This document shows, in pieces, positions 1-64,000 of a DNA stretch of 64,000 bases (positions are counted from its first letter, which is position 1; every line of letters starts with the position of its first letter). Position numbers and translations under genes: made by a program. Source of the stretch: Capillimicrobium parvum (GTDB taxonomy: Bacteria > Actinomycetota > Thermoleophilia > Solirubrobacterales > Solirubrobacteraceae); the NCBI RefSeq assembly GCF_021172045.1, contig NZ_CP087164.1, forward strand, positions 1,984,001-2,048,000. The letters are read 5' to 3'. Under the pieces are notes generated by a model. That model was not told the DNA's origin. It searched no databases and was given only the letters and a program-made list of their open reading frames with translations.

Positions 1-1
1 G

Positions 2-292
2 ATCAAGCAGAAGACCGGTGAGGCGCCGCCGAACTCCTATCCGGTCATGGGCTACTCCGAGATGCAGAGCATCGCGCGAGCCATGGAGGCGGCCGGGTCC
101 ACCGACGCCGAGGCGGTCGCGGCCGCACTGAACAAGTTCAGCGACGAGGAGCTGCTCGCCGGGCCCACGACGTACACCGAGGACTGTCACATCCCGGTGG
201 GTCGCCCCATGCGGGTCATGCAGTTCGACGGTGGCAAGCTGTCGTTCCTCGAGTCCATCAAGCCCGAATCGGTGCCCGAGGCGCCCTGCTGA
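2..292 (+). CDS. branched-chain amino-acid ABC transporter substrate-binding protein, C-terminal end (partial)
   Basis: The reading frame is open from the left edge and ends at a TGA; 96 residues are visible. In family terms this is the last part of a type I periplasmic binding protein (LivK/LivJ), which captures a branched-chain amino acid or a similar carboxylate outside the cell. The assignment rests mainly on position: livG begins 2 bases downstream and livF, livH and livM follow. The visible part has the helical segment and terminal strand ([16 protein letters not shown]) usual at the end of this family. Ligand is unknown. Confidence 0.75.
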
Positions 293-294
293 GC

Positions 295-1098
295 GTGAGC
301 GGGAGCCCCTCCACAAGCGTTTCCCCCCGGCCTGACGCCGGGGGGAGCCGCGACCTCCGACCGGCGCTCTCGACGCGTGGCGTCAGCGTGCGCTTCGGCA
401 GCCTCACCGCGCTCGAGGACGTCGACCTGGAGATCCGCCAGGGCGAGATCCTTGGGCTGATCGGCCCGAACGGCGCAGGGAAGACGACGCTGCTCAACGT
501 TCTGACCGGCTATCAGCGGCCGAGCGCCGGGACCGTCCGGCTCGGCGACCGGGACGTGACGAAGCAGTCGCCAGGGCGGCGCAGCCGCATGGGCGTGACA
601 CGGACGTTCCAGAACGTCCGGCTGTTCGCATCGCTGTCGGTCCGCGAGAACGTGGAGGTCGCCGCGCTCGGCGCCGGGCGCTCGCCGCGCTCGGCGCACG
701 CGCTGGCCAGCAGCCTGCTGGCTCGGCTCGGTCTCGACCAGCGGGCGGACGTCGCCGCCGCGTCGTTGCCGTATGGCGACGAGCGCCGACTCGGCGTGGC
801 GCGCGCGCTCGCGACCGAGCCGCGCTTCCTGCTGCTCGACGAGCCCGCGGCCGGCCTCAACGAGGTGGAGAGCGACGAGCTGCTGGAGTTGCTGCGCTCG
901 CTTCCGGAGGCGTTCGGCTGCGCGCTGCTGATCGTGGAGCACGACATGCGCCTCATGACGCGGCTGTGTCCGCGTCTGCAGGTGCTCGACTACGGACGCA
1001 CGATCGGGATCGGCTCTCCGGCGGAGATGCGGGCCGATCGCCGCGTTCTGGAGGCATATCTCGGAGCGGAGGAGGCTGCACGCGATGCTGAGGGTTGA
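295..1098 (+). CDS. livG: branched-chain amino-acid ABC transporter ATPase LivG
   Basis: This is one of the two ATPase subunits that power import through LivH/LivM. Walker A GPNGAGKT is at about residues 57-64, the family-specific signature region LPYGDERR near 158, Walker B FLLLDEPA near 182 and the switch histidine in IVEHDM near 216. At 267 residues it is slightly longer than usual because of about 27 N-terminal residues rich in Ser, Pro and Gly before the ABC fold. The GTG start lies 2 bases after the binding-protein stop, and the last 14 bases overlap livF, so translation is probably coupled. Confidence 0.93.
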
Positions 1099-1795
1099 CG
1101 ACCTCTCGGTGCGCTATGGCCGCGTCGAGGCGCTGCGCGGCGTCTCGCTCGAGCTGCGCGACCGCGAGGCGGTCGGCATCCTCGGCGCGAACGGCGCCGG
1201 CAAGACGACGTTGCTCGCGACGATCGCCGGGCTCCTGAGTCCCGCGCGCGGAACGATCGAGCTCGACGGGCGCCGCATCGACGGTTCGCCTCCCGAGTCG
1301 ATCGTGCGCGGGGGCATCGCCCACGTCCCGGAGGGACGGCGGATCTTCGGCAGCCTCACGGTCGGCGAGAACATGCGTCTCGCGCGCAACGCGCGCCGCA
1401 ACGATGGGAACTTCGCCGAGGACCTCGAAGGGGTGATGGAGCTGTTGCCGACGTTGCGGCGCCTGCTCGACACGCCGGCCGGCAAGCTGTCCGGCGGCGA
1501 GCAACAGCAGCTCGCGATCGCCCGCGCCCTGCTGTGCGAGCCGCGCGTGCTGATGCTCGACGAGCCATCGCTCGGCCTCGCGCCGCAGGTCGTCGACACG
1601 GTCTTCGAAGTGCTCGCGAGCCTGCGCGCCCGAGGCGTCACGCTGCTCCTGGTCGAGCAGAACGTCCGTCGCACGCTGCGTCTCGTCGATCGCGCGTATG
1701 TCCTGCGCGCCGGGAACGTCGAGGTCAGCGGCTCGCGGGAGGAGCTCGCAGACTTCGAGGCCCTTGCCGACGCATACCTGGGAGCGGCCCGATGA
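1085..1795 (+). CDS. livF: branched-chain amino-acid ABC transporter ATPase LivF
   Basis: Second ATPase of the Liv importer, 236 residues, normal for LivF. Walker A GANGAGKT is at residues 34-41, the signature LSGGEQQQ near 135 and Walker B VLMLDEPS near 156; the switch region reads LLVEQNV, the usual LivF form. The gene starts inside the end of livG and its stop overlaps the livH start, so the whole transporter looks like one translationally coupled operon. Confidence 0.94.
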   Translation: MLRVDDLSVRYGRVEALRGVSLELRDREAVGILGANGAGKTTLLATIAGLLSPARGTIELDGRRIDGSPPESIVRGGIAHVPEGRRIFGSLTVGENMRLARNARRNDGNFAEDLEGVMELLPTLRRLLDTPAGKLSGGEQQQLAIARALLCEPRVLMLDEPSLGLAPQVVDTVFEVLASLRARGVTLLLVEQNVRRTLRLVDRAYVLRAGNVEVSGSREELADFEALADAYLGAAR

Positions 1796-2676
1796 GCACC
1801 ATCATCCAGAACGCGCTCGACGCGATCGCGCTCGGCAGCGTGTACGCGGTGTTCGCGCTCGGCATCGCCCTGATCTTCGGCGTCATGCGTCTGGTCAACC
1901 TCGCTCACGGCGAGATCATCATGGCCGCCGGCTACACGCTGCTCGTCACGGGTGGATGGCCCTGGTGGGCGCGGGTCGGCGCAGCGCTGGCGGTCGGCGT
2001 GGTCCTCAGCGTTCTCATGCACCGACTGGCGTTCAAACCGCTGCAAGGGGCATCGGCGGTCACGTTGATGGTCGGCTCGCTCGCGGTCAGCGCATTGCTT
2101 CAGACGTCCGTGCTGACCTGGCGCGGCGGCAATCCGGAGGGCACGCGCAACCTCCCGCTCCTCAACGATGCCATCGAGATCGCCGGCGTGCGCGTCAGCG
2201 TCCTGAGCCTCGTCAGCGTCGGTGTCGTGGCGAGCCTGCTCGTCGGCCTGGCGGTGCTCCTGCGCCGAACGGACCTGGGGCTCCGCATGCGCGCCGCTGC
2301 CGAGGACTTCTCGATGGCGCGCATGCTCGGAGTCAAGGCCGACGCGGTGATCATGTTCGCCTTCGCAATCGCCGGGCTGCTCGCCGCCGTCGGTGGCGTG
2401 CTGGTCGTGTCTCAGACCGGTACGGTCACCCCGACGATCGGGCTCAGCGTGATGCTGTTCGGACTGATCGCGTGTGTGCTCGGCGGGCTTGGCAGCCTTG
2501 CCGGTGCCGTCCTCGGCGGCTTCGTGCTGGGGTGCGCCTCCGTCGTGCTGCAAGCGACGCTGCCGCTCGAGTTACGGCCGTACCGCGACGCGTTCCTGTT
2601 CGCCGGTGTGTTTCTCGTGATCCTGCTGCGGCCCGAGGGCCTGGTCCGGACGTCTGCGCTTCAGGAGCGTGTGTGA
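1792..2676 (+). CDS. livH: branched-chain amino-acid ABC transporter permease LivH
   Basis: Inner-membrane permease of 294 residues with about eight hydrophobic segments. The N-terminal block with LVNLAHGEIIMAAGY is the hallmark of LivH. The ATG overlaps the livF stop (ATGA). An in-frame opening extends further upstream but runs through livF, so the overlap start is preferred. It forms the translocation channel together with LivM, whose ATG overlaps this gene's stop by one base. Confidence 0.93.
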   Translation: MSTIIQNALDAIALGSVYAVFALGIALIFGVMRLVNLAHGEIIMAAGYTLLVTGGWPWWARVGAALAVGVVLSVLMHRLAFKPLQGASAVTLMVGSLAVSALLQTSVLTWRGGNPEGTRNLPLLNDAIEIAGVRVSVLSLVSVGVVASLLVGLAVLLRRTDLGLRMRAAAEDFSMARMLGVKADAVIMFAFAIAGLLAAVGGVLVVSQTGTVTPTIGLSVMLFGLIACVLGGLGSLAGAVLGGFVLGCASVVLQATLPLELRPYRDAFLFAGVFLVILLRPEGLVRTSALQERV

Positions 2677-3773
2677 TGCGAGAGCGCTTGTCTGCCGTAT
2701 CGGTCACCCGTGCGCTGCGGGTCGCGGCGCTGCCGGCACTCGTCCTGTGCGTGCTCGCGCTCGTCCTGGACGGCGGGTCCTCGAGCCTCCAGGACACCGG
2801 CGCGCGTGGGCTGATCTTCCTGGTTGCCGTCCTCGGCCTCTACACGTTCATGGGCAACTCCGGCGTGATCTCCTTCGGCCACGCGAGCTTTGCGGCGATC
2901 GGCGCCTACGTCGGGGCCGTCCTGTCGCTCAACCCGGCGCAGAAGCTGCTGCAGCTGCCCGGGCTGCCGGAGTTCGCCGGCAAGGCCGAGCTGTCGCCGA
3001 CCCTGGCGGTGCTGGTCGGCGCCGCGGGCGCCGCCGTGTTCGCCCTGGTGATCGTCGTGCCCATCGTGCGTCTCTCGGGACTCGCGGCGGGGCTGGCGAC
3101 GTTCTCCATCCTCGTGATAGTTCGCGTGGTGATCAGCAACTGGGACGGGGTCACGCGCGGGACGCAGGGACTCAGTGGCGTGCCTGACGGCGGCGAGGGC
3201 CCGCTCGCCATCCTGCCATGGGCCCTGGGGGCGCTCGCGATAGCGGCCCTGTTCCAGTGCGGTCGCGCAGGGCGGCGATTGCGAGCCTCGCGCGAGGACG
3301 AGGTCTCGGCCCGCTCCGTCGGCATCCGAGTCGAGGTCGAGCGCGGCGTCGCGTTCGTCGTCAGTGCCGCGATCACTGGCGCAGCCGGGGTTCTCTACGC
3401 CCAGTACCTGGGCACGTTCGGACCCGACAGCTTCTACCTGACGCTCACGTTCATGCTGATCGCGATGCTGATCATCGGCGGCATGTCGTCGCTCTGGGGC
3501 GCTGTTCTGGGGACGATCGTGGTTGTCGCCATCACGGACATCCTGCAGCGCGTCGAGCAGGATGGCCTGCGCGCGGGGCCGGTCGATATCGGCAGCATCG
3601 AGAACCTGAGCAACATCGGGCTGGCGCTCGCGATGCTGGGGATCCTGATCCTGCGACCCGAGGGCATCGCTCGCGGGCGCGAGCTGCTGCCTCCTCGGCT
3701 GCGGCGGCGGTCGGCCATGAAGGGTGAGCCGGTGGACGCGAAAGATGGCGCCGGGATGCCGTCCGACGCGTAA
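2676..3773 (+). CDS. livM: branched-chain amino-acid ABC transporter permease LivM
   Basis: Second permease, 365 residues. It has repeated membrane segments and the LivM landmark NSGVISFGHASFAAIGAYVG near residue 50, plus the cytoplasmic EAA-like stretch LRASREDEVSARSVGI. The C-terminus ends in a short charged tail. ATG is chosen because it overlaps the livH stop; longer openings run through livH out of frame. It is the last transporter gene, and a TetR gene follows after 15 bases. Confidence 0.92.
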   Translation: MRERLSAVSVTRALRVAALPALVLCVLALVLDGGSSSLQDTGARGLIFLVAVLGLYTFMGNSGVISFGHASFAAIGAYVGAVLSLNPAQKLLQLPGLPEFAGKAELSPTLAVLVGAAGAAVFALVIVVPIVRLSGLAAGLATFSILVIVRVVISNWDGVTRGTQGLSGVPDGGEGPLAILPWALGALAIAALFQCGRAGRRLRASREDEVSARSVGIRVEVERGVAFVVSAAITGAAGVLYAQYLGTFGPDSFYLTLTFMLIAMLIIGGMSSLWGAVLGTIVVVAITDILQRVEQDGLRAGPVDIGSIENLSNIGLALAMLGILILRPEGIARGRELLPPRLRRRSAMKGEPVDAKDGAGMPSDA

Positions 3774-3788
3774 CCGTATGCTGCCGCC

Positions 3789-4472
3789 ATGAGCGTCGTC
3801 CGCGGATCAGGCGAGCTGTCCGCCGCGCGGCGTGTGGCGGCCGTGGAACGCCGGGTCGCGCAGCAGTGGGCGGCCATCCCGTCGGTGACCGACAACGAGG
3901 AGCTGCTCCAGCGGCGGCGGTTGCAGATCGCCGGCGCGGCGTACGAGGAGTTCGCCCGTACGGGCTTTGCCTCCACGAGCGTCAGCACGGTCGCGCGGCA
4001 CGCGGGAATGGACAAGCGCACGCTCTACGACTATGTGCGCGACAAGCACGATCTGCTCTACATCGTCTTCCTGTACTTCCTACCGCGCCAGGTGCAAGCC
4101 ATCGGCGGGGCTCTGGCGGACGTCGACGATCCGGTCGACCAGATCAGGGCCATGGCACGCGCCCATCTGACGTTCCTCGACGAGCACGAATCGCTCGGCC
4201 TTCTCTACTACCGCGAGATGCGCCACCTCCGGCGCGAGCAGATCTCCGAGGTACTCGAGATGATCGGGGCGATCGTCGAGCTGTATGAGGAAGTCATCCG
4301 CCGAGGGGCCGACGAGGGACGCTTCCGGACCTCCAACGCACGGCTGGCCGCGCGGACGCTGGCCGCCGCACTCGACATGCCGAGCCTGACGGCGTGGGAC
4401 GTGAGCAGGTACGACTTGAGCGCCATCGAGAAGGAGATCCTCCACGTCGTGCTCGATGGCCTCGTGGCGTAG
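3789..4472 (+). CDS. TetR-family transcriptional regulator
   Basis: A 227-residue TetR protein. About 35 charged residues precede the DNA-binding domain, which spans roughly residues 45-95 and contains TGFASTSVSTVARHAGMDKR and the typical TLYDYVRDKHDLL helix. The all-helical ligand domain follows. It starts 15 bases after livM on the same strand, so it may be co-transcribed with and control the transporter operon. The ligand cannot be read from sequence. Confidence 0.88.
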   Translation: MSVVRGSGELSAARRVAAVERRVAQQWAAIPSVTDNEELLQRRRLQIAGAAYEEFARTGFASTSVSTVARHAGMDKRTLYDYVRDKHDLLYIVFLYFLPRQVQAIGGALADVDDPVDQIRAMARAHLTFLDEHESLGLLYYREMRHLRREQISEVLEMIGAIVELYEEVIRRGADEGRFRTSNARLAARTLAAALDMPSLTAWDVSRYDLSAIEKEILHVVLDGLVA

Positions 4473-4487
4473 GCCGTGGGCTGCCCC

Positions 4488-5847
<1,360 letters not shown>

Positions 5848-5855
<8 letters not shown>

Positions 5856-6855
5856 CACAGACCTCCAGCGCAGCGGACAGGATCTTCGCCTCGTGCGGAA
5901 GCGCCGCATCCTCGAGGCTCTTGGCGTAGGGCATCGGGACCTCCGCCATGCCGACCCGCCCGACGGGCGCGTCCAGGTCGTCGAAGCACGCGGTCGAGAT
6001 GCGGCTGGCGACCTCGGCGGTCACGCCGTAGGACGCCCAGCCCTCCTCGACGCACAGCGCGCGGTTCGTCTTCGCCACGGAGGCCGCGACGGTCTCCATG
6101 TCGAGTGGGCGCAGCGAGCGCAGGTCGACGACCTCGGCTGAGATGCCGTGCTCGTCCTGCAGCTGCTCGGCCACGTGCAGGCAGCGGGTCACGGCGAAGG
6201 AATGTGCCACAAGCGTGAGGTCCGTGCCAGCCCGCGCGACGCGCGCCAGGCCGATCGGCACCTCGCCGTCGACGGAGGTGTCGACCTCGCCCTTGGCCTT
6301 GTAGAGCTGAAGGTTCTCGACGACGAGCACGGGATCGTCGTCGCGGATGGCCGCCTTCAGCAGGCCGCGCGCGTCCGCCGGGGTCGCGGGCGCGACGACC
6401 TTCAGGCCGGGGACGTTGGCGAACCAGCCCTCGAAGGACTGCGAGTGCTGCGCGGTGAGCTGGTTGCCGGCGCCGTTCGGGGTGCGGATCACGAGGGGGA
6501 CGCCGACCTGGCCGCCGAACATGTAGCGCACCTTCGCCGCGTGGTTGACGACCTGGTCCATCGCCACGAGGATGAAGTTCAGGGTCATGATCTCGGCGAC
6601 CGGGCGCATGCCCGACATCGCCGCGCCGACGGCGGCGCCGACGAACCCCTCCTCGGAGATCGGGGTCTCCATCACGCGCTCCGGGCCGAAGTCGTCGAAG
6701 AGGCCGGCGGTCACCTTGTAGGAGCCCTGGAACACGCCGATCTCCTCGCCCATGAGGAAGACGGACGGGTCGCGCTCGAGCTCCTCGCGCATCGCCAGGC
6801 GCAGCGCCTCGCGGTAGGTCATGGTCTCGACGCCGGCGGCGGTCTCGGAGGCCAT
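5848..6855 (-). CDS. 2-oxo-acid dehydrogenase E1 component, beta subunit
   Basis: Beta half of the thiamine-diphosphate-dependent E1 decarboxylase, 335 residues. Family landmarks are FLMGEEIGVFQGSYKVT, the block VMETPISEEGFVGAAVGAAM, and the C-terminal transketolase domain with EVVDLRSLRPLDMETV. It works with the alpha subunit encoded 2 bases upstream and hands the acyl group to E2 just downstream. No E3 gene is seen nearby, so dihydrolipoamide dehydrogenase must come from elsewhere. Pyruvate is the likeliest substrate; acetoin-type complexes have the same architecture. Confidence 0.93.
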
Positions 6856-6857
6856 CG

Positions 6858-7979
6858 TCACGCCGCCTGCTGGAGCTGGGCGATCACCTGCGCCTCGCCC
6901 GCGGGAGCCCCCGGGGCCATGCGGGCGAACTGCTCGGCGGTGCGCGGGTCGCCGTAGACGAACTCCGCGAGCGTGTCGACGCTCGGCTGCGGCGAGGCGT
7001 CGGCGAACGCGACGGCCGCGTCGACCGCCTCCTGCGCCTCGCGGGCGACCGCGTCGAGCTCGCCCTCCGCCACGCCGGCGGCGAGGAGCTTCTGGGTCGC
7101 CAGCGCGAGCGGGTCGCGCTTGGACGCCCACTCCTCGACCTCGTCCTTCGTGCGGTAGGCGGTCCCCGCGTCGGCGACCGAGTGGCCGCGCAGGCGGTAC
7201 GTCATGACCTCGAGGACGGCGGGCTGACGGTCCTCGCGGGCCCGCTGCAGCAGGGCGTCGGCCGCCGCGTGGACGGCCTCGACGTCCTGGCCGTCCACAC
7301 GCTCGCCGGGCATCCGGAATGCCGCGGCGCGCTTGTGGATCTCGGGCTCGGCCGACGCCTGGTCGACCGTCGTGCCCATGCCGTAGCCGTTGTTGAAGAC
7401 GGCGAACACGACGGGCAGGCGCCATACCGCGGCAAGGTTGAGCGCCTCGTGCCATGCACCCATGTTCACGGCGCCGTCGCCGAGCTCGCAGAGCACCGCC
7501 ATCTTCTCGCCGCGCTTGACTCCGGCGAGCGCGACGCCCGTGGCGATCGGTAGCTGGCCGGCGACGATGCCCCAGCCGCCGAGGTAGCCGCGATCGGGGT
7601 CGAGGAGGTGCATCGACCCGCCGCGGCCGGCGGCGCAGCCGTCCTCGCGGCCGAACAGCTCGGCCATGACGGCCTGGGGCGACGTGCCGCGGGCGAGCGC
7701 GAACCCATGGGAGCGGTAGGAGGTCAGCAGCTTGTCCTGCGGCTGGAGCGCGGCCACGGCGCCGACGGTCGCCGCCTCCTGCCCGATCGCCAGGTGGCAG
7801 TAGCCGCCGATGCGGGCGCGCTTGTACTGGCGTTCGGCCTCCTGCTCGAAGAGGCGGATCAGCGTCATGTCGCGCAGGGCCGCGAGCAGATCGAGCGGCC
7901 GCTGCGGTGCGTGGGCGGCCGCCACCGCGTCGGGACGCCGGGCGCTCCGGCTCTGGGTACGGCGGCGGGTGGTGGCCAT
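6858..7979 (-). CDS. 2-oxo-acid dehydrogenase E1 component, alpha subunit
   Basis: Alpha subunit of E1, 373 residues, carrying the thiamine diphosphate site: GDGAVN near residue 164 runs to NN near 193, the canonical GDG-X(24-27)-NN motif. The substrate-side stretch LLTSYRSHGFALARG and the GHSVAD phosphorylation-loop region are present. The first 30 residues are Arg/Ala-rich and disordered-looking. ATG at 7979 is chosen because the opening further upstream runs through the operator and into the divergent gntR. The start lies 37 bases from the 11-bp dyad, so this operon is probably controlled by the neighbouring GntR protein. Confidence 0.93.
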   Translation of the reverse strand: MATTRRRTQSRSARRPDAVAAAHAPQRPLDLLAALRDMTLIRLFEQEAERQYKRARIGGYCHLAIGQEAATVGAVAALQPQDKLLTSYRSHGFALARGTSPQAVMAELFGREDGCAAGRGGSMHLLDPDRGYLGGWGIVAGQLPIATGVALAGVKRGEKMAVLCELGDGAVNMGAWHEALNLAAVWRLPVVFAVFNNGYGMGTTVDQASAEPEIHKRAAAFRMPGERVDGQDVEAVHAAADALLQRAREDRQPAVLEVMTYRLRGHSVADAGTAYRTKDEVEEWASKRDPLALATQKLLAAGVAEGELDAVAREAQEAVDAAVAFADASPQPSVDTLAEFVYGDPRTAEQFARMAPGAPAGEAQVIAQLQQAA

Positions 7980-8015
7980 CTGGTCAGCTCTCCGGTCGAT
8001 CGAAACGAACAGGCA

Positions 8016-8043
8016 TTGTATCCACAGCAGTTTGTGGATACAA
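8016..8043. promoter_or_regulatory. GntR-type operator dyad between E1 alpha and gntR
   Basis: A perfect inverted repeat: TTGTATCCACA (8016-8026), 6-base spacer, TGTGGATACAA (8033-8043). It is the most AT-rich part of the divergent intergenic region and sits 37 bases from the E1 alpha start and 16 bases from the gntR start. FCD-type GntR dimers bind dyads of this kind, so both autoregulation and control of the dehydrogenase operon are expected. The dyad is observed; binding is inferred. Confidence 0.8.
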
Positions 8044-8058
8044 GACGACTCTGCAACG

Positions 8059-8790
8059 ATGTGCGCCGCCATGGAGAAGCTCGCAACCGAGCGCCACAAC
8101 GTCGACGCCGTCCACGACCGGCTGCGCGGCGCCATCCTCCGGGGCGACATCCCGCCGGGGGAGGTGCTCCAGCAGGTCGCGCTCGCCGAGGAGCTCGGGG
8201 TCAGCCGCACGCCGCTGCGTGAGGCGTTCCGCCTACTCCAGCGCGAGGGCCTGCTCGAGGGCAGCCCGAACCGCTCCTACCGGGTCACGTCGTTCTCGCC
8301 GCGCGACCTCGAGGAGCTCTACGTCACCTTCCTCCCGCTCCAGGCGCTGGCGATCCGCCTGACGATCCCGCTGCTGCAGAGCTCGGACATCGCGACGATG
8401 ATGGGCGACCTCGCCCAGATGGACCACTACGCCGAGGCGCAGGACGTCGAGGGCTGGGAGGTCCCGCACCGCGAGTTCCACCGCCGCCTGATCCAGCACG
8501 CCGGCCGGCGCGTCGTCGAGCTGCTCGATCAGCTCTCCGACCACGCGGGCCGCTACCGGCGCGTGTACCTCGCGGGCACGTCCTACGGCTTCGAGGCGGC
8601 CGCGGCCGAGCACCGCGAGCTGCTCGAGTCCTGCCGGGCCGGCGACACGAACCTCGCCGCCGCCCGGCTCGCCCACCACCTCGCGCACACGGCGCTCGAC
8701 GTGCTCGCGATGGCCGACGACGCCTACGAGCCGCACGCGCTCAAGGTCGCGCTCGCGGTCGCCCAGCTGCCGCTGCCGGACGAGCGCTGA
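8059..8790 (+). CDS. GntR-family regulator, FCD (FadR-like) subfamily
   Basis: A 243-residue regulator. The winged helix-turn-helix is at about residues 12-75 (LRGAILRGDIPPGEVLQQ, then LGVSRTPLREAFRLLQREGL), a textbook GntR N-domain. The all-helical C-terminal FCD domain keeps metal/ligand-type residues (HREFHRRL and HRELL). Divergent from the dehydrogenase operon across a perfect dyad, it probably senses a carboxylic acid related to that substrate. ATG at 8059 or at 8071 could be used; either leaves the domain intact. Confidence 0.92.
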   Translation: MCAAMEKLATERHNVDAVHDRLRGAILRGDIPPGEVLQQVALAEELGVSRTPLREAFRLLQREGLLEGSPNRSYRVTSFSPRDLEELYVTFLPLQALAIRLTIPLLQSSDIATMMGDLAQMDHYAEAQDVEGWEVPHREFHRRLIQHAGRRVVELLDQLSDHAGRYRRVYLAGTSYGFEAAAAEHRELLESCRAGDTNLAAARLAHHLAHTALDVLAMADDAYEPHALKVALAVAQLPLPDER

Positions 8791-8796
8791 GCGCGC

Positions 8797-8867
8797 CCGC
8801 CTCCCCGGTGCCGGCCCGCCTCCCCGGTGCGGACCTGCCTCCCCGGTGCGGGCCTGCCTCCCCGGGT
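8797..8867. repeat. short tandem GC-rich repeats after gntR
   Basis: Four consecutive units built on GCCTCCCCGGTGCGG with small changes, each about 18 bases. They begin a few bases after the gntR stop and precede the 46-bp repeats. They have no coding potential I can support. They may be slippage products or structured 3' RNA. Confidence 0.6.
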
Positions 8868-8870
8868 CGC

Positions 8871-8915
8871 CGAGCGTCGAGTTTCTCAGCCTGAGCCTCA
8901 GGAACTCGACGCTCG
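8871..8915. terminator. long hairpin downstream of gntR
   Basis: CGAGCGTCGAGTT (8871-8883) is the exact reverse complement of AACTCGACGCTCG (8903-8915), with 19 bases between. There is no T-run, as is usual in high-GC actinobacteria. It could end gntR transcription. Its right arm is part of the 46-bp tandem repeat. Confidence 0.5.
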
Positions 8916-9000
8916 ATGTGGGCGCGGGCCGCCCGGCGGGAGCTCAGGAACTCGACGCTCGACGTGGGCGCGGCCCGCCCGGCGGGAGCTGAGGAACGTG
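8897..9000. repeat. 46-bp tandem repeat before the esterase gene
   Basis: The block CTCAGGAACTCGACGCTCGA starts at 8897 and again at 8943, and a degraded third copy (CTGAGGAACGTG) starts at 8989, an exact 46-bp period. The rest of the unit is GC-rich (GTGGGCGCGG then GCCCGGCGGG). It sits wholly between genes, ending about 40 bases before the esterase start. Confidence 0.75.
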
Positions 9001-9041
9001 GCGCCCGCCGGTCGTTTGGGCGGCGTGCCATCGTGCCGCGC

Positions 9042-9890
9042 ATGCACGACTTCGAGATCACCCGCGACGTCGAGTTCGCGCAGGTGGACGGGCGCCCGCT
9101 GCTGCTGGACCTCTACCGGCCGGTCGCCGAGGACGACGTGCCCGCCGTCGTGATGCTGCACGGCGGCGCATGGATGCTCGGCGACCGGACGATGTACGCG
9201 GCCGAGCGCATCGAGCCGGTGGTGCGCCACGGGATCGCGGTGGCCAGCGCGAGCTATCGCTTCACCGACGAGGCGACGTACCCGGCGCAGCTGCACGACG
9301 TCAAGGCGGCGGTCCGGTGGGTGCGCGCCAACGCGGAAGAGCACGGGCTCAGCGCCGAGCGCGTCGGGGCGTGGGGGGCGTCGGCCGGTGGCTACCTCGC
9401 GCTGATGCTGGGCCTGACCGGCGGCCGCGACGAGCTCGAGGGCGACGTCGGCGGGCACACCGGGCTCGACAGCTCCGTGCAGGCGGTGTGCGCGCTCTTC
9501 GCGCCGAGCGACCTCGTTGCGCTCGACGACCACGTGCCCGACCCCGACATGCCGTTCCCGGCGCACATCCAGCGCGGGCCGGCCTTCGACGGGCCGAGCC
9601 CGTCCGCGCGGCTGCTCGGGCTGAGCGCCATCCGCGACGACACGGAGGCGGCGCTCGCCGCCAGCCCCGTCATGCACGCCGGCCGGGGCGACGCCCGCTT
9701 CCTGCTCCTGCACGGCGACGCCGATCCCATGGTTCCGGTGTCGCAGAGCCAGGCGATGTTCGGCGCGCTGGCAGGCGCCGGGCAGGACGCGAGCCTGCTC
9801 ATCCTCGCGGGCGCCAACCACGAGGGCCCCGAGTTCGCGCGGCCACCGGTCCTCGCGGCGGTCGCCGAGTTCTTCGCCGACGCGCTGTAG
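9042..9890 (+). CDS. alpha/beta hydrolase (esterase/lipase, HGG type)
   Basis: A 282-residue serine hydrolase. The oxyanion-hole motif HGGAW is at residues 40-44 and the nucleophile motif GASAG near 113, with Asp in HGDADPMVP near 226 and His in GANHEG near 263. No signal peptide is seen, so it is cytoplasmic. The HGG motif places it with carboxylesterases and hormone-sensitive-lipase-like enzymes; the substrate is unknown. ATG at 9042 is preferred, since an upstream in-frame opening only reads through the 46-bp repeats. Confidence 0.87.
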   Translation: MHDFEITRDVEFAQVDGRPLLLDLYRPVAEDDVPAVVMLHGGAWMLGDRTMYAAERIEPVVRHGIAVASASYRFTDEATYPAQLHDVKAAVRWVRANAEEHGLSAERVGAWGASAGGYLALMLGLTGGRDELEGDVGGHTGLDSSVQAVCALFAPSDLVALDDHVPDPDMPFPAHIQRGPAFDGPSPSARLLGLSAIRDDTEAALAASPVMHAGRGDARFLLLHGDADPMVPVSQSQAMFGALAGAGQDASLLILAGANHEGPEFARPPVLAAVAEFFADAL

Positions 9891-9907
9891 CGGGATCAGC
9901 CGCCGCC

Positions 9908-10513
9908 TCAGCGCGCCAGCGGCTCGCCCCGCAGCCACGCCGCGCCGTCCGCGTAAAGGCGCTCGACCTCCGGTCCGATGATCCCGGGCATGTCGGTCTT
10001 CACCGGGTAGCCGATGCCGTGCTGGAGGTAGGCGAGGTGGCGGTAGCCCTCCGGGAAGCGCTCGAGCACCGCTGGGTCGAGCACGGGCGCTGTGCCGGGC
10101 ATGACCGGGTCGAGGCGGTCCTTCTCGTAGATCGGCTGGCGCAGCACGAGCCCCCAACGGCCGCCGCGGCGCTCGAAGAAGTCGTAGAAGCGCCCGGTGC
10201 ACAACACGTCGCTGAGCACCCCCTCGACCTCGGCGCGCTGGTTGATCGTCATCTTCGTCTGGGCGATCGCGCGGTCGCCCTCGACGTCGACCGTCCCGCC
10301 GCCGAGGAAGTGCAGGATCCGCACCCCCCGCTCGAAGCCCTCGACGCTCACGCGGATGAACTCCTCGTACGGGCCCTGCCACCAGGTCGCCATCATCCGG
10401 CCGTCCTCGTGCCAGACCGTGCGGAAGCGGTCCCAGTCGAGCGCGTCGCGCCAGAGCGCCCAGCCCTCGACGAGCTCGCGGATCGTCAGGCGGTCGCCGC
10501 GGTCGCCCGTCAT
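9908..10513 (-). CDS. SnoaL/NTF2-like protein
   Basis: A 201-residue protein. The first 130 residues look like the cone-shaped NTF2/SnoaL fold used by polyketide cyclases, small isomerases and dehydratases (RDALDWDRFRTVWHEDGRMM, then a long strand region with ILHFLGGGTVDVEGDRAIAQ). The start overlaps the stop of the MetE-like gene (ATGA), so the two are co-translated and probably act in one pathway. Function beyond the fold is unknown. Confidence 0.75.
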   Translation of the reverse strand: MTGDRGDRLTIRELVEGWALWRDALDWDRFRTVWHEDGRMMATWWQGPYEEFIRVSVEGFERGVRILHFLGGGTVDVEGDRAIAQTKMTINQRAEVEGVLSDVLCTGRFYDFFERRGGRWGLVLRQPIYEKDRLDPVMPGTAPVLDPAVLERFPEGYRHLAYLQHGIGYPVKTDMPGIIGPEVERLYADGAAWLRGEPLAR

Positions 10514-11640
10514 GGCGCGCCCCAGACCTCGGCGGCGGTCTCGACCACGAGCGCGAGCTTCGCGCGCTGGTCGTCGTGCGTGAGCCTGTTGCCGGCCACG
10601 GTCGAGGAGAACCCGCACTGCGGCGACAGGCAGAGCTGGTCGAGGTCGACGTACCCGGCGGCCTCGTCGATGCGGCGCTTGAGTTCGTCCTTGGACTCGA
10701 GCTGCGGCCGCTTGGTCGTGACCAGGCCGAGCACGACGTACCTGTCCTTGGGCACGAACCGCAGGGGCTCGAACGTGCCCGAGCGCTCGTCGTCGTATTC
10801 GAGGAAGAAGCCGTCGACGTCGAGGTCGTTGAACAGCGCCTCGGCCACGAAGTCGTAGCCGCCGGAGGCGACCCACGACGACGCGTGGTTGCCGCGGCAC
10901 AGGTGCGTCGTGATCGTCATGTCGCGCGGCCGGCCGGCCAGCGCCCGGTTGACCGTGGCGATGTACGTCTCGTGCTGGTGCTCGGCGTCGCCGCCGAGGT
11001 CGGCGATGTACCTGCGCTGCTCCGGGTCGTTGACGTACGCGAGGCTCGTGTCGTCGAGCTGCAGGTAGCGGCAGCCGAGCTCGTGCAGGCGCCGCACCTC
11101 CTCGCCGTACGCCGCGCCCAGGTCCTCCCAGAACGCGCCGAGGTCGGGGTAGACGGACTCGTCGATCGCCGAGCGCCCGCCGCGGTAGTGGACCATCGAC
11201 GGCGACGGGATCGTGAGCTTCGGCGTGACGCCGTCGGTGACGGCGTCGCGCAGGAACGTGAACGCGTCCTCGAAGATCGTCTCCTGCAGGCCGATCTTCT
11301 CGCTCACGCGCGCGGCGGCGGGCGTGAACTCGATGTCGCCCTCCTCGTTGTGGAACCGGACCTTGAGGTTCTCGCCCTCGACCTTCGTGATGCCGCCGAG
11401 CGCGTAGATGAAGTCCATGTGCCACGACGCGCGGCGGAACTCCCCGTCGGTCGCGTCCTGGAGTCCCACGTCCCGCTGCAGCTGGACCGCGTCGCGGATC
11501 GCCTCGTCCTCGACGCCGCGCAGCTCGGCGTCGTCGATGCGCCCCGCCGCGTGATCGTCGCGGGCCGTCAGCAGCGCGGGCGGGCGCAGGAGGCTGCCGA
11601 CGTGGTCGGCGCGGAACGGGGGACTGGTGCGGGCGGCCAT
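10510..11640 (-). CDS. MetE-like (cobalamin-independent methionine synthase family) protein
   Basis: A 376-residue protein matching only the C-terminal catalytic half of MetE, like YxjG/YxjH. Zinc ligands are visible: His and Cys in THLCRGN near residue 245 and the last Cys in SPQCGF near 347. The family transfers alkyl groups to thiols (homocysteine, or coenzyme M in epoxyalkane transferases). Because it forms an operon with a SnoaL-like protein and faces an IclR regulator, a catabolic alkyl-transfer role is as plausible as methionine synthesis. ATG at 11640 is 70 bases from the divergent iclR start. Confidence 0.85.
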   Translation of the reverse strand: MAARTSPPFRADHVGSLLRPPALLTARDDHAAGRIDDAELRGVEDEAIRDAVQLQRDVGLQDATDGEFRRASWHMDFIYALGGITKVEGENLKVRFHNEEGDIEFTPAAARVSEKIGLQETIFEDAFTFLRDAVTDGVTPKLTIPSPSMVHYRGGRSAIDESVYPDLGAFWEDLGAAYGEEVRRLHELGCRYLQLDDTSLAYVNDPEQRRYIADLGGDAEHQHETYIATVNRALAGRPRDMTITTHLCRGNHASSWVASGGYDFVAEALFNDLDVDGFFLEYDDERSGTFEPLRFVPKDRYVVLGLVTTKRPQLESKDELKRRIDEAAGYVDLDQLCLSPQCGFSSTVAGNRLTHDDQRAKLALVVETAAEVWGAP

Positions 11641-11660
11641 GGAGCTCCCTGGTTGGGATA

Positions 11661-11681
11661 GCGTTCGATCCTGCGGAACGC
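11661..11681. promoter_or_regulatory. candidate IclR operator
   Basis: GCGTTC (11661-11666) and GAACGC (11676-11681) form an inverted repeat with a 9-base spacer between the divergent metE-like and iclR genes. The only AT-rich patch follows (TATAACAAAACA near 11690-11701). Position and symmetry suggest an operator; binding is inferred. Confidence 0.5.
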
Positions 11682-11709
11682 CGCTACGTATAACAAAACA
11701 TCTGACCTC

Positions 11710-12477
11710 ATGCCGCCCTCGCTCAGCTCCGTCGACAACGCCCTGCGCCTCGTGCACGTCCTCAGCCAGCGCGACGAGGTCGGCGTGGCCGAGGCCGGCC
11801 GGCTGCTGGGGGTGGCGCGGTCGACCGCGCACCGACTGCTGGCGTCGCTCGTCGTGCACGGCTTCGCCGAGCAGGATCCTGCGCGCCGGACGTACCGCGC
11901 GGGCCCCGCGCTGCGCGAGTCGGGCCTCGCGGTGCTGCGCCGCTACGACGTGCGCGACCACGCGCGCCCATACCTCGAAGGCGTCTCGGAGCGCACGGGG
12001 GAGACGACCCACCTCCTCGTGCTCGCGGGCGCCGACTCGCTCTTCGTCGACGGCGTCGAGGGCAGCCGGTCCGTGCGCACCACCACCCGCCAGGGCGCCT
12101 CGTTTCCGGCGCACTCCACGTCGGGCGGCAAGGCGCTGCTCGCCGAGCTCTCCCACGACGAGCTGCAGGCGCTGTATCCCGATGAGCGCCTGCCCGCGCT
12201 GACGGCTCGCACGATCGCCGCCCGATCGGAGCTCGAGGCGGAGCTCGACCGCATCCGGGCCCAGGGCTACGCGCGCAACGACGGCGAGTCCGACGACCAC
12301 ATCACGAGCGCGGCCGCGGTCGTGCGCGACCGCGCCGGCCTGGCGCGCTTCGCCATCAGCGTGTCGGCCCCCGCCTTCCGAGCGGACGAGGCGACCATGG
12401 ACGCGCTGATCGAGGCGGTCACCGAGGCATGCGCACGCGCGACGCGGCCTGACGGAAGCGCTCGCCGCGCTCCGTGA
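11710..12477 (+). CDS. IclR-family transcriptional regulator
   Basis: A 255-residue protein. The N-terminal winged helix (residues 5-65) contains VAEAGRLLGVARSTAHRLLA, and the C-terminal effector domain has the family stretch FPAHSTSGGKALLAEL and the late block RFAISVSAPAFR. IclR proteins usually control catabolic operons in response to an aromatic or carboxylic acid. Divergence from the metE-like/SnoaL operon makes that operon its likely target. The last 59 bases overlap the 3' end of the opposing murD2 gene. Confidence 0.9.
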   Translation: MPPSLSSVDNALRLVHVLSQRDEVGVAEAGRLLGVARSTAHRLLASLVVHGFAEQDPARRTYRAGPALRESGLAVLRRYDVRDHARPYLEGVSERTGETTHLLVLAGADSLFVDGVEGSRSVRTTTRQGASFPAHSTSGGKALLAELSHDELQALYPDERLPALTARTIAARSELEAELDRIRAQGYARNDGESDDHITSAAAVVRDRAGLARFAISVSAPAFRADEATMDALIEAVTEACARATRPDGSARRAP

Positions 12478-13756
12478 AGTCGCGGAAGTGCCCGAAGCTC
12501 GGAGCGGCGGGGGACAGCAGAACGACGCCGCCGCGGTAGACGGCGCCGTGGGCGAGCCCGACCGCCTCGTCGAGGCCATGCGCCATCCGCGCTTCGACCG
12601 CGTCGCCACAGCGCGCGGTGATGGCGGCGAGCGCCCGCTCGCCGTTGTCGGGCACGCCGACGACGCGGCGCACGCGGCCGTGCTCGGCGACCGCATCGGC
12701 AAGTGCGGCGAAGTCTTGCCCGCGATCGTGGCCGCCGACGATGAGCGCCAGCGGCCGCCCGGGCAGCGCGCGCAGCGCGGCGGCGCTCGACTCGGGGGTG
12801 GTGGAGATCGAGTCGTCGACGAAGCGCACGGCGCCGTCGTCGATGACCGTCTGCAGGCGGTGCGCGAGCGGCTCGAAGCCGGCGAGCGCGGCCTCGGGAT
12901 CGGCGGCCGGCCAGCCGGCGGCGTCGGCGGCGGCGAGCGCAGCGGCGACGTTCAGCGCGTTGTGCTCGCCGAGCAGCGCCGTATGGTCCATGCGCACGAC
13001 GGTCCGGCCGTCGCGCACGACGGCCCCCTCCTCGACGTCGTAGCCGGCCTGCACGCCGAACAGCACGCTCGGCACTTCGCCGGCGAGCTCGACGAGGCGG
13101 GCGTCGCGGCCGTTGAGGATCGCCACGCGCGGCCGGTGGCGCAGGATGTTCAGCTTGTCGGCGTAGTAGACCGCCTCGCTGCCGTGCCAGTCGACGTGCT
13201 CGCGGAACAGGTTGACGACGACGGCGACCTCGGGGGAGAAGCGCAGGTCCGCCGCCTGGTAGCTCGACAGCTCGACGACCCAGACGTCGGGCGGGCGCTG
13301 GGGGTGCAGCAGGTCGAGCAGCGGGCGGCCGATGTTGCCGGCGAGCTCGGCGTGGGCTCCGGCGGCGGTGACGAGGCGCTCCACGAGCGAGGCGGTGGTC
13401 GACTTGCCCTTCGTGCCGGTGATCCCGATGACGTGCTCGTCGTGGTGCTCGGCGAACCACAGGTTCGTCGCGGTCGTGAGCTGCACGCCGGCGGCCTGCA
13501 GCTCGAGCACCTCGTCGCGGTAGCGGCTGATGCCGGGTGAGCGCACCACGACGTCGCAGCGAGAGAGGGCGGTGACCGCGTCCGCGCCGTGGGCGAACCG
13601 GGCGCCGGGGAAGCGGGCCCGCTCGGCGTCCGGCACCGGCTCGTCGGTGGCGATGACGGCGACGACGCCGGCGCTCAGCGCGCGGAACGCCGCGGCGGCC
13701 TCGCGGCCGGCGCCCCACAGGCCGACCGCGGCGCCGTCAAGCTCCGAGACGCGCAT
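12419..13756 (-). CDS. murD2: MurD2-type UDP-N-acetylmuramoyl-L-alanine--L-glutamate ligase
   Basis: A 445-residue Mur ligase. The ATP loop GITGTKGKST is at residues 111-120, where classical MurD has GTNGKT(T/S); the central domain (VVVNLFREHVDWH) and C-terminal ligase domain (FVDDSISTTPESSAAALRAL) follow. On its own this would be called MurD. Its start overlaps by 20 bases the end of murL, whose product converts the terminal L-Glu of UDP-MurNAc-L-Ala-L-Glu to D-Glu. In the known MurD2/MurL pathway (described in Xanthomonas) the ligase adds L-glutamate instead of D-glutamate. The pairing supports MurD2; L-Glu specificity is inferred. Confidence 0.88.
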   Translation of the reverse strand: MRVSELDGAAVGLWGAGREAAAAFRALSAGVVAVIATDEPVPDAERARFPGARFAHGADAVTALSRCDVVVRSPGISRYRDEVLELQAAGVQLTTATNLWFAEHHDEHVIGITGTKGKSTTASLVERLVTAAGAHAELAGNIGRPLLDLLHPQRPPDVWVVELSSYQAADLRFSPEVAVVVNLFREHVDWHGSEAVYYADKLNILRHRPRVAILNGRDARLVELAGEVPSVLFGVQAGYDVEEGAVVRDGRTVVRMDHTALLGEHNALNVAAALAAADAAGWPAADPEAALAGFEPLAHRLQTVIDDGAVRFVDDSISTTPESSAAALRALPGRPLALIVGGHDRGQDFAALADAVAEHGRVRRVVGVPDNGERALAAITARCGDAVEARMAHGLDEAVGLAHGAVYRGGVVLLSPAAPSFGHFRDFTERGERFRQAASRVRMPR

Positions 13757-15113
13757 GGACCGCCGCCATCAGCCGGCCGGGGATCTCGTGGTCGCCGGAG
13801 AGCGCCAGCACGGTGGCCGGATCGCCGAAGTCGTCGGGCACGGCGGGCAGCAGCCGCTCGCGTGCGGCTCGGACGACCGCGTGGTCCGCCCACCGGGGGT
13901 CGCCGGCGAGCAGCCGGAACGCGGCCACGGACTCCTCGCGCTCGCCGACGCACTCGAACGGCTTGTGATCCTCGAAGCCGCAGAGCGCGAGGAACCCGGG
14001 CGTCTGCGCGGGGTCGTCGAGCAGGTCGGCGCCGAAGATCGACGCGACGTCGGCGGGGGCGAGGAACGGCGCGAGGGCGAGCGTGACGAAGCGGCACTTC
14101 GGGCAGTCGCGGCACCACGTCGCGGCGCGGCGGCGCTCGTCGAGGCGGAAGGTCGCGTTGCAGCTTGTGAACGCGTGGTGATACGCGGGCAGGCGGGCGA
14201 ACGCCCGCGCGATCGCGAGCTCGGAGGCGCAGCGCAGGACCGAGAAGTAGCCGAGGTCCGGCGACACCTCGTGGGCGAGGACGTCGCGCAGCCCGCGCTC
14301 GAACGCCACGCCCTTGCTCCACTGGTGGTTGACCTCGATGCCGGCGTGCTCGAGGTTGCCCTGGGAGGCCGAGCGCTCGTTGGCGAGCACGACCTCGTCG
14401 AGCCCGTGCAGGACGGCGGTGGCGAGCGCGATGAGCGAGACGACCGCGGTGACGGGGACGTGGCCGTTCAGCGCCCCCTCTGCGTTGAGGCGGATGAGCA
14501 GCGGGTCGATGACGCGGCGGGCGACGAGCCGCTCGAGGCCGGAGATCGCGGAGGTCGCGCCGATCGCGGTCGGATCCCCGACCGAGAAGAGGGTGACGTC
14601 GGCGCCGGCCGCGCGCATGGTCTCCAGGGCGACGACGGAGTCCTTGCCGCCGCCGATCGGGACGAGGCTGCGGCCCGTGGGCGCCAGCGGCGTGGGGGAA
14701 GGGTCGGCGGCGCCCGGGCCGGCGGCGAAGCGCAGGCGGCTCGCGAGGTCGAGCCCGTTGCGGTAGGCGTATTCGCCGAGGCCCTGGACGTAGACGTCGG
14801 TGAGCAGGCGCGCGCGGCGCTCGGAGAGCGGGCCGGTCTCGACCGTGACGTGCTCGGGGGCGGCGGCCTTGTAGTAGCTGACGCCCGCGACCTGATGCAG
14901 CAGGTCGAGCACGGCGTGCAGCGCGGCGCGGCGGGCGGGCTCGAGCGGCGGGGCGCCGGCGGGCAGCTCGATGCGCTCGGTGAAGCGCAGCTCGTCGTCG
15001 AGCGCGTAGGACAGCGAAGCGGTCGCGGACGGCTCGTCGAACGTCCAGCCCGTGACGCGGAACGTCGCGTAACGGGCGGGCTCGAACACCCGCGTCGGCG
15101 CGGCCTGGGACAT
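13737..15113 (-). CDS. murL: MurL, UDP-MurNAc-L-Ala-L-Glu epimerase
   Basis: A 458-residue protein. An N-terminal domain of about 140 residues precedes a nucleotide-binding PP-loop-like motif PIGGGKDSVVALE near residue 150, then a region with YHHAFTSCNATFRLDE and a cysteine cluster WCRDCPKC near 331. This layout and the murD2 neighbour identify MurL. MurL uses ATP to epimerise the terminal L-glutamate of the peptidoglycan precursor, removing the need for glutamate racemase. ATG at 15113 is chosen because the longer opening continues through the palindrome and into the opposing thiO-like gene. Confidence 0.87.
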   Translation of the reverse strand: MSQAAPTRVFEPARYATFRVTGWTFDEPSATASLSYALDDELRFTERIELPAGAPPLEPARRAALHAVLDLLHQVAGVSYYKAAAPEHVTVETGPLSERRARLLTDVYVQGLGEYAYRNGLDLASRLRFAAGPGAADPSPTPLAPTGRSLVPIGGGKDSVVALETMRAAGADVTLFSVGDPTAIGATSAISGLERLVARRVIDPLLIRLNAEGALNGHVPVTAVVSLIALATAVLHGLDEVVLANERSASQGNLEHAGIEVNHQWSKGVAFERGLRDVLAHEVSPDLGYFSVLRCASELAIARAFARLPAYHHAFTSCNATFRLDERRRAATWCRDCPKCRFVTLALAPFLAPADVASIFGADLLDDPAQTPGFLALCGFEDHKPFECVGEREESVAAFRLLAGDPRWADHAVVRAARERLLPAVPDDFGDPATVLALSGDHEIPGRLMAAVHARLGA

Positions 15114-15126
15114 GACCTCGAGTCTA

Positions 15127-15289
15127 GGAGCCTGTTGACTTTCCCCGCCGCGCGAGAGAACGCGTCCGTGGCGCCGGATGACGACCGGCCGGCCCGCAAA
15201 GGCCACCAGCATTCGCCGGGCCGGCCGGCCGTCCCCGGCATCCACGGTCACGTCCTCTCGCATCGACGGATGAAAGATCAACAGACTCC
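15127..15289. repeat. 163-bp imperfect palindrome between murL and the thiO-like gene
   Basis: Two arms of about 70 bases face each other around a 22-base loop (15196-15217). At the tips GGAGCCTGTTGA (15127-15138) matches the complement of TCAACAGACTCC (15278-15289). At the centre CCGGCCGGCCC (15185-15195) pairs perfectly with GGGCCGGCCGG (15218-15228). In between GAGAG, CGTCCGTGG and similar blocks recur in reverse complement with scattered mismatches. Each arm carries TGTTGA(T)CTTTC reading inward. It fills the whole divergent intergenic region. Confidence 0.8.
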
Positions 15290-15330
15290 TCGGAGGCGTT
15301 CCGGCCGCGACGCGTCTACCGTTGACGGCG

Positions 15331-16452
15331 ATGAACGACCCGACCGATCTGCTCGTCGTCGGCGGCGGGGCCATCGGCCTGTGCTCGGCGTGGCGCGCCG
15401 CGCAACGGGGGATGCGCGTTCGCGTGATCGAGCGCGACCGGCCGGGCGCCGGGGCGAGCACGGCGGCGGCCGGGCTGCTCTCGCCCGGCGAGGCGCACGA
15501 GTGGACCGGCGGCCACGGCACGTTCAACATCGCGGCGATGCTCGGCTGGGAGGACTTCGCGGCCGAGCTCGAGGAGTTCGCCGGCATGCCCCTCGAGTAC
15601 CGGCGCAGCGGCGCGCTGCGTCTGGCGTTCAGCGAGGGCGATGTTGCGGCGCTCGAGCTGATCGACGAGGTGCTGTCCGGGGTCGAGATCGAGCACCAGA
15701 TGCTCGACGCCGACGGTTGCCGCGCAGAGGAGCCGGGCGTGCGCGGCGCCGTGGCCGGACTGCTCTCGCCCGGGGACGCCCACGTCCACACCGAGCGCCT
15801 GATCGAGGCGCTCGCGCGCGCGTGCACGCGCGCGGGCGTCGAGCTCTCCGTGGGGGTGACCCCCGTCTCGACGCTGGCGGACTCCGGCGAGGGCGTGGCC
15901 GGGGTGCGGCTGTCGGACGGCACGAAGCAGCCCGCCGCGCTCACGCTGCTGGCCGCGGGGGCGTGGTCGTCGCAGGTCGCGTGGCTGCCGGACGACCTGC
16001 GCCCGCCGGTGCGGCCGCTGCTCGGCGAGTACCTCATCCTGCTCGGCGACCCGGATGCGCCGGTCGCGCGGCGCGTGCTGCGCGGGCCGGGCGGGTCGGC
16101 GGCGCCGCGCGCACAAGGCCGCTTCTGGGTTGGCACGACGGTGCGCGAGGCCGGCTATGCAACGCACCCGAGCGCCGCGGCGGTCGCGGACATCCTGGCC
16201 CGCTGGACGGCGATCCTGCCCGGCCTCGCGGAGCTGGGGTTCGAGCGGGCGGGGTCCGGCCTGCGCCCGGGCACGCCCGACCGGATGCCGATCGTGGGGC
16301 CGAGCCCGGTGGACGGGCTCGCGTACGCCACCGGGCACGGGCGCGAGGGCATCATCCACACGCCGCTGACCGGCGCGGCGGTCGCCGGGCTCGCGGCGGG
16401 CGATCCGATGCCGGACCTGATGGTCCCGTTCGCACCGGACCGCCTGCGCTAG
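15331..16452 (+). CDS. thiO: FAD-dependent oxidoreductase, glycine oxidase ThiO-like
   Basis: A 373-residue DAO-family flavoprotein. The dinucleotide-binding motif LVVGGGAIGLCSA is at the N-terminus, with STAAAGLLSPGEAHEW, a helical core, and a C-terminal FAD closing segment (GLRPGTPDRMPIVGPSPVDG, then ATGHGREGIIHTPLTG) typical of ThiO. ThiO oxidises glycine to iminoglycine for the thiazole of thiamine. No other thiamine genes are adjacent, so another small amino acid could be the substrate. ATG at 15331 is preferred over TTG at 15322. Confidence 0.8.
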   Translation: MNDPTDLLVVGGGAIGLCSAWRAAQRGMRVRVIERDRPGAGASTAAAGLLSPGEAHEWTGGHGTFNIAAMLGWEDFAAELEEFAGMPLEYRRSGALRLAFSEGDVAALELIDEVLSGVEIEHQMLDADGCRAEEPGVRGAVAGLLSPGDAHVHTERLIEALARACTRAGVELSVGVTPVSTLADSGEGVAGVRLSDGTKQPAALTLLAAGAWSSQVAWLPDDLRPPVRPLLGEYLILLGDPDAPVARRVLRGPGGSAAPRAQGRFWVGTTVREAGYATHPSAAAVADILARWTAILPGLAELGFERAGSGLRPGTPDRMPIVGPSPVDGLAYATGHGREGIIHTPLTGAAVAGLAAGDPMPDLMVPFAPDRLR

Positions 16453-16455
16453 CTG

Positions 16456-17745
16456 CTACTTCGTCGCCAGGTCCGCCGGCCGGTCGAAGAACGTCGCCAG
16501 GAACGACGAGGGCAGGAAGCTGTCGCGCGACCCCAGCGCCGCCCCGGGCGTGTTGAGGTTCCACGACGGCTCGACCCAGTCGGCGAGGTTCGTGTCGTCG
16601 ACCAGCGGCTGCTCGCCGATGATCGCGTTGTACCTCACGCCCTGGCCGTGGAGCATCCGCAGCGCCACCTCCGCGGTCGCCGAGGCGGCCGGCAGCGGCG
16701 GCAGGGACGTCGCTACGTCGCGGTAGTCGGCCTTGTTCTGGTTCCAGTAGCCGAGCGAGCCCTTGCTCAGGCCGATGTCGGGCACGATCGGCATGGGCCG
16801 GCCGGTCTGCTGGAAGGCCTTCATCACGCCGGGCGCCATCACGGCGACCTCGAGCGCGGCGTCGATCTTCTGCGGGTGGGTGGCCAGGAACTTCAGCGTC
16901 TCGGACTTCGCGAGGTTGTCGCTGAAGCCGCCGTACACGTCGCCCACGGACTTCAGGCCCGGGCAGTTCTTGTAGACCTCCTTCCACGCGGCGAGCGAGG
17001 AGAGGTCGGGGCCGGAGCCCGAGAGCGCGTTGACCTGCAGCACGTTGCCCTTGCCGCCGAGCTTCTGGGCGACGAACGACGCGGCCCAGCCGGCGCCTTG
17101 GTACGTGTTGCCGTCGACGTTGACCGCGTTGGCGCTGTTGACGGGCGTCAGCAGCGTGACGGTGGGGATGCCCTGCGCGGCGGCCTTGTCGATCGGGCCG
17201 ATGAACGAGTCCGCCGACGGCGTCTGCAGCAGGATGACGTCGGGCTTCTGCTGGACGATCTGGTTGTACTGCTGAAGCTGCTGGGCGACGTCGAGGTTGT
17301 TGCCCGTGTTCTTGACGATCACGTCGCCGACGTCGGGGTCCTTGCGCAGCCGCTCCTCCATGATCCGGGTCGCCTGGACGTTGAAGTCGGAGACGAGCTG
17401 GCCCCAGGAGATGGCGACCGTGTACGGCGGGGCGTGCGTCGGCTTCCAGTTCCTCCAGGCGCTCTCGACGATCTTGAGCGTCGCGTCCGGGTAGTTGGTG
17501 TAGCCCGCGATCGCCTGCTTCTGCTCGCCGCTGAACTGCGCGACGACTGGATCGGTCGGCAGCGGTGTGGCGAAGGAGCCGCAGCCGCTCGTGGGGACCT
17601 TGAAGGCGGTGGAGGTCGATGCACCATTGGTCTCGGTGCCGGCGCCACCGCTCGTGGTGCCGCCGCTGCCGCCGCCGCAAGCGGCGACGGCGAGCGACAG
17701 CGTCACGCCGGCGGCCAGCACGCTGGCTGAGCGTCGGAGCGGCAT
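16456..17745 (-). CDS. sugar ABC transporter substrate-binding lipoprotein
   Basis: A 429-residue exported lipoprotein. The signal peptide ends in lipobox LAVAAC (Cys23), followed by a Gly/Ser/Thr linker. The mature part is a type I (ribose/galactose, PBP1) fold with VISWGQLVSDFNVQ-like N-lobe, DVILLQTPSADSFIGPIDKA and IPTVTLLTPVN strands. It is the last gene of a ribose-type importer; 3 bases separate it from the small exported protein upstream. The ligand is probably a sugar or polyol but is not readable. Confidence 0.87.
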   Translation of the reverse strand: MPLRRSASVLAAGVTLSLAVAACGGGSGGTTSGGAGTETNGASTSTAFKVPTSGCGSFATPLPTDPVVAQFSGEQKQAIAGYTNYPDATLKIVESAWRNWKPTHAPPYTVAISWGQLVSDFNVQATRIMEERLRKDPDVGDVIVKNTGNNLDVAQQLQQYNQIVQQKPDVILLQTPSADSFIGPIDKAAAQGIPTVTLLTPVNSANAVNVDGNTYQGAGWAASFVAQKLGGKGNVLQVNALSGSGPDLSSLAAWKEVYKNCPGLKSVGDVYGGFSDNLAKSETLKFLATHPQKIDAALEVAVMAPGVMKAFQQTGRPMPIVPDIGLSKGSLGYWNQNKADYRDVATSLPPLPAASATAEVALRMLHGQGVRYNAIIGEQPLVDDTNLADWVEPSWNLNTPGAALGSRDSFLPSSFLATFFDRPADLATK

Positions 17746-17748
17746 GGG

Positions 17749-18153
17749 CTAGTACTTGATCGTGCCCTTGTAGACGAACTTGCCGGTCGAGAGCTGGCCC
17801 GAGAACGTGCCCTTGCCCTTGACCTTCTTGAACTTCCTGGTGCCGCCGGTGATCGTCCACGTGCCCTTGGCATCGTTGGCCGCACCGGTGGTGCCGTGAC
17901 CGGTCATCTTGATCGTGCCGCCCTTGCAGGTCCACACCTGCTTGGTGTCGGGGATGACCAGCGTGCCCTTCATCTTGCACGGGCCCATCGGCGTGTGGGT
18001 GATCGTCGCCGTCAGCGCGGTGCCCTTCTGACCGCCGGCGAAGTTCATGCTGACCTTGTGCGTCTTGGCCATCGCGGACGGGGCGGCGATCGCCGCCGCG
18101 CCGAGCGAGCACACCGCCGCCAACGCGGCGATCTTGCGGATGTTGCGAGGCAC
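17749..18153 (-). CDS. small exported protein of unknown function in the sugar ABC operon
   Basis: A 134-residue protein with a clear signal peptide (KIAALAAVCSLGAAAIA, cleavage near APSAMA-K). The mature 100 residues are strand-rich and basic, full of Gly, Thr and Lys, with two Cys (GPCKMKG and WTCKGG) that could form a disulfide and alternating patterns suggesting a small beta-barrel. GTG at 18153 is chosen because GGAGG stands 6 bases upstream. It lies between the second permease (63 bases) and the binding protein (3 bases), so it should be made with the transporter. I do not recognise the family. Confidence 0.75.
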   Translation of the reverse strand: MPRNIRKIAALAAVCSLGAAAIAAPSAMAKTHKVSMNFAGGQKGTALTATITHTPMGPCKMKGTLVIPDTKQVWTCKGGTIKMTGHGTTGAANDAKGTWTITGGTRKFKKVKGKGTFSGQLSTGKFVYKGTIKY

Positions 18154-18216
18154 TGCTCTCCTCCTGTGCGTCGTGCGCCGCATGGGCGCAGGGGTGACTG
18201 ACAACGTGGGCCTCAT

Positions 18217-19233
18217 CTAGATGCGGTCGCGGAGTCGGCGGTCGCGCCCGTAGCCGGCGACGACGGCGAGGATGAGGAGCCCGAAGATGATCTGCTGGGT
18301 GGCGGAGTCGACGTCGTTGCCGACGAGGATGGTGGTCAGGACGGTGAGGATGAGCGCCCCGATGACGGTGTGGATGTAGTCGCCGCGGGCGCCCATGATG
18401 GTGGTGCCGCCGACGATGACGGCGGTCAGGCCCTGGAAGAGGTAGGGGTCGCCGAGGGATTGGTCGGCGCCGCTGAAGCCGGCGAGGAGGATGCCGACGA
18501 GTACGCTGCAGATCGCCGACAGCGCGAAGACGCTGATCCAGATGGTCCTGGTGTTGATGCGGGTGAGGTTGGCGGCGACGGGGTTGGCGCCCGTGGCGTA
18601 CATGCGGCGGCCGGAGCGGGTGCGGTGCATGATCACCGCGGCGACGATCGCGACGAGGACGGTGATGGCCACGATCGGTGGGATGTCGATCCCGAACGTG
18701 GTCTCCGCCGGTGACGTGAGGGTGGTCAGGAACGTGGGGGCGGTGCCGGTCAGCTCGCCCTTGGTCCAGGCCACGGAGGCCCCGGCGGCGACGCCGCCGA
18801 TCCCGAGCGTGACGATCAGCGGCTGGATGCGGAAGGTGTGGCAGATCCAGCCGGCGAGCGCGCCGAGGACGGCGCCGACCAGGACGGGGACGAGGATGGC
18901 GCCGATGGCGGGCCAGCCGTCGGCGCCGTAGAGCTGGCTGACGCCGATGGCGCCCATGACGATGAAGCCGGGCACGCTGAGGTCGAGGCCGCCGAGGATC
19001 ATCACCAGCGTCTGGCCGAGCGCGGCGAGCGCGAGCAGCGCGGCCAGCGTCAGCATCGACTTGACGTTGGGCCACTGGCTGAAGCCCTCGATGTCGATCG
19101 AGCCGTAGACGAACAGGACGACCAGCGCGACGATCTGCAGGACCGGGGCGCGGCGCTGCAGGTCGCCCAGGCGCGCGGTCAGCACGCCCCGGCCGCCCGG
19201 CGTCGTGTCGGGGGTCACGGTGGTGTCGGTCAT
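18217..19233 (-). CDS. sugar ABC transporter permease (RbsC-like), second subunit
   Basis: A 338-residue membrane protein of the ribose/xylose permease family with about nine to ten hydrophobic segments. The family signature regions are MILGGLDLSVPGFIVMGAIG, RRMYATGANPVAANLTRINT and LTAVIVGGTTIMGARGDYIH. The start overlaps the stop of the first permease (ATGA). Two different permeases in one operon suggest a heterodimeric channel. Confidence 0.9.
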   Translation of the reverse strand: MTDTTVTPDTTPGGRGVLTARLGDLQRRAPVLQIVALVVLFVYGSIDIEGFSQWPNVKSMLTLAALLALAALGQTLVMILGGLDLSVPGFIVMGAIGVSQLYGADGWPAIGAILVPVLVGAVLGALAGWICHTFRIQPLIVTLGIGGVAAGASVAWTKGELTGTAPTFLTTLTSPAETTFGIDIPPIVAITVLVAIVAAVIMHRTRSGRRMYATGANPVAANLTRINTRTIWISVFALSAICSVLVGILLAGFSGADQSLGDPYLFQGLTAVIVGGTTIMGARGDYIHTVIGALILTVLTTILVGNDVDSATQQIIFGLLILAVVAGYGRDRRLRDRI

Positions 19234-20210
19234 GCCGTGGCCGCCTTCGCCTTGCTCGGCCGGGCGGCTTGGAGGCGGGCGCCGACGATGACGCCGACGA
19301 CGAGGAGGCCGCCGTAGACGACCTGGTTCCAGGTCGCCGAGACGTCGAGCGCGGAGAGCAGGGTCTGCAGCAGGTAGATGCAGAACGCGCCGAGGATCGA
19401 GCCGAGCAGCCCGCCGCGGCCGCCGCCCAGCGGGGTGCCGCCCAGCGCGACCGCGGCCAGGGCGATCAACGTGTAGGCGGCGACGTTCGTCGCCTGCGTC
19501 GACAGCACGAGCGCGGTGAGCGCGATGCCGGCCACGGCGGCGAACAGGCCCCCCAACGCGTAGGCCACGATTCGCGTCGCGTACACGTTGACCCCCGAGC
19601 TGTAGGCGGTGGCGTCGTTGCCGCCGACCGCGTACAACGCCCGGTGATAGGAGGTGCGCGACAGGATCAGCCAGATCACGACCGGGATCGCCATGAGGAT
19701 CAGCGCCCCGGGGATGGGGCCGACCTGGTCGCCCAGCGACGACAGCCACCCGACGTCCTTGACCGTCTCCGGCGCCGGCGCGACCTTGAGCGCCACGCCC
19801 GACAGCACGAAGAACGAACACAGCGTCGCGATCACGGGCTGAAACCGCAGCACCGTGACGAGCAGCCCGTTGATCGCGCCGACCCCGGCGCCGATGGCCA
19901 GCAGCAGCGGGATCGCCAGCCACGCCGAGTCCAGCCCCGCATGTGGCAGGAACCAGGACACGAGGATCGTGTTGACCACGATCGTCAACGGCCCCACGCT
20001 GATGTCCAGGCCGCCGCCGCCGGACACGATCGACGGCGTCGACGCCATCGCGACCAGCGCGAACGGCGCCAGCGTCGCCAGCTGCGCCGGCCAGTTGCCG
20101 GGATCGCCGAAGCTCGGCTGCGCGACCACGTTGGCGATCAGCAGCACGATCGCCAGCAGCAGCGCGAACATGTAGGCGCGGGTCCGCAGCAACTGGCGCA
20201 CGTCAGGCAT
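19230..20210 (-). CDS. sugar ABC transporter permease (RbsC-like), first subunit
   Basis: A 326-residue permease of the same family as the next gene, with SIVSGGGGLDISVGPLTIVV, ALYAVGGNDATAYSSGVN and AAVALGGTPLGGGRGG as family blocks. The start lies inside the last 8 bases of the ATPase gene and the stop overlaps the second permease, so expression is coupled. It presumably pairs with that permease. Confidence 0.9.
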   Translation of the reverse strand: MPDVRQLLRTRAYMFALLLAIVLLIANVVAQPSFGDPGNWPAQLATLAPFALVAMASTPSIVSGGGGLDISVGPLTIVVNTILVSWFLPHAGLDSAWLAIPLLLAIGAGVGAINGLLVTVLRFQPVIATLCSFFVLSGVALKVAPAPETVKDVGWLSSLGDQVGPIPGALILMAIPVVIWLILSRTSYHRALYAVGGNDATAYSSGVNVYATRIVAYALGGLFAAVAGIALTALVLSTQATNVAAYTLIALAAVALGGTPLGGGRGGLLGSILGAFCIYLLQTLLSALDVSATWNQVVYGGLLVVGVIVGARLQAARPSKAKAATA

Positions 20211-21675
20211 GGGCGGGCTCCTCCTCGGGCCGCCGACCGAAGAACGCCGAGACCAGCGCGTGACGCGACAGCACGTCGCGCTCGATCTCGCAGAACACCT
20301 GCCCCTCGCGGAACACCAGGACGCGGTCCATCAGCTCGACGTGCTCGTCGACCTCGGTCGAGAGCATCACCACCGCCAGGCCGCCCGCGGCGAGCTCGAG
20401 CAGCAGCGCATACAGATCGCGCTTGGCGCCGAGGTCGATGCCGCGCGTCGGATCGTTGAGCAGCAGCACCCTCGGATCGGTCGCCAGCCAGCGCGCCATC
20501 ACGACCTTCTGCTGATTGCCGCCCGACAGCGTGGTGATCACATCCTGCGGCCGGCCGAGCCGGATGCCGAGCCGCTCGACATACCCGGCGAACCGCCGCC
20601 GCGTCCGTCCCGGCTGGATGACCCCTCCGGCCGTGTCGCGCTCGTAGGTGGGCAGCGCGAAGTTCTCCACGATCGACTTGGATTCGAACAGCGACTCCGC
20701 CCGGCGCTCGCGCGGCACGTACGCCCCGCGGGCGCCGGCCGCGGCGGCGAGGCCCTTGATGAAGCGGTCCTGGCCGTGGCCCTCCAGGCCGGCCAGCCCG
20801 ACCAGCTCGCCGGCGCGCACCTCCAAGCCGTCGACCGCGAGCACGACCTCGCCCGGCTCGCGCACCACCCGGTCGGCGGCATGCGCGGTCAGCTCGTCGG
20901 CGCCGGTCATCAGCCGCACCAGGTCGTCCACCGACGCCTCGCCGCGACCCACGGTCGCGACGGTCTCACCCGAGCGCATCACCGTGATGCGGTCGCCGAT
21001 CTCGGAGATCTCGTCCATCCGGTGCGAGATGAAGATCACCCCACACCCGTCCGCCGCGCGCCGCTTCAAGACCGCGAACAGCCGGTCGCGCGTCGCGACG
21101 TCCAGCGCGCTCGTCGCCTCGTCGAGGATCAGCACGCGCGGATCGCGCACCAGGGCGCGCGCGATCCCACACGCCTGACGATCGCTCAGCGACAGGCCCT
21201 CGACCGGGGCGTCCAGCGACGGCGCGACCCCGAGCAGCTCCTCGAGCATCGCGCTCGCGCGCCGGCGTCGCTCGGCCTCCGGTGTCTTCGTCACGAACAG
21301 GCCGTCGGTGCCCAGCCACACGTTCTCCAGCACCGACCGCGCCTCGACGACCAGCACCTCCTGGAACACCGTCGCGACCCCGGCCCGCATCGACTGCGCC
21401 GGCGACCGCAACGCCCCGGTGCGCACCGCCCCGATCTCCAGCATCCCCGCATCGGGCCGCTGGACCCCGGCGATGATCTTCACCAGCGTCGACTTGCCCG
21501 ACCCGTTCTCACCCACGATCGCGTGGACCTCGCCCACGGCCAGCTCCAGCGAGGCCGATCGCAGCGCCCGCGTCGCACCGAACGACTTGGCCACGCCCGA
21601 CGCGCGCAGCGCCACGGTCCCCGAGGCGGTGCCGGTCGGCGCCGCGCCCTCCCGCCGGGCCGGGGCCTGCATCAT
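20203..21675 (-). CDS. sugar ABC transporter ATPase, tandem-domain (RbsA/MglA-like)
   Basis: A 490-residue fusion of two ABC ATPase domains, usual for ribose/galactose importers. The first domain has Walker A GENGSGKST and Walker B VLILDEATSALD. The second has a degenerate loop (GLEGHGQDRF) but keeps LSGGNQQKVVMARWL and VLLLNDPTRGIDL; in this family the second site is commonly degenerate. Two ATGs overlap the stop of an upstream 15-codon leader reading frame; no good ribosome site is seen between, so translation may depend on the leader. A longer GTG start at 21723 is less likely. Confidence 0.9.
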   Translation of the reverse strand: MMQAPARREGAAPTGTASGTVALRASGVAKSFGATRALRSASLELAVGEVHAIVGENGSGKSTLVKIIAGVQRPDAGMLEIGAVRTGALRSPAQSMRAGVATVFQEVLVVEARSVLENVWLGTDGLFVTKTPEAERRRRASAMLEELLGVAPSLDAPVEGLSLSDRQACGIARALVRDPRVLILDEATSALDVATRDRLFAVLKRRAADGCGVIFISHRMDEISEIGDRITVMRSGETVATVGRGEASVDDLVRLMTGADELTAHAADRVVREPGEVVLAVDGLEVRAGELVGLAGLEGHGQDRFIKGLAAAAGARGAYVPRERRAESLFESKSIVENFALPTYERDTAGGVIQPGRTRRRFAGYVERLGIRLGRPQDVITTLSGGNQQKVVMARWLATDPRVLLLNDPTRGIDLGAKRDLYALLLELAAGGLAVVMLSTEVDEHVELMDRVLVFREGQVFCEIERDVLSRHALVSAFFGRRPEEEPAHA

Positions 21676-21719
21676 CGCTGACCGCGCGCGTATCCGCCGC
21701 GCACCGTGTTGGACCGCAT
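21672..21719 (-). CDS. possible 15-residue leader peptide before the sugar ABC operon
   Basis: ATG at 21719 has a well-spaced AGGAG just upstream and encodes MRSNTVRGGYARGQR, stopping at a TGA that overlaps both candidate ATGs of the ATPase gene (CGATGATG). The main gene lacks its own good ribosome site, so this looks like a translational-coupling leader. It is too short to judge by codon use, so it remains a proposal. Confidence 0.4.
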   Translation of the reverse strand: MRSNTVRGGYARGQR

Positions 21720-21849
21720 CCACTCTCCTCTGAAGCCAGCCGCGCCGTCCGCAGCCATGGGGAGGTCTACCACACGGGACTGAGAAGTGCGAATCCGAAC
21801 ATTGATTCGCAAATCTGCAGCGTGGCGCCGGGCCGACGGCGTGTTCCGC

Positions 21850-22485
21850 TCAGTCGAGCAGGTACGCCGCGCACACCTCTGCCAGCTCGTCGGCCAGGTC
21901 GTCCCAGGACAGCGAACGGCCGGACTCGTGCAGCGGCCCGTAGACGATCCGGCGTGCGAGCACCGCGAACGCCATGCGGAAGAAGACGTCGAGCGCGAGC
22001 TCCGGTTCGGGGTGGCGCATCGCCACACGGTGCGTGAGGACGCCCGCCGCGAAGGCGGCCTGCACCTCGCGCACGGCGGTCGATCCACGGACCAGCACCT
22101 GCGGGTCGAGCGCCCCCCGCAGCATGAACACGCGCAGCATCGAGGCATGGCGGTGGAAGACGTCGGTCAGCGCACGGACGGCGCGGCGGATCGACTCGCG
22201 GTCGTCGAGCTCGGCCCAGGCGATCGCGTCGAAGGCGGCGCGATGCTCGCGCTCGATCTCGTCCATCGCCCGGTCGTGCAGCACGAGGAACAGGTCGTCC
22301 TTGCTGCCGAAGCGTGCGTAGATCGACCCGACCGACACCCCGGCCCGCCGGCTGACCTCGGCGATCGTGAACGAGTCGTACTCGAGCTCGTCGAGCAGCT
22401 CCAGGCCGGCCTTGATGACCCGCTCGGACGACTCGCGGCTGCGGCGCTGGCGCGGAGGGCGGGGCAGGGCCGACGCCGAGCTCAC
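21850..22485 (-). CDS. TetR-family regulator (paralogue 1)
   Basis: A 211-residue TetR protein. The HTH at about residues 15-62 reads FTIAEVSRRAGVSVGSIYAR followed by FGSKDDLFLVLHDRAM. It is clearly a duplicate of the next gene: the basic lead-in PPRQRRSRES, the HTH and the C-terminal block (VFFRMAFAVLARRIVYGPLH) align without gaps. GTG at 22485 has GGAGG 7 bases upstream and overlaps the stop of paralogue 2 (GTGA). The pair may act as a heterodimer on the operator before the monooxygenase. Confidence 0.88.
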   Translation of the reverse strand: MSSASALPRPPRQRRSRESSERVIKAGLELLDELEYDSFTIAEVSRRAGVSVGSIYARFGSKDDLFLVLHDRAMDEIEREHRAAFDAIAWAELDDRESIRRAVRALTDVFHRHASMLRVFMLRGALDPQVLVRGSTAVREVQAAFAAGVLTHRVAMRHPEPELALDVFFRMAFAVLARRIVYGPLHESGRSLSWDDLADELAEVCAAYLLD

Positions 22486-23138
22486 GCCGGGTCCTCCGAT
22501 CCCGAGCCGAGCAGATAGGCGCAGCAGGCGCGCGTCTGCTCGGCGCGGAAGCGCTCCCAGCTGAACTCGCGCGGCGACTCGAACACGGGGCCGTAGAGCA
22601 GGCGCCGGCCGAACGCGGAGAAGACCATCCGGAAGCAGACGTCGACCGCGAGCTCCGGATCGACGCGGCGGATGCTGTCGCGGTGCACGAGGATCACCGC
22701 CGAGAACGCCTCGGCGAGGTGGTGGATCGACGGCGAGCCGTGCGCGCTGACCTCCGGGTCGACGACGGCGCGCAGCATGAGGCCGCGCAGGAACCCGCCG
22801 TGGCGCTCGATGCTGTCCGACACGCCCTGGACGGCGGCGGCCACCGTCTCGCGGGGCGACAGCTGCGCCCACTTCGCGTCGGTGAAGTACGCCGAGCACT
22901 CCTCGTCGATGCCGTGCAGGTAGCGCTCCTGCGCGGCGATGAACAGGTCCTCCTTGCTGCCGAACCGCGCGTAGAGCGATCCGACCGAGACCTGCGCGCG
23001 GCGGCTGACCTCGGCCACCGTGAAGCCGTCCCAGCCATGGTCGACGATGACCTCGATCGCCGCCGTCAGCGCCCGCTCCAGGGACTCACGGCTGCGCTTC
23101 TGGCGCGGGGGCCGCGCGACGGCCGGAGGCTGGGGCAT
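22482..23138 (-). CDS. TetR-family regulator (paralogue 2)
   Basis: A 218-residue TetR protein with HTH FTVAEVSRRAQVSVGSLYAR and FGSKEDLFIAAQERYL. The C-terminal block VCFRMVFSAFGRRLLYGPVF parallels that of paralogue 1, so the two genes arose by tandem duplication. It is transcribed away from the FAD monooxygenase gene across a 197-base region holding a promoter and a palindrome. A possible promoter on this strand is TTGACG (23176-23171) with TACGAT (23151-23146). Confidence 0.88.
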   Translation of the reverse strand: MPQPPAVARPPRQKRSRESLERALTAAIEVIVDHGWDGFTVAEVSRRAQVSVGSLYARFGSKEDLFIAAQERYLHGIDEECSAYFTDAKWAQLSPRETVAAAVQGVSDSIERHGGFLRGLMLRAVVDPEVSAHGSPSIHHLAEAFSAVILVHRDSIRRVDPELAVDVCFRMVFSAFGRRLLYGPVFESPREFSWERFRAEQTRACCAYLLGSGSEDPA

Positions 23139-23200
23139 GCGCGGGATCGTAGACGGCGCCTCAGCTCGACCGTCAAGGGGGCCGGGGCCGGCGTCCCCGC

Positions 23201-23249
23201 TTGACGCCGAGTCGGACAGCGGCTATGAATCAAAACCCGAACTCGGGTT
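23201..23249 (+). promoter_or_regulatory. promoter and TetR-type operator for the FAD monooxygenase
   Basis: A -35 box TTGACG (23201-23206) and -10 box TATGAA (23224-23229) are separated by 17 bases. Immediately after the -10 lies a palindrome AACCCG-AACT-CGGGTT (23234-23249) across the expected transcription start. This is a classic repression geometry, with the divergent TetR pair as the obvious candidate binders. The boxes are seen; function is inferred. Confidence 0.6.
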
Positions 23250-23335
23250 CGCATCCCTCCGGCCACCTCTGCACCAGGGCGGGCGCCCGGCAGGATGGCA
23301 GGCCCGGGAGTGCTGACCGGAGGAGAGCGTTCGCG

Positions 23336-24481
23336 ATGTCCAGCGTGGAGAGGGTTCTTGTCGTCGGAGGCGGCATCGGCGGGTTGTCGACGACGATGGG
23401 CCTACGCCGCGCGGGCATCGAGGTCGACGTCGTCGAGCTCAACCCGGCGTGGGACGTCTACGGCGTGGGGATCATCCAGCCCGGCAACGCGGTCCGGGCG
23501 CTCGACGCGCTAGGTCTCGCGCGTCGCGCGATCGAGGAGGGCTTCGGGTTCAGCGGCTCGCGGATGCACCTCGCCGACGGGACGATGGTCGCCACGCAGG
23601 ACGCGCCGCCGCTCGCGGGCGCGGAGTATCCGCCGATGAACGGCATCACGAGGCCGCGCCTGCACGAGATCTTCACCAGCGCCGTGCTGGAGTCCGGCGC
23701 CCGGGTCGTCCTCGGCGAGTCGGTCGAGCGCATCGATCAGCTGGCCGACCGTGTCGACGTCGCGTTCACCGACGGCACGTCCGCGACCTACCACCTGGTC
23801 GTCGGCGCGGACGGCATCAACTCGCGGGTGCGGGCCATGGTCTTCGACCCCGATCTGCGGCCCAGCTACACCGGACAGGTCTGCTGGCGCTACAACGTCC
23901 CGCGCCCGGAGGACCTCGACGGCATCTGGATGTTCATGGGCTCGCGCGGCAAGGCCGGCATCGTGCCCCTCGCCCCGGACCTCGCCTACCTGCTGCTGAT
24001 CGAGCAGCCGCCCGTGGGCGACGACGGCGAGCCGGTCGTGCGCCTGGGGGTCGAGGGGCTCGCCGGGATCATGCGCGAGCGCCTCGCCGAGTACGGCGGG
24101 CTCATCGGCGACCTGCGCGACCGGTGCGTCCGCGACGACGCCGCCGTCGTCTACCGCCCGGTCGAGCGCGTGATGCTGCCGGCGCCGTGGCACCGCGGGC
24201 GCGTCGTCCTGGTCGGCGACGCGGCCCACGCCACCTCGCCGCACATCGGTCAGGGCGCGGCGATGGCGATCGAGGATGCGGTGGTGCTCGCCGAGGAGCT
24301 GGCGAGCGACCAGCCGGTGGACCAGGCGCTCGCGTCCTACATGGCGCGCCGGGAGCCGCGGGCGCGGTTCGTCTTCGACACGTCGCGGCGCATCCAGGAG
24401 CTCGAGCTGGCCCACGACCACGGGCCCGAGAACAGCGAGCTGATCGTGCAGTCGATGATCCGCACCGCCGAGCCGATCTGA
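23336..24481 (+). CDS. FAD-dependent monooxygenase (PHBH-fold aromatic hydroxylase type)
   Basis: A 381-residue flavoprotein monooxygenase. The FAD-binding GxGxxG motif VVGGGIGGLS is at the N-terminus, the DG motif VVGADGINSRVR near residue 160 and the GD motif GDAAHATSPHIGQGAAMAIE near 295. The group hydroxylates aromatic or other planar substrates with NAD(P)H and oxygen. ATG at 23336 follows GGAGGAG by about 10 bases. It is divergent from the TetR pair, suggesting an inducible detoxification or catabolic step; the substrate is unknown. Confidence 0.88.
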   Translation: MSSVERVLVVGGGIGGLSTTMGLRRAGIEVDVVELNPAWDVYGVGIIQPGNAVRALDALGLARRAIEEGFGFSGSRMHLADGTMVATQDAPPLAGAEYPPMNGITRPRLHEIFTSAVLESGARVVLGESVERIDQLADRVDVAFTDGTSATYHLVVGADGINSRVRAMVFDPDLRPSYTGQVCWRYNVPRPEDLDGIWMFMGSRGKAGIVPLAPDLAYLLLIEQPPVGDDGEPVVRLGVEGLAGIMRERLAEYGGLIGDLRDRCVRDDAAVVYRPVERVMLPAPWHRGRVVLVGDAAHATSPHIGQGAAMAIEDAVVLAEELASDQPVDQALASYMARREPRARFVFDTSRRIQELELAHDHGPENSELIVQSMIRTAEPI

Positions 24482-24594
24482 TCCGGACGCGCCCTCCGGC
24501 GCGCTTTCCCGCGAGCAACCCCCGAACGGCCGGTACCGTAGGCCGTGCGCCGGATACGCTGTCGCGCGCGTAATTCTTCGAATCCGGATCGGTC

Positions 24595-25995
24595 ATGACC
24601 CAAACTGCTGGAAGCCCCGACAATCCCCTGCGTGTGGCCGTCATCGGCTCCGGGCCCGCGGGCTTCTACGCGGCGGGCCAGCTGCTGTCGGCCGCGGATC
24701 TGACCGTCGAGGTGGACCTCTACGACCGGTTGGCGACTCCGTGGGGTCTGGTGCGCGCCGGCGTCGCCCCGGACCACCCGAAGATCAAGTCGGTCACGCG
24801 CGTGTACGAGAAGACCGCGGCCAAGCCCGGCTTCCGCTACCACGGCAACGTCGAGATCGGGACCGACGTCTCGCATGACGAGCTGGCCTCCGCCTACCAC
24901 GCGGTGCTCTATGCGATCGGCGCGCCGACGGACCGCCGGCTCGGCATCCCCGGCGAGGATCTGCCCGGCTCGCATGCGGCCACGGAGTTCGTGGCCTGGT
25001 ACAACGGCCATCCGGACTACGCCGACCACGAGTTCGACCTGTCGGCCAAGCGGGCGGTCGTCATCGGCAACGGCAACGTCGCGCTGGACGTCGCCCGGAT
25101 GCTCGCGCTCACGCCCGAGGAGCTCGCGGTCACCGACACCGCGGACCATGCCATCGACGCGCTGCGCCACTCGAGCGTCGAGGAGATCGTCGTCCTGGGC
25201 CGCCGCGGCCCGGCGCAGGCCGCCTACACGAATCCCGAGCTGCGCGAGCTCGCCGACCTCGAGGCGGCCGACGTCGTCGTCGACCCCGCCGACGTGGCGC
25301 TCGACGAGCACAGCCGGGCGTTCATCGAGTCCGACGCCGCCGACGTCACGGCGCGGCGAAACGTGGAGATCGTCACCGCCTTCGCGGCGACGCCGCCGTC
25401 GGGCAAGCCCAAGCGCGTCGTCCTGCGCTTCCTCGCCTCGCCGGTGGAGATCCTCGGCAGCGACCGGGTGGAGGGCGTGCGGATCGTCCGCAACGAGCTG
25501 ACGAGCGAGCTGCGCGCGCAGCCGACCGGCGAGACCGAGGACATCGCGTGCCAGCTCGTCCTGCGTTCGATCGGGTATCGCGGGACCCCGATCCCGGGCG
25601 TCCCGTTCGACGACGGGCGCGCCACGATCCACAACTCCGACGGCCGCGTGACCCGCGAGGGCACCGAGGAGCCGGTGCCGGGCGTCTACACCGCGGGCTG
25701 GATCAAGCGCGGGCCGTCGGGCGTGATCGGCACGAACAAGAAGTGCGCGCAGGAGACCGTCACGCACCTGCTCGCCGACAACGAGGCCGGGGCGCTGCCC
25801 GAGCCGTCGACCACGCCCGGCGAGCTGCTCGGCGCGCTCGAGGACCGGGGGGTGGAGGTCGTCGACTACGCGGGCTGGGAGCTGATCGACGCCCACGAGA
25901 AGGGCCTCGGCGAGCCGCACGGCCGCCCGCGGGTCAAGCTGGTGCGCCGCGCCGAGCACCTCATGCACGCCGCCGCGTCGAAGGTCCGCGGCTAA
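24595..25995 (+). CDS. fprA: ferredoxin--NADP reductase, FprA/adrenodoxin-reductase type
   Basis: A 466-residue flavoenzyme that moves electrons from NADPH to ferredoxin. The N-terminal FAD motif GSGPAGFYAAGQLL is followed by the family fingerprint TPWGLVRAGVAPDHPKIKSV. The NADP-binding motif VVIGNGNVALDVARML is near residue 160, and the C-terminal segment ends the FAD site (GWIKRGPSGVIGTNKKCAQE). The P450 encoded about 0.7 kb downstream on the other strand needs such a reductase, so functional pairing is plausible, although no ferredoxin gene is present. Confidence 0.92.
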   Translation: MTQTAGSPDNPLRVAVIGSGPAGFYAAGQLLSAADLTVEVDLYDRLATPWGLVRAGVAPDHPKIKSVTRVYEKTAAKPGFRYHGNVEIGTDVSHDELASAYHAVLYAIGAPTDRRLGIPGEDLPGSHAATEFVAWYNGHPDYADHEFDLSAKRAVVIGNGNVALDVARMLALTPEELAVTDTADHAIDALRHSSVEEIVVLGRRGPAQAAYTNPELRELADLEAADVVVDPADVALDEHSRAFIESDAADVTARRNVEIVTAFAATPPSGKPKRVVLRFLASPVEILGSDRVEGVRIVRNELTSELRAQPTGETEDIACQLVLRSIGYRGTPIPGVPFDDGRATIHNSDGRVTREGTEEPVPGVYTAGWIKRGPSGVIGTNKKCAQETVTHLLADNEAGALPEPSTTPGELLGALEDRGVEVVDYAGWELIDAHEKGLGEPHGRPRVKLVRRAEHLMHAAASKVRG

Positions 25996-26076
25996 GGGGT
26001 GCCGCCCCGAGCGCCTTAGGGTGCGCTGCTGGGGTCTGTCGTCGGGAGGCGGGCCCCCGAGCGTCCTCGTCCCGGC

Positions 26077-26676
26077 TCACCGCGGCACGCCGGTGCCCGC
26101 GGTGAGCAGCTCGAACATCCGCCCGAGCAGGTCCGCCGGGACCTCCTCGGGCTCGAGCATCGCCTCGAGCGCGACCCCGTTGGCCATGGCGAACGTCATG
26201 AGCGCGAGGTCGGCCACGGGCTGCGGCGGCTCGATTCCCAGCTCGTCCATCCGCCGCTGCAGTGCCGCCGCGATGCGCTCGCGCAGGGCGCGGTAGCGCG
26301 CCGTCAGCTGCGCGCGAAACGCCTCGTCGCGGGCGGCGTGCACGGCGAACTCGAAGAACAGCCGGGCCCATTCGCGATCGCCCTCGAAGTACTGGGTGAA
26401 GTCCGCGCCGAGCTGGCGCGCCTGGGCGTGCGGGTCGTCGCCGGAGGCCAGCCGCCGCTCGATCTGCTCGAGGCGCTCGCCGAATCGCTCGTCGAGCACC
26501 GCGAGGAACAGCTCCTCCTTGGAGGCGAAGTTCGCGTAGACAGCGCCCTTCGTGTAGCCGGCGGTCTCGGCGACCTCCTCCAGCGAAGCGCGGGCGATCC
26601 CCCGCCGGGCGCCCACCTGCGCGGCGGCGTGGACGAGCCGGCGGCGGGTGTCGGCCTGGCGCTCCTTGCGCGTCAG
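26077..26676 (-). CDS. TetR-family regulator with no standard start codon
   Basis: About 199 residues. The HTH near residues 20-60 reads ASLEEVAETAGYTKGAVYAN followed by FASKEELFLAVLDERF. No ATG, GTG or TTG occurs in frame between the DNA-binding domain and far inside the P450 gene. The best fit is a CTG at 26676 overlapping the P450 stop as CTGA, giving the N-terminus (M)TRKERQADTRRRLV that is natural for TetR proteins. It is co-directional with and directly behind the P450, so co-transcription is likely. Confidence 0.78.
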   Translation of the reverse strand: MTRKERQADTRRRLVHAAAQVGARRGIARASLEEVAETAGYTKGAVYANFASKEELFLAVLDERFGERLEQIERRLASGDDPHAQARQLGADFTQYFEGDREWARLFFEFAVHAARDEAFRAQLTARYRALRERIAAALQRRMDELGIEPPQPVADLALMTFAMANGVALEAMLEPEEVPADLLGRMFELLTAGTGVPR

Positions 26677-27965
26677 CCGGCTGATGCGATCACCTCGGTG
26701 CCGCGCCCGGGCGTGAGCGTGATCGCGCGGCGGCGCACGGGCTCTGGCTCGGGGTTCACCGGGCGCAAGCGGCGCGCGCCGGCGATGACCCGCAGCACCG
26801 CCTTCATCTCGAACTGGGCGAAGCTCGCGCCCAGGCAGCGCCGCACCCCGCCGCCGAACGGCAGCCACGTGTACGTGCCGGCGGGCTGCTCCAGGAAGCG
26901 CTCCGGCCGGAACCGCGCGGGCTCGGGGTAGACGTCGGCGCGCCGGTGGATGAGGTGGATGCATGGCGTGACCGTCGCGCCCTCGGGCAGGTCCCAGCCG
27001 CCGATCGTCACGGGCGCCTTGAGCTTGCGCACGACGACCGGGAGGACCGGGCGCAGCCGCAGCGTCTCCTTGACGACCGCGTCGAGGTACTCCTCGTCGC
27101 CGTCGCGCAGCCGGGCCATCGCGCCGGGGTGGCGCAGCAGCCGCTCGACGGCCCAGGCGAGCGAGGTGGCGGTCGTCTCGTGCCCCGCGATGAGCAGCGT
27201 CATGAGCTCGTCGCGCAGCTCCTGGTCGCTCATCGGCGAGCCGTCGTCGTGGCGCGCCTGCAGCAGCATGGAGAGGATGTCGTCGCGCTCGGCGAGGTCG
27301 GTGGCCCCGCGGCGGCGGCGGATCTCGGCGAAGACGACCTCGTCGATGGGCTCGATGCGTGTGCGGAAGGCGCGCGAGGCGCCGACGCGGTCGGGGCCGA
27401 GCAGCGCCATGGCGGCCATCGTCGGCCACGCCGTCGTCATCTCGGCGCCGTCGCGCAGGCGCGCGCGCAGGCGGTCCATGCGCTCGCCCTCCTCGAGGCC
27501 GAAGATGGTGCGCACGATGATGTCGAGCGTGACCGCCTGCATCTGGGGCCACAGCCGCAGCGGCTCCTCGACGGGCCAGGACTCGACGTTGCGCTGCGCG
27601 ATCTCGGTCATCAGCTCGCCGTACCGCTGCATCCGCTCGCCGTGAAACGGCGGCAGCAGCAGGCGCCGCTGGGCAAGGTGGGGAGCCTCGTCGAGCAGCA
27701 GGACCGAGTTCGCGCCGAGCCATGGGCGCAGGATCCGGTTGGCCTCGCCGGCGTGGAAGACGGCGGGATCGCCGGTGAAGACCTCTCGCACCGCGTCCGG
27801 GTCGGCGAGGAAGACCCATGTGCCCTCCTGCGCGATGCGCATCGTGAAGACGTCGCCGTAGCGTTCGCGGCAGCGCTCCATGTACGGGAGCGGACGCGCC
27901 ATCCAGCCGAGCGTCTGGATCGGCCGGGGGGCGCGAGGGCCCGGCGGAAGCTGGGTCCGTGGCAT
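26673..27965 (-). CDS. cytochrome P450
   Basis: A 430-residue soluble P450. The I-helix oxygen-binding motif AGHETTA is near residue 258, the ExxR motif KETLRLRP near 297 and the heme loop FGGGVRRCLGASFAQFE with axial Cys near 376. Length and motif style resemble bacterial P450s related to CYP110/CYP102-like groups, but I cannot assign a family number. Its promoter puts the transcription start almost at the ATG. A TetR gene follows in the same transcript. Confidence 0.93.
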   Translation of the reverse strand: MPRTQLPPGPRAPRPIQTLGWMARPLPYMERCRERYGDVFTMRIAQEGTWVFLADPDAVREVFTGDPAVFHAGEANRILRPWLGANSVLLLDEAPHLAQRRLLLPPFHGERMQRYGELMTEIAQRNVESWPVEEPLRLWPQMQAVTLDIIVRTIFGLEEGERMDRLRARLRDGAEMTTAWPTMAAMALLGPDRVGASRAFRTRIEPIDEVVFAEIRRRRGATDLAERDDILSMLLQARHDDGSPMSDQELRDELMTLLIAGHETTATSLAWAVERLLRHPGAMARLRDGDEEYLDAVVKETLRLRPVLPVVVRKLKAPVTIGGWDLPEGATVTPCIHLIHRRADVYPEPARFRPERFLEQPAGTYTWLPFGGGVRRCLGASFAQFEMKAVLRVIAGARRLRPVNPEPEPVRRRAITLTPGRGTEVIASAG

Positions 27966-27972
27966 ACCAGCG

Positions 27973-28000
27973 AGTATTCAGATACCGACAAGAATGTCAA
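27973..28000 (-). promoter_or_regulatory. promoter of the P450 gene, probably leaderless
   Basis: On the minus strand a perfect -35 box TTGACA (28000-27995) is followed after 16 bases by AATACT (27978-27973). Transcription would begin about 7 bases later, at or next to the ATG at 27965, so the mRNA would lack a ribosome site; none is visible. Leaderless genes are common in actinobacteria. Confidence 0.6.
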
Positions 28001-28093
28001 TCCGTTTCGAGGAATCCCCCCTCGCCCCTTGAACCTCAGGCGGTGGCCCTGTTCGATGCGGGGCGTCACCCCTCAAACCGGAGGATCAGCTCT

Positions 28094-28657
28094 ATGCGCC
28101 TTCGCCGTCCTCGTCACGGCACCATCGCCGCCTACCTCGCGCTGTTCGTGGCGCTGGGCGGAACGTCCTATGCCGCCGCGTCGCTGCCGCGCAACAGCGT
28201 CGGCACCAAGCAGCTGCAGAACCAGTCCGTCACCGGCGCCAAGGTGCGCAACGGCTCCCTGACCGCGGCCGACTTCCGCCGGGGCCAGGCGCCGCGCGGT
28301 CCCGCCGGTCCGCAGGGCCCGACCGGCCCCGCCGGTCCGCAGGGCCCCGCCGGCGGTGGCTCGACGGTCGGCTTCGCCAGCATCGCGGCCAACGGCACGG
28401 TCAACGCGAACCTGTCGTCCGGGATCACGCAGAGCATGGTCGGCGTGGTGCCGGGCGGCTACTGCCTGAACAACCTGCCGGCCTCTCCGCGCCAGGTGCA
28501 GGTGACACCGCAGACCGGATTCGTCGGCCCGGTCGTCGCCAACGCGACGATCGGCTCGTTCGGCGCGTGTCCGAGCGGCACGCAGGTGACCATCGTGCTG
28601 ACCGCGACCGCCACGAACACGGCCGTGAACAACGGCTTCTTCATCTCGATCGACTGA
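28094..28657 (+). CDS. exported collagen-like protein
   Basis: A 187-residue secreted or surface protein. The leader [20 protein letters not shown] continues into [20 protein letters not shown], a head typical of many Thermoleophilia exported proteins. A short Gly-X-Y stretch ([20 protein letters not shown], residues 68-87) can form a collagen-type triple helix. The C-terminal 100 residues form a strand-rich head with two Cys. The role is unknown; such proteins are thought to be adhesive or structural. A strong hairpin follows the stop. Confidence 0.85.
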
Positions 28658-28665
28658 CCCGGGAC

Positions 28666-28692
28666 GGGCGCCCGCGCAGGTCGCGGGCGCCC
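28666..28692. terminator. terminator hairpin after the collagen-like gene
   Basis: GGGCGCCCGCG (28666-28676), 5-base loop, CGCGGGCGCCC (28682-28692): an 11-bp perfect stem 8 bases after the stop. There is no T-run, as is usual in high-GC genomes. Confidence 0.75.
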
Positions 28693-28746
28693 ACGGGCGG
28701 ACCCGTGGATCGCCGGGCGGGCGACTCGCCCGACCCGGCTGACACC

Positions 28747-29079
28747 ATGCGCGGCATGGCCGCCCGCTCGATCGCCCTCTTCGTCGCCGCGGCGTTCGCG
28801 GAGATCGGTGGGGCGTACCTCGTGTGGCTCGGGATCAAGGAGCACCGCGGGATCGCGTTCGTCGCGCTGGGCGCGATGGCGCTGACCGCGTACGGCGTCA
28901 TCGCCGCGCTCCAGCCGAGCCACGAGTTCGGCCGGGTGCTCGCGGCCTACGGCGGCGTGTTCATCGTCGGCTCGCTGCTGTGGGGCGTCGCGTTCGACGG
29001 GTTCCATCCCGACCGCGCGGACGTCATCGGCGCCGCGATCTGCCTCGGCGGGGTCGGCGTGATCATGTACGCCCGCTGA
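28747..29079 (+). CDS. ynfA: small membrane protein, YnfA/UPF0060 family
   Basis: A 110-residue protein of four hydrophobic helices. Family features are [20 protein letters not shown] near the start and [20 protein letters not shown] in the third helix, followed by [20 protein letters not shown]. The family is related to small multidrug transporters; the exact substrate is unsettled. A second ATG 9 bases in is possible. Confidence 0.88.
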
Positions 29080-29101
29080 GCGTGGGATCTAGTTTGCTCG
29101 A

Positions 29102-29131
29102 AAAGCTACGAAAACGTTGCTCGTCGAGCAA
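29102..29131 (-). terminator. possible terminator of the AAA ATPase gene
   Basis: TTGCTCG-T-CGAGCAA (29117-29131) is a perfect palindrome abutting the stop codon of the minus-strand ATPase. On the minus strand it is followed by CGTTTTCGTAGCTTTTCG, short T-runs in an AT-rich patch unusual for this genome. The loop is tight, so this is tentative. Confidence 0.45.
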
Positions 29132-30352
29132 TCATTCGTTGATCTCGAACGGCGGCGCGACGTCCGACGCGCGCGTCGCCAGCGGCGACTGCTCCCGCAG
29201 CCACCCCGCGAAGAACGGGTCGGCGATCCGCCACGCGCCCGAGCCCGGAGCGCGCTGCGTCAGCCCCCGCGCGCGCAGCCGCTCGAGCGCGCGCGGGATC
29301 ATCGACGGCGTCGTGAACCCGTAGAGCGCCAGGTGCTGGCGGCTGGTCAGCTTCTCCGCGCCCCGGTCGGCGAGCAGGAACAGCGCGCGCATCTCGTTCG
29401 CCTGGCCCTCGTCGCCGCTGGACAGCACGTCGAGAACGGTCTCGAACGGCGCCGCCTCGGGCCCGGCGAGCATCCGCTCGTACGCGTCCTGCACGACCTC
29501 GACGGTCACCCGCCGCCCGCGCCGCTTCGTCGCCTCCCAGGCCGCCCAGGCGAGCTGCTGGGTGCGCTTCGGATGCGCGCCGGTGATGTTGAGCAGGTGG
29601 TTGAGCGCGTCCTCGTCCGTCGGGCGCCCCGTCGCCTCGAAGTTGAAGTCGAGGTACTCGAGGAAGTCCACGTGCGAGATCGCCGGCAGCTCCATCTGGT
29701 GGGCCTCGCCGAAGATCGGCTCGTCGCTGTTGGCGAGCATCATCGCCATCGCCTCGCGGATGCTCCCCGTCAGCAGCAGCGAGACGTGGTTGGCGCCGCT
29801 GCTCATCAGCGCCGAGCGGATGATGCTCAAGGGGCTCTCGGGGCAGCGGTTGAGGTGCTGGAACTCGTCGAAGACGACCACGACGTGGCGGTCGAGCCGT
29901 GCGATGCTCGCCAGCTGGGCGTGCAGCGCCTCGACGTCCTGCGCCGCGGTCACCCCCGAGCGCCGTACCGACCCCTTGATGACCTTGATGTCGAACCCGA
30001 TCTCCTTCTCGAGCACCGCGATCTGGCGGCGCGCCTCGCGCTGGATGCGCCGCTGCGGATGCGACAGGAGCGCATCGTGCACGCAGCCGATGAACGCGGG
30101 GATGCTGAAGCAGCGCTGCAGGTTGACCCGCACGACGGTGTGCGGCGGCGCGTCGTCGCCGTGGGAGCGCTCGAGCTCGCGCGCCAGCTGCACGGTGAAC
30201 GTCGTCTTGCCGGTGTCGCGCGGACCGAAGAGCGCGACGTTCGTCTGGCCCTTGAGGATCAGAGCCACATCGCGCGCGAACCCGTCCATCCCGACGATCT
30301 TGGCCGGGTCGTCGAGCGGGCGGCTCCAGATGAACGGGTTGACGGCAGGCAC
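29132..30352 (-). CDS. archaeal-type/ORC-like AAA+ ATPase
   Basis: A 406-residue P-loop ATPase. Walker A GPRDTGKT is at residues 43-50, Walker B VVVVFDEFQHL near 155 and a sensor-like LLLTGSIREAM after it. A helical lid follows, and the C-terminal 110 residues look like a winged helix (LTSRQHLALYGFTTPSMIPR, then LERLRARGLTQRAPGSGAWR). This is the architecture of Cdc6/ORC-like and archaeal ATPase families, implying DNA binding or a regulatory switch rather than metabolism. It stands alone, flanked by palindromes. The role is unknown. Confidence 0.8.
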   Translation of the reverse strand: MPAVNPFIWSRPLDDPAKIVGMDGFARDVALILKGQTNVALFGPRDTGKTTFTVQLARELERSHGDDAPPHTVVRVNLQRCFSIPAFIGCVHDALLSHPQRRIQREARRQIAVLEKEIGFDIKVIKGSVRRSGVTAAQDVEALHAQLASIARLDRHVVVVFDEFQHLNRCPESPLSIIRSALMSSGANHVSLLLTGSIREAMAMMLANSDEPIFGEAHQMELPAISHVDFLEYLDFNFEATGRPTDEDALNHLLNITGAHPKRTQQLAWAAWEATKRRGRRVTVEVVQDAYERMLAGPEAAPFETVLDVLSSGDEGQANEMRALFLLADRGAEKLTSRQHLALYGFTTPSMIPRALERLRARGLTQRAPGSGAWRIADPFFAGWLREQSPLATRASDVAPPFEINE

Positions 30353-30379
30353 GGGGCTGTTGCGTTTGAAGGTACCGAA

Positions 30380-30400
30380 CTGTAGCTTTTGGCGCTACAG
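30380..30400. promoter_or_regulatory. dyad upstream of the AAA ATPase gene
   Basis: CTGTAGC (30380-30386) and GCTACAG (30394-30400) form a perfect 7-bp dyad with a TTTTGGC spacer, 28 bases before the ATPase ATG and in the divergent region to the STAS gene. The flanks are AT-rich for this genome. It could be an operator, perhaps bound by the ATPase's own winged helix. Confidence 0.45.
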
Positions 30401-30438
30401 AGTCGTTCGAGTCAGGTCGAAGCGCGCAACGTCCATGT

Positions 30439-30798
30439 GTGAACCGGGTTCGAGGATGCAAGGATGGCGCCACCGTGGTGCATGACTCGCACCGACCACT
30501 CGACGTCGTCGAGCGCCAGGACGGCGAGACGACGGTCGTGACGCTCGTCGGCGAGCTCGACATGGACACGGTCGAGCCGGTCCAGCGGCGGCTCGACGCG
30601 CTCGCGACGACGCGGCGCTCGACCCTGCTCGACCTCGACGAGCTGGACTTCATGGACTCGGTCGGCATCCGGCTCGTGCTGCACGCCTGCGAGCTCGCGC
30701 GCAGCGACGACTGGCCGTTCCGGCTGACCCGTGGGTCGGACGCGGTGCAGCGCGTGTTCGCCGCGTCCGGGCTCACCGACCGGCTGCCGTACGGCTGA
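30439..30798 (+). CDS. STAS-domain anti-sigma-factor antagonist
   Basis: Up to 119 residues forming a single SpoIIAA-like STAS domain. The phosphorylation site lies in FMDSVGIRLVL, Ser within the D-S-x-G pattern. Such proteins, when dephosphorylated, bind an anti-sigma kinase and free a stress sigma factor. The next gene, 7 bases downstream, encodes a SpoIIE-type phosphatase that would dephosphorylate it. GTG at 30439 opens the frame, but GTG at 30475, after AAGGATGG, is an equally good start and loses no domain. Confidence 0.85.
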   Translation: MNRVRGCKDGATVVHDSHRPLDVVERQDGETTVVTLVGELDMDTVEPVQRRLDALATTRRSTLLDLDELDFMDSVGIRLVLHACELARSDDWPFRLTRGSDAVQRVFAASGLTDRLPYG

Positions 30799-30805
30799 GG
30801 GCACC

Positions 30806-33232
30806 GTGGCCGCGCGGTTGGGGATCGGGGAGGACGAACGCTCGGCGCTGGCCGGACCGCCATGGTCGGTCGCGGCTCCGGTCGCGGCGACGGCCATCGT
30901 CGCGATCACGGTCGTGGACGCGATCGCCGGCCACTTCGCCATCATCACCGCGCTGCTCGTGCTCGCGCCGCTCGGCTGCGCGCTGGTCGCCCGGTGGCGC
31001 GACACGGCGCTGGCCGCCGTCCTCGCGCTCGTGGCCGCGCTCGTCAGCCTCGCGTGGAACAGCGACTTCGGCACGACCTACGCCATCGGGCTCGTCGTCG
31101 TGGCGGTCGGCGGGTTGGTCGCCGTCCAGATCGCGCTGCTGCGCGCCGCCGGCGAGGTCAGCGGGGAGCGCTTCCGGCTGCTCGCCGAGATCGCCGACAT
31201 CGGCAGCCGGCCCGGGTCCCTCACGGCGACCGTCGAGCGCGTCCTGGAGATCCTCGTCCCGGTCTTCGCCGACTTCGCGCGCCTCGACGCGGCCGGTGGC
31301 CCGCTCGGCGAGCGGGGGGCGCTCGACGTGCGGCCGGAGGTCGGGCGACGGCCCGAGGCGGTCGTGGCCCTCGGCGATGGGACCGCGATCGCCGTGCCGC
31401 TGCAGGCCCGCGGAGAGTCGCTCGGATTCCTCGAGGTCGCCTTCGGGCCGACGCATCGCCACTACGCGCGGAGCGACGTCACCTTCGCCCGCGTGCTCGC
31501 CGGCCGTGTCGCCCTCGCCCTCGACAATGCGGGCCTGTCGCGCGAGCTGAGCGCCGCGGAGCGCCAGCTCGACACGGTCCTCGACGAGCTCGCCGAGGCC
31601 GTCACGGTCATGGACGCCGAAGGCCGGGTCATCTATGCCAACGACGCGGCGCTCGACCTCCTGCGCATCTCGAGCGCGGAGGAGCTCTACGCGGCAGAGC
31701 CGGGCGACACCATGGGCCGCTTTGCCGTCCATGACGAGCACGGCGAGACCGTCTCGCTGCAGCGGCTGCCCGGCTTCCGGCTGCTGAGCGGCGAGCCGGA
31801 TGCCGAGCCGCTGCTCGTGCGCAACGTGGTCCTGGCGACCGGCGAGGAGCGCTGGCTCGTCAACAAGGCGACCGCGGTGATCGACGAGGACGGCCGCACC
31901 GTCCGGGTGGTCAACGTCATCGAGGACGTCACGGAGAGCCGCCGCCGCGAGCTCGCGCAACGGCTCCTGGCCGACGCCAGCCGAGTGCTCGGCGCGTCGC
32001 TCGATCCCGGCGAGACCCTCCAGCACGTGGCCGAGGCGGCGGTCCCGGCCCTGGCGGACTGGTGCGGCGTGGACGTTCCCGGCGCGGGCGGCGAGATCGC
32101 GTCGGTCGCCGTGGCGCACACGGACCCGCAGCTCGTCGCGCTGGCGCGCCGCCTGCGGGAGCGCTACCCGGTGCGCATGGACGAGCAGGGCCGCATCGGC
32201 GAGGTGATCTCCACCGGCGCCACGATCCTCGTCGAGGGGGTGACGGACGAGATGCTCGTCGCGTACGCCCTCGACGACGAGCACCTTGAGATGCTGCGCG
32301 CCGTCGGCCTCGGTTCGCTCGTGATGGTGCCGCTGGCGGTCGGCGACCAGACGCTCGGAGCGCTGACGCTCGCGCGCACCGACCCGCTGCGGCGGTTCAG
32401 CGCCGCGGACGTCGAGCTCGCCGAGGAGCTCGGCCGGCGTGCGGGCACCGCACTGCTCAACGCGCGCCTCTACACCGAGCACGCCGCGATTTCCGAGACG
32501 CTCCAGCGCGGCCTGCGCCCGCCGGAGCTGCTCGACATGCCCGGCTTCAGCGCCGCCAGCCGTTACCGCCCGGCCGGCGCGATCAACCTCGTCGGCGGCG
32601 ACTTCTACGACGCCTTCCCGGCGGGCGACGGCCACATGCTCATCATCGGCGACGTCGCCGGGCAGGGAGCGGAGGCGGCGGTGCTGACCGGGCTGGCGCG
32701 CTACACGCTGCGCGGCGTGGGCCAGCTCACCGGCGACCCGTCGCAGGCTCTGAGCCGGCTGAACGCGGCGCTGCGCGACCAGCCGGAGATGTCGCTCGTC
32801 ACCGCCGTCTGCGCGCATCTGCGCGCCGACGCCGACCCGGAGGCGAACGCCGCGCGGATGCTCCTCGCCAACGCGGGCCACCCGCCGCCGATCCTCGTGC
32901 GCGCCGGCGCCCCCGTGCTCGTCGGCCGGACGGAGACGCTGGCCGGCGCGTTCGACGACGGCGAGTGGCCGTGCACGGAGGTCGCCCTCGAGCACGGCGA
33001 CACGCTCCTGCTCTACACCGACGGCGTCATCGACACCGTCGGCGAGCGCGGCCGGTTCGGCGAGGAGCGCCTGCTGGAGTGCCTGCGCGGCGCCCCGGCC
33101 GACCCGCCGGCGCTGCTCGACCGCGTCGACGCCGCGCTCGACGCCTTCCAGCGCGGCGACCAGCGCGACGACACCGCGATGGTGGCGGTGCGCTTCGTCG
33201 GCGCGCCGGTGGTCGCGACCCGTCGCGGCTGA
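30806..33232 (+). CDS. membrane GAF/PAS sensor with SpoIIE-type PP2C phosphatase
   Basis: An 808-residue signalling protein. Residues 20-105 hold three to four membrane helices. A GAF domain follows (about 120-245), then a PAS domain (255-380; LAEAVTVMDAEGRVIYANDA), a second GAF domain (390-555) and a C-terminal PP2C/SpoIIE phosphatase (560-808) with metal-binding GGDFYDAF and IIGDVAGQGAEAA. It should sense a cell-envelope or intracellular cue and dephosphorylate a STAS protein, most simply the one encoded just upstream. GTG at 30806 is chosen since earlier frame openings lie within the STAS gene. Confidence 0.9.
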   Translation: MAARLGIGEDERSALAGPPWSVAAPVAATAIVAITVVDAIAGHFAIITALLVLAPLGCALVARWRDTALAAVLALVAALVSLAWNSDFGTTYAIGLVVVAVGGLVAVQIALLRAAGEVSGERFRLLAEIADIGSRPGSLTATVERVLEILVPVFADFARLDAAGGPLGERGALDVRPEVGRRPEAVVALGDGTAIAVPLQARGESLGFLEVAFGPTHRHYARSDVTFARVLAGRVALALDNAGLSRELSAAERQLDTVLDELAEAVTVMDAEGRVIYANDAALDLLRISSAEELYAAEPGDTMGRFAVHDEHGETVSLQRLPGFRLLSGEPDAEPLLVRNVVLATGEERWLVNKATAVIDEDGRTVRVVNVIEDVTESRRRELAQRLLADASRVLGASLDPGETLQHVAEAAVPALADWCGVDVPGAGGEIASVAVAHTDPQLVALARRLRERYPVRMDEQGRIGEVISTGATILVEGVTDEMLVAYALDDEHLEMLRAVGLGSLVMVPLAVGDQTLGALTLARTDPLRRFSAADVELAEELGRRAGTALLNARLYTEHAAISETLQRGLRPPELLDMPGFSAASRYRPAGAINLVGGDFYDAFPAGDGHMLIIGDVAGQGAEAAVLTGLARYTLRGVGQLTGDPSQALSRLNAALRDQPEMSLVTAVCAHLRADADPEANAARMLLANAGHPPPILVRAGAPVLVGRTETLAGAFDDGEWPCTEVALEHGDTLLLYTDGVIDTVGERGRFGEERLLECLRGAPADPPALLDRVDAALDAFQRGDQRDDTAMVAVRFVGAPVVATRRG

Positions 33233-33264
33233 GTCGTTTCGCGGACTTGGCGGGGCGCGCAATC

Positions 33265-34221
33265 ATGTCCGCCATGCGCGCCATCAAGATCACCGAGTTC
33301 GGCGGCCCCGAGGTCCTGGTGCTGCGCGACGTCGAAGAACCGCAGGCGCCGGACGGCACCATCCTGCTCGACGTCGCCGCGGCCGGGGTCAACTACGCCG
33401 ACACCCACCAGGCCGACAACTCGTACCTGGCGCCCGCCGAGTTGCCGCTCGTCCCGGGAGGCGAGGCCGTGGGCACGACGCCCGACGGGCGACGGGTGGT
33501 GGCGCTGCTCGCGGGCGGGGGCTACGCGGAGCGGGCGATCGCCGCGCCGCAGGCCATGTGGGACATCCCGGACGGCATCGCCGACGGGCAGGCGCTGTCC
33601 CTCGTGCTGCAGGGGACGACGGCGTGGCACCTGCTGCGCACGAGCGCGCAGCTGCGCGAGGGCGAGACCGTCGTGGTGCACGCCGCGGGCGGCGGGGTCG
33701 GCACGCTGGCCGTGCAGCTGGCCAAGCGCTTCGGCGCGGGGCGGGTCATCGGCGTGGCGTCGTCGCGCGGCAAGCGCGAGCTCGCGCAGCGCCTCGGCGC
33801 CGACGCCGTGGTCGACTCGGGCGCCGAGGACCTCACGGCGGCACTGCGCGAGGCCAACGGCGGGCGCCGCGTCGACGTCGTCCTCGAGATGGTCGGCGGC
33901 AGCACGTTCGCCCAGAGCCTGGAGGCGCTCGCGCCGTTCGGGCGCCTGGTCCACTTCGGGCAGGCGGCGCGCCAGGGGGCGCCCGTGGTGGAGCCCGGGC
34001 GGCTCATGCACGGGAGCATCGGCGTGCTCGGCTTCTGGCTCGTGCACGTCCTTCAGCGCCCGGCGCTCATGCGCGAGTCCATCGACGACCTCGTCGCCGC
34101 GGTGCTGGCGCGCGAGCTGGAGCCGATCGTGGGCGGCGAGTACCCGCTCGCGGACGCGCGCCGCGCCCACGAGGACCTCCGCGCGCGGCGCACGACCGGC
34201 AAGCTCGTGCTGCGTCCATGA
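33265..34221 (+). CDS. quinone oxidoreductase-like NADPH dehydrogenase (MDR superfamily)
   Basis: A 318-residue medium-chain reductase without the zinc cysteines. The N-terminal GroES-like domain has EFGGPEVLVLRDVEEP, and the NADPH loop HAAGGGVGTLAVQLAKRFGA is near residue 145. Family members reduce quinones or enals. ATG at 33265 (MSAM) or 33274 is possible. The next gene overlaps its stop (ATGA). Confidence 0.9.
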   Translation: MSAMRAIKITEFGGPEVLVLRDVEEPQAPDGTILLDVAAAGVNYADTHQADNSYLAPAELPLVPGGEAVGTTPDGRRVVALLAGGGYAERAIAAPQAMWDIPDGIADGQALSLVLQGTTAWHLLRTSAQLREGETVVVHAAGGGVGTLAVQLAKRFGAGRVIGVASSRGKRELAQRLGADAVVDSGAEDLTAALREANGGRRVDVVLEMVGGSTFAQSLEALAPFGRLVHFGQAARQGAPVVEPGRLMHGSIGVLGFWLVHVLQRPALMRESIDDLVAAVLARELEPIVGGEYPLADARRAHEDLRARRTTGKLVLRP

Positions 34222-35030
34222 CCTACGTGCGGTTCGTCGCGCTGGGCGACAGCACGGCGGAGGGGCTCGACGACCGCGACGGGTCCGGCGGCTACCGCGG
34301 CTGGGCGGACCGGCTGGCCGAGCGCCTCGCGCGGCTGGACCCGGCGACGCGCTACGCGAACCTCGCGGTGCGCGGGCGCCTGACCGCCCAGGTGCGCGCC
34401 GAGCAGCTCGAGCCGGCGCTCGCCCTCGAGCCGGACCTCGTGATCATCTCCGCCGGGGTCAACGACCTGCTGCGCCCCGGCTACGACCCGGCGAGGGTCA
34501 TGGGCCACACCGAGGCGATCCAGCGCGCGCTCGTGGGCGCCGGCGCCACGGTCGTCTGCTTCACGATGCCGGACCTGTCGGCGTTCATGCCGATCGCGCG
34601 GCTCGTCCGCACGCGCCTGCTGGCCCACAACGCGGCGCTCCTCGAGCTGGGCGCGCAGACGGGCGCGATCGTCGTCGACCTCGCCGGCAGCCCGGCGGCC
34701 TCCGATCCGCGGCTGTGGAGCGACGACCGCCTGCACGCGAACTCCCAGGGGCACGAGCGCATGGAGCAGGCCTTCGCCGGGGCGATCGGGCTGCTCGGCG
34801 AGCAGGCCGGGCCGTGGATCGAGCCGCTGCCCGCCGCGGCGGCGCGCCGGCGCCGCGAGGCGGTCGTCGCCGAGCTGCGGTGGGGCGGGCGCCACTTCGC
34901 GCCGTGGGTGGTGCGCCGGCTGCGCGGACGGTCGTCGGGCGACGGCATCGTGGCCAAGCGCCCCCAGCTGCTGCCGGTGCTGGCCGACGTGGCGTCGCCG
35001 CTGGACCCGTCCGCTGGACGAGCTTCCTAG
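34218..35030 (+). CDS. SGNH/GDSL-family hydrolase
   Basis: A 270-residue cytoplasmic hydrolase. Block I FVALGDSTAEGLDD contains the nucleophilic Ser, block III is SAGVNDLLRPG, and the catalytic Asp/His pair is in SDDRLHANSQGH near residue 172. The last 70 residues are Arg-rich and extend beyond the fold. Substrates are esters or acyl groups of lipids or cell-wall sugars. It overlaps the upstream reductase by 4 bases, implying co-expression. Confidence 0.9.
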   Translation: MTYVRFVALGDSTAEGLDDRDGSGGYRGWADRLAERLARLDPATRYANLAVRGRLTAQVRAEQLEPALALEPDLVIISAGVNDLLRPGYDPARVMGHTEAIQRALVGAGATVVCFTMPDLSAFMPIARLVRTRLLAHNAALLELGAQTGAIVVDLAGSPAASDPRLWSDDRLHANSQGHERMEQAFAGAIGLLGEQAGPWIEPLPAAAARRRREAVVAELRWGGRHFAPWVVRRLRGRSSGDGIVAKRPQLLPVLADVASPLDPSAGRAS

Positions 35031-35083
35031 CTTCCCGGGGCCTGGGTGACCGGCGCGGCCGCAGCGGCCGATGACGTCGGTCG

Positions 35084-35548
35084 ATGGACCTGTTGCTGCC
35101 CGCGGCGCTGCTCGCCTTCCTCGTGCCGATCACGCTGATCGACCTCGACCGCCGCATCATCCCGAACCGCCTGACGGGGGCGGCCGCCGTGGTCGCGCTC
35201 GTGCTCGTGGCCCTCGTCGATCCGTCGAGCGCGCCCGAGCGGCTGGCCGCCGCCGGGCTGGCCGGCGGCGCCTTCCTCGTCGTCGCGCTGGTGAGCCCCG
35301 CCGGCATGGGCATGGGGGACGTCAAGCTCGTCGCGATGCTGGGCCTCTACCTCGGTGCGGCGGTCGCGGTTGCGGTGGTCGTCGCCCTGGCGGCGGGGAC
35401 GGTCGCCGGCCTGGCGATCGTGGTCCGGCGCGGCGTGCTCGTGGGGCGCAGGGCGACGATGCCGTTCGGCCCGTTCCTCGCGCTCGGCGGCGCCGTGGCC
35501 GTCTTCGCCGGCCCCGCGCTGCTCGATCTCTACGCGCGCGCGATCTGA
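35084..35548 (+). CDS. prepilin peptidase, A24-type, peptidase domain only
   Basis: A 154-residue membrane protein with about six hydrophobic helices. The two catalytic aspartates are in LIDLDRRIIPNRLTG near residue 20 and GMGMGDVKLVAM near 80. The N-terminal methyltransferase domain of full PilD is missing, as in CpaA/TadV enzymes that process Flp/Tad pilins or flagellins. No pilin or secretion genes are adjacent, so its substrate lies elsewhere. Confidence 0.87.
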   Translation: MDLLLPAALLAFLVPITLIDLDRRIIPNRLTGAAAVVALVLVALVDPSSAPERLAAAGLAGGAFLVVALVSPAGMGMGDVKLVAMLGLYLGAAVAVAVVVALAAGTVAGLAIVVRRGVLVGRRATMPFGPFLALGGAVAVFAGPALLDLYARAI

Positions 35549-35599
35549 GCGCCGGAGAGATATGCGTCGAATCGTCCCGAACCGGGCAAGTACGCAGCC

Positions 35600-37258
35600 G
35601 TGTCGGTCAAGCTGGACGCCAGCGCGCTTGATTACACGATCCTCGCGATCTACTTCGCGGTGGTCCTCGGCATCGGCGCCGTCGCCCGCCTGACGATCAA
35701 GACCGACCTCGACTTCTTCCTCTCGGGCCGCTCGCTGCCGGCCTGGATCACGGGCCTGGCGTTCGTCTCGGCGAACCTCGGCGCGCTCGAGATCCTCGGC
35801 ATGGCCGCCAACGGTGCGCAGTACGGCGTGGCGACCGTGCACTTCTACTGGATCGGCGCGGTGCCGGCGATGGTCTTCCTCGGCATCGTGATGATGCCGT
35901 TCTACTACCGGGCGAAGGTCCGTTCGGTCCCCGAGTACCTCCGCCTGCGCTTCAACGAGCCGACCCACGCGTTGAACGCGAGCACGTTCGCGGTCGCCAC
36001 CGTGCTGATCGCCGGCGTCAACCTCTTCGCGCTCGCGCTCGTCATCAACCTGATGCTGGGCTGGTCGATCTCGGTGTCGATCCTGGTCGCCGCCGCGGTG
36101 GTGCTCATCTACATCACGCTCGGCGGACTGACCTCGGCGATCTACAACGAGGTCCTGCAGTTCTTCATCATCCTCGCCGCGCTCCTGCCGCTGACGCTCG
36201 TCGCGCTGCATAGCGTCGGCGGATGGGGCGGCCTCGAGGACCGGGTGCGCGAATCGGCGCTGGGCGAGGCCGGACTGCACGCGTGGAAGGGCCTCGGCAT
36301 CGGCAACGTCACCAACCCGCTGGACGCGAACTGGTTCGCGGTGGTGATGGGCCTCGGCTTCGTGCTGAGCTTCGGCTACTGGACGACGAACTTCGCCGAG
36401 GTCCAGCGGGCGCTGTCGGCGAAGAACCTGTCGGCCGCGCGGCGCACGCCGCTCATCGGGGCCTACCCGAAGGTCTTCATCCCGGCGCTGACGATCATCC
36501 CGGGGCTCGTCGCGCTCGTCACGGTCAAGGGGCTGGGCACGAGCAGCAATCCGGACCTCCAGTACAACAACGCGATCCCACTGCTCATCGCGCGCTTCCT
36601 TCCGGAAGGCATGCTCGGCATCGCGATCACCGGTCTGCTGGCGGCGTTCATGGCGGGCGTCGCGGCGAACGTCACCTCGTTCAACACGGTGTTCACGTAC
36701 GACCTCTGGCAGTCGTACGCGGTGAAGGGGCGCGACTCGGCCTACTACCTGCGGGTCGGGCGGCTGGCGACCGTCGGCGGGCTTCTGATCTCGGTGGCCA
36801 CGGCGTTCATCGCCAAGGGCTACTCGAACATCATGAACTACGTCCAGCTGCTGTTCAGCTACTTCAACGCGCCGCTGTTCGCCACGTTCATCATCGCGAT
36901 GTTCTGGCGGCGGACGACCGCGTGGGCGGGGTTCTGGGGCCTGCTGTCGGGCATCGTCGCCGCCGTCGTCACGCACAACCTCGCGTCCAACGGCGTCATC
37001 AACCTGGGGTCCGCACAGTCGCAGAACTTCTGGCAGGCGATCGCCGCGTTCGCGGTCGACGCGATCGTCACCGTGGGCGTCTCGCTCATCACGACGCGCA
37101 AGACCGAGGACGAACTGCGCGGGCTCGTCTGGGGCCTCGACCGCGAGGAGGAGGAAGACGACTTCGTCAAGGGCGACGACGCGTGGTACCGCAAGCCGTG
37201 GCTTCTCGGAGCCGGGGCGCTCATCCTCGTGGTGATCCTCAACATCATCTTCATCTGA
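35600..37258 (+). CDS. sodium:solute symporter (SSS family)
   Basis: A 552-residue membrane protein with about 14 hydrophobic segments. SSS landmarks are FFLSGRSLPAWITGLAFVSA near residue 37, NEVLQFFIILAALLPLTLVA, and ITGLLAAFMAGVAANVTSFN, the family signature near 345. The end has an acidic loop (DREEEEDDFVKGDD) before a final helix. The sugar branch of SSS and the nearby galactokinase make a hexose a fair guess, but they are on opposite strands. The next small membrane gene starts 4 bases downstream. Confidence 0.9.
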   Translation: MSVKLDASALDYTILAIYFAVVLGIGAVARLTIKTDLDFFLSGRSLPAWITGLAFVSANLGALEILGMAANGAQYGVATVHFYWIGAVPAMVFLGIVMMPFYYRAKVRSVPEYLRLRFNEPTHALNASTFAVATVLIAGVNLFALALVINLMLGWSISVSILVAAAVVLIYITLGGLTSAIYNEVLQFFIILAALLPLTLVALHSVGGWGGLEDRVRESALGEAGLHAWKGLGIGNVTNPLDANWFAVVMGLGFVLSFGYWTTNFAEVQRALSAKNLSAARRTPLIGAYPKVFIPALTIIPGLVALVTVKGLGTSSNPDLQYNNAIPLLIARFLPEGMLGIAITGLLAAFMAGVAANVTSFNTVFTYDLWQSYAVKGRDSAYYLRVGRLATVGGLLISVATAFIAKGYSNIMNYVQLLFSYFNAPLFATFIIAMFWRRTTAWAGFWGLLSGIVAAVVTHNLASNGVINLGSAQSQNFWQAIAAFAVDAIVTVGVSLITTRKTEDELRGLVWGLDREEEEDDFVKGDDAWYRKPWLLGAGALILVVILNIIFI

Positions 37259-37262
37259 GCTC

Positions 37263-37571
37263 ATGGCCGACCAGGAACCGGAACCGCCGCAGCCGCCGAC
37301 CGAGGAGGACCGCCGGCGCGCCGAGCGGCTCGAGCGATGGTTCGACATCCGCCGCATCATCGGCGGCCTGTTCGTGCTCTACGGCGTGATCCTCCTCGTC
37401 GCCGGCATCGTGGGGACGGACATCGTCAAGAACAAGGCCGACGGCATCAACATCAACCTCTGGACGGGCTTGGCGATGCTCGTCTTCGGAGTGCTGATGT
37501 GGGTGTGGGCGGTGGTCCGGCCGCTCGAGCGCGTCGCCGGCGAGGCGCCGTCAGAGCAGCCGTCCCCCTGA
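37263..37571 (+). CDS. small membrane protein of unknown function next to the symporter
   Basis: A 102-residue protein. The first 30 residues are charged and Pro-rich, then two hydrophobic helices (GGLFVLYGVILLVAGIVGTD and WTGLAMLVFGVLMWVWAVV) with a short loop, and a Pro/Ser tail. It starts 4 bases after the symporter stop, so it is probably an accessory subunit. Its last 21 bases overlap the opposing galK 3' end. I do not recognise the family. Confidence 0.75.
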   Translation: MADQEPEPPQPPTEEDRRRAERLERWFDIRRIIGGLFVLYGVILLVAGIVGTDIVKNKADGININLWTGLAMLVFGVLMWVWAVVRPLERVAGEAPSEQPSP

Positions 37572-38582
37572 GCCGGGGGCGACCGCGACCGCCCCCTCCG
37601 GCGGCGTGACGCCCGGTGGCAGCAGCGCGAGCACGTGGCCGCCGAAGCCGCCGCCGACCATCCGGGCGCCGGCGGCACCCGCGTCCTTGAGGCGGCGGAC
37701 GGTCGTCTCGACGGCGGGCGTCGACGCGTCGTACAGGTCGCGCAGGCTGGCGTGGCTGGCGTCGAGCAGGCGCCCCAGCCCGACGAGGTCGCCGGCGTGG
37801 AGCGCGGCCGCCGCGGCGTCGACGCGCGCGTTCTCCTCGAGGACGTGGCGGGCGCGGCGGTCCAGGGGCTCGGGCAGCCGCCGGGCGGCGTCGGGGACGG
37901 CCCGGCTGAGCGTCTCGATCCCCAGCAGGGCGCACGCGCGGGCGCACTCAGCGCGGCGCTCGTTGTAGCCGCCCGAGGCGTTGCTGTGCTGCTCGCCGGA
38001 GTCGAGCGTCACCAGCGTCCAATCGCCGGTCCGCAGCGGCACCGGCACGATCTCGAGCGTGGCGAAGTCGATGTGCAGCGCGTGCTCGGCGCGGCCGAAG
38101 AGCGAGGCGAGCTGGTCGAGCAGGCCGGTCTGTGCGCCCACCCACTCGTTCTCCACGCGCGCGCACAGCCGCGCCAGCTCGAGGCGGTCGCCGGGCTCCC
38201 GGCCGAGCAGCGCGAGCGCGAGGGCCACCTCGAGCGCGGCGGACGACGAGAGGCCGGAGCCCTCGGGAACGTCGCCGCTGATCTCCAGGCGCACGGGGGA
38301 GAGCTCGTGCCCCGCGGCCGCCAGCTCGGCGACGGTCCCACGGACGAAGGCGCGCCAGCCGTTGCGGTCGCCGTCGGCGGGCTGGGCGAGCAGGAAGCGG
38401 TCGTCCTCGTCGTGGTCGACGGCGCGCGCCTCGACGTGATCACCGTCCAGCGGCGTGGCGGTGACCGTGACGCCCTCGGCGATGGCGAACGGCAGGCTCA
38501 GGCCGCCGTTGTAGTCGGTGTGCTCGCCGATCAGGTTGACCCGGCCGGGGCCGAAGGCGGCGACGGGCTCGCGCGTTGCCAT
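37551..38582 (-). CDS. galK: galactokinase
   Basis: A 343-residue GHMP kinase that phosphorylates galactose at C1 (Leloir pathway). The galactokinase signature GRVNLIGEHTDYNGGLSLPF is at residues 13-32, the GHMP ATP loop VPEGSGLSSSAALEVA near 105 and motif 3 MVGGGFGGHVLALL near the end. No galT or galE is visible. The ATG lies 46 bases before the opposite-strand tRNA-Leu gene, so its promoter must be compact or overlap that region. Confidence 0.93.
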   Translation of the reverse strand: MATREPVAAFGPGRVNLIGEHTDYNGGLSLPFAIAEGVTVTATPLDGDHVEARAVDHDEDDRFLLAQPADGDRNGWRAFVRGTVAELAAAGHELSPVRLEISGDVPEGSGLSSSAALEVALALALLGREPGDRLELARLCARVENEWVGAQTGLLDQLASLFGRAEHALHIDFATLEIVPVPLRTGDWTLVTLDSGEQHSNASGGYNERRAECARACALLGIETLSRAVPDAARRLPEPLDRRARHVLEENARVDAAAAALHAGDLVGLGRLLDASHASLRDLYDASTPAVETTVRRLKDAGAAGARMVGGGFGGHVLALLPPGVTPPEGAVAVAPGSGGRLL

Positions 38583-38628
38583 GCGAGGGGTTCTACCTGG
38601 CTCGCCAGTCGCTACCCTGCATGCGCCC

Positions 38629-38712
38629 GCGGATGTGGCGGAATTGGTAGACGCGCAGGCTTCAGGTGCCTGTGTCCTTCGGGACGTGGAGGTTCGAGTC
38701 CTCTCATCCGCA
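38629..38712 (+). tRNA. tRNA-Leu (anticodon CAG)
   Basis: An 84-base class II tRNA. Acceptor stem GCGGATG (38629-38635) pairs with CATCCGC (38705-38711), with discriminator A at 38712 and no encoded CCA. The anticodon loop TTCAGGT sits on the stem CAGGC/GCCTG, giving CAG. A long variable arm (TGTCCTTCGGGACG) and T-arm with GGTTCGAGTCC are present. It reads Leu codon CUG, the main Leu codon here. Confidence 0.95.
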
Positions 38713-38761
38713 TACTCGGTCGGCCCGCGCGCGTCGTCGCGCCGGGGCTTGCGTCGCACGT

Positions 38762-38807
38762 CGCTCGGTGGGACAGTTCTCACCGAGCGGTAAGGGACCG
38801 CTCGGTG
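38762..38807 (+). promoter_or_regulatory. alternating hairpin in the leader of the sialidase-like gene
   Basis: Three copies of one arm: CGCTCGGTG (38762-38770), its complement CACCGAGCGGT (38781-38791), and ACCGCTCGGTG (38797-38807). The middle arm can pair with either the left (9 bp, 10-base loop) or the right one (11 bp, 5-base loop), so the RNA could switch between two structures just before the ribosome site at about 38813-38819. Alternatively the first hairpin is the tRNA-Leu terminator and the second an operator. Confidence 0.5.
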
Positions 38808-38825
38808 CCCCCCGGAGAGGTCCAC

Positions 38826-40391
38826 ATGCGAGGTTCCCGGCTACTCGCGCTCGGCGCGGTCGTCGCGACTGGGGCTGCCGCGCCGGCGGCGTCCGCTGCG
38901 GTCGGTCCGCTCAGCCAGGCGAGCAGCCTCAGCCCGTTCCCGGCGGCCTGCAACGGAGCGCCGCAGAACGGAACGGAGTTCCGCAACACCGAGGTCGAGC
39001 CCTACGTCGACCTCGACCCGACGCAGCCGTCGGCGCTGATCGGGGTCTACCAGCAGGATCGCTACGAGACGGGCGGCGCGAACGGCATCGGCACGAGCAT
39101 CTCGGCCGACGGCGGCGGCACCTGGACGCAGCTGCCGCCGGCCGCGCTGCCCAAGTTCACGCGGTGCGCCGGCGCGGCTCCCGGCAGCGTCGGCGACTAC
39201 GAGCGGGCCACCGACCCCTGGGTGACCTACGGCGCCGACGGCCGCGCGTACCAGATGAGCCTGTCGTTCAACGACACGCGCAACCTGGCGAGCGCGATGC
39301 TGGTGAGCACGTCGGACGACGACGGCGCGACGTGGAGCGATCCCAAGGCGCTGATCGTCGACACCAACCCGCACGTCTTCAACGACAAGAACTCGATCAC
39401 GGCGGATCCGCACATCGCCGGCAACGTGTACGCCGTATGGGATCGCCTGGTCTTCCCGAACGAGCGGGCCGGCGGCGTCTCCTACCTCACGGCCGCCGCG
39501 TTCCGCGGGCCCGCGTACTTCACCCGGACCACGGATGCGGGTGCGACCTGGGAGCCGGCGCGCCCGATCTTCGATCCCGGCCAGAACGACCAGACGATCG
39601 GCAACCAGATCGCGGTGACGGGCACGGGGGACCTGGTGAACGTCATGACGGTCTTCCGCAACGACAACGGCGCGGGCCGCAAGGGCGGCACCGTGTCCGT
39701 CCTGCGGTCGACCGATCAGGGCGCAAGCTGGAGCGGCGAGATCGTCGTCGACCGGCTCGGCACGGTCGGCGTCACGGACCCGCGCGACGGCGCCGAGGTG
39801 CGCACGGGCGACATCATCCCGTCGATCGCGACGGACGAGCGCCCGGGCCACGACGAGGTCTACGCCGTCTGGCAGGACGCCCGCTGGACGGGATTCCAGC
39901 GCGACCAGATCGCGTTCTCGAAGTCGACCGACGGCGGCCTCACCTGGTCGTCGCCCGTGCGGATCAACGGCGACGAGTCGACGCAGGCGTTCACGGCCGC
40001 GATCAAGGTCGACGATTCCGGCAACATCGCGGTCACGTACTACGACTTCCGCAACGACACGGTGGCGAGCCCATCGCTCGACACCGACGTGTGGGTGCTC
40101 CGCTCGTCCGACGGTGGAGCGTCGTGGAGCGAGGAGCGCGTGACGCCGTCATCGTTCGACATGCGCCAGGCGCCGTTCGCCAGCGGCTTCTTCGTCGGCG
40201 ACTACGAGGGGCTGACGGCCACCGGCGAGACGTTCAAGCCGTTGTTCTCGATGTCCGATCCGGCGACCGACACGTTCTCGACCACGGTCGCGGCGCCGTT
40301 CCCGGAGGCGACGATCGTCCCGGAGCCGGCTCCGGCCGGTCTCATCGCGCGCGACTTCCCCGTCCAGCGGGGCAAGCCGACGCCGCGCTGA
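38826..40391 (+). CDS. exported sialidase-like (BNR/Asp-box) protein
   Basis: A 521-residue exported protein. The signal peptide (RLLALGAVVATGAAAPAASA) is followed by a six-bladed beta-propeller marked by six Asp-boxes: SADGGGTW, SDDDGATW, TTDAGATW, STDQGASW, STDGGLTW and SSDGGASW, starting near residues 93, 161, 235, 295, 366 and 427. Asp-box propellers include sialidases and other surface glycan enzymes. I cannot see the full Arg triad of true sialidases, so activity is unproven. GGAGAGG precedes the ATG. Confidence 0.82.
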   Translation: MRGSRLLALGAVVATGAAAPAASAAVGPLSQASSLSPFPAACNGAPQNGTEFRNTEVEPYVDLDPTQPSALIGVYQQDRYETGGANGIGTSISADGGGTWTQLPPAALPKFTRCAGAAPGSVGDYERATDPWVTYGADGRAYQMSLSFNDTRNLASAMLVSTSDDDGATWSDPKALIVDTNPHVFNDKNSITADPHIAGNVYAVWDRLVFPNERAGGVSYLTAAAFRGPAYFTRTTDAGATWEPARPIFDPGQNDQTIGNQIAVTGTGDLVNVMTVFRNDNGAGRKGGTVSVLRSTDQGASWSGEIVVDRLGTVGVTDPRDGAEVRTGDIIPSIATDERPGHDEVYAVWQDARWTGFQRDQIAFSKSTDGGLTWSSPVRINGDESTQAFTAAIKVDDSGNIAVTYYDFRNDTVASPSLDTDVWVLRSSDGGASWSEERVTPSSFDMRQAPFASGFFVGDYEGLTATGETFKPLFSMSDPATDTFSTTVAAPFPEATIVPEPAPAGLIARDFPVQRGKPTPR

Positions 40392-40401
40392 GCAGCGGGT
40401 C

Positions 40402-40433
40402 CGGCGGGCGGCACACCGGCGTGCCGCCCGCCG
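40402..40433 (+). terminator. terminator hairpin after the sialidase-like gene
   Basis: CGGCGGGCGGCAC (40402-40414), loop ACCGGC, GTGCCGCCCGCCG (40421-40433): a 13-bp perfect stem 10 bases after the stop, with no T-run. Confidence 0.75.
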
Positions 40434-40532
40434 TGCCGGTCGCGCGCGGCTCCGCTCCCGTGGGACACAGGAGCCCTTCGTCGCCGGAAGCGGCATCATG
40501 GACCGTTCTCGACGCCGCCCACGGAGGCACGG

Positions 40533-42083
40533 ATGACGACGATGCAGCGCCGATCACCCCGCCATGGGACCGCGCCGGCCGCGCGACTCGCGCGCCTGGT
40601 TCCCCTGTGCCTGGTCGCCGCCTTCGCGGTGCCCGCGGTCGCCGCCGCCGCCCGCACCCCCACCGACGAGGCGGATGTGGCGTCGGAGCTGCCCGCGCCC
40701 GACGTCGCGCTCGGGACGCCCACGGTCGAGGACGGCCGGGCCGGCGTCTGCGTCTCCGTGCGCTGGCGCCCGGTGCCCGATGGCGCGCTCGACGGCCGGC
40801 CCGCGGATCGGGTGGCGAGCACGGGGACGGTGCGGCTGTTCGCCTACGCGATCGACGGTGCATCGGGGCCCGTCCAGCTCGCCGCCGCGGAGCGCCGTGA
40901 TCGCGTGGACCTGGACGGCGACCGCGAGCGCTACTGCTTCCGGCTGTCGGGCGAGGCGACCCGCCGGCTGCGCGCCGACGGCGCCACGAGCGCCGCCGCG
41001 CTGCGCGACCGCCTCCTCGCCGACGCGGTGCAGGCCGTCGACCGCGACCGCGATCGCGCGGCCGACGCGATCGGCGCCGACGAGGCCGGCCCGCCGCAGC
41101 TCGCCGCCAAGGCACCCTGCGACATGGCGCGGCTGTCGGCCGTCACCGCCCTGACGACGTGCCGCAACTGGGTCGTCTACGCGTCGCCGAACCTCAACGA
41201 CTCCGCGCCGGCGGCGACGATCGAGGCCGAGCTGCGCTTCCTCGCCAACCAGGGCTTTCGCGGGGTCGTCACCTACACGGTCAACGGGACCATGAGCCAG
41301 GTCCCGCAGATCGCGCGCAAGGTCGGCTTCCAGAAGGTGATCGTGGGCCTCTGGAACCCGGGCGCCGAGATCGGCCGGATCGACGCGATCAAGCAGCAGG
41401 CCGACGGCATCGTCGTGGGCAACGAGGGGATCCAGCGCCGGTACACGATCGACCAGCTCGAGGGCTGGGTCCGCCAGCTGAAGTCCTCGTATCCGAAGCT
41501 CGCGGTCACCGCGACGAACGAGTGGTACTGGTACCTGCCGTCCAACAACGCCGACGTGGCGCGCCGGCTCATGGCCCTCGGCGACTTCGTGTTCCCGAAC
41601 CTGCACGCGTTCTGGGACGCCAACCCGGCATCCAACGGCCTGTTCAGCGCGAACCCGAACCTCGCGGCGCAGTTCACCAAGGCCAACCTCGACCAGTTCT
41701 TCACCGGCAGGGCCGCAAACCCGCTCGGGCTCCCGGTCATCCTCAAGGAGGCGTGGTGGCCCGACCGGCTGACCGCGGGGCCGAACTGCCCGCTGCAGCC
41801 CAATGCCCCGCCGGGGGCTCCGCCGCCGCCGAGCGGTCCGCAGTGGCAGGCGTGGAACGGTGCGCCCTACTCCGAGGCGGCGCAGCGGGCGTTCTTCGCC
41901 GGGCTGACCGCGCGCGGCGTCAAGTTCGTCTGGGGCGAGCCGTTCGACATGCCCGCGAAAGCCGAGTGCAAGGCCCCGCCGCCCGCGGGCTACGGCGGCC
42001 TCGCCGGCCCGCACTGGGGCCTGTGGCGGGCGCCCGGCCAGCCGAAGCAGGTCGTCTCGGCGATCGACTACGGCCGGTACTGA
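40533..42083 (+). CDS. exported GH17-like glycoside hydrolase
   Basis: A 516-residue exported protein. The signal peptide (LVPLCLVAAFAVPAVAAAA) is followed by about 150 residues of unfamiliar sequence and then a TIM-barrel. The barrel has VVGNEGIQRRYTI, with the acid/base Glu near residue 298, and PVILKEAWWP, with the nucleophile Glu near 404, as in beta-1,3-glucanase clan A enzymes of family GH17. A Pro-rich loop (NAPPGAPPPPSGPQW) is inserted late. It probably acts on extracellular beta-glucan, as its neighbour also acts on extracellular glycans. Confidence 0.78.
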   Translation: MTTMQRRSPRHGTAPAARLARLVPLCLVAAFAVPAVAAAARTPTDEADVASELPAPDVALGTPTVEDGRAGVCVSVRWRPVPDGALDGRPADRVASTGTVRLFAYAIDGASGPVQLAAAERRDRVDLDGDRERYCFRLSGEATRRLRADGATSAAALRDRLLADAVQAVDRDRDRAADAIGADEAGPPQLAAKAPCDMARLSAVTALTTCRNWVVYASPNLNDSAPAATIEAELRFLANQGFRGVVTYTVNGTMSQVPQIARKVGFQKVIVGLWNPGAEIGRIDAIKQQADGIVVGNEGIQRRYTIDQLEGWVRQLKSSYPKLAVTATNEWYWYLPSNNADVARRLMALGDFVFPNLHAFWDANPASNGLFSANPNLAAQFTKANLDQFFTGRAANPLGLPVILKEAWWPDRLTAGPNCPLQPNAPPGAPPPPSGPQWQAWNGAPYSEAAQRAFFAGLTARGVKFVWGEPFDMPAKAECKAPPPAGYGGLAGPHWGLWRAPGQPKQVVSAIDYGRY

Positions 42084-42094
42084 GCGACGCGGGA

Positions 42095-42120
42095 GGGCGC
42101 CCGCGCGTGCGCGGGCGCCC
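42095..42120. terminator. bidirectional terminator hairpin
   Basis: GGGCGCCCGCGC (42095-42106) and GCGCGGGCGCCC (42109-42120) form a 12-bp perfect stem between the convergent GH17-like gene and the MFS remnant. It closely resembles the hairpin at 28666-28692. Confidence 0.75.
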
Positions 42121-42128
42121 CGGGAGCG

Positions 42129-42233
42129 TCAGTGGGCGAGGATCGGCTCGGCCGCGGGGTCGAGCTCGGGCGCGCCGCTGCGGAACAGGGTCGCCGCGAC
42201 GACCGCGCCCACCGCGAAGATGCCGGCCGACCA
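42129..42233 (-). pseudogene. MFS transporter remnant, C-terminal 34 residues only
   Basis: The minus-strand frame from the stop at 42131-42129 upward reads WSAGIFAVGAVVAATLFRSG followed by APELDPAAEPILAH. This is the last membrane helix and tail typical of DHA2-type drug-efflux MFS proteins. The frame loses similarity at about 42233, where the TetR remnant begins on the other strand, so only the 3' tip survives. It has no start codon or promoter of its own. Confidence 0.7.
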
Positions 42234-42739
42234 CCCGCCGCTTCGCCGACAAGGAGGAGCTGATCGACGCGCTCTTCGAGCAGCGCATCGACGAGATGGT
42301 CGCCCAGGCGCAGGCGTCGCTGGACGAGGACGACCCCTGGACGGCGCTGGTGCGCTTCTTCGAGCGCGTCATCGACGCGCAGTGCAACGACCGCGGCCTG
42401 ATGGAGCTGCTCGTCTTCCGCCAGCACGGGCAGGCGCGCGTGGCCCGGGCGCGCGACCGGTTCATCCCGCTCGTCGATGCGCTCGTCAAGCGCGCGCAGG
42501 CCGCCGGCGTGCTGCGGCCGGACGTCGTCGCGCGCGACGTCCCGCTCATCCACGTGATGCTCGCCTCGGTGATCGACTACACCCGCGAGATCCGGCCCGA
42601 GGTCAGCCGGCGCCACCTCGCGCTGCTGCTCGACGGGCTGCGCGCCGACAGGGGGCCGCGGACGGAGCTGCCGGGGCCCGCGCTCGAGATCGAGGAGGTC
42701 GCCGCGGCGATGTGCCGCTGGAAGGCGCGACCGCGCTGA
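42233..42739 (+). pseudogene. TetR regulator remnant lacking its DNA-binding domain
   Basis: The frame begins abruptly at RRFADKEELIDALFEQR, the helix that directly follows the HTH in TetR proteins (compare LYRHFxDKEEL), and continues through a complete ligand domain to the stop (VRFFERVIDAQCNDRGLMEL, then LRPDVVARDVPLIHVMLASV). The HTH and start codon are missing. The junction at about 42233 coincides with that of the MFS remnant. The two were a divergent TetR/MFS pair, and one deletion removed both 5' ends and the promoter between them. Confidence 0.8.
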
Positions 42740-42790
42740 CGGGCCGCGTGGCGGTGCGCGGCGCGCGACGGCGGCTGTCACGCGCGTCCG

Positions 42791-43717
42791 CTACGCGGGG
42801 CGGGCGACGAGCCCCACCGACGCCGCGGCGCACAGGTCGGCCCATGTCTCTGTGCTCACGCCGGCCGGCTTCAGCGCCGTGAGCATCAGCTCGGCCGCTG
42901 GGGCGCCCGCGCGCAGGCGGCCCGTCCGGTCCACCACCGCGATCGTCGTGTGCGCCCGCAGCAGCGCGAGGCCGATGCCGAGCGGATCGACCTGCAACGC
43001 GAGCGCCTCGATGTCGTCGTGGTGGTAGACGCAGACGTTGGCCGTCGGCGAGCGGCCCAGCGTGGCGGCAAAGCCGCGCTCGACGTCCTCGACCCAGCGC
43101 GACTCGAAGGCGATCTCGGTCTCCGGGTTGGTGACCCAGCGCATGACCGCCGAGCAGTCGGCGATGGCGAGTCCGACCCGCGCCGACCCGGCTCGCGCAG
43201 CGGCGGCGCGCAGCTCCCGGTCGAGCGCGTTCACGACCCGCTGCGGGTCGAGCATGCGGTCCGGGTACGGGTCCGCGCCCACCGGCCACGAGCAGCGCAG
43301 CAGGACACGATCGTCCGCAGCGGAGGGCGCCGGTTCGCGCGGGTCGGGGATGAGGATCCAGCGCTCCGTCGTGTCGCCGTGCAGGCGCACGAGGTGCTCG
43401 ACCACGTTCAGCGGCCGCGGGGCCATGACGTAGAGCAGGGTGTGGGCCGCGCCGGCGGGCGGTGCGCCGACGCCGACCGCCGCGAGCAGGCCGTCCAGCT
43501 CGAGCTCCAACGCGTCGGCCAGCCGGACGAGAACCCGCACCGACGGCAGGGGCGCCCGGCCGGTGGCTGGATTGCGGCCGCTCTCGATCGACCCGAGATA
43601 GCTCGGCGAGACCCCGGCGGCTCGGGCCACGGCGCGCATCGACAGCCCGAGCTGCTCGCGACGCGCGCGAATCCGCTCGCCGATGCTGTCCTGTATAACT
43701 ACCACCGTCTGCTTCAC
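42791..43717 (-). CDS. XRE-family regulator with large C-terminal sensor-like region
   Basis: A 308-residue protein. The HTH_3 domain (residues 10-66) reads RIRARREQLGLSMRAVARAA followed by GVSPSYLGSIESGRNP. The remaining 240 residues have no domain I can name but are evenly hydrophobic and hold HDDIEALALQVDPLGIGLAL, suggesting a ligand-sensing fold. It is divergent from the homocysteine-methyltransferase-like gene with only 23 bases between starts, so it likely regulates that gene and itself. Confidence 0.82.
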   Translation of the reverse strand: MKQTVVVIQDSIGERIRARREQLGLSMRAVARAAGVSPSYLGSIESGRNPATGRAPLPSVRVLVRLADALELELDGLLAAVGVGAPPAGAAHTLLYVMAPRPLNVVEHLVRLHGDTTERWILIPDPREPAPSAADDRVLLRCSWPVGADPYPDRMLDPQRVVNALDRELRAAAARAGSARVGLAIADCSAVMRWVTNPETEIAFESRWVEDVERGFAATLGRSPTANVCVYHHDDIEALALQVDPLGIGLALLRAHTTIAVVDRTGRLRAGAPAAELMLTALKPAGVSTETWADLCAAASVGLVARPA

Positions 43718-43740
43718 AGTACAGCGGAGGGGGGACGGAC

Positions 43741-44640
43741 GTGGTCGAGCAGTTCGAACAGCGCCTGGCGGCCGGCGAGGTGGTGCTTATCGACGGCGGC
43801 ACCGGCACGGAGCTCGAGGCGCGCGGGGTGCCGATGAACGGAAGCGTCTGGTGCGGGGTCGCGGTCCTGGACCATCAGGACGTCGTGCGCGGCGTCCACG
43901 AGGACTACATCCGCGCGGGCGCCGAGGTGATCGTCGCCAACACCTTCCCGTCCAACCGTCTCGCGCTCGAGCCGGCCGGGTTCGGCGACCGGGTGGCCGA
44001 GATCAACCGCCGCGCGGTCGAGACGGCGCGCCAGGCGCGCGAGAACGCGGCCGACCGTGCGGTCCTCGTGGCCGGCTCGCTGTCGCCGCACAGCGCCGAG
44101 GGCATCCCCGACCCGCAGCCCGGCGCCGACACGGTCCTCGCCGCCTTCCGGGAGCAGGTCGCGATCCAGGCCGAGGCGGGCGTCGACCTGTTCGCGCTCG
44201 AGATGATCCCGGACGCCTTCTACGGCCGAGCCGCGACCCAGGCGGCGCTCGAGAGCGGCCTGCCGGTCTGGCTGGGCATGACGAGCTGGTCGGGCGACGG
44301 CGGATGGCAGCACGAGGACGGGCTCGGCAACCTCGTCGCCGCGCTCGCACGGCCCGGCGTCATGGCCGTCAACGCGATGCACACCGACGTCGAGCAGATC
44401 GCGCCGGCCGTCGAGGAGATCCGCCAGCACTGGGACGGCGTCCTCGGCGCGTACGCCCATCACGGCGGCTGGGAGCCGCCGAACTGGATCTTCCACGACA
44501 TCAGCCCCGAGGACTACGCGCAGGCCGCACTCGGGTGGGTGCAGCAGGGCGTGCAGATCATCGGCGGATGCTGCGGCATCCGACCCGCGCACATCGCGCT
44601 GCTGCGCGAGCGCCTGCCCGCCCGCATCCCCGCCGGGTGA
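43741..44640 (+). CDS. homocysteine S-methyltransferase-family protein with an altered zinc site
   Basis: A 299-residue TIM-barrel of the BHMT/MmuM family. The N-terminal motif LIDGGTGTELEARG and the C-terminal zinc pair IIGGCCGIRPAHI (Cys near residues 276-277) are typical. The third zinc Cys usually stands in a G-x-N-C motif; here that position reads VNAMHTD near 210, with Ala instead of Cys and His two residues on. Zinc binding may be altered or the substrate different. GTG at 43741 is preceded by GGAGGGGGG. XRE control is likely. Confidence 0.83.
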   Translation: MVEQFEQRLAAGEVVLIDGGTGTELEARGVPMNGSVWCGVAVLDHQDVVRGVHEDYIRAGAEVIVANTFPSNRLALEPAGFGDRVAEINRRAVETARQARENAADRAVLVAGSLSPHSAEGIPDPQPGADTVLAAFREQVAIQAEAGVDLFALEMIPDAFYGRAATQAALESGLPVWLGMTSWSGDGGWQHEDGLGNLVAALARPGVMAVNAMHTDVEQIAPAVEEIRQHWDGVLGAYAHHGGWEPPNWIFHDISPEDYAQAALGWVQQGVQIIGGCCGIRPAHIALLRERLPARIPAG

Positions 44641-44645
44641 GGCAG

Positions 44646-44661
44646 CCGCGGTCGGCCGCGG
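44646..44661 (+). terminator. hairpin after the methyltransferase-like gene
   Basis: CCGCGG (44646-44651), loop TCGG, CCGCGG (44656-44661), 5 bases after the stop. It is short but very stable. A second dyad, CCGACGC/GCGTCGG at 44760-44784, follows before the tRNA. Confidence 0.5.
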
Positions 44662-44875
44662 ACGAGCTGAAAGCGGCGGGTCGCCGCCCAGTGACCGTGC
44701 TCACGCCGCTCTCCGGCACCACGCCGCTCAACGACCTCGACCGGTGGGCGCGCAGCAGGCCGACGCTACACTTCGGGGCGTCGGGTTGGAGCCGCGGGCG
44801 CCGGATCAGGCGCCGAGCGTAGTTCCAGGGGTCCCGCCGCCCGGCGGCGGCACTCCGAAAGGCCCAGCAAATGGC

Positions 44876-44881
44876 TATATT
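44876..44881 (+). promoter_or_regulatory. -10 box of the tRNA-Glu gene
   Basis: TATATT lies 11 bases before the tRNA 5' end, in a short AT-rich spot. No convincing -35 box is seen at the usual distance. Confidence 0.45.
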
Positions 44882-44892
44882 GCCTGCCCCGC

Positions 44893-44965
44893 GCCGCTAT
44901 CGTCTAGGGGACTAGGACGCCGCCCTCTCACGGCGGAAACCGGGGTTCGAATCCCCGTAGCGGTA
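44893..44965 (+). tRNA. tRNA-Glu (anticodon CTC), integration target
   Basis: A 73-base tRNA. Acceptor GCCGCTA (44893-44899) pairs with TAGCGGT (44958-44964) with the G-U closing pair usual for actinobacterial tRNA-Glu, then discriminator A. The anticodon loop CTCTCAC on the stem CCGCC/GGCGG gives CTC. The T-arm reads CGGGGTTCGAATCCCCG. Its 3' 20 bases are part of the direct repeat found again 12.4 kb downstream, so the gene is the attachment site of the adjoining island and remains intact. Confidence 0.95.
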
Positions 44966-44966
44966 C
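44946..44966. repeat. attL core: tRNA-Glu 3' end
   Basis: TTCGAATCCCCGTAGCGGTA followed by C is identical at 57338-57358. Similarity continues past the core: both copies carry, at nearly the same distance, a hairpin with a 5-base loop ending in TCGGGGGTTT, then GTCGTT and GGGG. This is the expected product of tyrosine-integrase insertion into a tRNA T-arm and acceptor stem. Confidence 0.88.
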
Positions 44967-45376
44967 TTCAGAAGCCTCCGATTCCATCGGGGGTTTCGTC
45001 GTTCAAGGGGCATCGCGCGACAATCGGCGCGACAACGATGCGCCGCTGCAACTGGTCCACGCGGAACGGCGCGCTTGATGGGCGCCACGATCCCGGTGCC
45101 GGGCCAGCCTTTGCGAAGCGTTCGTTGTGTGCCAGTGGCATCCGGAGTAGCCGTCCTGCGGATCGTCTGACGTTGCGATCGCCGGTTGGCTACGACAAGG
45201 CGAGAGCTGTGCAACTCACCCGGCGGCTCGCGCGGCGGTCCGGCGGGCGGCGCGTTGGCTGGCCGCGGGCGGCAGACCGGATCACCGCGGCCGTGCGGCG
45301 CCCGTTTGAGCGGGGGGCGGGCATCGACGATTCCGACTTGCACCGCTGCCACGGTGCACCTACGGTCGATCGCGTG
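44967..45376. other. left end of element A, no gene seen
   Basis: After the attL hairpin this stretch contains the arm-like repeats GCGCGACAA at 45015-45023 and 45027-45035. The rest shows mixed codon periodicity and no reading frame I can support on either strand. Confidence 0.6.
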
Positions 45377-45688
45377 GTGTCTTCCCAGGGTCGTAGCCGG
45401 CAGCAGCGCAGAGCGGATCGCGAGGCGGTTCGCGCCTACCACGAGGCGCAGCTCGAGCTGCTGCTCGAGCGCGTGCGCGAGGGGTTCGCCCGCTATGACG
45501 AGGGCGCGATCGACGCGTTCGGGCTCGACGATCTCATCCACCGCTACAAGCGCGCCACGCAGAAGCTGTGGAGCGCCTGCGTGGGCGGCGGCTCACAGGT
45601 AGAGAGCATGGCGCGCATGCTCGAGTGGCAGCGGGTGGAGGGGGAGGAGACCGATTGGTGGGAGCTCGTCGCCCGGCGCGATCGCTGA
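45377..45688 (+). CDS. hypothetical protein at the left end of element A
   Basis: A 103-residue charged, helical protein beginning SSQGRSRQQRRADREAVRAY, then QLELLLERVREGFARYDEGA and a Trp-containing C-terminus (VEGEETDWWELVARRDR). The many Arg/Glu heptad-like runs suggest a coiled coil. GTG at 45377 (or 45374) gives a protein that begins at the charged region. Codon use agrees with a real gene. I do not know the family; the position near att suggests a mobile-element accessory protein. Confidence 0.6.
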   Translation: MSSQGRSRQQRRADREAVRAYHEAQLELLLERVREGFARYDEGAIDAFGLDDLIHRYKRATQKLWSACVGGGSQVESMARMLEWQRVEGEETDWWELVARRDR

Positions 45689-45759
45689 CCACCGGGGCGA
45701 TCGCGCCGCCGCGGTTATCGGCGTCGCGCGTTACGGGTGGTCGCGCTCGCTGGGTCGGA

Positions 45760-45781
45760 GTTCTGGCACCGTTCTGGCACC
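45760..45781. repeat. tandem 11-bp repeat GTTCTGGCACC
   Basis: Two perfect abutting copies of GTTCTGGCACC (45760-45770, 45771-45781) lie in the otherwise empty 45689-46065 stretch, for which I see no supportable gene. The form resembles arm-type integrase sites of other actinobacterial elements, which often contain TGGCACC repeats. They may be leftovers of an older element end. Confidence 0.55.
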
Positions 45782-46047
45782 ACGTTGGCGCTGCGCCCGT
45801 GTGCCGCCAGGACGAGGACGCTCGAGGAGCCAGAAAGCCCGATGTCGTCGAGAGCTCGCCCGATCTCAATGGAGGTCGAACGGCTGGATCTTCTGCATGG
45901 CAAGAAGGCCGCTCATGCGACGCGTCCCGGCGGAAAAGCCTGCAAATGAGCGGGACAGCGAAGCGAGACGGTCTTCACGTGCCGGTGTTAGCCGGTGCCG
46001 ATTTCTGGAGTTTGCTGCCAGATTCGGGTGTGAGCACCGACCCGAGG

Positions 46048-46061
46048 TGTACAGTCGTACA
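46048..46061. promoter_or_regulatory. TetR operator 1, TGTAC-N4-GTACA
   Basis: TGTAC-AGTC-GTACA ends 4 bases before the ATG of the tetR gene, covering its ribosome-site region. The same half-sites with the same 4-base spacer recur before hyuA. Autorepression is the natural reading. Confidence 0.75.
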
Positions 46062-46065
46062 GCTC

Positions 46066-46623
46066 ATGTCGGCGCGTCGCTCCGGTCCTCAGCTCGATCC
46101 AGATCGCCGGCGCCGGCTGCTCGAGGCGACGCTGCGCGTGGTCGCCGAGCGGGGCGTCGAGGGTGTCACACATCGTGCGGTCGCCAAGGCGGCCGGGGTG
46201 CCGCTGGGCTCGACGACGTACTACTTCGAGAGCAAGGACGACCTGCTGGCCGGGGCGATTGAGCTGGCGCGCGAGCGCAACTTCGCGACGCAGCGCAGGA
46301 CGTTCGCGCGCATGATCGAGGAGGGCGCGGACCTGCCGCGCGCGCTGGCGACCTGGGTCGAGGAGCAGGCGGGCGGTCTGAGATCGCAGCTCGTGCTCGA
46401 CTACCGGCTCTATCTCGCCGCGCTGAACCGTCCGGCGCTTCGCGGGGAGAGTGCGCGCTGGCTCGAGGGCATCACGGACCTCATCCGTGAGCACACCGAC
46501 GCCGAGACGGCTCGCGTGCTCGGATATTTGCTGGACGGGATCCTCATCCAGGCCGTCATGCACGACACGATCGTGCTGGCGGCCGACGTGGAGCCGGTCT
46601 TTCGCCGGCTCATCACCTCCTGA
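46066..46623 (+). CDS. TetR-family regulator of the catabolic island operon
   Basis: A 185-residue TetR protein. The HTH (about residues 14-60) reads GVEGVTHRAVAKAAGVPLGS followed by TTYYFESKDDLLAGAIELA, where the TTYYF turn is common in one TetR branch. The ligand domain is short. Identical 14-bp palindromes precede this gene and hyuA, so it probably represses both and is released by the island's substrate. A GC hairpin directly after the stop separates it from hyuA. Confidence 0.9.
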   Translation: MSARRSGPQLDPDRRRRLLEATLRVVAERGVEGVTHRAVAKAAGVPLGSTTYYFESKDDLLAGAIELARERNFATQRRTFARMIEEGADLPRALATWVEEQAGGLRSQLVLDYRLYLAALNRPALRGESARWLEGITDLIREHTDAETARVLGYLLDGILIQAVMHDTIVLAADVEPVFRRLITS

Positions 46624-46625
46624 AG

Positions 46626-46641
46626 GGCCGCGTCCGCGGCC
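46626..46641 (+). terminator. hairpin after tetR
   Basis: GGCCGCG (46626-46632), TC, CGCGGCC (46635-46641): a perfect GC stem 2 bases after the tetR stop. Confidence 0.5.
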
Positions 46642-46665
46642 TCGGACCGTCCGATATGCGGTCGA

Positions 46666-46709
46666 TTGACCTCGCAAGTCGAAGCGTGACATGATGTACA
46701 TATGTACAT
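46666..46709 (+). promoter_or_regulatory. hyuA promoter with TetR operator 2
   Basis: A -35 box TTGACC (46666-46671) and -10-like CATGAT (46690-46695, spacer 18) are overlapped by the 16-bp palindrome ATGTACATATGTACAT (46694-46709), whose core is TGTAC-ATAT-GTACA. Wider symmetry (TGACATG before, CATGTCA after) extends it. A repressor here would block polymerase directly. Confidence 0.72.
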
Positions 46710-46763
46710 GTCAACCGCAGCGGCGAGGCGGCGAAGCGAGTGCCGTCCGCGGCAGAGCACTCC

Positions 46764-48833
46764 ATGAGCTGGACCATCGGGGTCGACATCGGCGGCACGT
46801 TCACCGACATCGTGGTCGTCGGCGATCGCGGTGAGCAGGTCCAGTGGAAGCAGGACAGCACGCCTCACCGATTGAGCGAGGCGATCGAGCTCGGCCTTGA
46901 GGCCGTCGCCGGCGAGCTCGGCGTCTCGCTGCGTGAGTTGCTCACCGGAACCACGTCGTTCGTCCACGGGTCGACCGTGGCCACGAACACGCTGATCGAG
47001 CGCAACGGCCCCCGCGTCGGACTGGTCTGCACCGCCGGCTTCCGCGATGCCCTGTACTTCCGCGACGGGTTCAAGCCCGATCGCTTCAACCTGGCGCTTC
47101 CGCGGCCCGACGACTTCGTGCCTCGGTATCTGCGCCTCGGCGTGCGCGAGCGGGTGCTGGCCGACGGATCGATCGAGCTGCCGCTCGACGAGAACAGCGT
47201 GGCGGAGGTGGCGCGGACGTTCGCGCACCACGGCGTCGAGAGCGTCGCGGTGGCGCTGCTGTGGTCGCACGTCGACCCGGCACACGAGCGACGTGTGCGC
47301 GAGGTTCTGGCCGAGCGGCTGCCCGGGATCCCGGTGATGCTCTCGTCGGAGATCCTGCCGGAGATCGGGGAGTGGACCCGCACGTCGGCGACGGTGCTGT
47401 CGGCGTACGCGTATCCGCGCACCGCGACGTACCTGGAGGAGCTCGCGTCGTGGCTCGCGGCGAACGGCCTGGACGGCTCGTTGCAGGTCATGCAGATCAA
47501 CGGCGGCTGCGCCGAGGTCGCGCAGGCGCTGCGCGTCCCGGTGAACCTGGTGCACTCGGGCCCCGCCGCCGCGCCCGCCGCGTCGCGCCACATCGCCGCG
47601 CGAGCCGGGCTCGCGAACGCGCTGACGATCGACATGGGCGGCACGTCGTTCGAGGCGGGGATCATGCGCGACGGTGAGATCTCGCTGTCGCGCAGCGAGA
47701 TGATCGCGTTCCAGCCGCTCGGGGTCGCCGGCGTGGAGATCCGCTCGATCGGGGCGGGCGGCGGCTCGATCGCCTGGGTCGACGACGGTGGTGCCTTGCG
47801 GGTCGGGCCGCAGTCGGCCGGGGCGTCGCCGGGACCGGCCGCCTACGACCAGGGCGGCGAAAGCCCGACGGTCACCGACGCCAACATCGTCCTCGGCTAC
47901 CTCTCGACCGACGCGTTCCTCGGCGGCCGGCGGCGCCTGCGTGGCGACCTCGCGCGGGCCGCGATCGAGACGCACGTCGCCAGGCCGCTCGGCCTGGGCG
48001 ATCCCGTCGTGGCGGCCGCGGGCGTCATCCGCGTGGTCGAGGAGAACATGGTGTCGGCGATCCGCGCCGTCACCGTCGAGCGCGGCATCGACCCGAGGAG
48101 CTTCGCCCTGATCTCCGGCGGCGGCGCCGGCTCGCTGCATGCGGCCCGGCTCGCGGCGGCGCTGGACATCCCGCGCGTCGTGATCCCCGCGCAGGCCGGG
48201 ACGCTTTCGGCGTTCGGGATGACCGTGACCGACATGCGCCACGACCACACCGCTGCGCTCTTCGCCACCACGCGCGATCTCGACACGACCGCGGTCGGCG
48301 CGGTCCTCACGGACCTCGAGGAGCGGGCGCTGCAGGATCTGCGAGCCAGTGGGTTCGCGGACGAGGACGTCCGGTTGGAGCGCACGGTCGACGCCCGGTA
48401 TGCGGGCCAGATTCACGAGCTCATCACGCCCGTGCCCGCCGGGCAGTTCGACGACGAGGCAGTGCGGGAGCTCGCCGAGAGCTTCCACGGCATGCATCGC
48501 GAGCGCTTCACGTACGCACTGGAGGCTGCGCCGATCGAGCTGCTGCACTGGCGGGTGAGCGGCATCGGCCGGCGCGCGCAGGGCGAGGCGGCTCCGCTGG
48601 CGATGACCGGCGGCGGGGACCCTGCCCCGGCCTCACGCGGAACCCGGCGGGCGTACCTGCTCGAGCAAGGCGAGTTCGCCGACGTTCCGGTCTACGCCAG
48701 CGAGGCGCTGGCGCCCGGGGCCGAGGTCGCCGGACCCGCGATCCTCGACGGCGCCACCACGACCATCCTCGTGCCCGCGGGCCACCGCCTCGTCGGAGAC
48801 GGCGTCCAGACGTACGTGATGGAACGCGTCTGA
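46764..48833 (+). CDS. hyuA: hydantoinase/oxoprolinase subunit A (HyuA)
   Basis: A 689-residue ATP-binding subunit. The acetate-kinase/actin-fold phosphate loop IGVDIGGTFTDIVVVG opens the protein, with TTSFVHGSTVATNTLIERNG, the central SGPAAAPAASRHIAARAG and AIRAVTVERGIDPRSFALIS as family blocks. With HyuB it hydrolyses cyclic amides (5-oxoproline, N-methylhydantoin, lactams) at the cost of ATP. ATG at 46764 matches family starts; GTG at 46740 would add 8 residues. It is the first gene of the operon; the next start overlaps its stop (TGATG). Confidence 0.92.
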   Translation: MSWTIGVDIGGTFTDIVVVGDRGEQVQWKQDSTPHRLSEAIELGLEAVAGELGVSLRELLTGTTSFVHGSTVATNTLIERNGPRVGLVCTAGFRDALYFRDGFKPDRFNLALPRPDDFVPRYLRLGVRERVLADGSIELPLDENSVAEVARTFAHHGVESVAVALLWSHVDPAHERRVREVLAERLPGIPVMLSSEILPEIGEWTRTSATVLSAYAYPRTATYLEELASWLAANGLDGSLQVMQINGGCAEVAQALRVPVNLVHSGPAAAPAASRHIAARAGLANALTIDMGGTSFEAGIMRDGEISLSRSEMIAFQPLGVAGVEIRSIGAGGGSIAWVDDGGALRVGPQSAGASPGPAAYDQGGESPTVTDANIVLGYLSTDAFLGGRRRLRGDLARAAIETHVARPLGLGDPVVAAAGVIRVVEENMVSAIRAVTVERGIDPRSFALISGGGAGSLHAARLAAALDIPRVVIPAQAGTLSAFGMTVTDMRHDHTAALFATTRDLDTTAVGAVLTDLEERALQDLRASGFADEDVRLERTVDARYAGQIHELITPVPAGQFDDEAVRELAESFHGMHRERFTYALEAAPIELLHWRVSGIGRRAQGEAAPLAMTGGGDPAPASRGTRRAYLLEQGEFADVPVYASEALAPGAEVAGPAILDGATTTILVPAGHRLVGDGVQTYVMERV

Positions 48834-50248
48834 TGTCGCCGGCCGTCCGGACACCGCCCGACGTCTCACACTGGATGGCTCGGATCGACGCCGCGGAGCC
48901 GATCCGCCGGCGCCCGGCGTTGACGGGCGTCGTGCATGCGGATGTCTGCATCGTCGGCGCCGGCTACACCGGGCTGTGGGCGGCGTACGCGCTCAAGCAG
49001 GCGGCGCCTGATCTCGACGTCGTGATCGTCGAGGCCGAGTTCGCCGGCTATGGCGCGTCCGGTCGCAACGGGGGAGCGGCGGTCGCGCAGGTCAGCGGAT
49101 CGCGCGAGTACTGGGCGCGGATCGGCGGTCGCGAGGGCGTCGTCGCCTTCGAACGCGCGCTGCGAGACGCGGTCGCCGAGATGGGGGCGGCGATCGCGCG
49201 CGAGGGGATCGACTGCGGGTTCGTCGAGCACGGCAGCCTGCACGTCGCGCGCACCACGCTGGAGCTCGCGCGCCAGCGCGCGGCGGTCGAGGCGGACCGC
49301 GCGTGGGGCGTCGGGCCCGAGCACACGCTTCTGCTCGACGCCGGCGAGGTGCGCGACCGGTTGGTCGTCGCCGGCGCCCTGGGGGCTCGGCTGAACCGGC
49401 GCTGCGCCACTCTCGATCCGGGGCGGCTGGTCCGCGGGCTCGCGGCGGCCGCCGAGCGTTCAGGGGCGAGGATCTTCGAGGGCTCGCGGGTCCGCACGAT
49501 CGCGCCCGGCCGGGCCGCCACAGACGGGGGCGAGGTCCGGGCTCGGTTCGTCCTGCAGGCGACCGACGCCTACTCCGGAGGCCTCGCTCACAGCCGCCGA
49601 ACGATCGTGCCGGTGCATACGTCGATGCTCGTGACCGAGCCGCTGAGCACGGAGCTGTGGGCGGAGCTGGGCTGGCAGGGCCGGGAGTCCGTCGCCTGCG
49701 AGCACCCGTTCGTCCACCTCCAGCGCACGACTGACGGGCGCATCACGATCGGCGGCGACGACAACCGGATCCCGTACCGGTTCGGGTCGCGACCACCGCG
49801 CGACGCGGCGGCGACCGATCGGGTGCGCCGCACCTACCACGAGGAGCTCCTGCGCGCCTTCCCGCAACTGCAGGGCGTGCGCGTCGAGCGCTCCTGGCAG
49901 GGCATCTTCGGCGCGTCGCGCGATTGGGCACCGAGCGTGTGGCTGGATCGCGCGACGGGCCTCGGGTGGGCCGGCGGATACGTCGGCGAGGGGGTCGCCG
50001 CGTCGAATCTCGCTGGTCGAACGCTGTCGGACCTGGTGCTCGACCGGCGCACAGACCTCGTCAGCCTGCCCTGGGTGCGGCCGTTCCCGCGGCGGCGGTG
50101 GGAGCCCGAGCCGCTGCGGACGATCGGCGCGGCCGGGATCTGGGCGATGCGGGCCATCGGCGAGCGGGCCGAGGGCCGCAGCGGCCGTCCGTCGCGGCTC
50201 GTCGAGGTGGGCAACCGGATCGCCGGCTTCACGGGCAACGCCGGCTGA
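48833..50248 (+). CDS. DAO-type FAD-dependent amino-acid/amine oxidoreductase
   Basis: A 471-residue flavoprotein. The FAD motif CIVGAGYTGLWAAYAL is near residue 40, with GYGASGRNGGAAVAQVSGSR as in the PuuB/OrdL gamma-glutamylputrescine oxidase group, and a C-terminal FAD segment GLGWAGGYVGEGVAASNLAG. Family members oxidise C-N bonds of amines or N-alkyl amino acids. Lying between hyuA and hyuB, it is suited to oxidise the amino acid released by ring opening. The last 60 residues, rich in Arg, are outside the fold. Confidence 0.87.
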   Translation: MSPAVRTPPDVSHWMARIDAAEPIRRRPALTGVVHADVCIVGAGYTGLWAAYALKQAAPDLDVVIVEAEFAGYGASGRNGGAAVAQVSGSREYWARIGGREGVVAFERALRDAVAEMGAAIAREGIDCGFVEHGSLHVARTTLELARQRAAVEADRAWGVGPEHTLLLDAGEVRDRLVVAGALGARLNRRCATLDPGRLVRGLAAAAERSGARIFEGSRVRTIAPGRAATDGGEVRARFVLQATDAYSGGLAHSRRTIVPVHTSMLVTEPLSTELWAELGWQGRESVACEHPFVHLQRTTDGRITIGGDDNRIPYRFGSRPPRDAAATDRVRRTYHEELLRAFPQLQGVRVERSWQGIFGASRDWAPSVWLDRATGLGWAGGYVGEGVAASNLAGRTLSDLVLDRRTDLVSLPWVRPFPRRRWEPEPLRTIGAAGIWAMRAIGERAEGRSGRPSRLVEVGNRIAGFTGNAG

Positions 50249-50269
50249 AACGCAGATGGGAGAAACGCC

Positions 50270-51112
50270 ATGACCACCATGCCATCGGACGCGCCGCCTC
50301 AGTGGGCGCACTACACCGAGCCCGCCTTCGCCGACGTCCACGGGTTGCGCACGGCCTACCGGCGGTCGGGCGCTGGACCGGCCGTCGTGTACCTGCACGG
50401 AACCGTGCCGACGCGGGTCTGGCTGCCGCTCTGCGAGCACCTGGCACAGGCCCACGACGTGGTCGCGCCGGAGCACCCGGGCTTCGGCGACACGCCGCTG
50501 CCCGCGGCGATCGAAGGCTTCGAGGACCTCGTCCTGCATTACGACGCGTTCTTCGACACCCTGGGCCTTTGGGACATCCATCTCGTCGGCCACGATCTCG
50601 GCGGCTGGATCGCCGCGAACCTGGCGATCTTCTACCCCCGTCGCTTCGCGAGTCTGACGCTGATCACGCCGTCCGGGCTCAACACGCGCGCCCGCCTGGA
50701 TGTGCCCGGCACCGATCCGTTCCGGCTGACCGCGCGGGAGCGGGCTGACGCGCTGCTCAACGGGCGCGCCGACCGGTACAGCGAGTTCTTCACGCAGGAG
50801 GGCTTTCCCGAGGACGTGGTGCGCTCCTACGAGGAGGCGACGACGCTGGCGCTGCTGGCCTGGCATCCACGCTACGACCGGCGGCTCGACGACCGTCTGG
50901 CCCGGGTGGCGGCTCCGACGCTCGTGCTGGGCGCGGAGGACGACCGGCTGGTCTCCGGAGCCGTCGCGGAGCGCTACGCCGAGCTCATCCCCGGTGCCCG
51001 CCACGTGACCGTTCGCGGTGCCCACGGCGAGGAGAGCAGCCACCTGCTGCCGCTCGAGCACCCGAGGGAGGTGGCGGAGCTCGCCGCCGAGCACGTCGCC
51101 CGCAACGCCTGA
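50270..51112 (+). CDS. alpha/beta hydrolase with Asp nucleophile
   Basis: A 280-residue hydrolase. The oxyanion region VVYLHGTVP is near residue 41. The nucleophile elbow reads LVGHDLGGWIA with Asp109 instead of Ser, as in epoxide hydrolases and haloalkane dehalogenases. Acid and His candidates are in VLGAEDDRLVSG and GAHGEESSHLL. It should open an epoxide, cleave a C-halogen bond or act through an aspartyl ester. It is the third gene of the island operon, 21 bases after the oxidase. Confidence 0.83.
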   Translation: MTTMPSDAPPQWAHYTEPAFADVHGLRTAYRRSGAGPAVVYLHGTVPTRVWLPLCEHLAQAHDVVAPEHPGFGDTPLPAAIEGFEDLVLHYDAFFDTLGLWDIHLVGHDLGGWIAANLAIFYPRRFASLTLITPSGLNTRARLDVPGTDPFRLTARERADALLNGRADRYSEFFTQEGFPEDVVRSYEEATTLALLAWHPRYDRRLDDRLARVAAPTLVLGAEDDRLVSGAVAERYAELIPGARHVTVRGAHGEESSHLLPLEHPREVAELAAEHVARNA

Positions 51113-51139
51113 CGCCACGCCGAGCACGAGAGACGACCC

Positions 51140-52480
51140 ATGCACGACATCGAGTTCCACGTCATCATCGACGGCGCCTACCCGCGGGTCCCGTACGCCG
51201 GGAACCGCAAGTCGAACTACGTCGACCTGCCCAACACCCTCTACGACCGCGCGCACGGTCAGCGGGTGCTCGAGGACCAGCTCGAGACGATCGTCGCGCT
51301 GGAGGGGCTCGGCTACGACGGCGCGGTGTTCAGCGAGCAGCACAACGGGCCGATCGGCCTGCACGGCAACTCGTTGGTCGCGGCGTCGTGGGCGGCTGCG
51401 CGCACCACGCGGCTACGGATCGGAGCGTGGGGGCCGATCCTCAACTCGTACACGACGCCGGTCAAGATGGCCGAGGAGATCGCGGTCGTCGACACCCTGT
51501 CGCGCGGACGCCTCAGCATCGCGCTGCCGATGGGCCACGGCATGCAGCACCACTCGCTCGGCTACATGAACCCGGCGACGGTGCGGCGCCGGTTCCGCGA
51601 GGGCCACGATCTGCTGATCAAGGCGATGACCGAGCCGGGCCCGTTCGAGTGGAACGGGGAGTTCTTCCAGATCCCGTACGTGAACGTCTGGCCCCAGCCG
51701 CTGCAGGAGCCGCATCCGCCGATCATCCTGCCCGGTGGCGGCTCGCAGGAGACGCTGGAGCTCGCGGCGCGTAACCGCTACACGTACCTGCCGGTCCTCA
51801 ACCCGCGCCAGGGCTTCCTGCGCAACGTGCAGCGGTTCCGCGATTTGTGCGAGAACGAGGGGTACGAGCTGCAGCCCAGCCAGGTGGCGGCCTCGATCTA
51901 CGTGCACGTGGCCGAGACCGACCGGCAGGCGCGCCTCGAGGCCGAGGCCCACGACCTGTGGGCGTTTCAGAACTTCTATCTCTCGGCCGAGCACGACAAC
52001 TTCCCGCCCGGCTACGTCTCGCCACAGTCGCTGCGCGGCATTCTGTCGGGCGGCTACCGGTCGACCCCGATGAATGAGCTCGGCTGGGACGAGCTCGCAG
52101 CCGAGCACTGGGCGGTCGCCGGCTCGCCCGAGACCGTCGCGTCGTTCCTGCGCGAGTCGCTGGAGGAGGCGGGCGCGGGCAAGCTGCTGGTGTTCGCCAA
52201 CTCCGGCGTCAAGCCGCGCTGGCTGGCGATGAAGAGCCTGACGCTGTTCGCCGAGGAGGTCATCCCGCGGCTGCGCCAGGGCGGCACGCCGCGATGGAAG
52301 ACCGAGCCGCACCGTGGCTACGACACGCTCGCCGAGTTCGGGGCGCGGCGGCCGGACGACGTGCCGCGCGCGGCGGTCCGGCTCGACGGCGAGCATCTCG
52401 TCGACGCCCAGACGGCGCATATCGAGGAGTTGCGCCGGCCCCTGTCCGACCATCCCTCGTCCACGGGAGTGCACGCATGA
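51140..52480 (+). CDS. LLM-class flavin-dependent monooxygenase
   Basis: A 446-residue bacterial-luciferase-like TIM-barrel. Features are GYDGAVFSEQHNGPIGLHGN near residue 58, TTRLRIGAWGPILNSYTTPV, VVDTLSRGRLSIALPMGHGM and the flavin-phosphate region PPIILPGGGSQETLELAARN. Such enzymes use reduced flavin from a partner reductase and oxygen to oxidise a C-H, C-C or C-N position. The C-terminal 60 residues exceed the usual length. The hyuB ATG overlaps its stop. Confidence 0.9.
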   Translation: MHDIEFHVIIDGAYPRVPYAGNRKSNYVDLPNTLYDRAHGQRVLEDQLETIVALEGLGYDGAVFSEQHNGPIGLHGNSLVAASWAAARTTRLRIGAWGPILNSYTTPVKMAEEIAVVDTLSRGRLSIALPMGHGMQHHSLGYMNPATVRRRFREGHDLLIKAMTEPGPFEWNGEFFQIPYVNVWPQPLQEPHPPIILPGGGSQETLELAARNRYTYLPVLNPRQGFLRNVQRFRDLCENEGYELQPSQVAASIYVHVAETDRQARLEAEAHDLWAFQNFYLSAEHDNFPPGYVSPQSLRGILSGGYRSTPMNELGWDELAAEHWAVAGSPETVASFLRESLEEAGAGKLLVFANSGVKPRWLAMKSLTLFAEEVIPRLRQGGTPRWKTEPHRGYDTLAEFGARRPDDVPRAAVRLDGEHLVDAQTAHIEELRRPLSDHPSSTGVHA

Positions 52481-54357
52481 CCACGTCGGCGACCGACCCG
52501 ATCACCTTCAGCGTGATCCTCAACCGCCTCAACTCGATCGCGACCGAGATGACGCTGGCGCTCGAGCACGCGGCGATGACCCCCATCCTGGCGCTGTGCC
52601 GTGACTACTCCTGCTGCATCTACGACCGCGAGGCCCGTCAGGTCGCCATGGTCGACGCGCTACCGGTCCACACGAGCTCGATGCACCTGATCATCGAGGA
52701 GATCACCCGCGTCTTCGGCGATGACCTCGGGGAGGGCGATGTCATCGCCTGTAACCACGCGTACTCGTACAACACCCACGTCGGCGATCTCGTGACGGTG
52801 TGCCCGGTGTTCCACGAGGGTCGCCACATGTTCTGGGCCGCGTCGAAGGGCCATCAGCTCGACGTCGGCGCCGCCGTTCCGGCGAGCGTGCACGAGTGGG
52901 CGCCCGACATCTGGTCGGAGGGCCTGCAGCTGCCGCCGATCAAGCTCTATCACCGCGGCGAGCCGCGGCGTGACGTAATCAACATGTACCTGACGAACGT
53001 CCGCTATCGCGACCTCCTCGAAGGCGACCTGATGGCGCAGCTCGGTTCGATCTGGACCGGCGAGCGGCGGCTCAAGGAGCTTTGCGACGAGTTCGGTTCC
53101 GACACCGTCGAGCACTATTCGCACGCCGCGCTCGACTATGCCGAGAAACGCACCCGCGCGGCGATCCGCGAGATGCCCAACGGCGTCTACGAGGCCGAAG
53201 GCTGGATGGACACCGACGGGCTCGACGCGCACGACGTGCATGTCAAGGTCCGCGTGACGATCGAGGACGAGTCGGTCCACGTCGACTTCAGCGGCAGCGC
53301 CCCGCAGGTGCCGACCGGGCACAACTGCTCCTACGCCGTCGCGCAGGCGGTCGGCATCGCCGGGGTGGTGACCGCGATCGATCCGGACATCCCGCACAAC
53401 GAGGGCTGCCTGCGCTGCGTGACCGTCTACGCGCCGGAGGGGACGGTGTGCAACGCTTCCTATCCGGCCTCGACCGCCTCGGCGACGACCCAGCCGGCCG
53501 ATGCGATGCACGACGCGGTGTGCAAGGCGCTCGCGCAGGCGATCCCGGGCCAGACTCGGGCGGGTTGCAGCCACTGGTCAAATGTGCCGAACCTTGCCGG
53601 CACGCGGCCCGGCAGCGGCGAGCCGTGGGGGCACCTCTGCCTCAACGGCGGGGGCGGCGGGCCGGCGGCCAATGGCGCCGACGGCTGGCCGCTGGTCATC
53701 ACGAACGCGGCGCTGGGCGGCCTGAAGACCGCGTCGGTCGAGGACACCGAGCAGCTGTACCCGGTGCGGATCGGCCGCTGGGAGGTCGCGACCGACTCGG
53801 CCGGCCTCGGCCGCTGGATCGGCGGCCCCGGCATCGAGCTGGAGATGTGGCCGACCCACACGCCGATCGAGTGGATCCACACGAACGACTCGCTCGTCAA
53901 CCCGCCCCACGGCGTGCTCGGCGCGACCCCGGGCCGCGGCGGCGGCCACTACCTCACCGCCGACGACGGAGAGCGCCGCCACTTCCTGCCGCGGGCCGTC
54001 CACGTCGCGATGCAGCCCGGCCAGCGCTGGACGGGCGTCTCGACCGGCGGCGGCGGATACGGCGACCCGCTCGACCGTCCCCTCGAGCAGGTCCGCGCGG
54101 ACGTCCGCGACGGGGTCGTCTCCCGGGAGCGCGCGCGCGAGGTCTACGGGCTCATGGTCGACGAAGCGCTCGATCCGCAGATCGACGAGCAGGCCACGGC
54201 GGCCGCGCGCACAGAGATCCGGGCGGCCCGGTCGGGTGAGCCCTTGCCGACGGTCACGCCGACCCACCCGTCGGCCAGCACCTGGCAGCGCGACGAGATA
54301 CGGCCCCAGGACACCGTGATCGCACGCGCGCTGGGTGCGGCGCGCATCGATGCGTGA
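52477..54357 (+). CDS. hyuB: hydantoinase/oxoprolinase subunit B (HyuB)
   Basis: A 626-residue partner of HyuA. Typical blocks are ITFSVILNRLNSIATEMTLA at the start, DVIACNHAYSYNTHVGDLVT, VHVDFSGSAPQVPTGHNCSY and the late Gly-rich GVSTGGGGYGDPLDRPLEQV. It carries the amidohydrolase site acting on the phosphorylated ring. The separation of hyuA and hyuB by three other genes is unusual, since the subunits are normally adjacent or fused. The ATG overlaps the LLM gene stop (ATGA). Confidence 0.92.
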   Translation: MTTSATDPITFSVILNRLNSIATEMTLALEHAAMTPILALCRDYSCCIYDREARQVAMVDALPVHTSSMHLIIEEITRVFGDDLGEGDVIACNHAYSYNTHVGDLVTVCPVFHEGRHMFWAASKGHQLDVGAAVPASVHEWAPDIWSEGLQLPPIKLYHRGEPRRDVINMYLTNVRYRDLLEGDLMAQLGSIWTGERRLKELCDEFGSDTVEHYSHAALDYAEKRTRAAIREMPNGVYEAEGWMDTDGLDAHDVHVKVRVTIEDESVHVDFSGSAPQVPTGHNCSYAVAQAVGIAGVVTAIDPDIPHNEGCLRCVTVYAPEGTVCNASYPASTASATTQPADAMHDAVCKALAQAIPGQTRAGCSHWSNVPNLAGTRPGSGEPWGHLCLNGGGGGPAANGADGWPLVITNAALGGLKTASVEDTEQLYPVRIGRWEVATDSAGLGRWIGGPGIELEMWPTHTPIEWIHTNDSLVNPPHGVLGATPGRGGGHYLTADDGERRHFLPRAVHVAMQPGQRWTGVSTGGGGYGDPLDRPLEQVRADVRDGVVSRERAREVYGLMVDEALDPQIDEQATAAARTEIRAARSGEPLPTVTPTHPSASTWQRDEIRPQDTVIARALGAARIDA

Positions 54358-55095
54358 TGCGATCGCTGCCACCGACGTGTCGGTCGTCGGCGTCGGGACG
54401 ATGGGCTCCGCCGTCGTTCGCGTGCTGCTCGACGCCGGACGGCGGGCCACGGTGTGGAACCGGACACCGAGCGCGTCGCGCCGAGCGTGGAGCTCGGAGC
54501 GCAGCAGGCGCCGACCGCGGCCGAAGCCATCGCCGCCAGCCCGGTCACGGTGCTGCTGCCGATCGACTACGAACGCGGTGCGCAAGACCCTCGGGCCGTC
54601 GGACGGCTCGCCGGCCGCAGGCCGGACGCTGGTCAACTTCGTCACCGGCGGCACGGACGACGCCCGCGCGATCGCGGCATGGGCGAACGCCGCCGGCGCC
54701 CCGTACCTCGACGGCGCCATCCTCGGCTACCCGCGCGACGTGGGCGCTTCGGAGACGGTCGTCCTGTACGGCGCAGCCGAGACAGCGTTCCGCGAGCAGA
54801 AGGCGTCGCTCGCGCCGATCGCCGGCAGCCACCGGTTCATCGGCGACCGGCCGGAAGGCCCGAACCTCGTCTCCGCCGCGCTGTTCATGCAGCACTTCGC
54901 GTCGCTCAGCGGGCTGTTCGAGGCCGGGACGCTGGCGGCGCAGCCCGGCTTGTCGATGCGCGAGTTCACCGACATGGTCAACGAGCTGATGGTCCCGCTC
55001 TTTCAGGAGGGCAGCGCCGACGTCGCCCGTCGCCTCGAGGATGGCGACTTCCGCGGCGACCAGGCGTCCATCGACGTCTACGTCGCCGGTGTCGG
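54350..55095 (+). pseudogene. 6-phosphogluconate-dehydrogenase-like/imine-reductase gene, frameshifted and 3'-truncated
   Basis: It begins MRDAIAATDVSVVGVGTMGS, an NADPH-binding GxGxMG motif, up to TVWNRTP. Then the sense moves to another frame (ERVAPSVELGAQQAPTAAEA, ASPVTVLLPIDY) and returns at AVRKTLGPSDGSPAAGRTLV. This corresponds to a one-base loss near 54468 and a one-base gain near 54573. The helical domain (EFTDMVNELMVPLFQEGSAD) breaks off after DQASIDVYVAG near 55090, short of the family length. It overlaps hyuB by 8 bases, so it was once the last gene of the operon. Confidence 0.75.
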
Positions 55096-55107
55096 AGATG
55101 GATCGCG

Positions 55108-55215
55108 ATGCTGCGCGGCATTGGACTTCGAATCATCCGTCGGGGCAAGCTCAGGCTCGTTCCCGTGCCGGAACTCGAGCGTTGGGCCGCGGCTGCGGCC
55201 GAGCGCGTGCTCTGA
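55108..55215 (+). pseudogene. excisionase (HTH_17-like) C-terminal fragment
   Basis: A 35-residue tail MLRGIGLRIIRRGKLRLVPV followed by PELERWAAAAAERVL matches the end of small winged-HTH excisionases (typically RGELRAVRIGRR...LVPVAELERWL). It lies 100 bases before the integrase, the usual xis position. The N-terminal half of the HTH is missing; the dehydrogenase fragment takes its place. It is likely inactive unless expressed as part of a fusion. Confidence 0.5.
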
Positions 55216-55315
55216 CCATGATGTCGGGACACCGCCGTAGAGTGGGCGCCCAACAACGAGGTGCCCCCGCGCTGCGCGAACAGCCGGGGGCGTGGCCCAC
55301 GGAGGAATCAGCTCC

Positions 55316-56509
55316 ATGAGCAGTAAGAAGGCTACGCCCGCCGAAGGCGTGGCGACCCGTCACTCCAAGCAGTGCCGCTCCGGAAGCGGCGGCCGGTGCA
55401 ACTGCTCGCCGACCTACCAGGCCAACGTCTGGGACAACCGCGCGCGTAAGCGCATCCGCAAGTCGTTCACGACGCTGAGTGCTGCGAAGCAGTGGAGGCG
55501 CGACGCATCGACGGCGCTCGAGCGCGGCGGCGCGGACCTCCATGCGGACCCGTCGAGCAGGACCCTTGCGGAGGCCGCCGATGAGTTCATCGCCGGTGCG
55601 CGGAGCGGGGCGGTGCGGTCTCGCAGCGGAACGAGCTACCGGCCGAGCACGGTCCGCGGCTACGAGCGCTGCCTCCGGCTGCGTGTCAAGCCAGCGCTGG
55701 GTCACCTACGGATCGGCGAGGTGCGCCGGCGGGATCTCCAGCGTTTCGTGGACGATCTGCTCGCCGAGGAGATGGACCCGGCGACCGTCGTCAAGACGAT
55801 CAACCCTGTCCAGGCGATCTTTCGGCGCTTGGCGCAGCGCGAAGAGATCCGCATGAACCCGGCCGCCGATCTCGAGCTTCCGAAGGGTCGGCGTCGGCGA
55901 GAGCGCATCGCCTCGCCGGCCGAGGCGGCCGCCCTGATCGCTGCGCTGGACTTGCCCGAGCGGGCCCTGTTCGCCACGGCGATGTACGCCGGTCTACGGC
56001 GTGGGGAGCTGCGCGCGTTGCGCGTCTCGGACATCGACCTGGCCGCCGGGCTCATTCGGGTCGCACGGACGTGGGACGACGGCGAAGGTGAGCAGGAAGG
56101 CGGCAAGTCGGAGGCCGCGCGGCGTCGCGTGCCGATCGCGGCCGTTCTTCGCTGGCCTCTCGGCGAGCACCTCGTCGCCAGTAGGCGGACCGGTGATGAC
56201 CTCGCGTTCGGCATGACGGCGCGCGAGCCGTTCTATCCGTCGACCGTACGCAATCGCGCTCTGGCCGCGTGGGCACGGTTCAACGCCGCAGCCGCAGACG
56301 ACCAGCGTCTCGATCCGATCACGCTCCACGAAGCTCGGCACACGTACGCCTCGCTCATGATCGCCGCGGGGGTGAATGCGAAGGCCCTTCAGAGCTACAT
56401 GGGCCACTCGAGCATCACCGTCACGTTCGACCTCTACGGGCACCTCATGCCCGGCAACGAGGAAGAGGCCGCGGGTCTGCTCGATGCGTTCCTGCGACGC
56501 GCCGCCTGA
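55316..56509 (+). CDS. tyrosine recombinase/integrase of element A
   Basis: A 397-residue phage-type integrase. The N-terminal arm-binding domain is Cys/His-rich (HSKQCRSGSGGRCNCSPTY); the core-binding SAM-like domain spans about 80-180 and the catalytic domain 195-390. The catalytic Arg is in YAGLRRGELRAL near 228, HxxR in LHEARHTYAS near 338, the second His in GHSSITVTF and the Tyr nucleophile in FDLYGHLMPG near 374. GGAGGAA precedes the ATG. It should recombine the 21-bp tRNA-Glu core. Confidence 0.93.
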   Translation: MSSKKATPAEGVATRHSKQCRSGSGGRCNCSPTYQANVWDNRARKRIRKSFTTLSAAKQWRRDASTALERGGADLHADPSSRTLAEAADEFIAGARSGAVRSRSGTSYRPSTVRGYERCLRLRVKPALGHLRIGEVRRRDLQRFVDDLLAEEMDPATVVKTINPVQAIFRRLAQREEIRMNPAADLELPKGRRRRERIASPAEAAALIAALDLPERALFATAMYAGLRRGELRALRVSDIDLAAGLIRVARTWDDGEGEQEGGKSEAARRRVPIAAVLRWPLGEHLVASRRTGDDLAFGMTAREPFYPSTVRNRALAAWARFNAAAADDQRLDPITLHEARHTYASLMIAAGVNAKALQSYMGHSSITVTFDLYGHLMPGNEEEAAGLLDAFLRRAA

Positions 56510-56592
56510 CGGCTGGCCTCAATCCAGCGGGAGTTGCTGCCAGCCGTCAACGGCTTCAAAAGCGCGATTTTGCAGGGATCCTCCCTGCTACC

Positions 56593-56970
56593 GTGGCCGC
56601 CGCCGTGGCCACCCAGAATCGCTTCCTCGTCGAGACGCTCGCTGAGCCACGGACGCTGTATCGCGGCGCTCGTGATGCGCATCAGCCGGTGGAGGCATGC
56701 AGGTCCAACTACGAGCTCGGACGCAAGCCGCATCCCGCAGATCTTCGGGCTCACGTGCTCGCGGTAGCCATCTCCATGTTCGAGGACGGCGGCTTCGTGG
56801 CGCAGATGTGCCGGCGGCACCGTACGCGTATCGGCGGCCACGTCGTTCGGTTCGATCTGCAGCCCGGAATGGGCATTTGTCTCGCGGACACCGGCGGTCC
56901 AGGGCACTGGTCGATCTGGGGACATCCGGATGCGTTGTCGGCGTGCATCGTTTCGATCACGCCCGCATAG
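56593..56970 (+). CDS. hypothetical protein downstream of the integrase
   Basis: Up to 125 residues, starting at GTG 56593 or 56605. It contains VETLAEPRTLYRGARDAHQP, HVLAVAISMFEDGGFVAQMC and GMGICLADTGGPGHWSIWGH. It looks globular with strands near the end. I do not recognise it. It lies between the integrase and the attachment site, where small accessory genes of islands are common. Confidence 0.5.
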   Translation: MAAAVATQNRFLVETLAEPRTLYRGARDAHQPVEACRSNYELGRKPHPADLRAHVLAVAISMFEDGGFVAQMCRRHRTRIGGHVVRFDLQPGMGICLADTGGPGHWSIWGHPDALSACIVSITPA

Positions 56971-57014
56971 AGCTCGTCGCGGTGGGTAGCAGCCCCGTTA
57001 CCATCGTCAGGGCT

Positions 57015-57206
57015 ATGACGTACTCGATCTTCGACACCGGCAACCTGGTCGTGTCCTTCGATCGCGAGGACGAGGCCATCGATGCGCTGAGGCGACTGGC
57101 TGAGGATCATGAGGCTGCCGACGGACTGCTGATGATCGCGTTCGACGACGCGGGCAACGCCGTCGGCGAGGCCGCGCCCGGCGAGGCCGCCGTCCACTCC
57201 GTCTGA
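57015..57206 (+). CDS. small hypothetical protein at the right end of element A
   Basis: A 63-residue acidic protein (FDTGNLVVSFDREDEAIDAL, then AADGLLMIAFDDAGNAVGEA). The alternating pattern suggests a small alpha/beta fold. Codon use fits a gene. No family is recognised. Confidence 0.55.
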   Translation: MTYSIFDTGNLVVSFDREDEAIDALRRLAEDHEAADGLLMIAFDDAGNAVGEAAPGEAAVHSV

Positions 57207-57222
57207 CGCGGCCGCGACCTCC

Positions 57223-57242
57223 GCGCGACAATCGCGCGACAA
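57223..57242. repeat. arm-type repeats GCGCGACAA near attR
   Basis: GCGCGACAA occurs at 57223-57231 and 57234-57242, and in the same orientation just inside attL at 45015-45023 and 45027-45035. Paired short repeats inside both ends of an element are the usual layout of integrase arm sites. Confidence 0.65.
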
Positions 57243-57337
57243 CGAGCCTGCTTTTCCGGCGGTCAGGAGCGGTCGAGAGCGGCGCAACATTGCGACGGGA
57301 GAGCCAAATCTCAGTTCCCATCGTCCCAGGGACACCA

Positions 57338-57358
57338 TTCGAATCCCCGTAGCGGTAC
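57338..57358. repeat. attR core: copy of the tRNA-Glu 3' end
   Basis: An exact 21-bp copy of 44946-44966, not attached to any tRNA body; the preceding sequence does not form a tRNA. It marks the right end of element A and probably the left end of element B. Confidence 0.88.
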
Positions 57359-57670
57359 CTCTGAAACCCCCGAGCACATCGGGGGTTTGTCGTTTCTGGG
57401 GTCGCCGTGGGAACACGCATGGGAACATCATTCGTCCCACGTTCCCACGGGATTCGTCCCACGTGGCAGCCGGTAGCCGAACCCCTCCGATGTGTGCGGA
57501 CACAGAATCACCAACGGCTACTCGAACCTCCCCGCCTGCGTCACACCCTGCGCGTGTCGCTGCGCGACTGATACCGGACGACGGATTCTTCTCAGCCACC
57601 CCAGCGACACGACGACCCGCGCCAGGACGAGCCCGACCGGGTGGCGGGACTGCTCGGATCGCTGGGGTTG

Positions 57671-58306
57671 CTAGGGCTGCTCGTCCAGATCCCAGCCCGC
57701 GGCGCGCATCGCCTTGATGCGGTCCGAGGGCATGAGCTTGGCCAGGTAGGTGTCGGTCGTCGCGGTCGATGAGTGCCCCAGCTGCCCGGCGATGACATGC
57801 AGCGGAAGCCCGCGCTCGACCATCTCCGTGGCCATCGTGTGGCGCAGCCCGTGCGGATGTACGCGCTTGTCGATGCCCGCAGCCGTGCCGAGTTTCGGCA
57901 GCAGCCGCCGGACGTAGGACGGGTCAAGCGGCTGACCCGCCTGACGTTGTGCCCCTGCGCCGACCGAGCAGAACAACGGCTGACGGCCGTTGAGCCCGAG
58001 CCCGCGGCGGACCTCGGTCCACGCGCGCACGTAGCCGAGCCCCCGTGAGTCGATGACTGCGACGCGATCCTTGCGGCCCTTGCCCTCACGCACGCGCACC
58101 GTGCCCTGTCGCTCGTCCACGTCAGCCGGACGTAGGGCCAGCGCCTCCGAGACTCGCAGGCCAGATCGCCACATGAGCGCGACCAGCGCGCGGTTGCGCA
58201 CGGCGAGTGGTCCGCGTCCCGTGATGGCGTCGATGAGCGCCTGCGCCTCGTCGGGCGTCAGTGGCTCCGCGGGGTACTTGCGTCCGGCGTTCGCTGGGGC
58301 GGGCAT
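57671..58306 (-). CDS. short tyrosine recombinase (XerC-like catalytic domain)
   Basis: A 211-residue recombinase consisting almost entirely of the catalytic domain. Arg is in WRSGLRVSEALAL near residue 51, HxxR in HPHGLRHTMATEM near 150, the second His in GQLGHSSTATTD and Tyr in TDTYLAKLMPS. The N-terminal core-binding (SAM-like) domain is absent; only about 20 residues precede the catalytic fold. ATG at 58306 follows GGAGG; a GTG at 58333 is possible. It faces the att core 300 bases away and has an 11-bp dyad upstream. Confidence 0.88.
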   Translation of the reverse strand: MPAPANAGRKYPAEPLTPDEAQALIDAITGRGPLAVRNRALVALMWRSGLRVSEALALRPADVDERQGTVRVREGKGRKDRVAVIDSRGLGYVRAWTEVRRGLGLNGRQPLFCSVGAGAQRQAGQPLDPSYVRRLLPKLGTAAGIDKRVHPHGLRHTMATEMVERGLPLHVIAGQLGHSSTATTDTYLAKLMPSDRIKAMRAAGWDLDEQP

Positions 58307-58328
58307 CTGGCCTCCGTTCCGTCTACTT

Positions 58329-58354
58329 GTCACGCTTCTGCCTAGAAGCGTGAC
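58329..58354. promoter_or_regulatory. 11-bp dyad upstream of the short recombinase
   Basis: GTCACGCTTCT (58329-58339), spacer GCCT, AGAAGCGTGAC (58344-58354) form a perfect dyad 23 bases before the start. Related half-sites AAAAGCGTGTCA (58395-58406) and AAAGCGTGACA (60426-60436) occur nearby, the latter upstream of another minus-strand gene. This suggests operators of one repressor in element B. Confidence 0.6.
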
Positions 58355-58560
58355 GGCTCAGAGGGTCTGCGTCAACCGAAAGTCACGGCCTCGTAAAAGC
58401 GTGTCAACTGGGACTGGAACTCGGCGCTCCGGGCCGAGTGGCCACGCGCCAAGTTGGATGTCCGCGTGTGGCCGCCGATGTCCTTGCATGTCGTTGCATG
58501 TCCGTCCGCCGCTGCCGGAGGTCAACCGTTGACGGCCCGGACCGGCGCTATCAAGGGGTC

Positions 58561-58758
58561 ATGAACAACCTGAACTGCCCCGACTGCGGGCGAGGCATGA
58601 CGATCCTCACGTCCGCCGAGGGCCACATGACGATGATGGGGCCGCAGGGCCAGGCCAAGATCCCATCGCGACGGTTGGCCGTCGCCAAGTGCAGCTGCGG
58701 AGAGGGCTGGGAGCGCGACTACGGCGACGAAGGACCGTGGCGGCGGATCACCACCTGA
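58561..58758 (+). CDS. small zinc-ribbon-like protein
   Basis: A 65-residue protein with NCPDCGRGMTIL at the start and VAKCSCGEGWERDYG later, a CxxC...CxC set that could hold zinc. The Met-rich middle (HMTMMGPQGQ) is flexible. Its function is unknown; such small proteins are frequent in actinophage-like elements. Confidence 0.65.
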   Translation: MNNLNCPDCGRGMTILTSAEGHMTMMGPQGQAKIPSRRLAVAKCSCGEGWERDYGDEGPWRRITT

Positions 58759-59011
58759 CGACCGACCCGAACTGCGGCGCATCGCTGCGGTCCGAGGGCG
58801 GCATGGCCACCGTCGCGCCCGAGATGGCGTAGTTCATGTTCGGCACGACGTGGATCGCCGCGCCTGCCTGTGGCTTCAGGTCAGTGAGCGTCAGGTGGTC
58901 CTGCGTCGCCATCGCGCCTCCGAGAGGCAACGCGACGCCCACCACGAGGCAGAACTTCGCGGAGATCGTTGGCCGCACGTACTTGAAGTCGTCAGGAAAC
59001 CGCAGGACCAC
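58748..59011 (-). CDS. hypothetical protein
   Basis: Up to 87 residues, from GTG 59011 or from an internal ATG giving MATQDHLTLTDLKPQAGAAI. The region IHVVPNMNYAISGATVAMPP is strand-like. Third-position GC is high, as in real genes of this genome. No family is recognised; it overlaps the zinc-ribbon gene's end by 11 bases, convergently. Confidence 0.5.
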   Translation of the reverse strand: MVLRFPDDFKYVRPTISAKFCLVVGVALPLGGAMATQDHLTLTDLKPQAGAAIHVVPNMNYAISGATVAMPPSDRSDAPQFGSVVRW

Positions 59012-59066
59012 GCCTGCATCATCGCGGCCAAGACGGACGCGTCAGCGCCGGAAGAGGACGGACCGA

Positions 59067-59366
59067 CTACAGGGCAGCGATGGTGGCGACAGCGGCAACG
59101 ACGGTCGCGAGGGTCGAGATGATGAGCAGCGCGAAACCGAGACGTTCGAACCGCGTCCGGGCGCGGTCCAAGCGCTTGGTGGCTTCCTCCAGGTCAGCGA
59201 CGGCGCTCAGGACAAGAACGGCGAGCGTCATGTCTCCCTGATGCAAGGGGACGCCACCGGGACCAGCTGCGTCGATCTTGCGAACCACCGACTGCGTGTC
59301 CATGTCCATCAACTCGCCGTAGGACTCCACGCCGAGCGCTTCCAGGACGACGTTCGGATAGGGCAT
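59067..59366 (-). CDS. small membrane-anchored hypothetical protein
   Basis: A 99-residue protein. The N-terminal 45 residues are soluble (MPYPNVVLEALGVESYGELM), then a charged helix (LEEATKRLDRARTRFERLG) leads into one C-terminal membrane helix (FALLIISTLATVVAAVATIA). It looks like a tail-anchored protein with a short coiled coil. The function is unknown. Confidence 0.6.
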   Translation of the reverse strand: MPYPNVVLEALGVESYGELMDMDTQSVVRKIDAAGPGGVPLHQGDMTLAVLVLSAVADLEEATKRLDRARTRFERLGFALLIISTLATVVAAVATIAAL

Positions 59367-59425
59367 AGCGCCAGCATCCCCAGCGATCCGGACAGCCCGT
59401 CCGCTCCTACCGGGACGATCCCAGC

Positions 59426-59707
59426 ATGCAAAAGATCGGAACACCCGAGGTCGTCGCGGACCTCGACCAGGTGATGATCGTCCGCTACCCGGTTGACGAC
59501 GCCACCGTTGAAGTCGAGTTGACGGGCTCGCTACTTGCGACCGGCGATCCGGACGGGACGCCATCGGAGATCGTTCGCACCAAGGGCGCGTATGGCCTGC
59601 TCCAGTACCTCCGCATGTACCCGGACGAGCCGCTGCCCCGCCGCATCATCTTCATGACGACCGAGCCGAACACCAGTCCGCCGTTCACCTGGCACGCGGA
59701 GTTCTGA
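59426..59707 (+). CDS. hypothetical protein
   Basis: A 93-residue acidic protein with MIVRYPVDDATVEVELTGSL, GAYGLLQYLRMYPDEPLPRR and IIFMTTEPNTSPPFTWHAEF. It is compact and strand-rich with no signal peptide. No family is recognised. It is divergent from the membrane-anchored protein gene with 59 bases between starts. Confidence 0.6.
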   Translation: MQKIGTPEVVADLDQVMIVRYPVDDATVEVELTGSLLATGDPDGTPSEIVRTKGAYGLLQYLRMYPDEPLPRRIIFMTTEPNTSPPFTWHAEF

Positions 59708-59770
59708 GCAACCCCAGCAACCCCAGCGACCCGGTGGACGCTCGTTCGAGAGGGCGGCTAGGGTCACGGC

Positions 59771-60034
59771 GTGGCAAGGATCGCCCTCCTCTCCATCGTC
59801 GCCGTTGTGCTGGTGTCGGGGTGCGGGTCCTCCGACCAGCCGACTGTCAAGTGTGCTGACGGCACGACCTGCGAGGCGGTCGGGCAGCAGGGCGCGTGTT
59901 CCCACCACGGAGGGCTCGCGACTGGCTGGGGCCAGGGCGAAGGCGGCGGTTGGGGCGAAGGCGAAGGCGGCGGCTGGGGCGAAGGCGAAGGCGGCGGCTG
60001 GGGCGAGGGCAAAGGCGGCGGTCGGGGACCGTAG
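59771..60034 (+). CDS. small lipoprotein with DUF3761-like core and Gly/Trp repeat tail
   Basis: An 87-residue exported protein. The lipobox VLVSGCGSS places the lipidated Cys near residue 18. The core KCADGTTCEAVGQQGACSHHGG matches the DUF3761 pattern (CxDGT...GxCSHHGG). The tail repeats GEGGGWGE about three times; the DNA repeats every 24 bases, so length variation between strains is likely. The function of DUF3761 is unknown. Confidence 0.7.
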   Translation: MARIALLSIVAVVLVSGCGSSDQPTVKCADGTTCEAVGQQGACSHHGGLATGWGQGEGGGWGEGEGGGWGEGEGGGWGEGKGGGRGP

Positions 60035-60091
60035 CGCCCAGCCTTCGGGAGACGACCAGGGGTAGACAGCATCCCCAGCGACCCGACGCGC

Positions 60092-60373
60092 TCAGTCGTC
60101 CGTGCGCTTCTCGCCGTAGACGTACGACCATGCCAACCCGAACAGCGCAGGCGCTCCGAGCGTGACGAGGATGGCGACCGTTGCGGCGTCCCCTCCGCTC
60201 CCGTCCGTGACGATCCGCGATACGCCGATGCCCAGCGCGACCGCTCCTGCGATAGGCACGAACAGCATCGTCAGCATCGAAGCCGCATAGACAACGGAGC
60301 GCGTCACCTGTGCGCGGCCCGTAGTCGCCTGACTGCCTTCGCGCGGCGGGCGATACACGCTGGAGGTCGCCAT
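60092..60373 (-). CDS. small membrane protein
   Basis: A 93-residue protein with about 25 soluble residues (SSVYRPPREGSQATTGRAQ) and then two hydrophobic helices (VYAASMLTMLFVPIAGAVAL and VAILVTLGAPALFGLAWSYV) and a short charged end. The AAAGCGTGACA motif stands about 55 bases upstream. No family is recognised. Confidence 0.65.
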   Translation of the reverse strand: MATSSVYRPPREGSQATTGRAQVTRSVVYAASMLTMLFVPIAGAVALGIGVSRIVTDGSGGDAATVAILVTLGAPALFGLAWSYVYGEKRTDD

Positions 60374-60632
60374 GCAGGGGAGAGTTCCTGCAACCACGGG
60401 AAGAGTACGTAGAGATCCATGCTGGAAAGCGTGACAGAGCCGCAACCGAGGTCAGGTGCAGCCGCTGCACTTCTCCGGCCCGGTGCCGTTGGCGATCTCG
60501 GCGGTGATGGCGTTGCTGGGGATGCCGAACGCTCGACCATGACTTAAGAGTTGGCGTCGCGGGCGTCGCCAACGGCGTCCACAACGTCAGCGGCGGGCGA
60601 CCGGAGATTGTGAGGGGCTGCACAGCCGGTGT

Positions 60633-61199
60633 TCACGAAGTGCCGGACCTCGGCGTTCCCAGATCGTCCATGCCGTTCTTCGCCGCCCTGATTTTCGCCG
60701 ATGCCTTCGCCCACCGGAGCTGCAGCGAACCTTGGATGCTGTCGTTGGAGCACGAAACGTCATCGAAGCAGTCGGACCAGATGTTCGCGGCCTTGAGGTA
60801 CTGGTTCAAGGCACTCTCCAACGGCACGCCGACGCCAGATAGACAGCGAGGATTGTCATCCAGTTCGTCGTAGTCAACCTGGTCGTAGGTCACCTGGACA
60901 TCGCCGAGCTTGTCCGTGTACTCGTCGTACGAGAGTCCTACGTTCAGACGACTGTCCAATTCCGAGATGCTGTCTTGGAACTCGCCCATGGCGTGCTCGC
61001 AGGACTCAACGAGGTTCCGCGCCTCAGCCTCGGCCTTCTTCTTTGCGCGCCGCTCTGCGGCCGCTTGTTGGGCCTTACGCTTCGCGGCGGCTTCGATCTC
61101 CTGGGTGCGCTGCTGCGCCTCCTTGTCAGTGCCGCACGCCGACAGGGCACCCCCGCACAGCAACACGGAGACGATAAGGACTGCCACTGGAACCTTCAC
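60633..61199 (-). CDS. lipoprotein with coiled-coil stalk
   Basis: A 188-residue exported lipoprotein. The signal peptide VPVAVLIVSVLLCGGALSAC gives a lipidated Cys near 22. A very charged Ala/Lys/Glu helix follows (IEAAAKRKAQQAAAERRAKK), forming a stalk. The C-terminal 110 residues have four Cys, probably two disulfides. GTG start. Its AT content is clearly above that of the left arm, as expected for acquired DNA. The function is unknown. Confidence 0.72.
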   Translation of the reverse strand: MKVPVAVLIVSVLLCGGALSACGTDKEAQQRTQEIEAAAKRKAQQAAAERRAKKKAEAEARNLVESCEHAMGEFQDSISELDSRLNVGLSYDEYTDKLGDVQVTYDQVDYDELDDNPRCLSGVGVPLESALNQYLKAANIWSDCFDDVSCSNDSIQGSLQLRWAKASAKIRAAKNGMDDLGTPRSGTS

Positions 61200-61349
61200 A
61201 CCGCAAGACCAGTCTTAGAAGTCATCATAAGCGGCGTATCGGCAACTCAAGATCCATGCTTTAGCCACGCTTACCTTTCCGCGATGCCGTCCCACAGGCG
61301 GTCGTCGCTCGGAGCCACCAGGGCACGACCAGGGCGCGGAGACGGGCGA

Positions 61350-62339
61350 TCACGACGACTCTCCACGCTCGTAGAGGCTGTCCTTCTTGACGATCTGGCC
61401 GGACTCGATGGCCTCAGAGAGAGCGTCGCGGAACTTGGTCCCGGTCGGGTTGATGTCTACCGCCTTGGCGAGCGCGCTGCGGCCGAGCGGCTGATCGAGG
61501 GCGGCTACCAGGCGCTCGACCGTCGTAGGCTCGACGTGCGGCAACTGCACGGCCAGCCTGTCCGTCGAGCCGTCGTCAGCGAGCGTGCCGACGATCTCGT
61601 AGAACTCGGGCTTCTGGCTGGTCACCAGGCGGCTGGTCTTGCTACGGGTGATCGAGCAACGCTGCGTCAGTGACCCGTCCTCGTTCTCGACCCGCGCACC
61701 GTGCGCAACCAGGTTGATCGTGAAGTCCGCTGCGTTCGCCCACATCGAGGTACCGAAGATGTCCTCGACGTGACCGCCGCCACCCTTACGCAGATGGTGA
61801 GCGAGCCAGATCGTCAGGTCGTGCTTGTCTCGCAGGGGGTGCAGAACGGTCTTGAACAGGCCTCGCACGCTGGCGTAGTTCATGGCATCGACCCCGGTGC
61901 AGACCATTGAGACAGAGTCGATGACCAGCACGTCAGGGTCGAAGCGCTCGACCTCACGCGAGAGCCAGTCGTTCCACCGCTCGTCACCGAGCGAGACTCC
62001 AGCCTCGCGGCTGACGACGTACACGCGGTCACGGAGTTCGTCGACGCTGATGTCCTGCTGGGCGAACAGGTCGGCCAACTCCGCCGAGGTCTGCTCGCCG
62101 CTGATGAGGAACCAGCGCAGCGGCGGGACATCTCGGCCAAGGAACTGCTCACCCTTGATCGACGCGGCGATCATGGCGACCTCCACCGTGGTCTTCGAGC
62201 CGCCCCGTGCTCCGCTGGTCATCTGCACGCGGTTGGCAGCGAGCCAGTCGCGAATCAGCCAGGGCGAGCGGCGCTCGGCCGGGTTGGTGAGCTGGCGGAG
62301 GACTTCGATGCGGGTTACCTCCGCAAAAAGTGCCTGCAA
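61350..62339 (-). CDS. RepA-like AAA ATPase (AAA_25 / hexameric helicase group)
   Basis: About 329 residues. The P-loop reads SGARGGSKTTVEVAMIA near residue 42 (Ser before the invariant Lys instead of Gly), Walker B is DVLVIDSVSMV near 135 and the arginine-finger/sensor region includes WLAHHLRKGGGGHVEDIFGT. This is the RecA-like RepA pattern found in plasmid and phage replication genes. The C-terminus holds a winged-helix-like LGRSALAKAVDINPTGTKFR. The TTG start at 62339 is weak and lies in a hairpin; GGAGGT is at about 62310 with only an ATC at good spacing, so the true N-terminus is uncertain. Confidence 0.72.
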   Translation of the reverse strand: MQALFAEVTRIEVLRQLTNPAERRSPWLIRDWLAANRVQMTSGARGGSKTTVEVAMIAASIKGEQFLGRDVPPLRWFLISGEQTSAELADLFAQQDISVDELRDRVYVVSREAGVSLGDERWNDWLSREVERFDPDVLVIDSVSMVCTGVDAMNYASVRGLFKTVLHPLRDKHDLTIWLAHHLRKGGGGHVEDIFGTSMWANAADFTINLVAHGARVENEDGSLTQRCSITRSKTSRLVTSQKPEFYEIVGTLADDGSTDRLAVQLPHVEPTTVERLVAALDQPLGRSALAKAVDINPTGTKFRDALSEAIESGQIVKKDSLYERGESS

Positions 62340-62353
62340 ACACCAGGCTTTTT
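62325..62353. terminator. hairpin with A-run and T-run near the RepA-like gene start
   Basis: AAAAAG, T, GCCTG (62332-62336), loop, CAGGC (62344-62348), TTTTT (62349-62353). It has the form of a bidirectional intrinsic terminator, rare in this GC-rich genome, and may isolate element B from the LuxR remnant. Confidence 0.6.
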
Positions 62354-62368
62354 CGATTCTTCGTTCGC

Positions 62369-62653
62369 TAGACGACCGTCTCGCGCACGAAGCGCGCAGT
62401 GGAGAAGCACATCAACGCCAGCTTCCTCAAGCTCAACCTCTCCCAATCTCCCACGGTCGATGAGGTCAGCCGGCGCGTGAAGGCTGCGCTCGTCCTCCTC
62501 TCGGGGTCGAAGGCGCTTAGCACACATGCGGATGGGGAACGACGCACCCCTGAAAATCCTGGGGCGCGCCCCATCGCCGCCCATTCGCCGACCACCTACA
62601 GTCGCAGTAACCCTGGCGCGAAGCGACGCATGACGGCACAGCCGGCGATGTGA
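62369..62653 (+). pseudogene. LuxR-type response regulator remnant, C-terminal HTH tail
   Basis: The frame opens after a TAG and reads RTKRAVEKHINASFLKLNLS followed by VSRRVKAALVLLSG. That is the recognition helix and end of the GerE/LuxR HTH of NarL-type regulators (compare RAVEKHINAIFLKLGL). The receiver domain and first half of the HTH are gone, and there is no start or ribosome site. The tail then reads on through low-value sequence to 62653. The break lies within 30 bases of the RepA-like gene's 5' end, consistent with an element boundary. Confidence 0.65.
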
Positions 62654-63024
62654 CCGTGGACGTGCGTGTCCTCACCGTCGATGACCAAGCGGTCTTCCGG
62701 GGGCTCGCCCGCGGGGTGATCGACGCAACACCGGGTTTCGAGTCGGTCGGGGAGGCCGCCGGGGGCGCGGAGGCGCTGGAGGCCGTCGACCGGCTCGCGC
62801 CGCAGCTCGTGCTGCTCGACGTGCGCATGCCGGGACTGGACGGACTGGAGGTGGCGCGACGGCTGCGTTTGACGCACCCGGACACGCTCGTCGTGCTGAT
62901 CTCGATCGACGAACCGGCGGACCTGACCCCACCATCGCCGATCGTGCGAAGCGTGCCGCTCGTGCGAAAGCAGGACTTCGGCCCCCGGCTGCTGTCGCGT
63001 ATCTGGCGCGAGCATCGGGCGTGA
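62650..63024 (+). CDS. stand-alone response-regulator receiver domain
   Basis: A 124-residue CheY-like protein. The acidic pair is in RVLTVDDQAVFRGLA, the phospho-acceptor Asp in LVLLDVRMPGLDGLEVARRL near residue 56, and the conserved Lys is in LVRKQDFGP. It has no output domain. The segment before the Lys is short and Pro-rich (DEPADLTPPSP), so the last helix and strand are atypical. GTG start. It may act as a phosphate sink or partner of a kinase elsewhere. Confidence 0.85.
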   Translation: MTVDVRVLTVDDQAVFRGLARGVIDATPGFESVGEAAGGAEALEAVDRLAPQLVLLDVRMPGLDGLEVARRLRLTHPDTLVVLISIDEPADLTPPSPIVRSVPLVRKQDFGPRLLSRIWREHRA

Positions 63025-63106
63025 GCCGCCCGGTGCGCGGCTTCGTTGCCCGCACGCCGGGCAGCAGTCTGGCCTGCGTCGCGGCCCTCCGGCGAGTGCG
63101 CGGTGC

Positions 63107-63274
63107 CTACCGGCCGAAACCGCGGTCATCGCGCCGATCGCCTCGGTCATCGCGGCGATCCGCTCGCCGGTCATGACCGTGTTTGACGACGGCCGCGGTA
63201 CCGACGACGGCTGCGGTTCTCGTGACCGGTCCGCCGATCAGGCCGCGTCTGCCTGCCCGTGGGCGCAGGGGCAT
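63107..63274 (-). CDS. small basic protein paired with a DUF6325-type protein
   Basis: A 55-residue protein: MPLRPRAGRRGLIGGPVTRT, a short hydrophobic stretch (AAVVGTAAVVK), then an Arg/Asp-rich repeat tail (DRRADRRDDRGDRRDDRG). AAGGAG stands 6 bases before the ATG. It begins 1 base after the DUF6325-type gene, forming a two-gene unit that I recall as common in actinobacteria. The function is unknown. Confidence 0.7.
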   Translation of the reverse strand: MPLRPRAGRRGLIGGPVTRTAAVVGTAAVVKHGHDRRADRRDDRGDRRDDRGFGR

Positions 63275-63275
63275 G

Positions 63276-63728
63276 TCATGCTCCTTCCGGTTCGGATTCG
63301 ATTGCGGCCAGCAGTGCCTGCGTCGGGATGCGCCCACTGGCGATCAGTTGGCCGCCCGACCGCCGTACCGCGGACCCGAACGGTCCGGCCCAGCGGTTCT
63401 CGTACACAAGCACCGCCGCAACGCTGCCGGGCTCGATCGCCAGGCCGACCGCTTCGATGTCCTCCTCGGCGAGCAGCATTGCGAGTTCGCTTTCGAGCCC
63501 GAGCAGCTCGCCCACTCTGCTCTCCTCGACCTCGTCCAGCTCCGCGGCCTCGACCGATCCATCGGCGTCCTTACGCAGGATCAGCAGATCCAGCACGCGC
63601 ACGAGCCCGCGGTCGACCAGCGCCGTCAGCTCTGCCGCCATCTCACCGGAGAAGTCGGCCTTGTCGGCCGGGAACTCGACCACCAGGTAGTCGACCGGCC
63701 CGAGAACGTCAAGCTCGCTTTCGCTCAT
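63276..63728 (-). CDS. DUF6325-type protein
   Basis: A 150-residue protein with VLGPVDYLVVEFPADKADFS, LTALVDRGLVRVLDLLILRK, EAVGLAIEPGSVAAVLVYEN and the C-terminal SGGQLIASGRIPTQALLAAI. The layout (two hydrophobic strands, an acidic helix, then a W-containing segment RWAGPFGSAVRR) matches the DUF6325/DUF1269-like group. Its role is unknown. ATG at 63728 is preferred over 63731 for spacing from AAAGG. Confidence 0.75.
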   Translation of the reverse strand: MSESELDVLGPVDYLVVEFPADKADFSGEMAAELTALVDRGLVRVLDLLILRKDADGSVEAAELDEVEESRVGELLGLESELAMLLAEEDIEAVGLAIEPGSVAAVLVYENRWAGPFGSAVRRSGGQLIASGRIPTQALLAAIESEPEGA

Positions 63729-63999
63729 CATCGCCTTTCGATCGGGCGCAACAGACGAACAGGTCCCCGGAATCACGGGATTGCCGAGGAGCAGGGCTGG
63801 ACGGTATGACTGTGGCTGGGGCGAAGTCATCATCCGATCGGGGTGAAGCCAGGATCGCAGCGAACGGACGCCCATCTCGTTCCATGCCGGTGTCCAGGAG
63901 CTGGAGCACTTCAGGGCCAGCGGCGCTGATGGGTCCCGGTCCGACATCTGGGACCCGCCGCAGCGCCATCGTCGTGATGATGTAGCCCTGCGGCTCACC
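63709..63999 (-). CDS. possible partial hypothetical protein at the right edge
   Basis: The frame is open from the window edge to a stop at 63709 and reads GEPQGYIITTMALRRVPDVG, then EVLQLLDTGMERDGRPFAAI. The first 60 residues look protein-like; the end is Ser/Pro/Arg-rich. It would overlap the DUF6325-type gene by 20 bases. Without the upstream part I cannot assign a family, and it may be spurious. Confidence 0.3.
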   Translation of the reverse strand, partial: GEPQGYIITTMALRRVPDVGPGPISAAGPEVLQLLDTGMERDGRPFAAILASPRSDDDFAPATVIPSSPAPRQSRDSGDLFVCCARSKGDDERKRA

Positions 64000-64000
64000 T

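Follow-up and report, generated by a model that had tools for sequence, protein, structure and literature searches.

What might a genome gain from an operon in which the genes for the two subunits of a putative ring-opening enzyme are held apart by three genes of other families? The question is raised by the window analysed here, a stretch of 64,000 nucleotides from Capillimicrobium parvum, in which an initial annotation had described five genes as a catabolic operon on a mobile island. We consider it reasonably probable that the locus is a 12.4-kb island in tRNA-Glu(CTC), carrying one TetR-repressed catabolic operon for a cyclic-amide or N-heterocyclic substrate; such an island would probably allow this soil actinobacterium to degrade a cyclic nitrogen compound.

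The extent of the island can be read from the following features:

44893-44966, forward strand: tRNA-Glu(CTC), the integration site (ARAGORN)
44946-44966, forward strand: attL, TTCGAATCCCCGTAGCGGTAC, the 3' end of tRNA-Glu and an exact 21-bp repeat of 57338-57358
55096-55215, forward strand: candidate remnant of an excisionase-like gene, uncertain (read by eye, without family match)
55292-56509, forward strand: tyrosine integrase (PF00589, 68 bits; phrog_1 integrase, 1.4e-61)
57338-57358, forward strand: attR, where the tRNA-Glu 3' end recurs (exact 21-bp repeat)

The 21-bp direct repeat has exactly two copies in the 5.95 Mb genome, one at the tRNA-Glu 3' end and one beyond the integrase, which sits just inside the right-hand copy. 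Because these att-type repeats mark both ends, we set the island at 12.4 kb (44946-57358), and, together with the integrase, they uphold the mobility of the operon, which had until then been asserted without proof. Neither family matches nor a phrog search revealed a clear excisionase gene on the island. Two congeneric genomes also have this tRNA-Glu, in surroundings too divergent in sequence for a clean empty-site reading. At the left end of the island, 553 bp within 45359-45916 have an 86% copy elsewhere in the genome (2421757-2422309), near which no integrase was called. To the right of attR, at 57671-62339, lie a second tyrosine recombinase on the minus strand and a primase/helicase-like ATPase, both of which probably belong to another, neighbouring element.

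The catabolic genes between these ends are arranged as follows:

46764-48833, forward strand: HyuA, putative ATP-binding subunit of an ATP-dependent lactamase-type enzyme (689 aa; Hydantoinase_A, 266 bits)
48833-50248, forward strand: DAO-family FAD amine oxidase, PuuB/AmaA-like family (471 aa; PF01266, 187 bits)
50270-51112, forward strand: alpha/beta-hydrolase-fold protein with Asp at the nucleophile elbow, GHDLG (280 aa; Abhydrolase_1, 80 bits)
51140-52480, forward strand: luciferase-like (LLM) flavin monooxygenase (446 aa; PF00296, Bac_luciferase, 143 bits)
52477-54357, forward strand: HyuB, putative metal-binding hydrolytic subunit (626 aa; PF02538, Hydantoinase_B, 501 bits)
54350-~55095, forward strand: imine-reductase-like (IRED) pseudogene (match to PDB 7a3w, 2.5e-33; GC3 frame switch)

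Open reading frames and Pfam scores, all far over cut-off, confirm the coordinates and families first given for the five complete genes; the TetR gene, candidate operators, IRED remnant and att sites are additions to that description. Codon GC3 in all five frames is 0.91-0.95, against 0.95 +/- 0.03 in 34 genes to the left of the island, and they are therefore taken as coding; values are lower in the TetR (0.88) and integrase (0.84) genes. From hyuA through the DAO, hydrolase and LLM genes to hyuB, the intergenic gaps are -1, +21, +27 and -4 nt, a tight packing on one strand; the single operon originally proposed is supported. The order was rightly called unusual: hyuA and hyuB are split by three genes here and adjacent in every pair that we read at other loci, where genes were called with a codon-based caller and many were named from reading the sequence.

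The sixth gene is broken. Its start overlaps hyuB by 8 nt, and it matches residues 9-247 of the imine reductase 7a3w (target length 295). Two frameshifts (-1/+1) that compensate each other lie near 54463 and 54572; between these points the frame GC3 switches (0.94 versus 0.77), and the peptide VAPSVELGAQQAPTAAEAIAASPVTVLLPIDYE is encoded solely in the shifted frame. Some 47 residues are missing at the C-terminus, so that the intact Rossmann and C-terminal dimerisation domains of an imine reductase or reductive aminase are lacking in this frameshifted, truncated protein. Barring assembly errors at the two indels, the gene is thus read as a pseudogene; no indel accounts for the truncation.

How would such an operon be controlled? 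Upstream of hyuA lie four further features:

46048-46061, no strand assigned: putative operator TGTACAGTCGTACA, 4 bp upstream of tetR
46066-46623, forward strand: TetR-family repressor, 185 aa (TetR_N, 43 bits; TetR_C_31, 41 bits)
46666-46695, forward strand: sigma-70-like promoter TTGACC-18-CATGAT (1 found, 0.0 expected in shuffles)
46695-46708, no strand assigned: putative operator TGTACATATGTACA, meeting the -10 at its last base

The palindrome TGTACNNNNGTACA thus precedes both tetR (46048) and hyuA (46695), with none expected from shuffles, and the predicted promoter is the only promoter-like site before hyuA. Across the 5.95 Mb genome the palindrome has three sites, two of them on the island; the third, at 4994919 (L086, 6920-6933), stands directly before an operon that encodes a TetR 39% identical to that of the island (106 bits) and a transporter judged by eye to be of the SMR type. 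Since this third copy adjoins a homologous regulator, the palindrome appears tied to the clade of the island TetR; no copy was found in the region of the TetR homologue of the chromosomal catabolic cluster (L030). TetR would most likely bind TGTACNNNNGTACA both ahead of tetR and across the hyuA promoter, and most likely leave these sites when a substrate or product appears. The exact putative operator motif could serve directly in a biosensor for the inducer, and the function of the widespread LLM/hydrolase pair, discussed below, would thereby become open to testing.

The chemistry of HyuA and HyuB is best approached through the caprolactamase CapAB, the best PDB and NCBIfam match for both subunits. 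The ATP residues of caprolactamase are Asp11 and Asp295, and its metal residues Asp41, His99, Asp102 and His124 (PMC8453981); the former pair is conserved as D8 and D290 in HyuA, and the latter tetrad as D43, H101, D104 and H126 in HyuB. The proposed acid/base Tyr136 of CapB corresponds to Val138 in the ungapped alignment register, in which nearby shifts are possible. Scores against the caprolactamase equivalogs NF050156 and NF050157 (652/1000 and 390/1000 bits) do not reach the curated cut-offs, and none of HyuA, HyuB, DAO or LLM reached the cut-off of an NCBIfam function model. As the CapAB-type residues are kept and the equivalog scores are far too low, 'ATP-dependent cyclic-amide hydrolase' is a justified name and 'caprolactamase' is not; the earlier assignment to an ATP-dependent lactamase type is borne out to this extent by the predicted active sites. 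In trees, HyuA (99/98) and HyuB (90/93) are both placed with the HyuB-HyuA pairs found in two genomes of the family (G090 and G182), and this agreement indicates that the subunits stayed together although their genes are split here. The genome also holds at least about 20 hyuA-like places, many with a hyuB match within ~3 kb.

The LLM and hydrolase genes have a history of their own. As a pair, with either gene first, both are found again in the same genome, in relatives of the order, in Leucobacter and on two Rhizobiaceae plasmids (Agrobacterium and Rhizobium); the island LLM groups with that of Leucobacter (100/99) and the hydrolase does likewise, more weakly (86/76). Judging by these neighbourhoods, the two are a recurrent pair moving together. 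A conserved protein of ~95 aa accompanies pairs at six of the loci read, and its copy in the chromosomal cluster (L029) has no Pfam match. Baeyer-Villiger activity is known from LLMs (PMC12239570) and would explain the hydrolase partner. The hydrolase itself had been labelled an epoxide-hydrolase-like Asp-hydrolase. An Asp is indeed present at the elbow (Asp109), and the catalytic His and acid are conserved across the homologues compared; the label is nonetheless unsafe, as the nucleophile position is occupied by Ala, Ala, Gly, Ala and Thr in the nearest homologues and by Ser in the rest, and with a position so variable a mechanism through an Asp nucleophile cannot be taken for granted. For the LLM, the AlphaFold model is weak (pLDDT 53). 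LLM-based pathways exist for trigonelline (TgnAB) and pyridine (PyrA), and a literature search returned no testable link between them and the island LLM.

Where, then, does the DAO belong? Both of its best NCBIfam models (TIGR03329 and AmaA) score under cut-off. Its three closest relatives, at 56-59% identity, lie <10 kb from an LLM/hydrolase pair and not beside hyuAB, which suggests that the DAO tracks with LLM/hydrolase rather than with HyuAB. The relatives at 46-47% (L071-L073) have no such pair within 10 kb, nor does a 53% copy in the same genome within the 16 kb read.

A chromosomal cluster at 3.785-3.86 Mb brings the substrate class closer. It holds paralogues of the DAO, LLM, hydrolase and TetR, along with two NicX-like genes (the one tested matches the 2,5-dihydroxypyridine dioxygenase 7cn3 at 6e-85), a NicD-like deformylase (7e-48 to 4l0c), isochorismatase-type hydrolases and a LigM/DesA-like demethylase. 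Several LLM/hydrolase pairs lie in the same supercluster, as do genes of the P450, HpaB and Rieske types. Because these paralogues cluster with pyridine-ring enzymes, we take the substrate to be an N-heterocycle; by family association the cluster points to N-heteroaromatic chemistry, for paralogues elsewhere in the genome and not for the operon itself.

Is the same gene set carried elsewhere? The DNA of the whole operon found no second carrier in 201 genomes of the order, and LLM, HyuA and DAO, at strict cut-offs, were recovered from 396 genomes of the phylum in this genome only. A pattern-limited search of GTDB contigs with the LLM returned three Leucobacter loci only, with no hyuAB in the stretches covered (one contig being 4.3 kb), and LLM, DAO, HyuA and IRED had no match above 60% identity among 72,556 plasmids. 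The neighbourhood check suggested for the five-family set thus uncovered no other carrier in these searches: the types of part are known, and their combination on a tRNA island has no precedent in the collections searched.

From these features we infer which reactions take place, in what order and on what class of substrate. Under TetR, the operon would supply HyuA, DAO, alpha/beta-hydrolase, LLM and HyuB, together with a dead IRED gene. The LLM would most likely add oxygen to a ring or ketone, and its hydrolase partner hydrolyse or rearrange the unstable product; HyuAB would most likely use ATP to open a cyclic amide, whether lactam, imide or pyridone-derived ring, and the amine thereby freed would be oxidised by the DAO. 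No flavin reductase, transporter or aldehyde dehydrogenase was found on the island; a flavin reductase and a dehydrogenase would be supplied from elsewhere in the genome. In its fullest form, which we put forward as a possible but doubtful scheme, this would be an undescribed, transferable pathway on a TetR-controlled mobile operon, in which the LLM and a hydrolase that has no fixed nucleophile convert an N-heterocycle oxidatively into a cyclic amide or imide, HyuAB uses ATP to open this ring, and the product is deaminated or dealkylated by the DAO.

Considering the presence of HyuAB beside an amine oxidase, it was natural to draw an analogy with NmpABC, in which HyuAB would open an N-alkyl lactam akin to N-methylpyrrolidone, the DAO would oxidise the resulting N-methylamino acid, and the LLM and hydrolase would be accessory. 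Some points speak for that analogy: nmpABC combines HyuAB with a DAO-type amine or amino acid oxidase, the residues of HyuAB are compatible with a lactamase, and the closest HyuBA pair (G090) adjoins an N,N-dimethylformamidase-like gene (PF20254). It does not extend further. The nmpABCDEF cluster carries a succinate-semialdehyde dehydrogenase (PMC12866759), for which no open reading frame exists between 46066 and 55215; hyuA and hyuB are not adjacent; and a DAO that tracks with LLM/hydrolase argues against a simple NmpABC reading, which we regard as unlikely. A hydantoin or creatinine-type route, with HyuAB as an N-methylhydantoinase and a sarcosine oxidase-like DAO, seems highly unlikely, although HyuA and HyuB are clearly related to the N-methylhydantoinase 7hk5 (4e-113 and 8e-71) and a related HyuBA pair (G182) adjoins creatinase-like and M20-carbamoylase-like genes (by eye). 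Both subunits are nearer to caprolactamase (480 and 353 bits for HyuA and HyuB) than to N-methylhydantoinase (383 and 242 bits), the operon has no carbamoylase or deiminase, and the LLM and hydrolase would be left unexplained.

Perhaps the operon does nothing at all, having arrived as a fragment of captured cargo that is now decaying. The broken IRED means that function may be on its way to being lost: this last gene is truncated and bears two indels, and the island provides neither transporter nor flavin reductase nor dehydrogenase. Such decay is nevertheless quite unlikely, as the five frames are intact with strong coding GC3, the active-site residues are kept, the regulator and putative operators are intact, and the IRED indels could be assembly errors. 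This leaves a probable catabolic operon for a cyclic amide or N-heterocycle, and the systems against which it can be set.

Compared by gene content, the nmpABCDEF clusters of Alicycliphilus BQ1 and Paracoccus ZQW-1 (PMC12866759) likewise combine, within a single polycistronic unit, hydantoinase A/B and an FAD amine or amino acid oxidase, whereas the island operon lacks their dehydrogenase, splits the subunit genes and has an LLM, hydrolase, IRED and TetR in addition. CapAB of Pseudomonas jessenii GO3 (PDB 6YRA; PMC8453981) resembles HyuAB in having alpha and beta as separate subunits, in the size of each, in the ATP residues and in the metal tetrad; it differs in the Tyr136 that is Val by position here, in the curated cut-offs that HyuAB does not attain, and in its partners, an omega-aminotransferase and 6-oxohexanoate dehydrogenase in place of DAO, LLM and hydrolase. 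The N-methylhydantoinase 7HK5 belongs to the same HyuA/HyuB superfamily, but is one fused chain of 1288 aa and more distant than CapAB, while the island subunits are separate. Lastly, the LLM/hydrolase pairs of the Agrobacterium CFBP6625 plasmid, Leucobacter celer and the chromosome itself (3.79-3.85 Mb) have a homologous LLM (47-57%) with the hydrolase adjoining, as here, yet the DNA read around them (for the plasmid and Leucobacter, ~10 to 12 kb either side) has no hyuAB, whereas the island carries both. If functional, the island would therefore be a compact, self-regulated and horizontally mobile N-heterocycle or lactam route, joining two normally separate enzyme systems.
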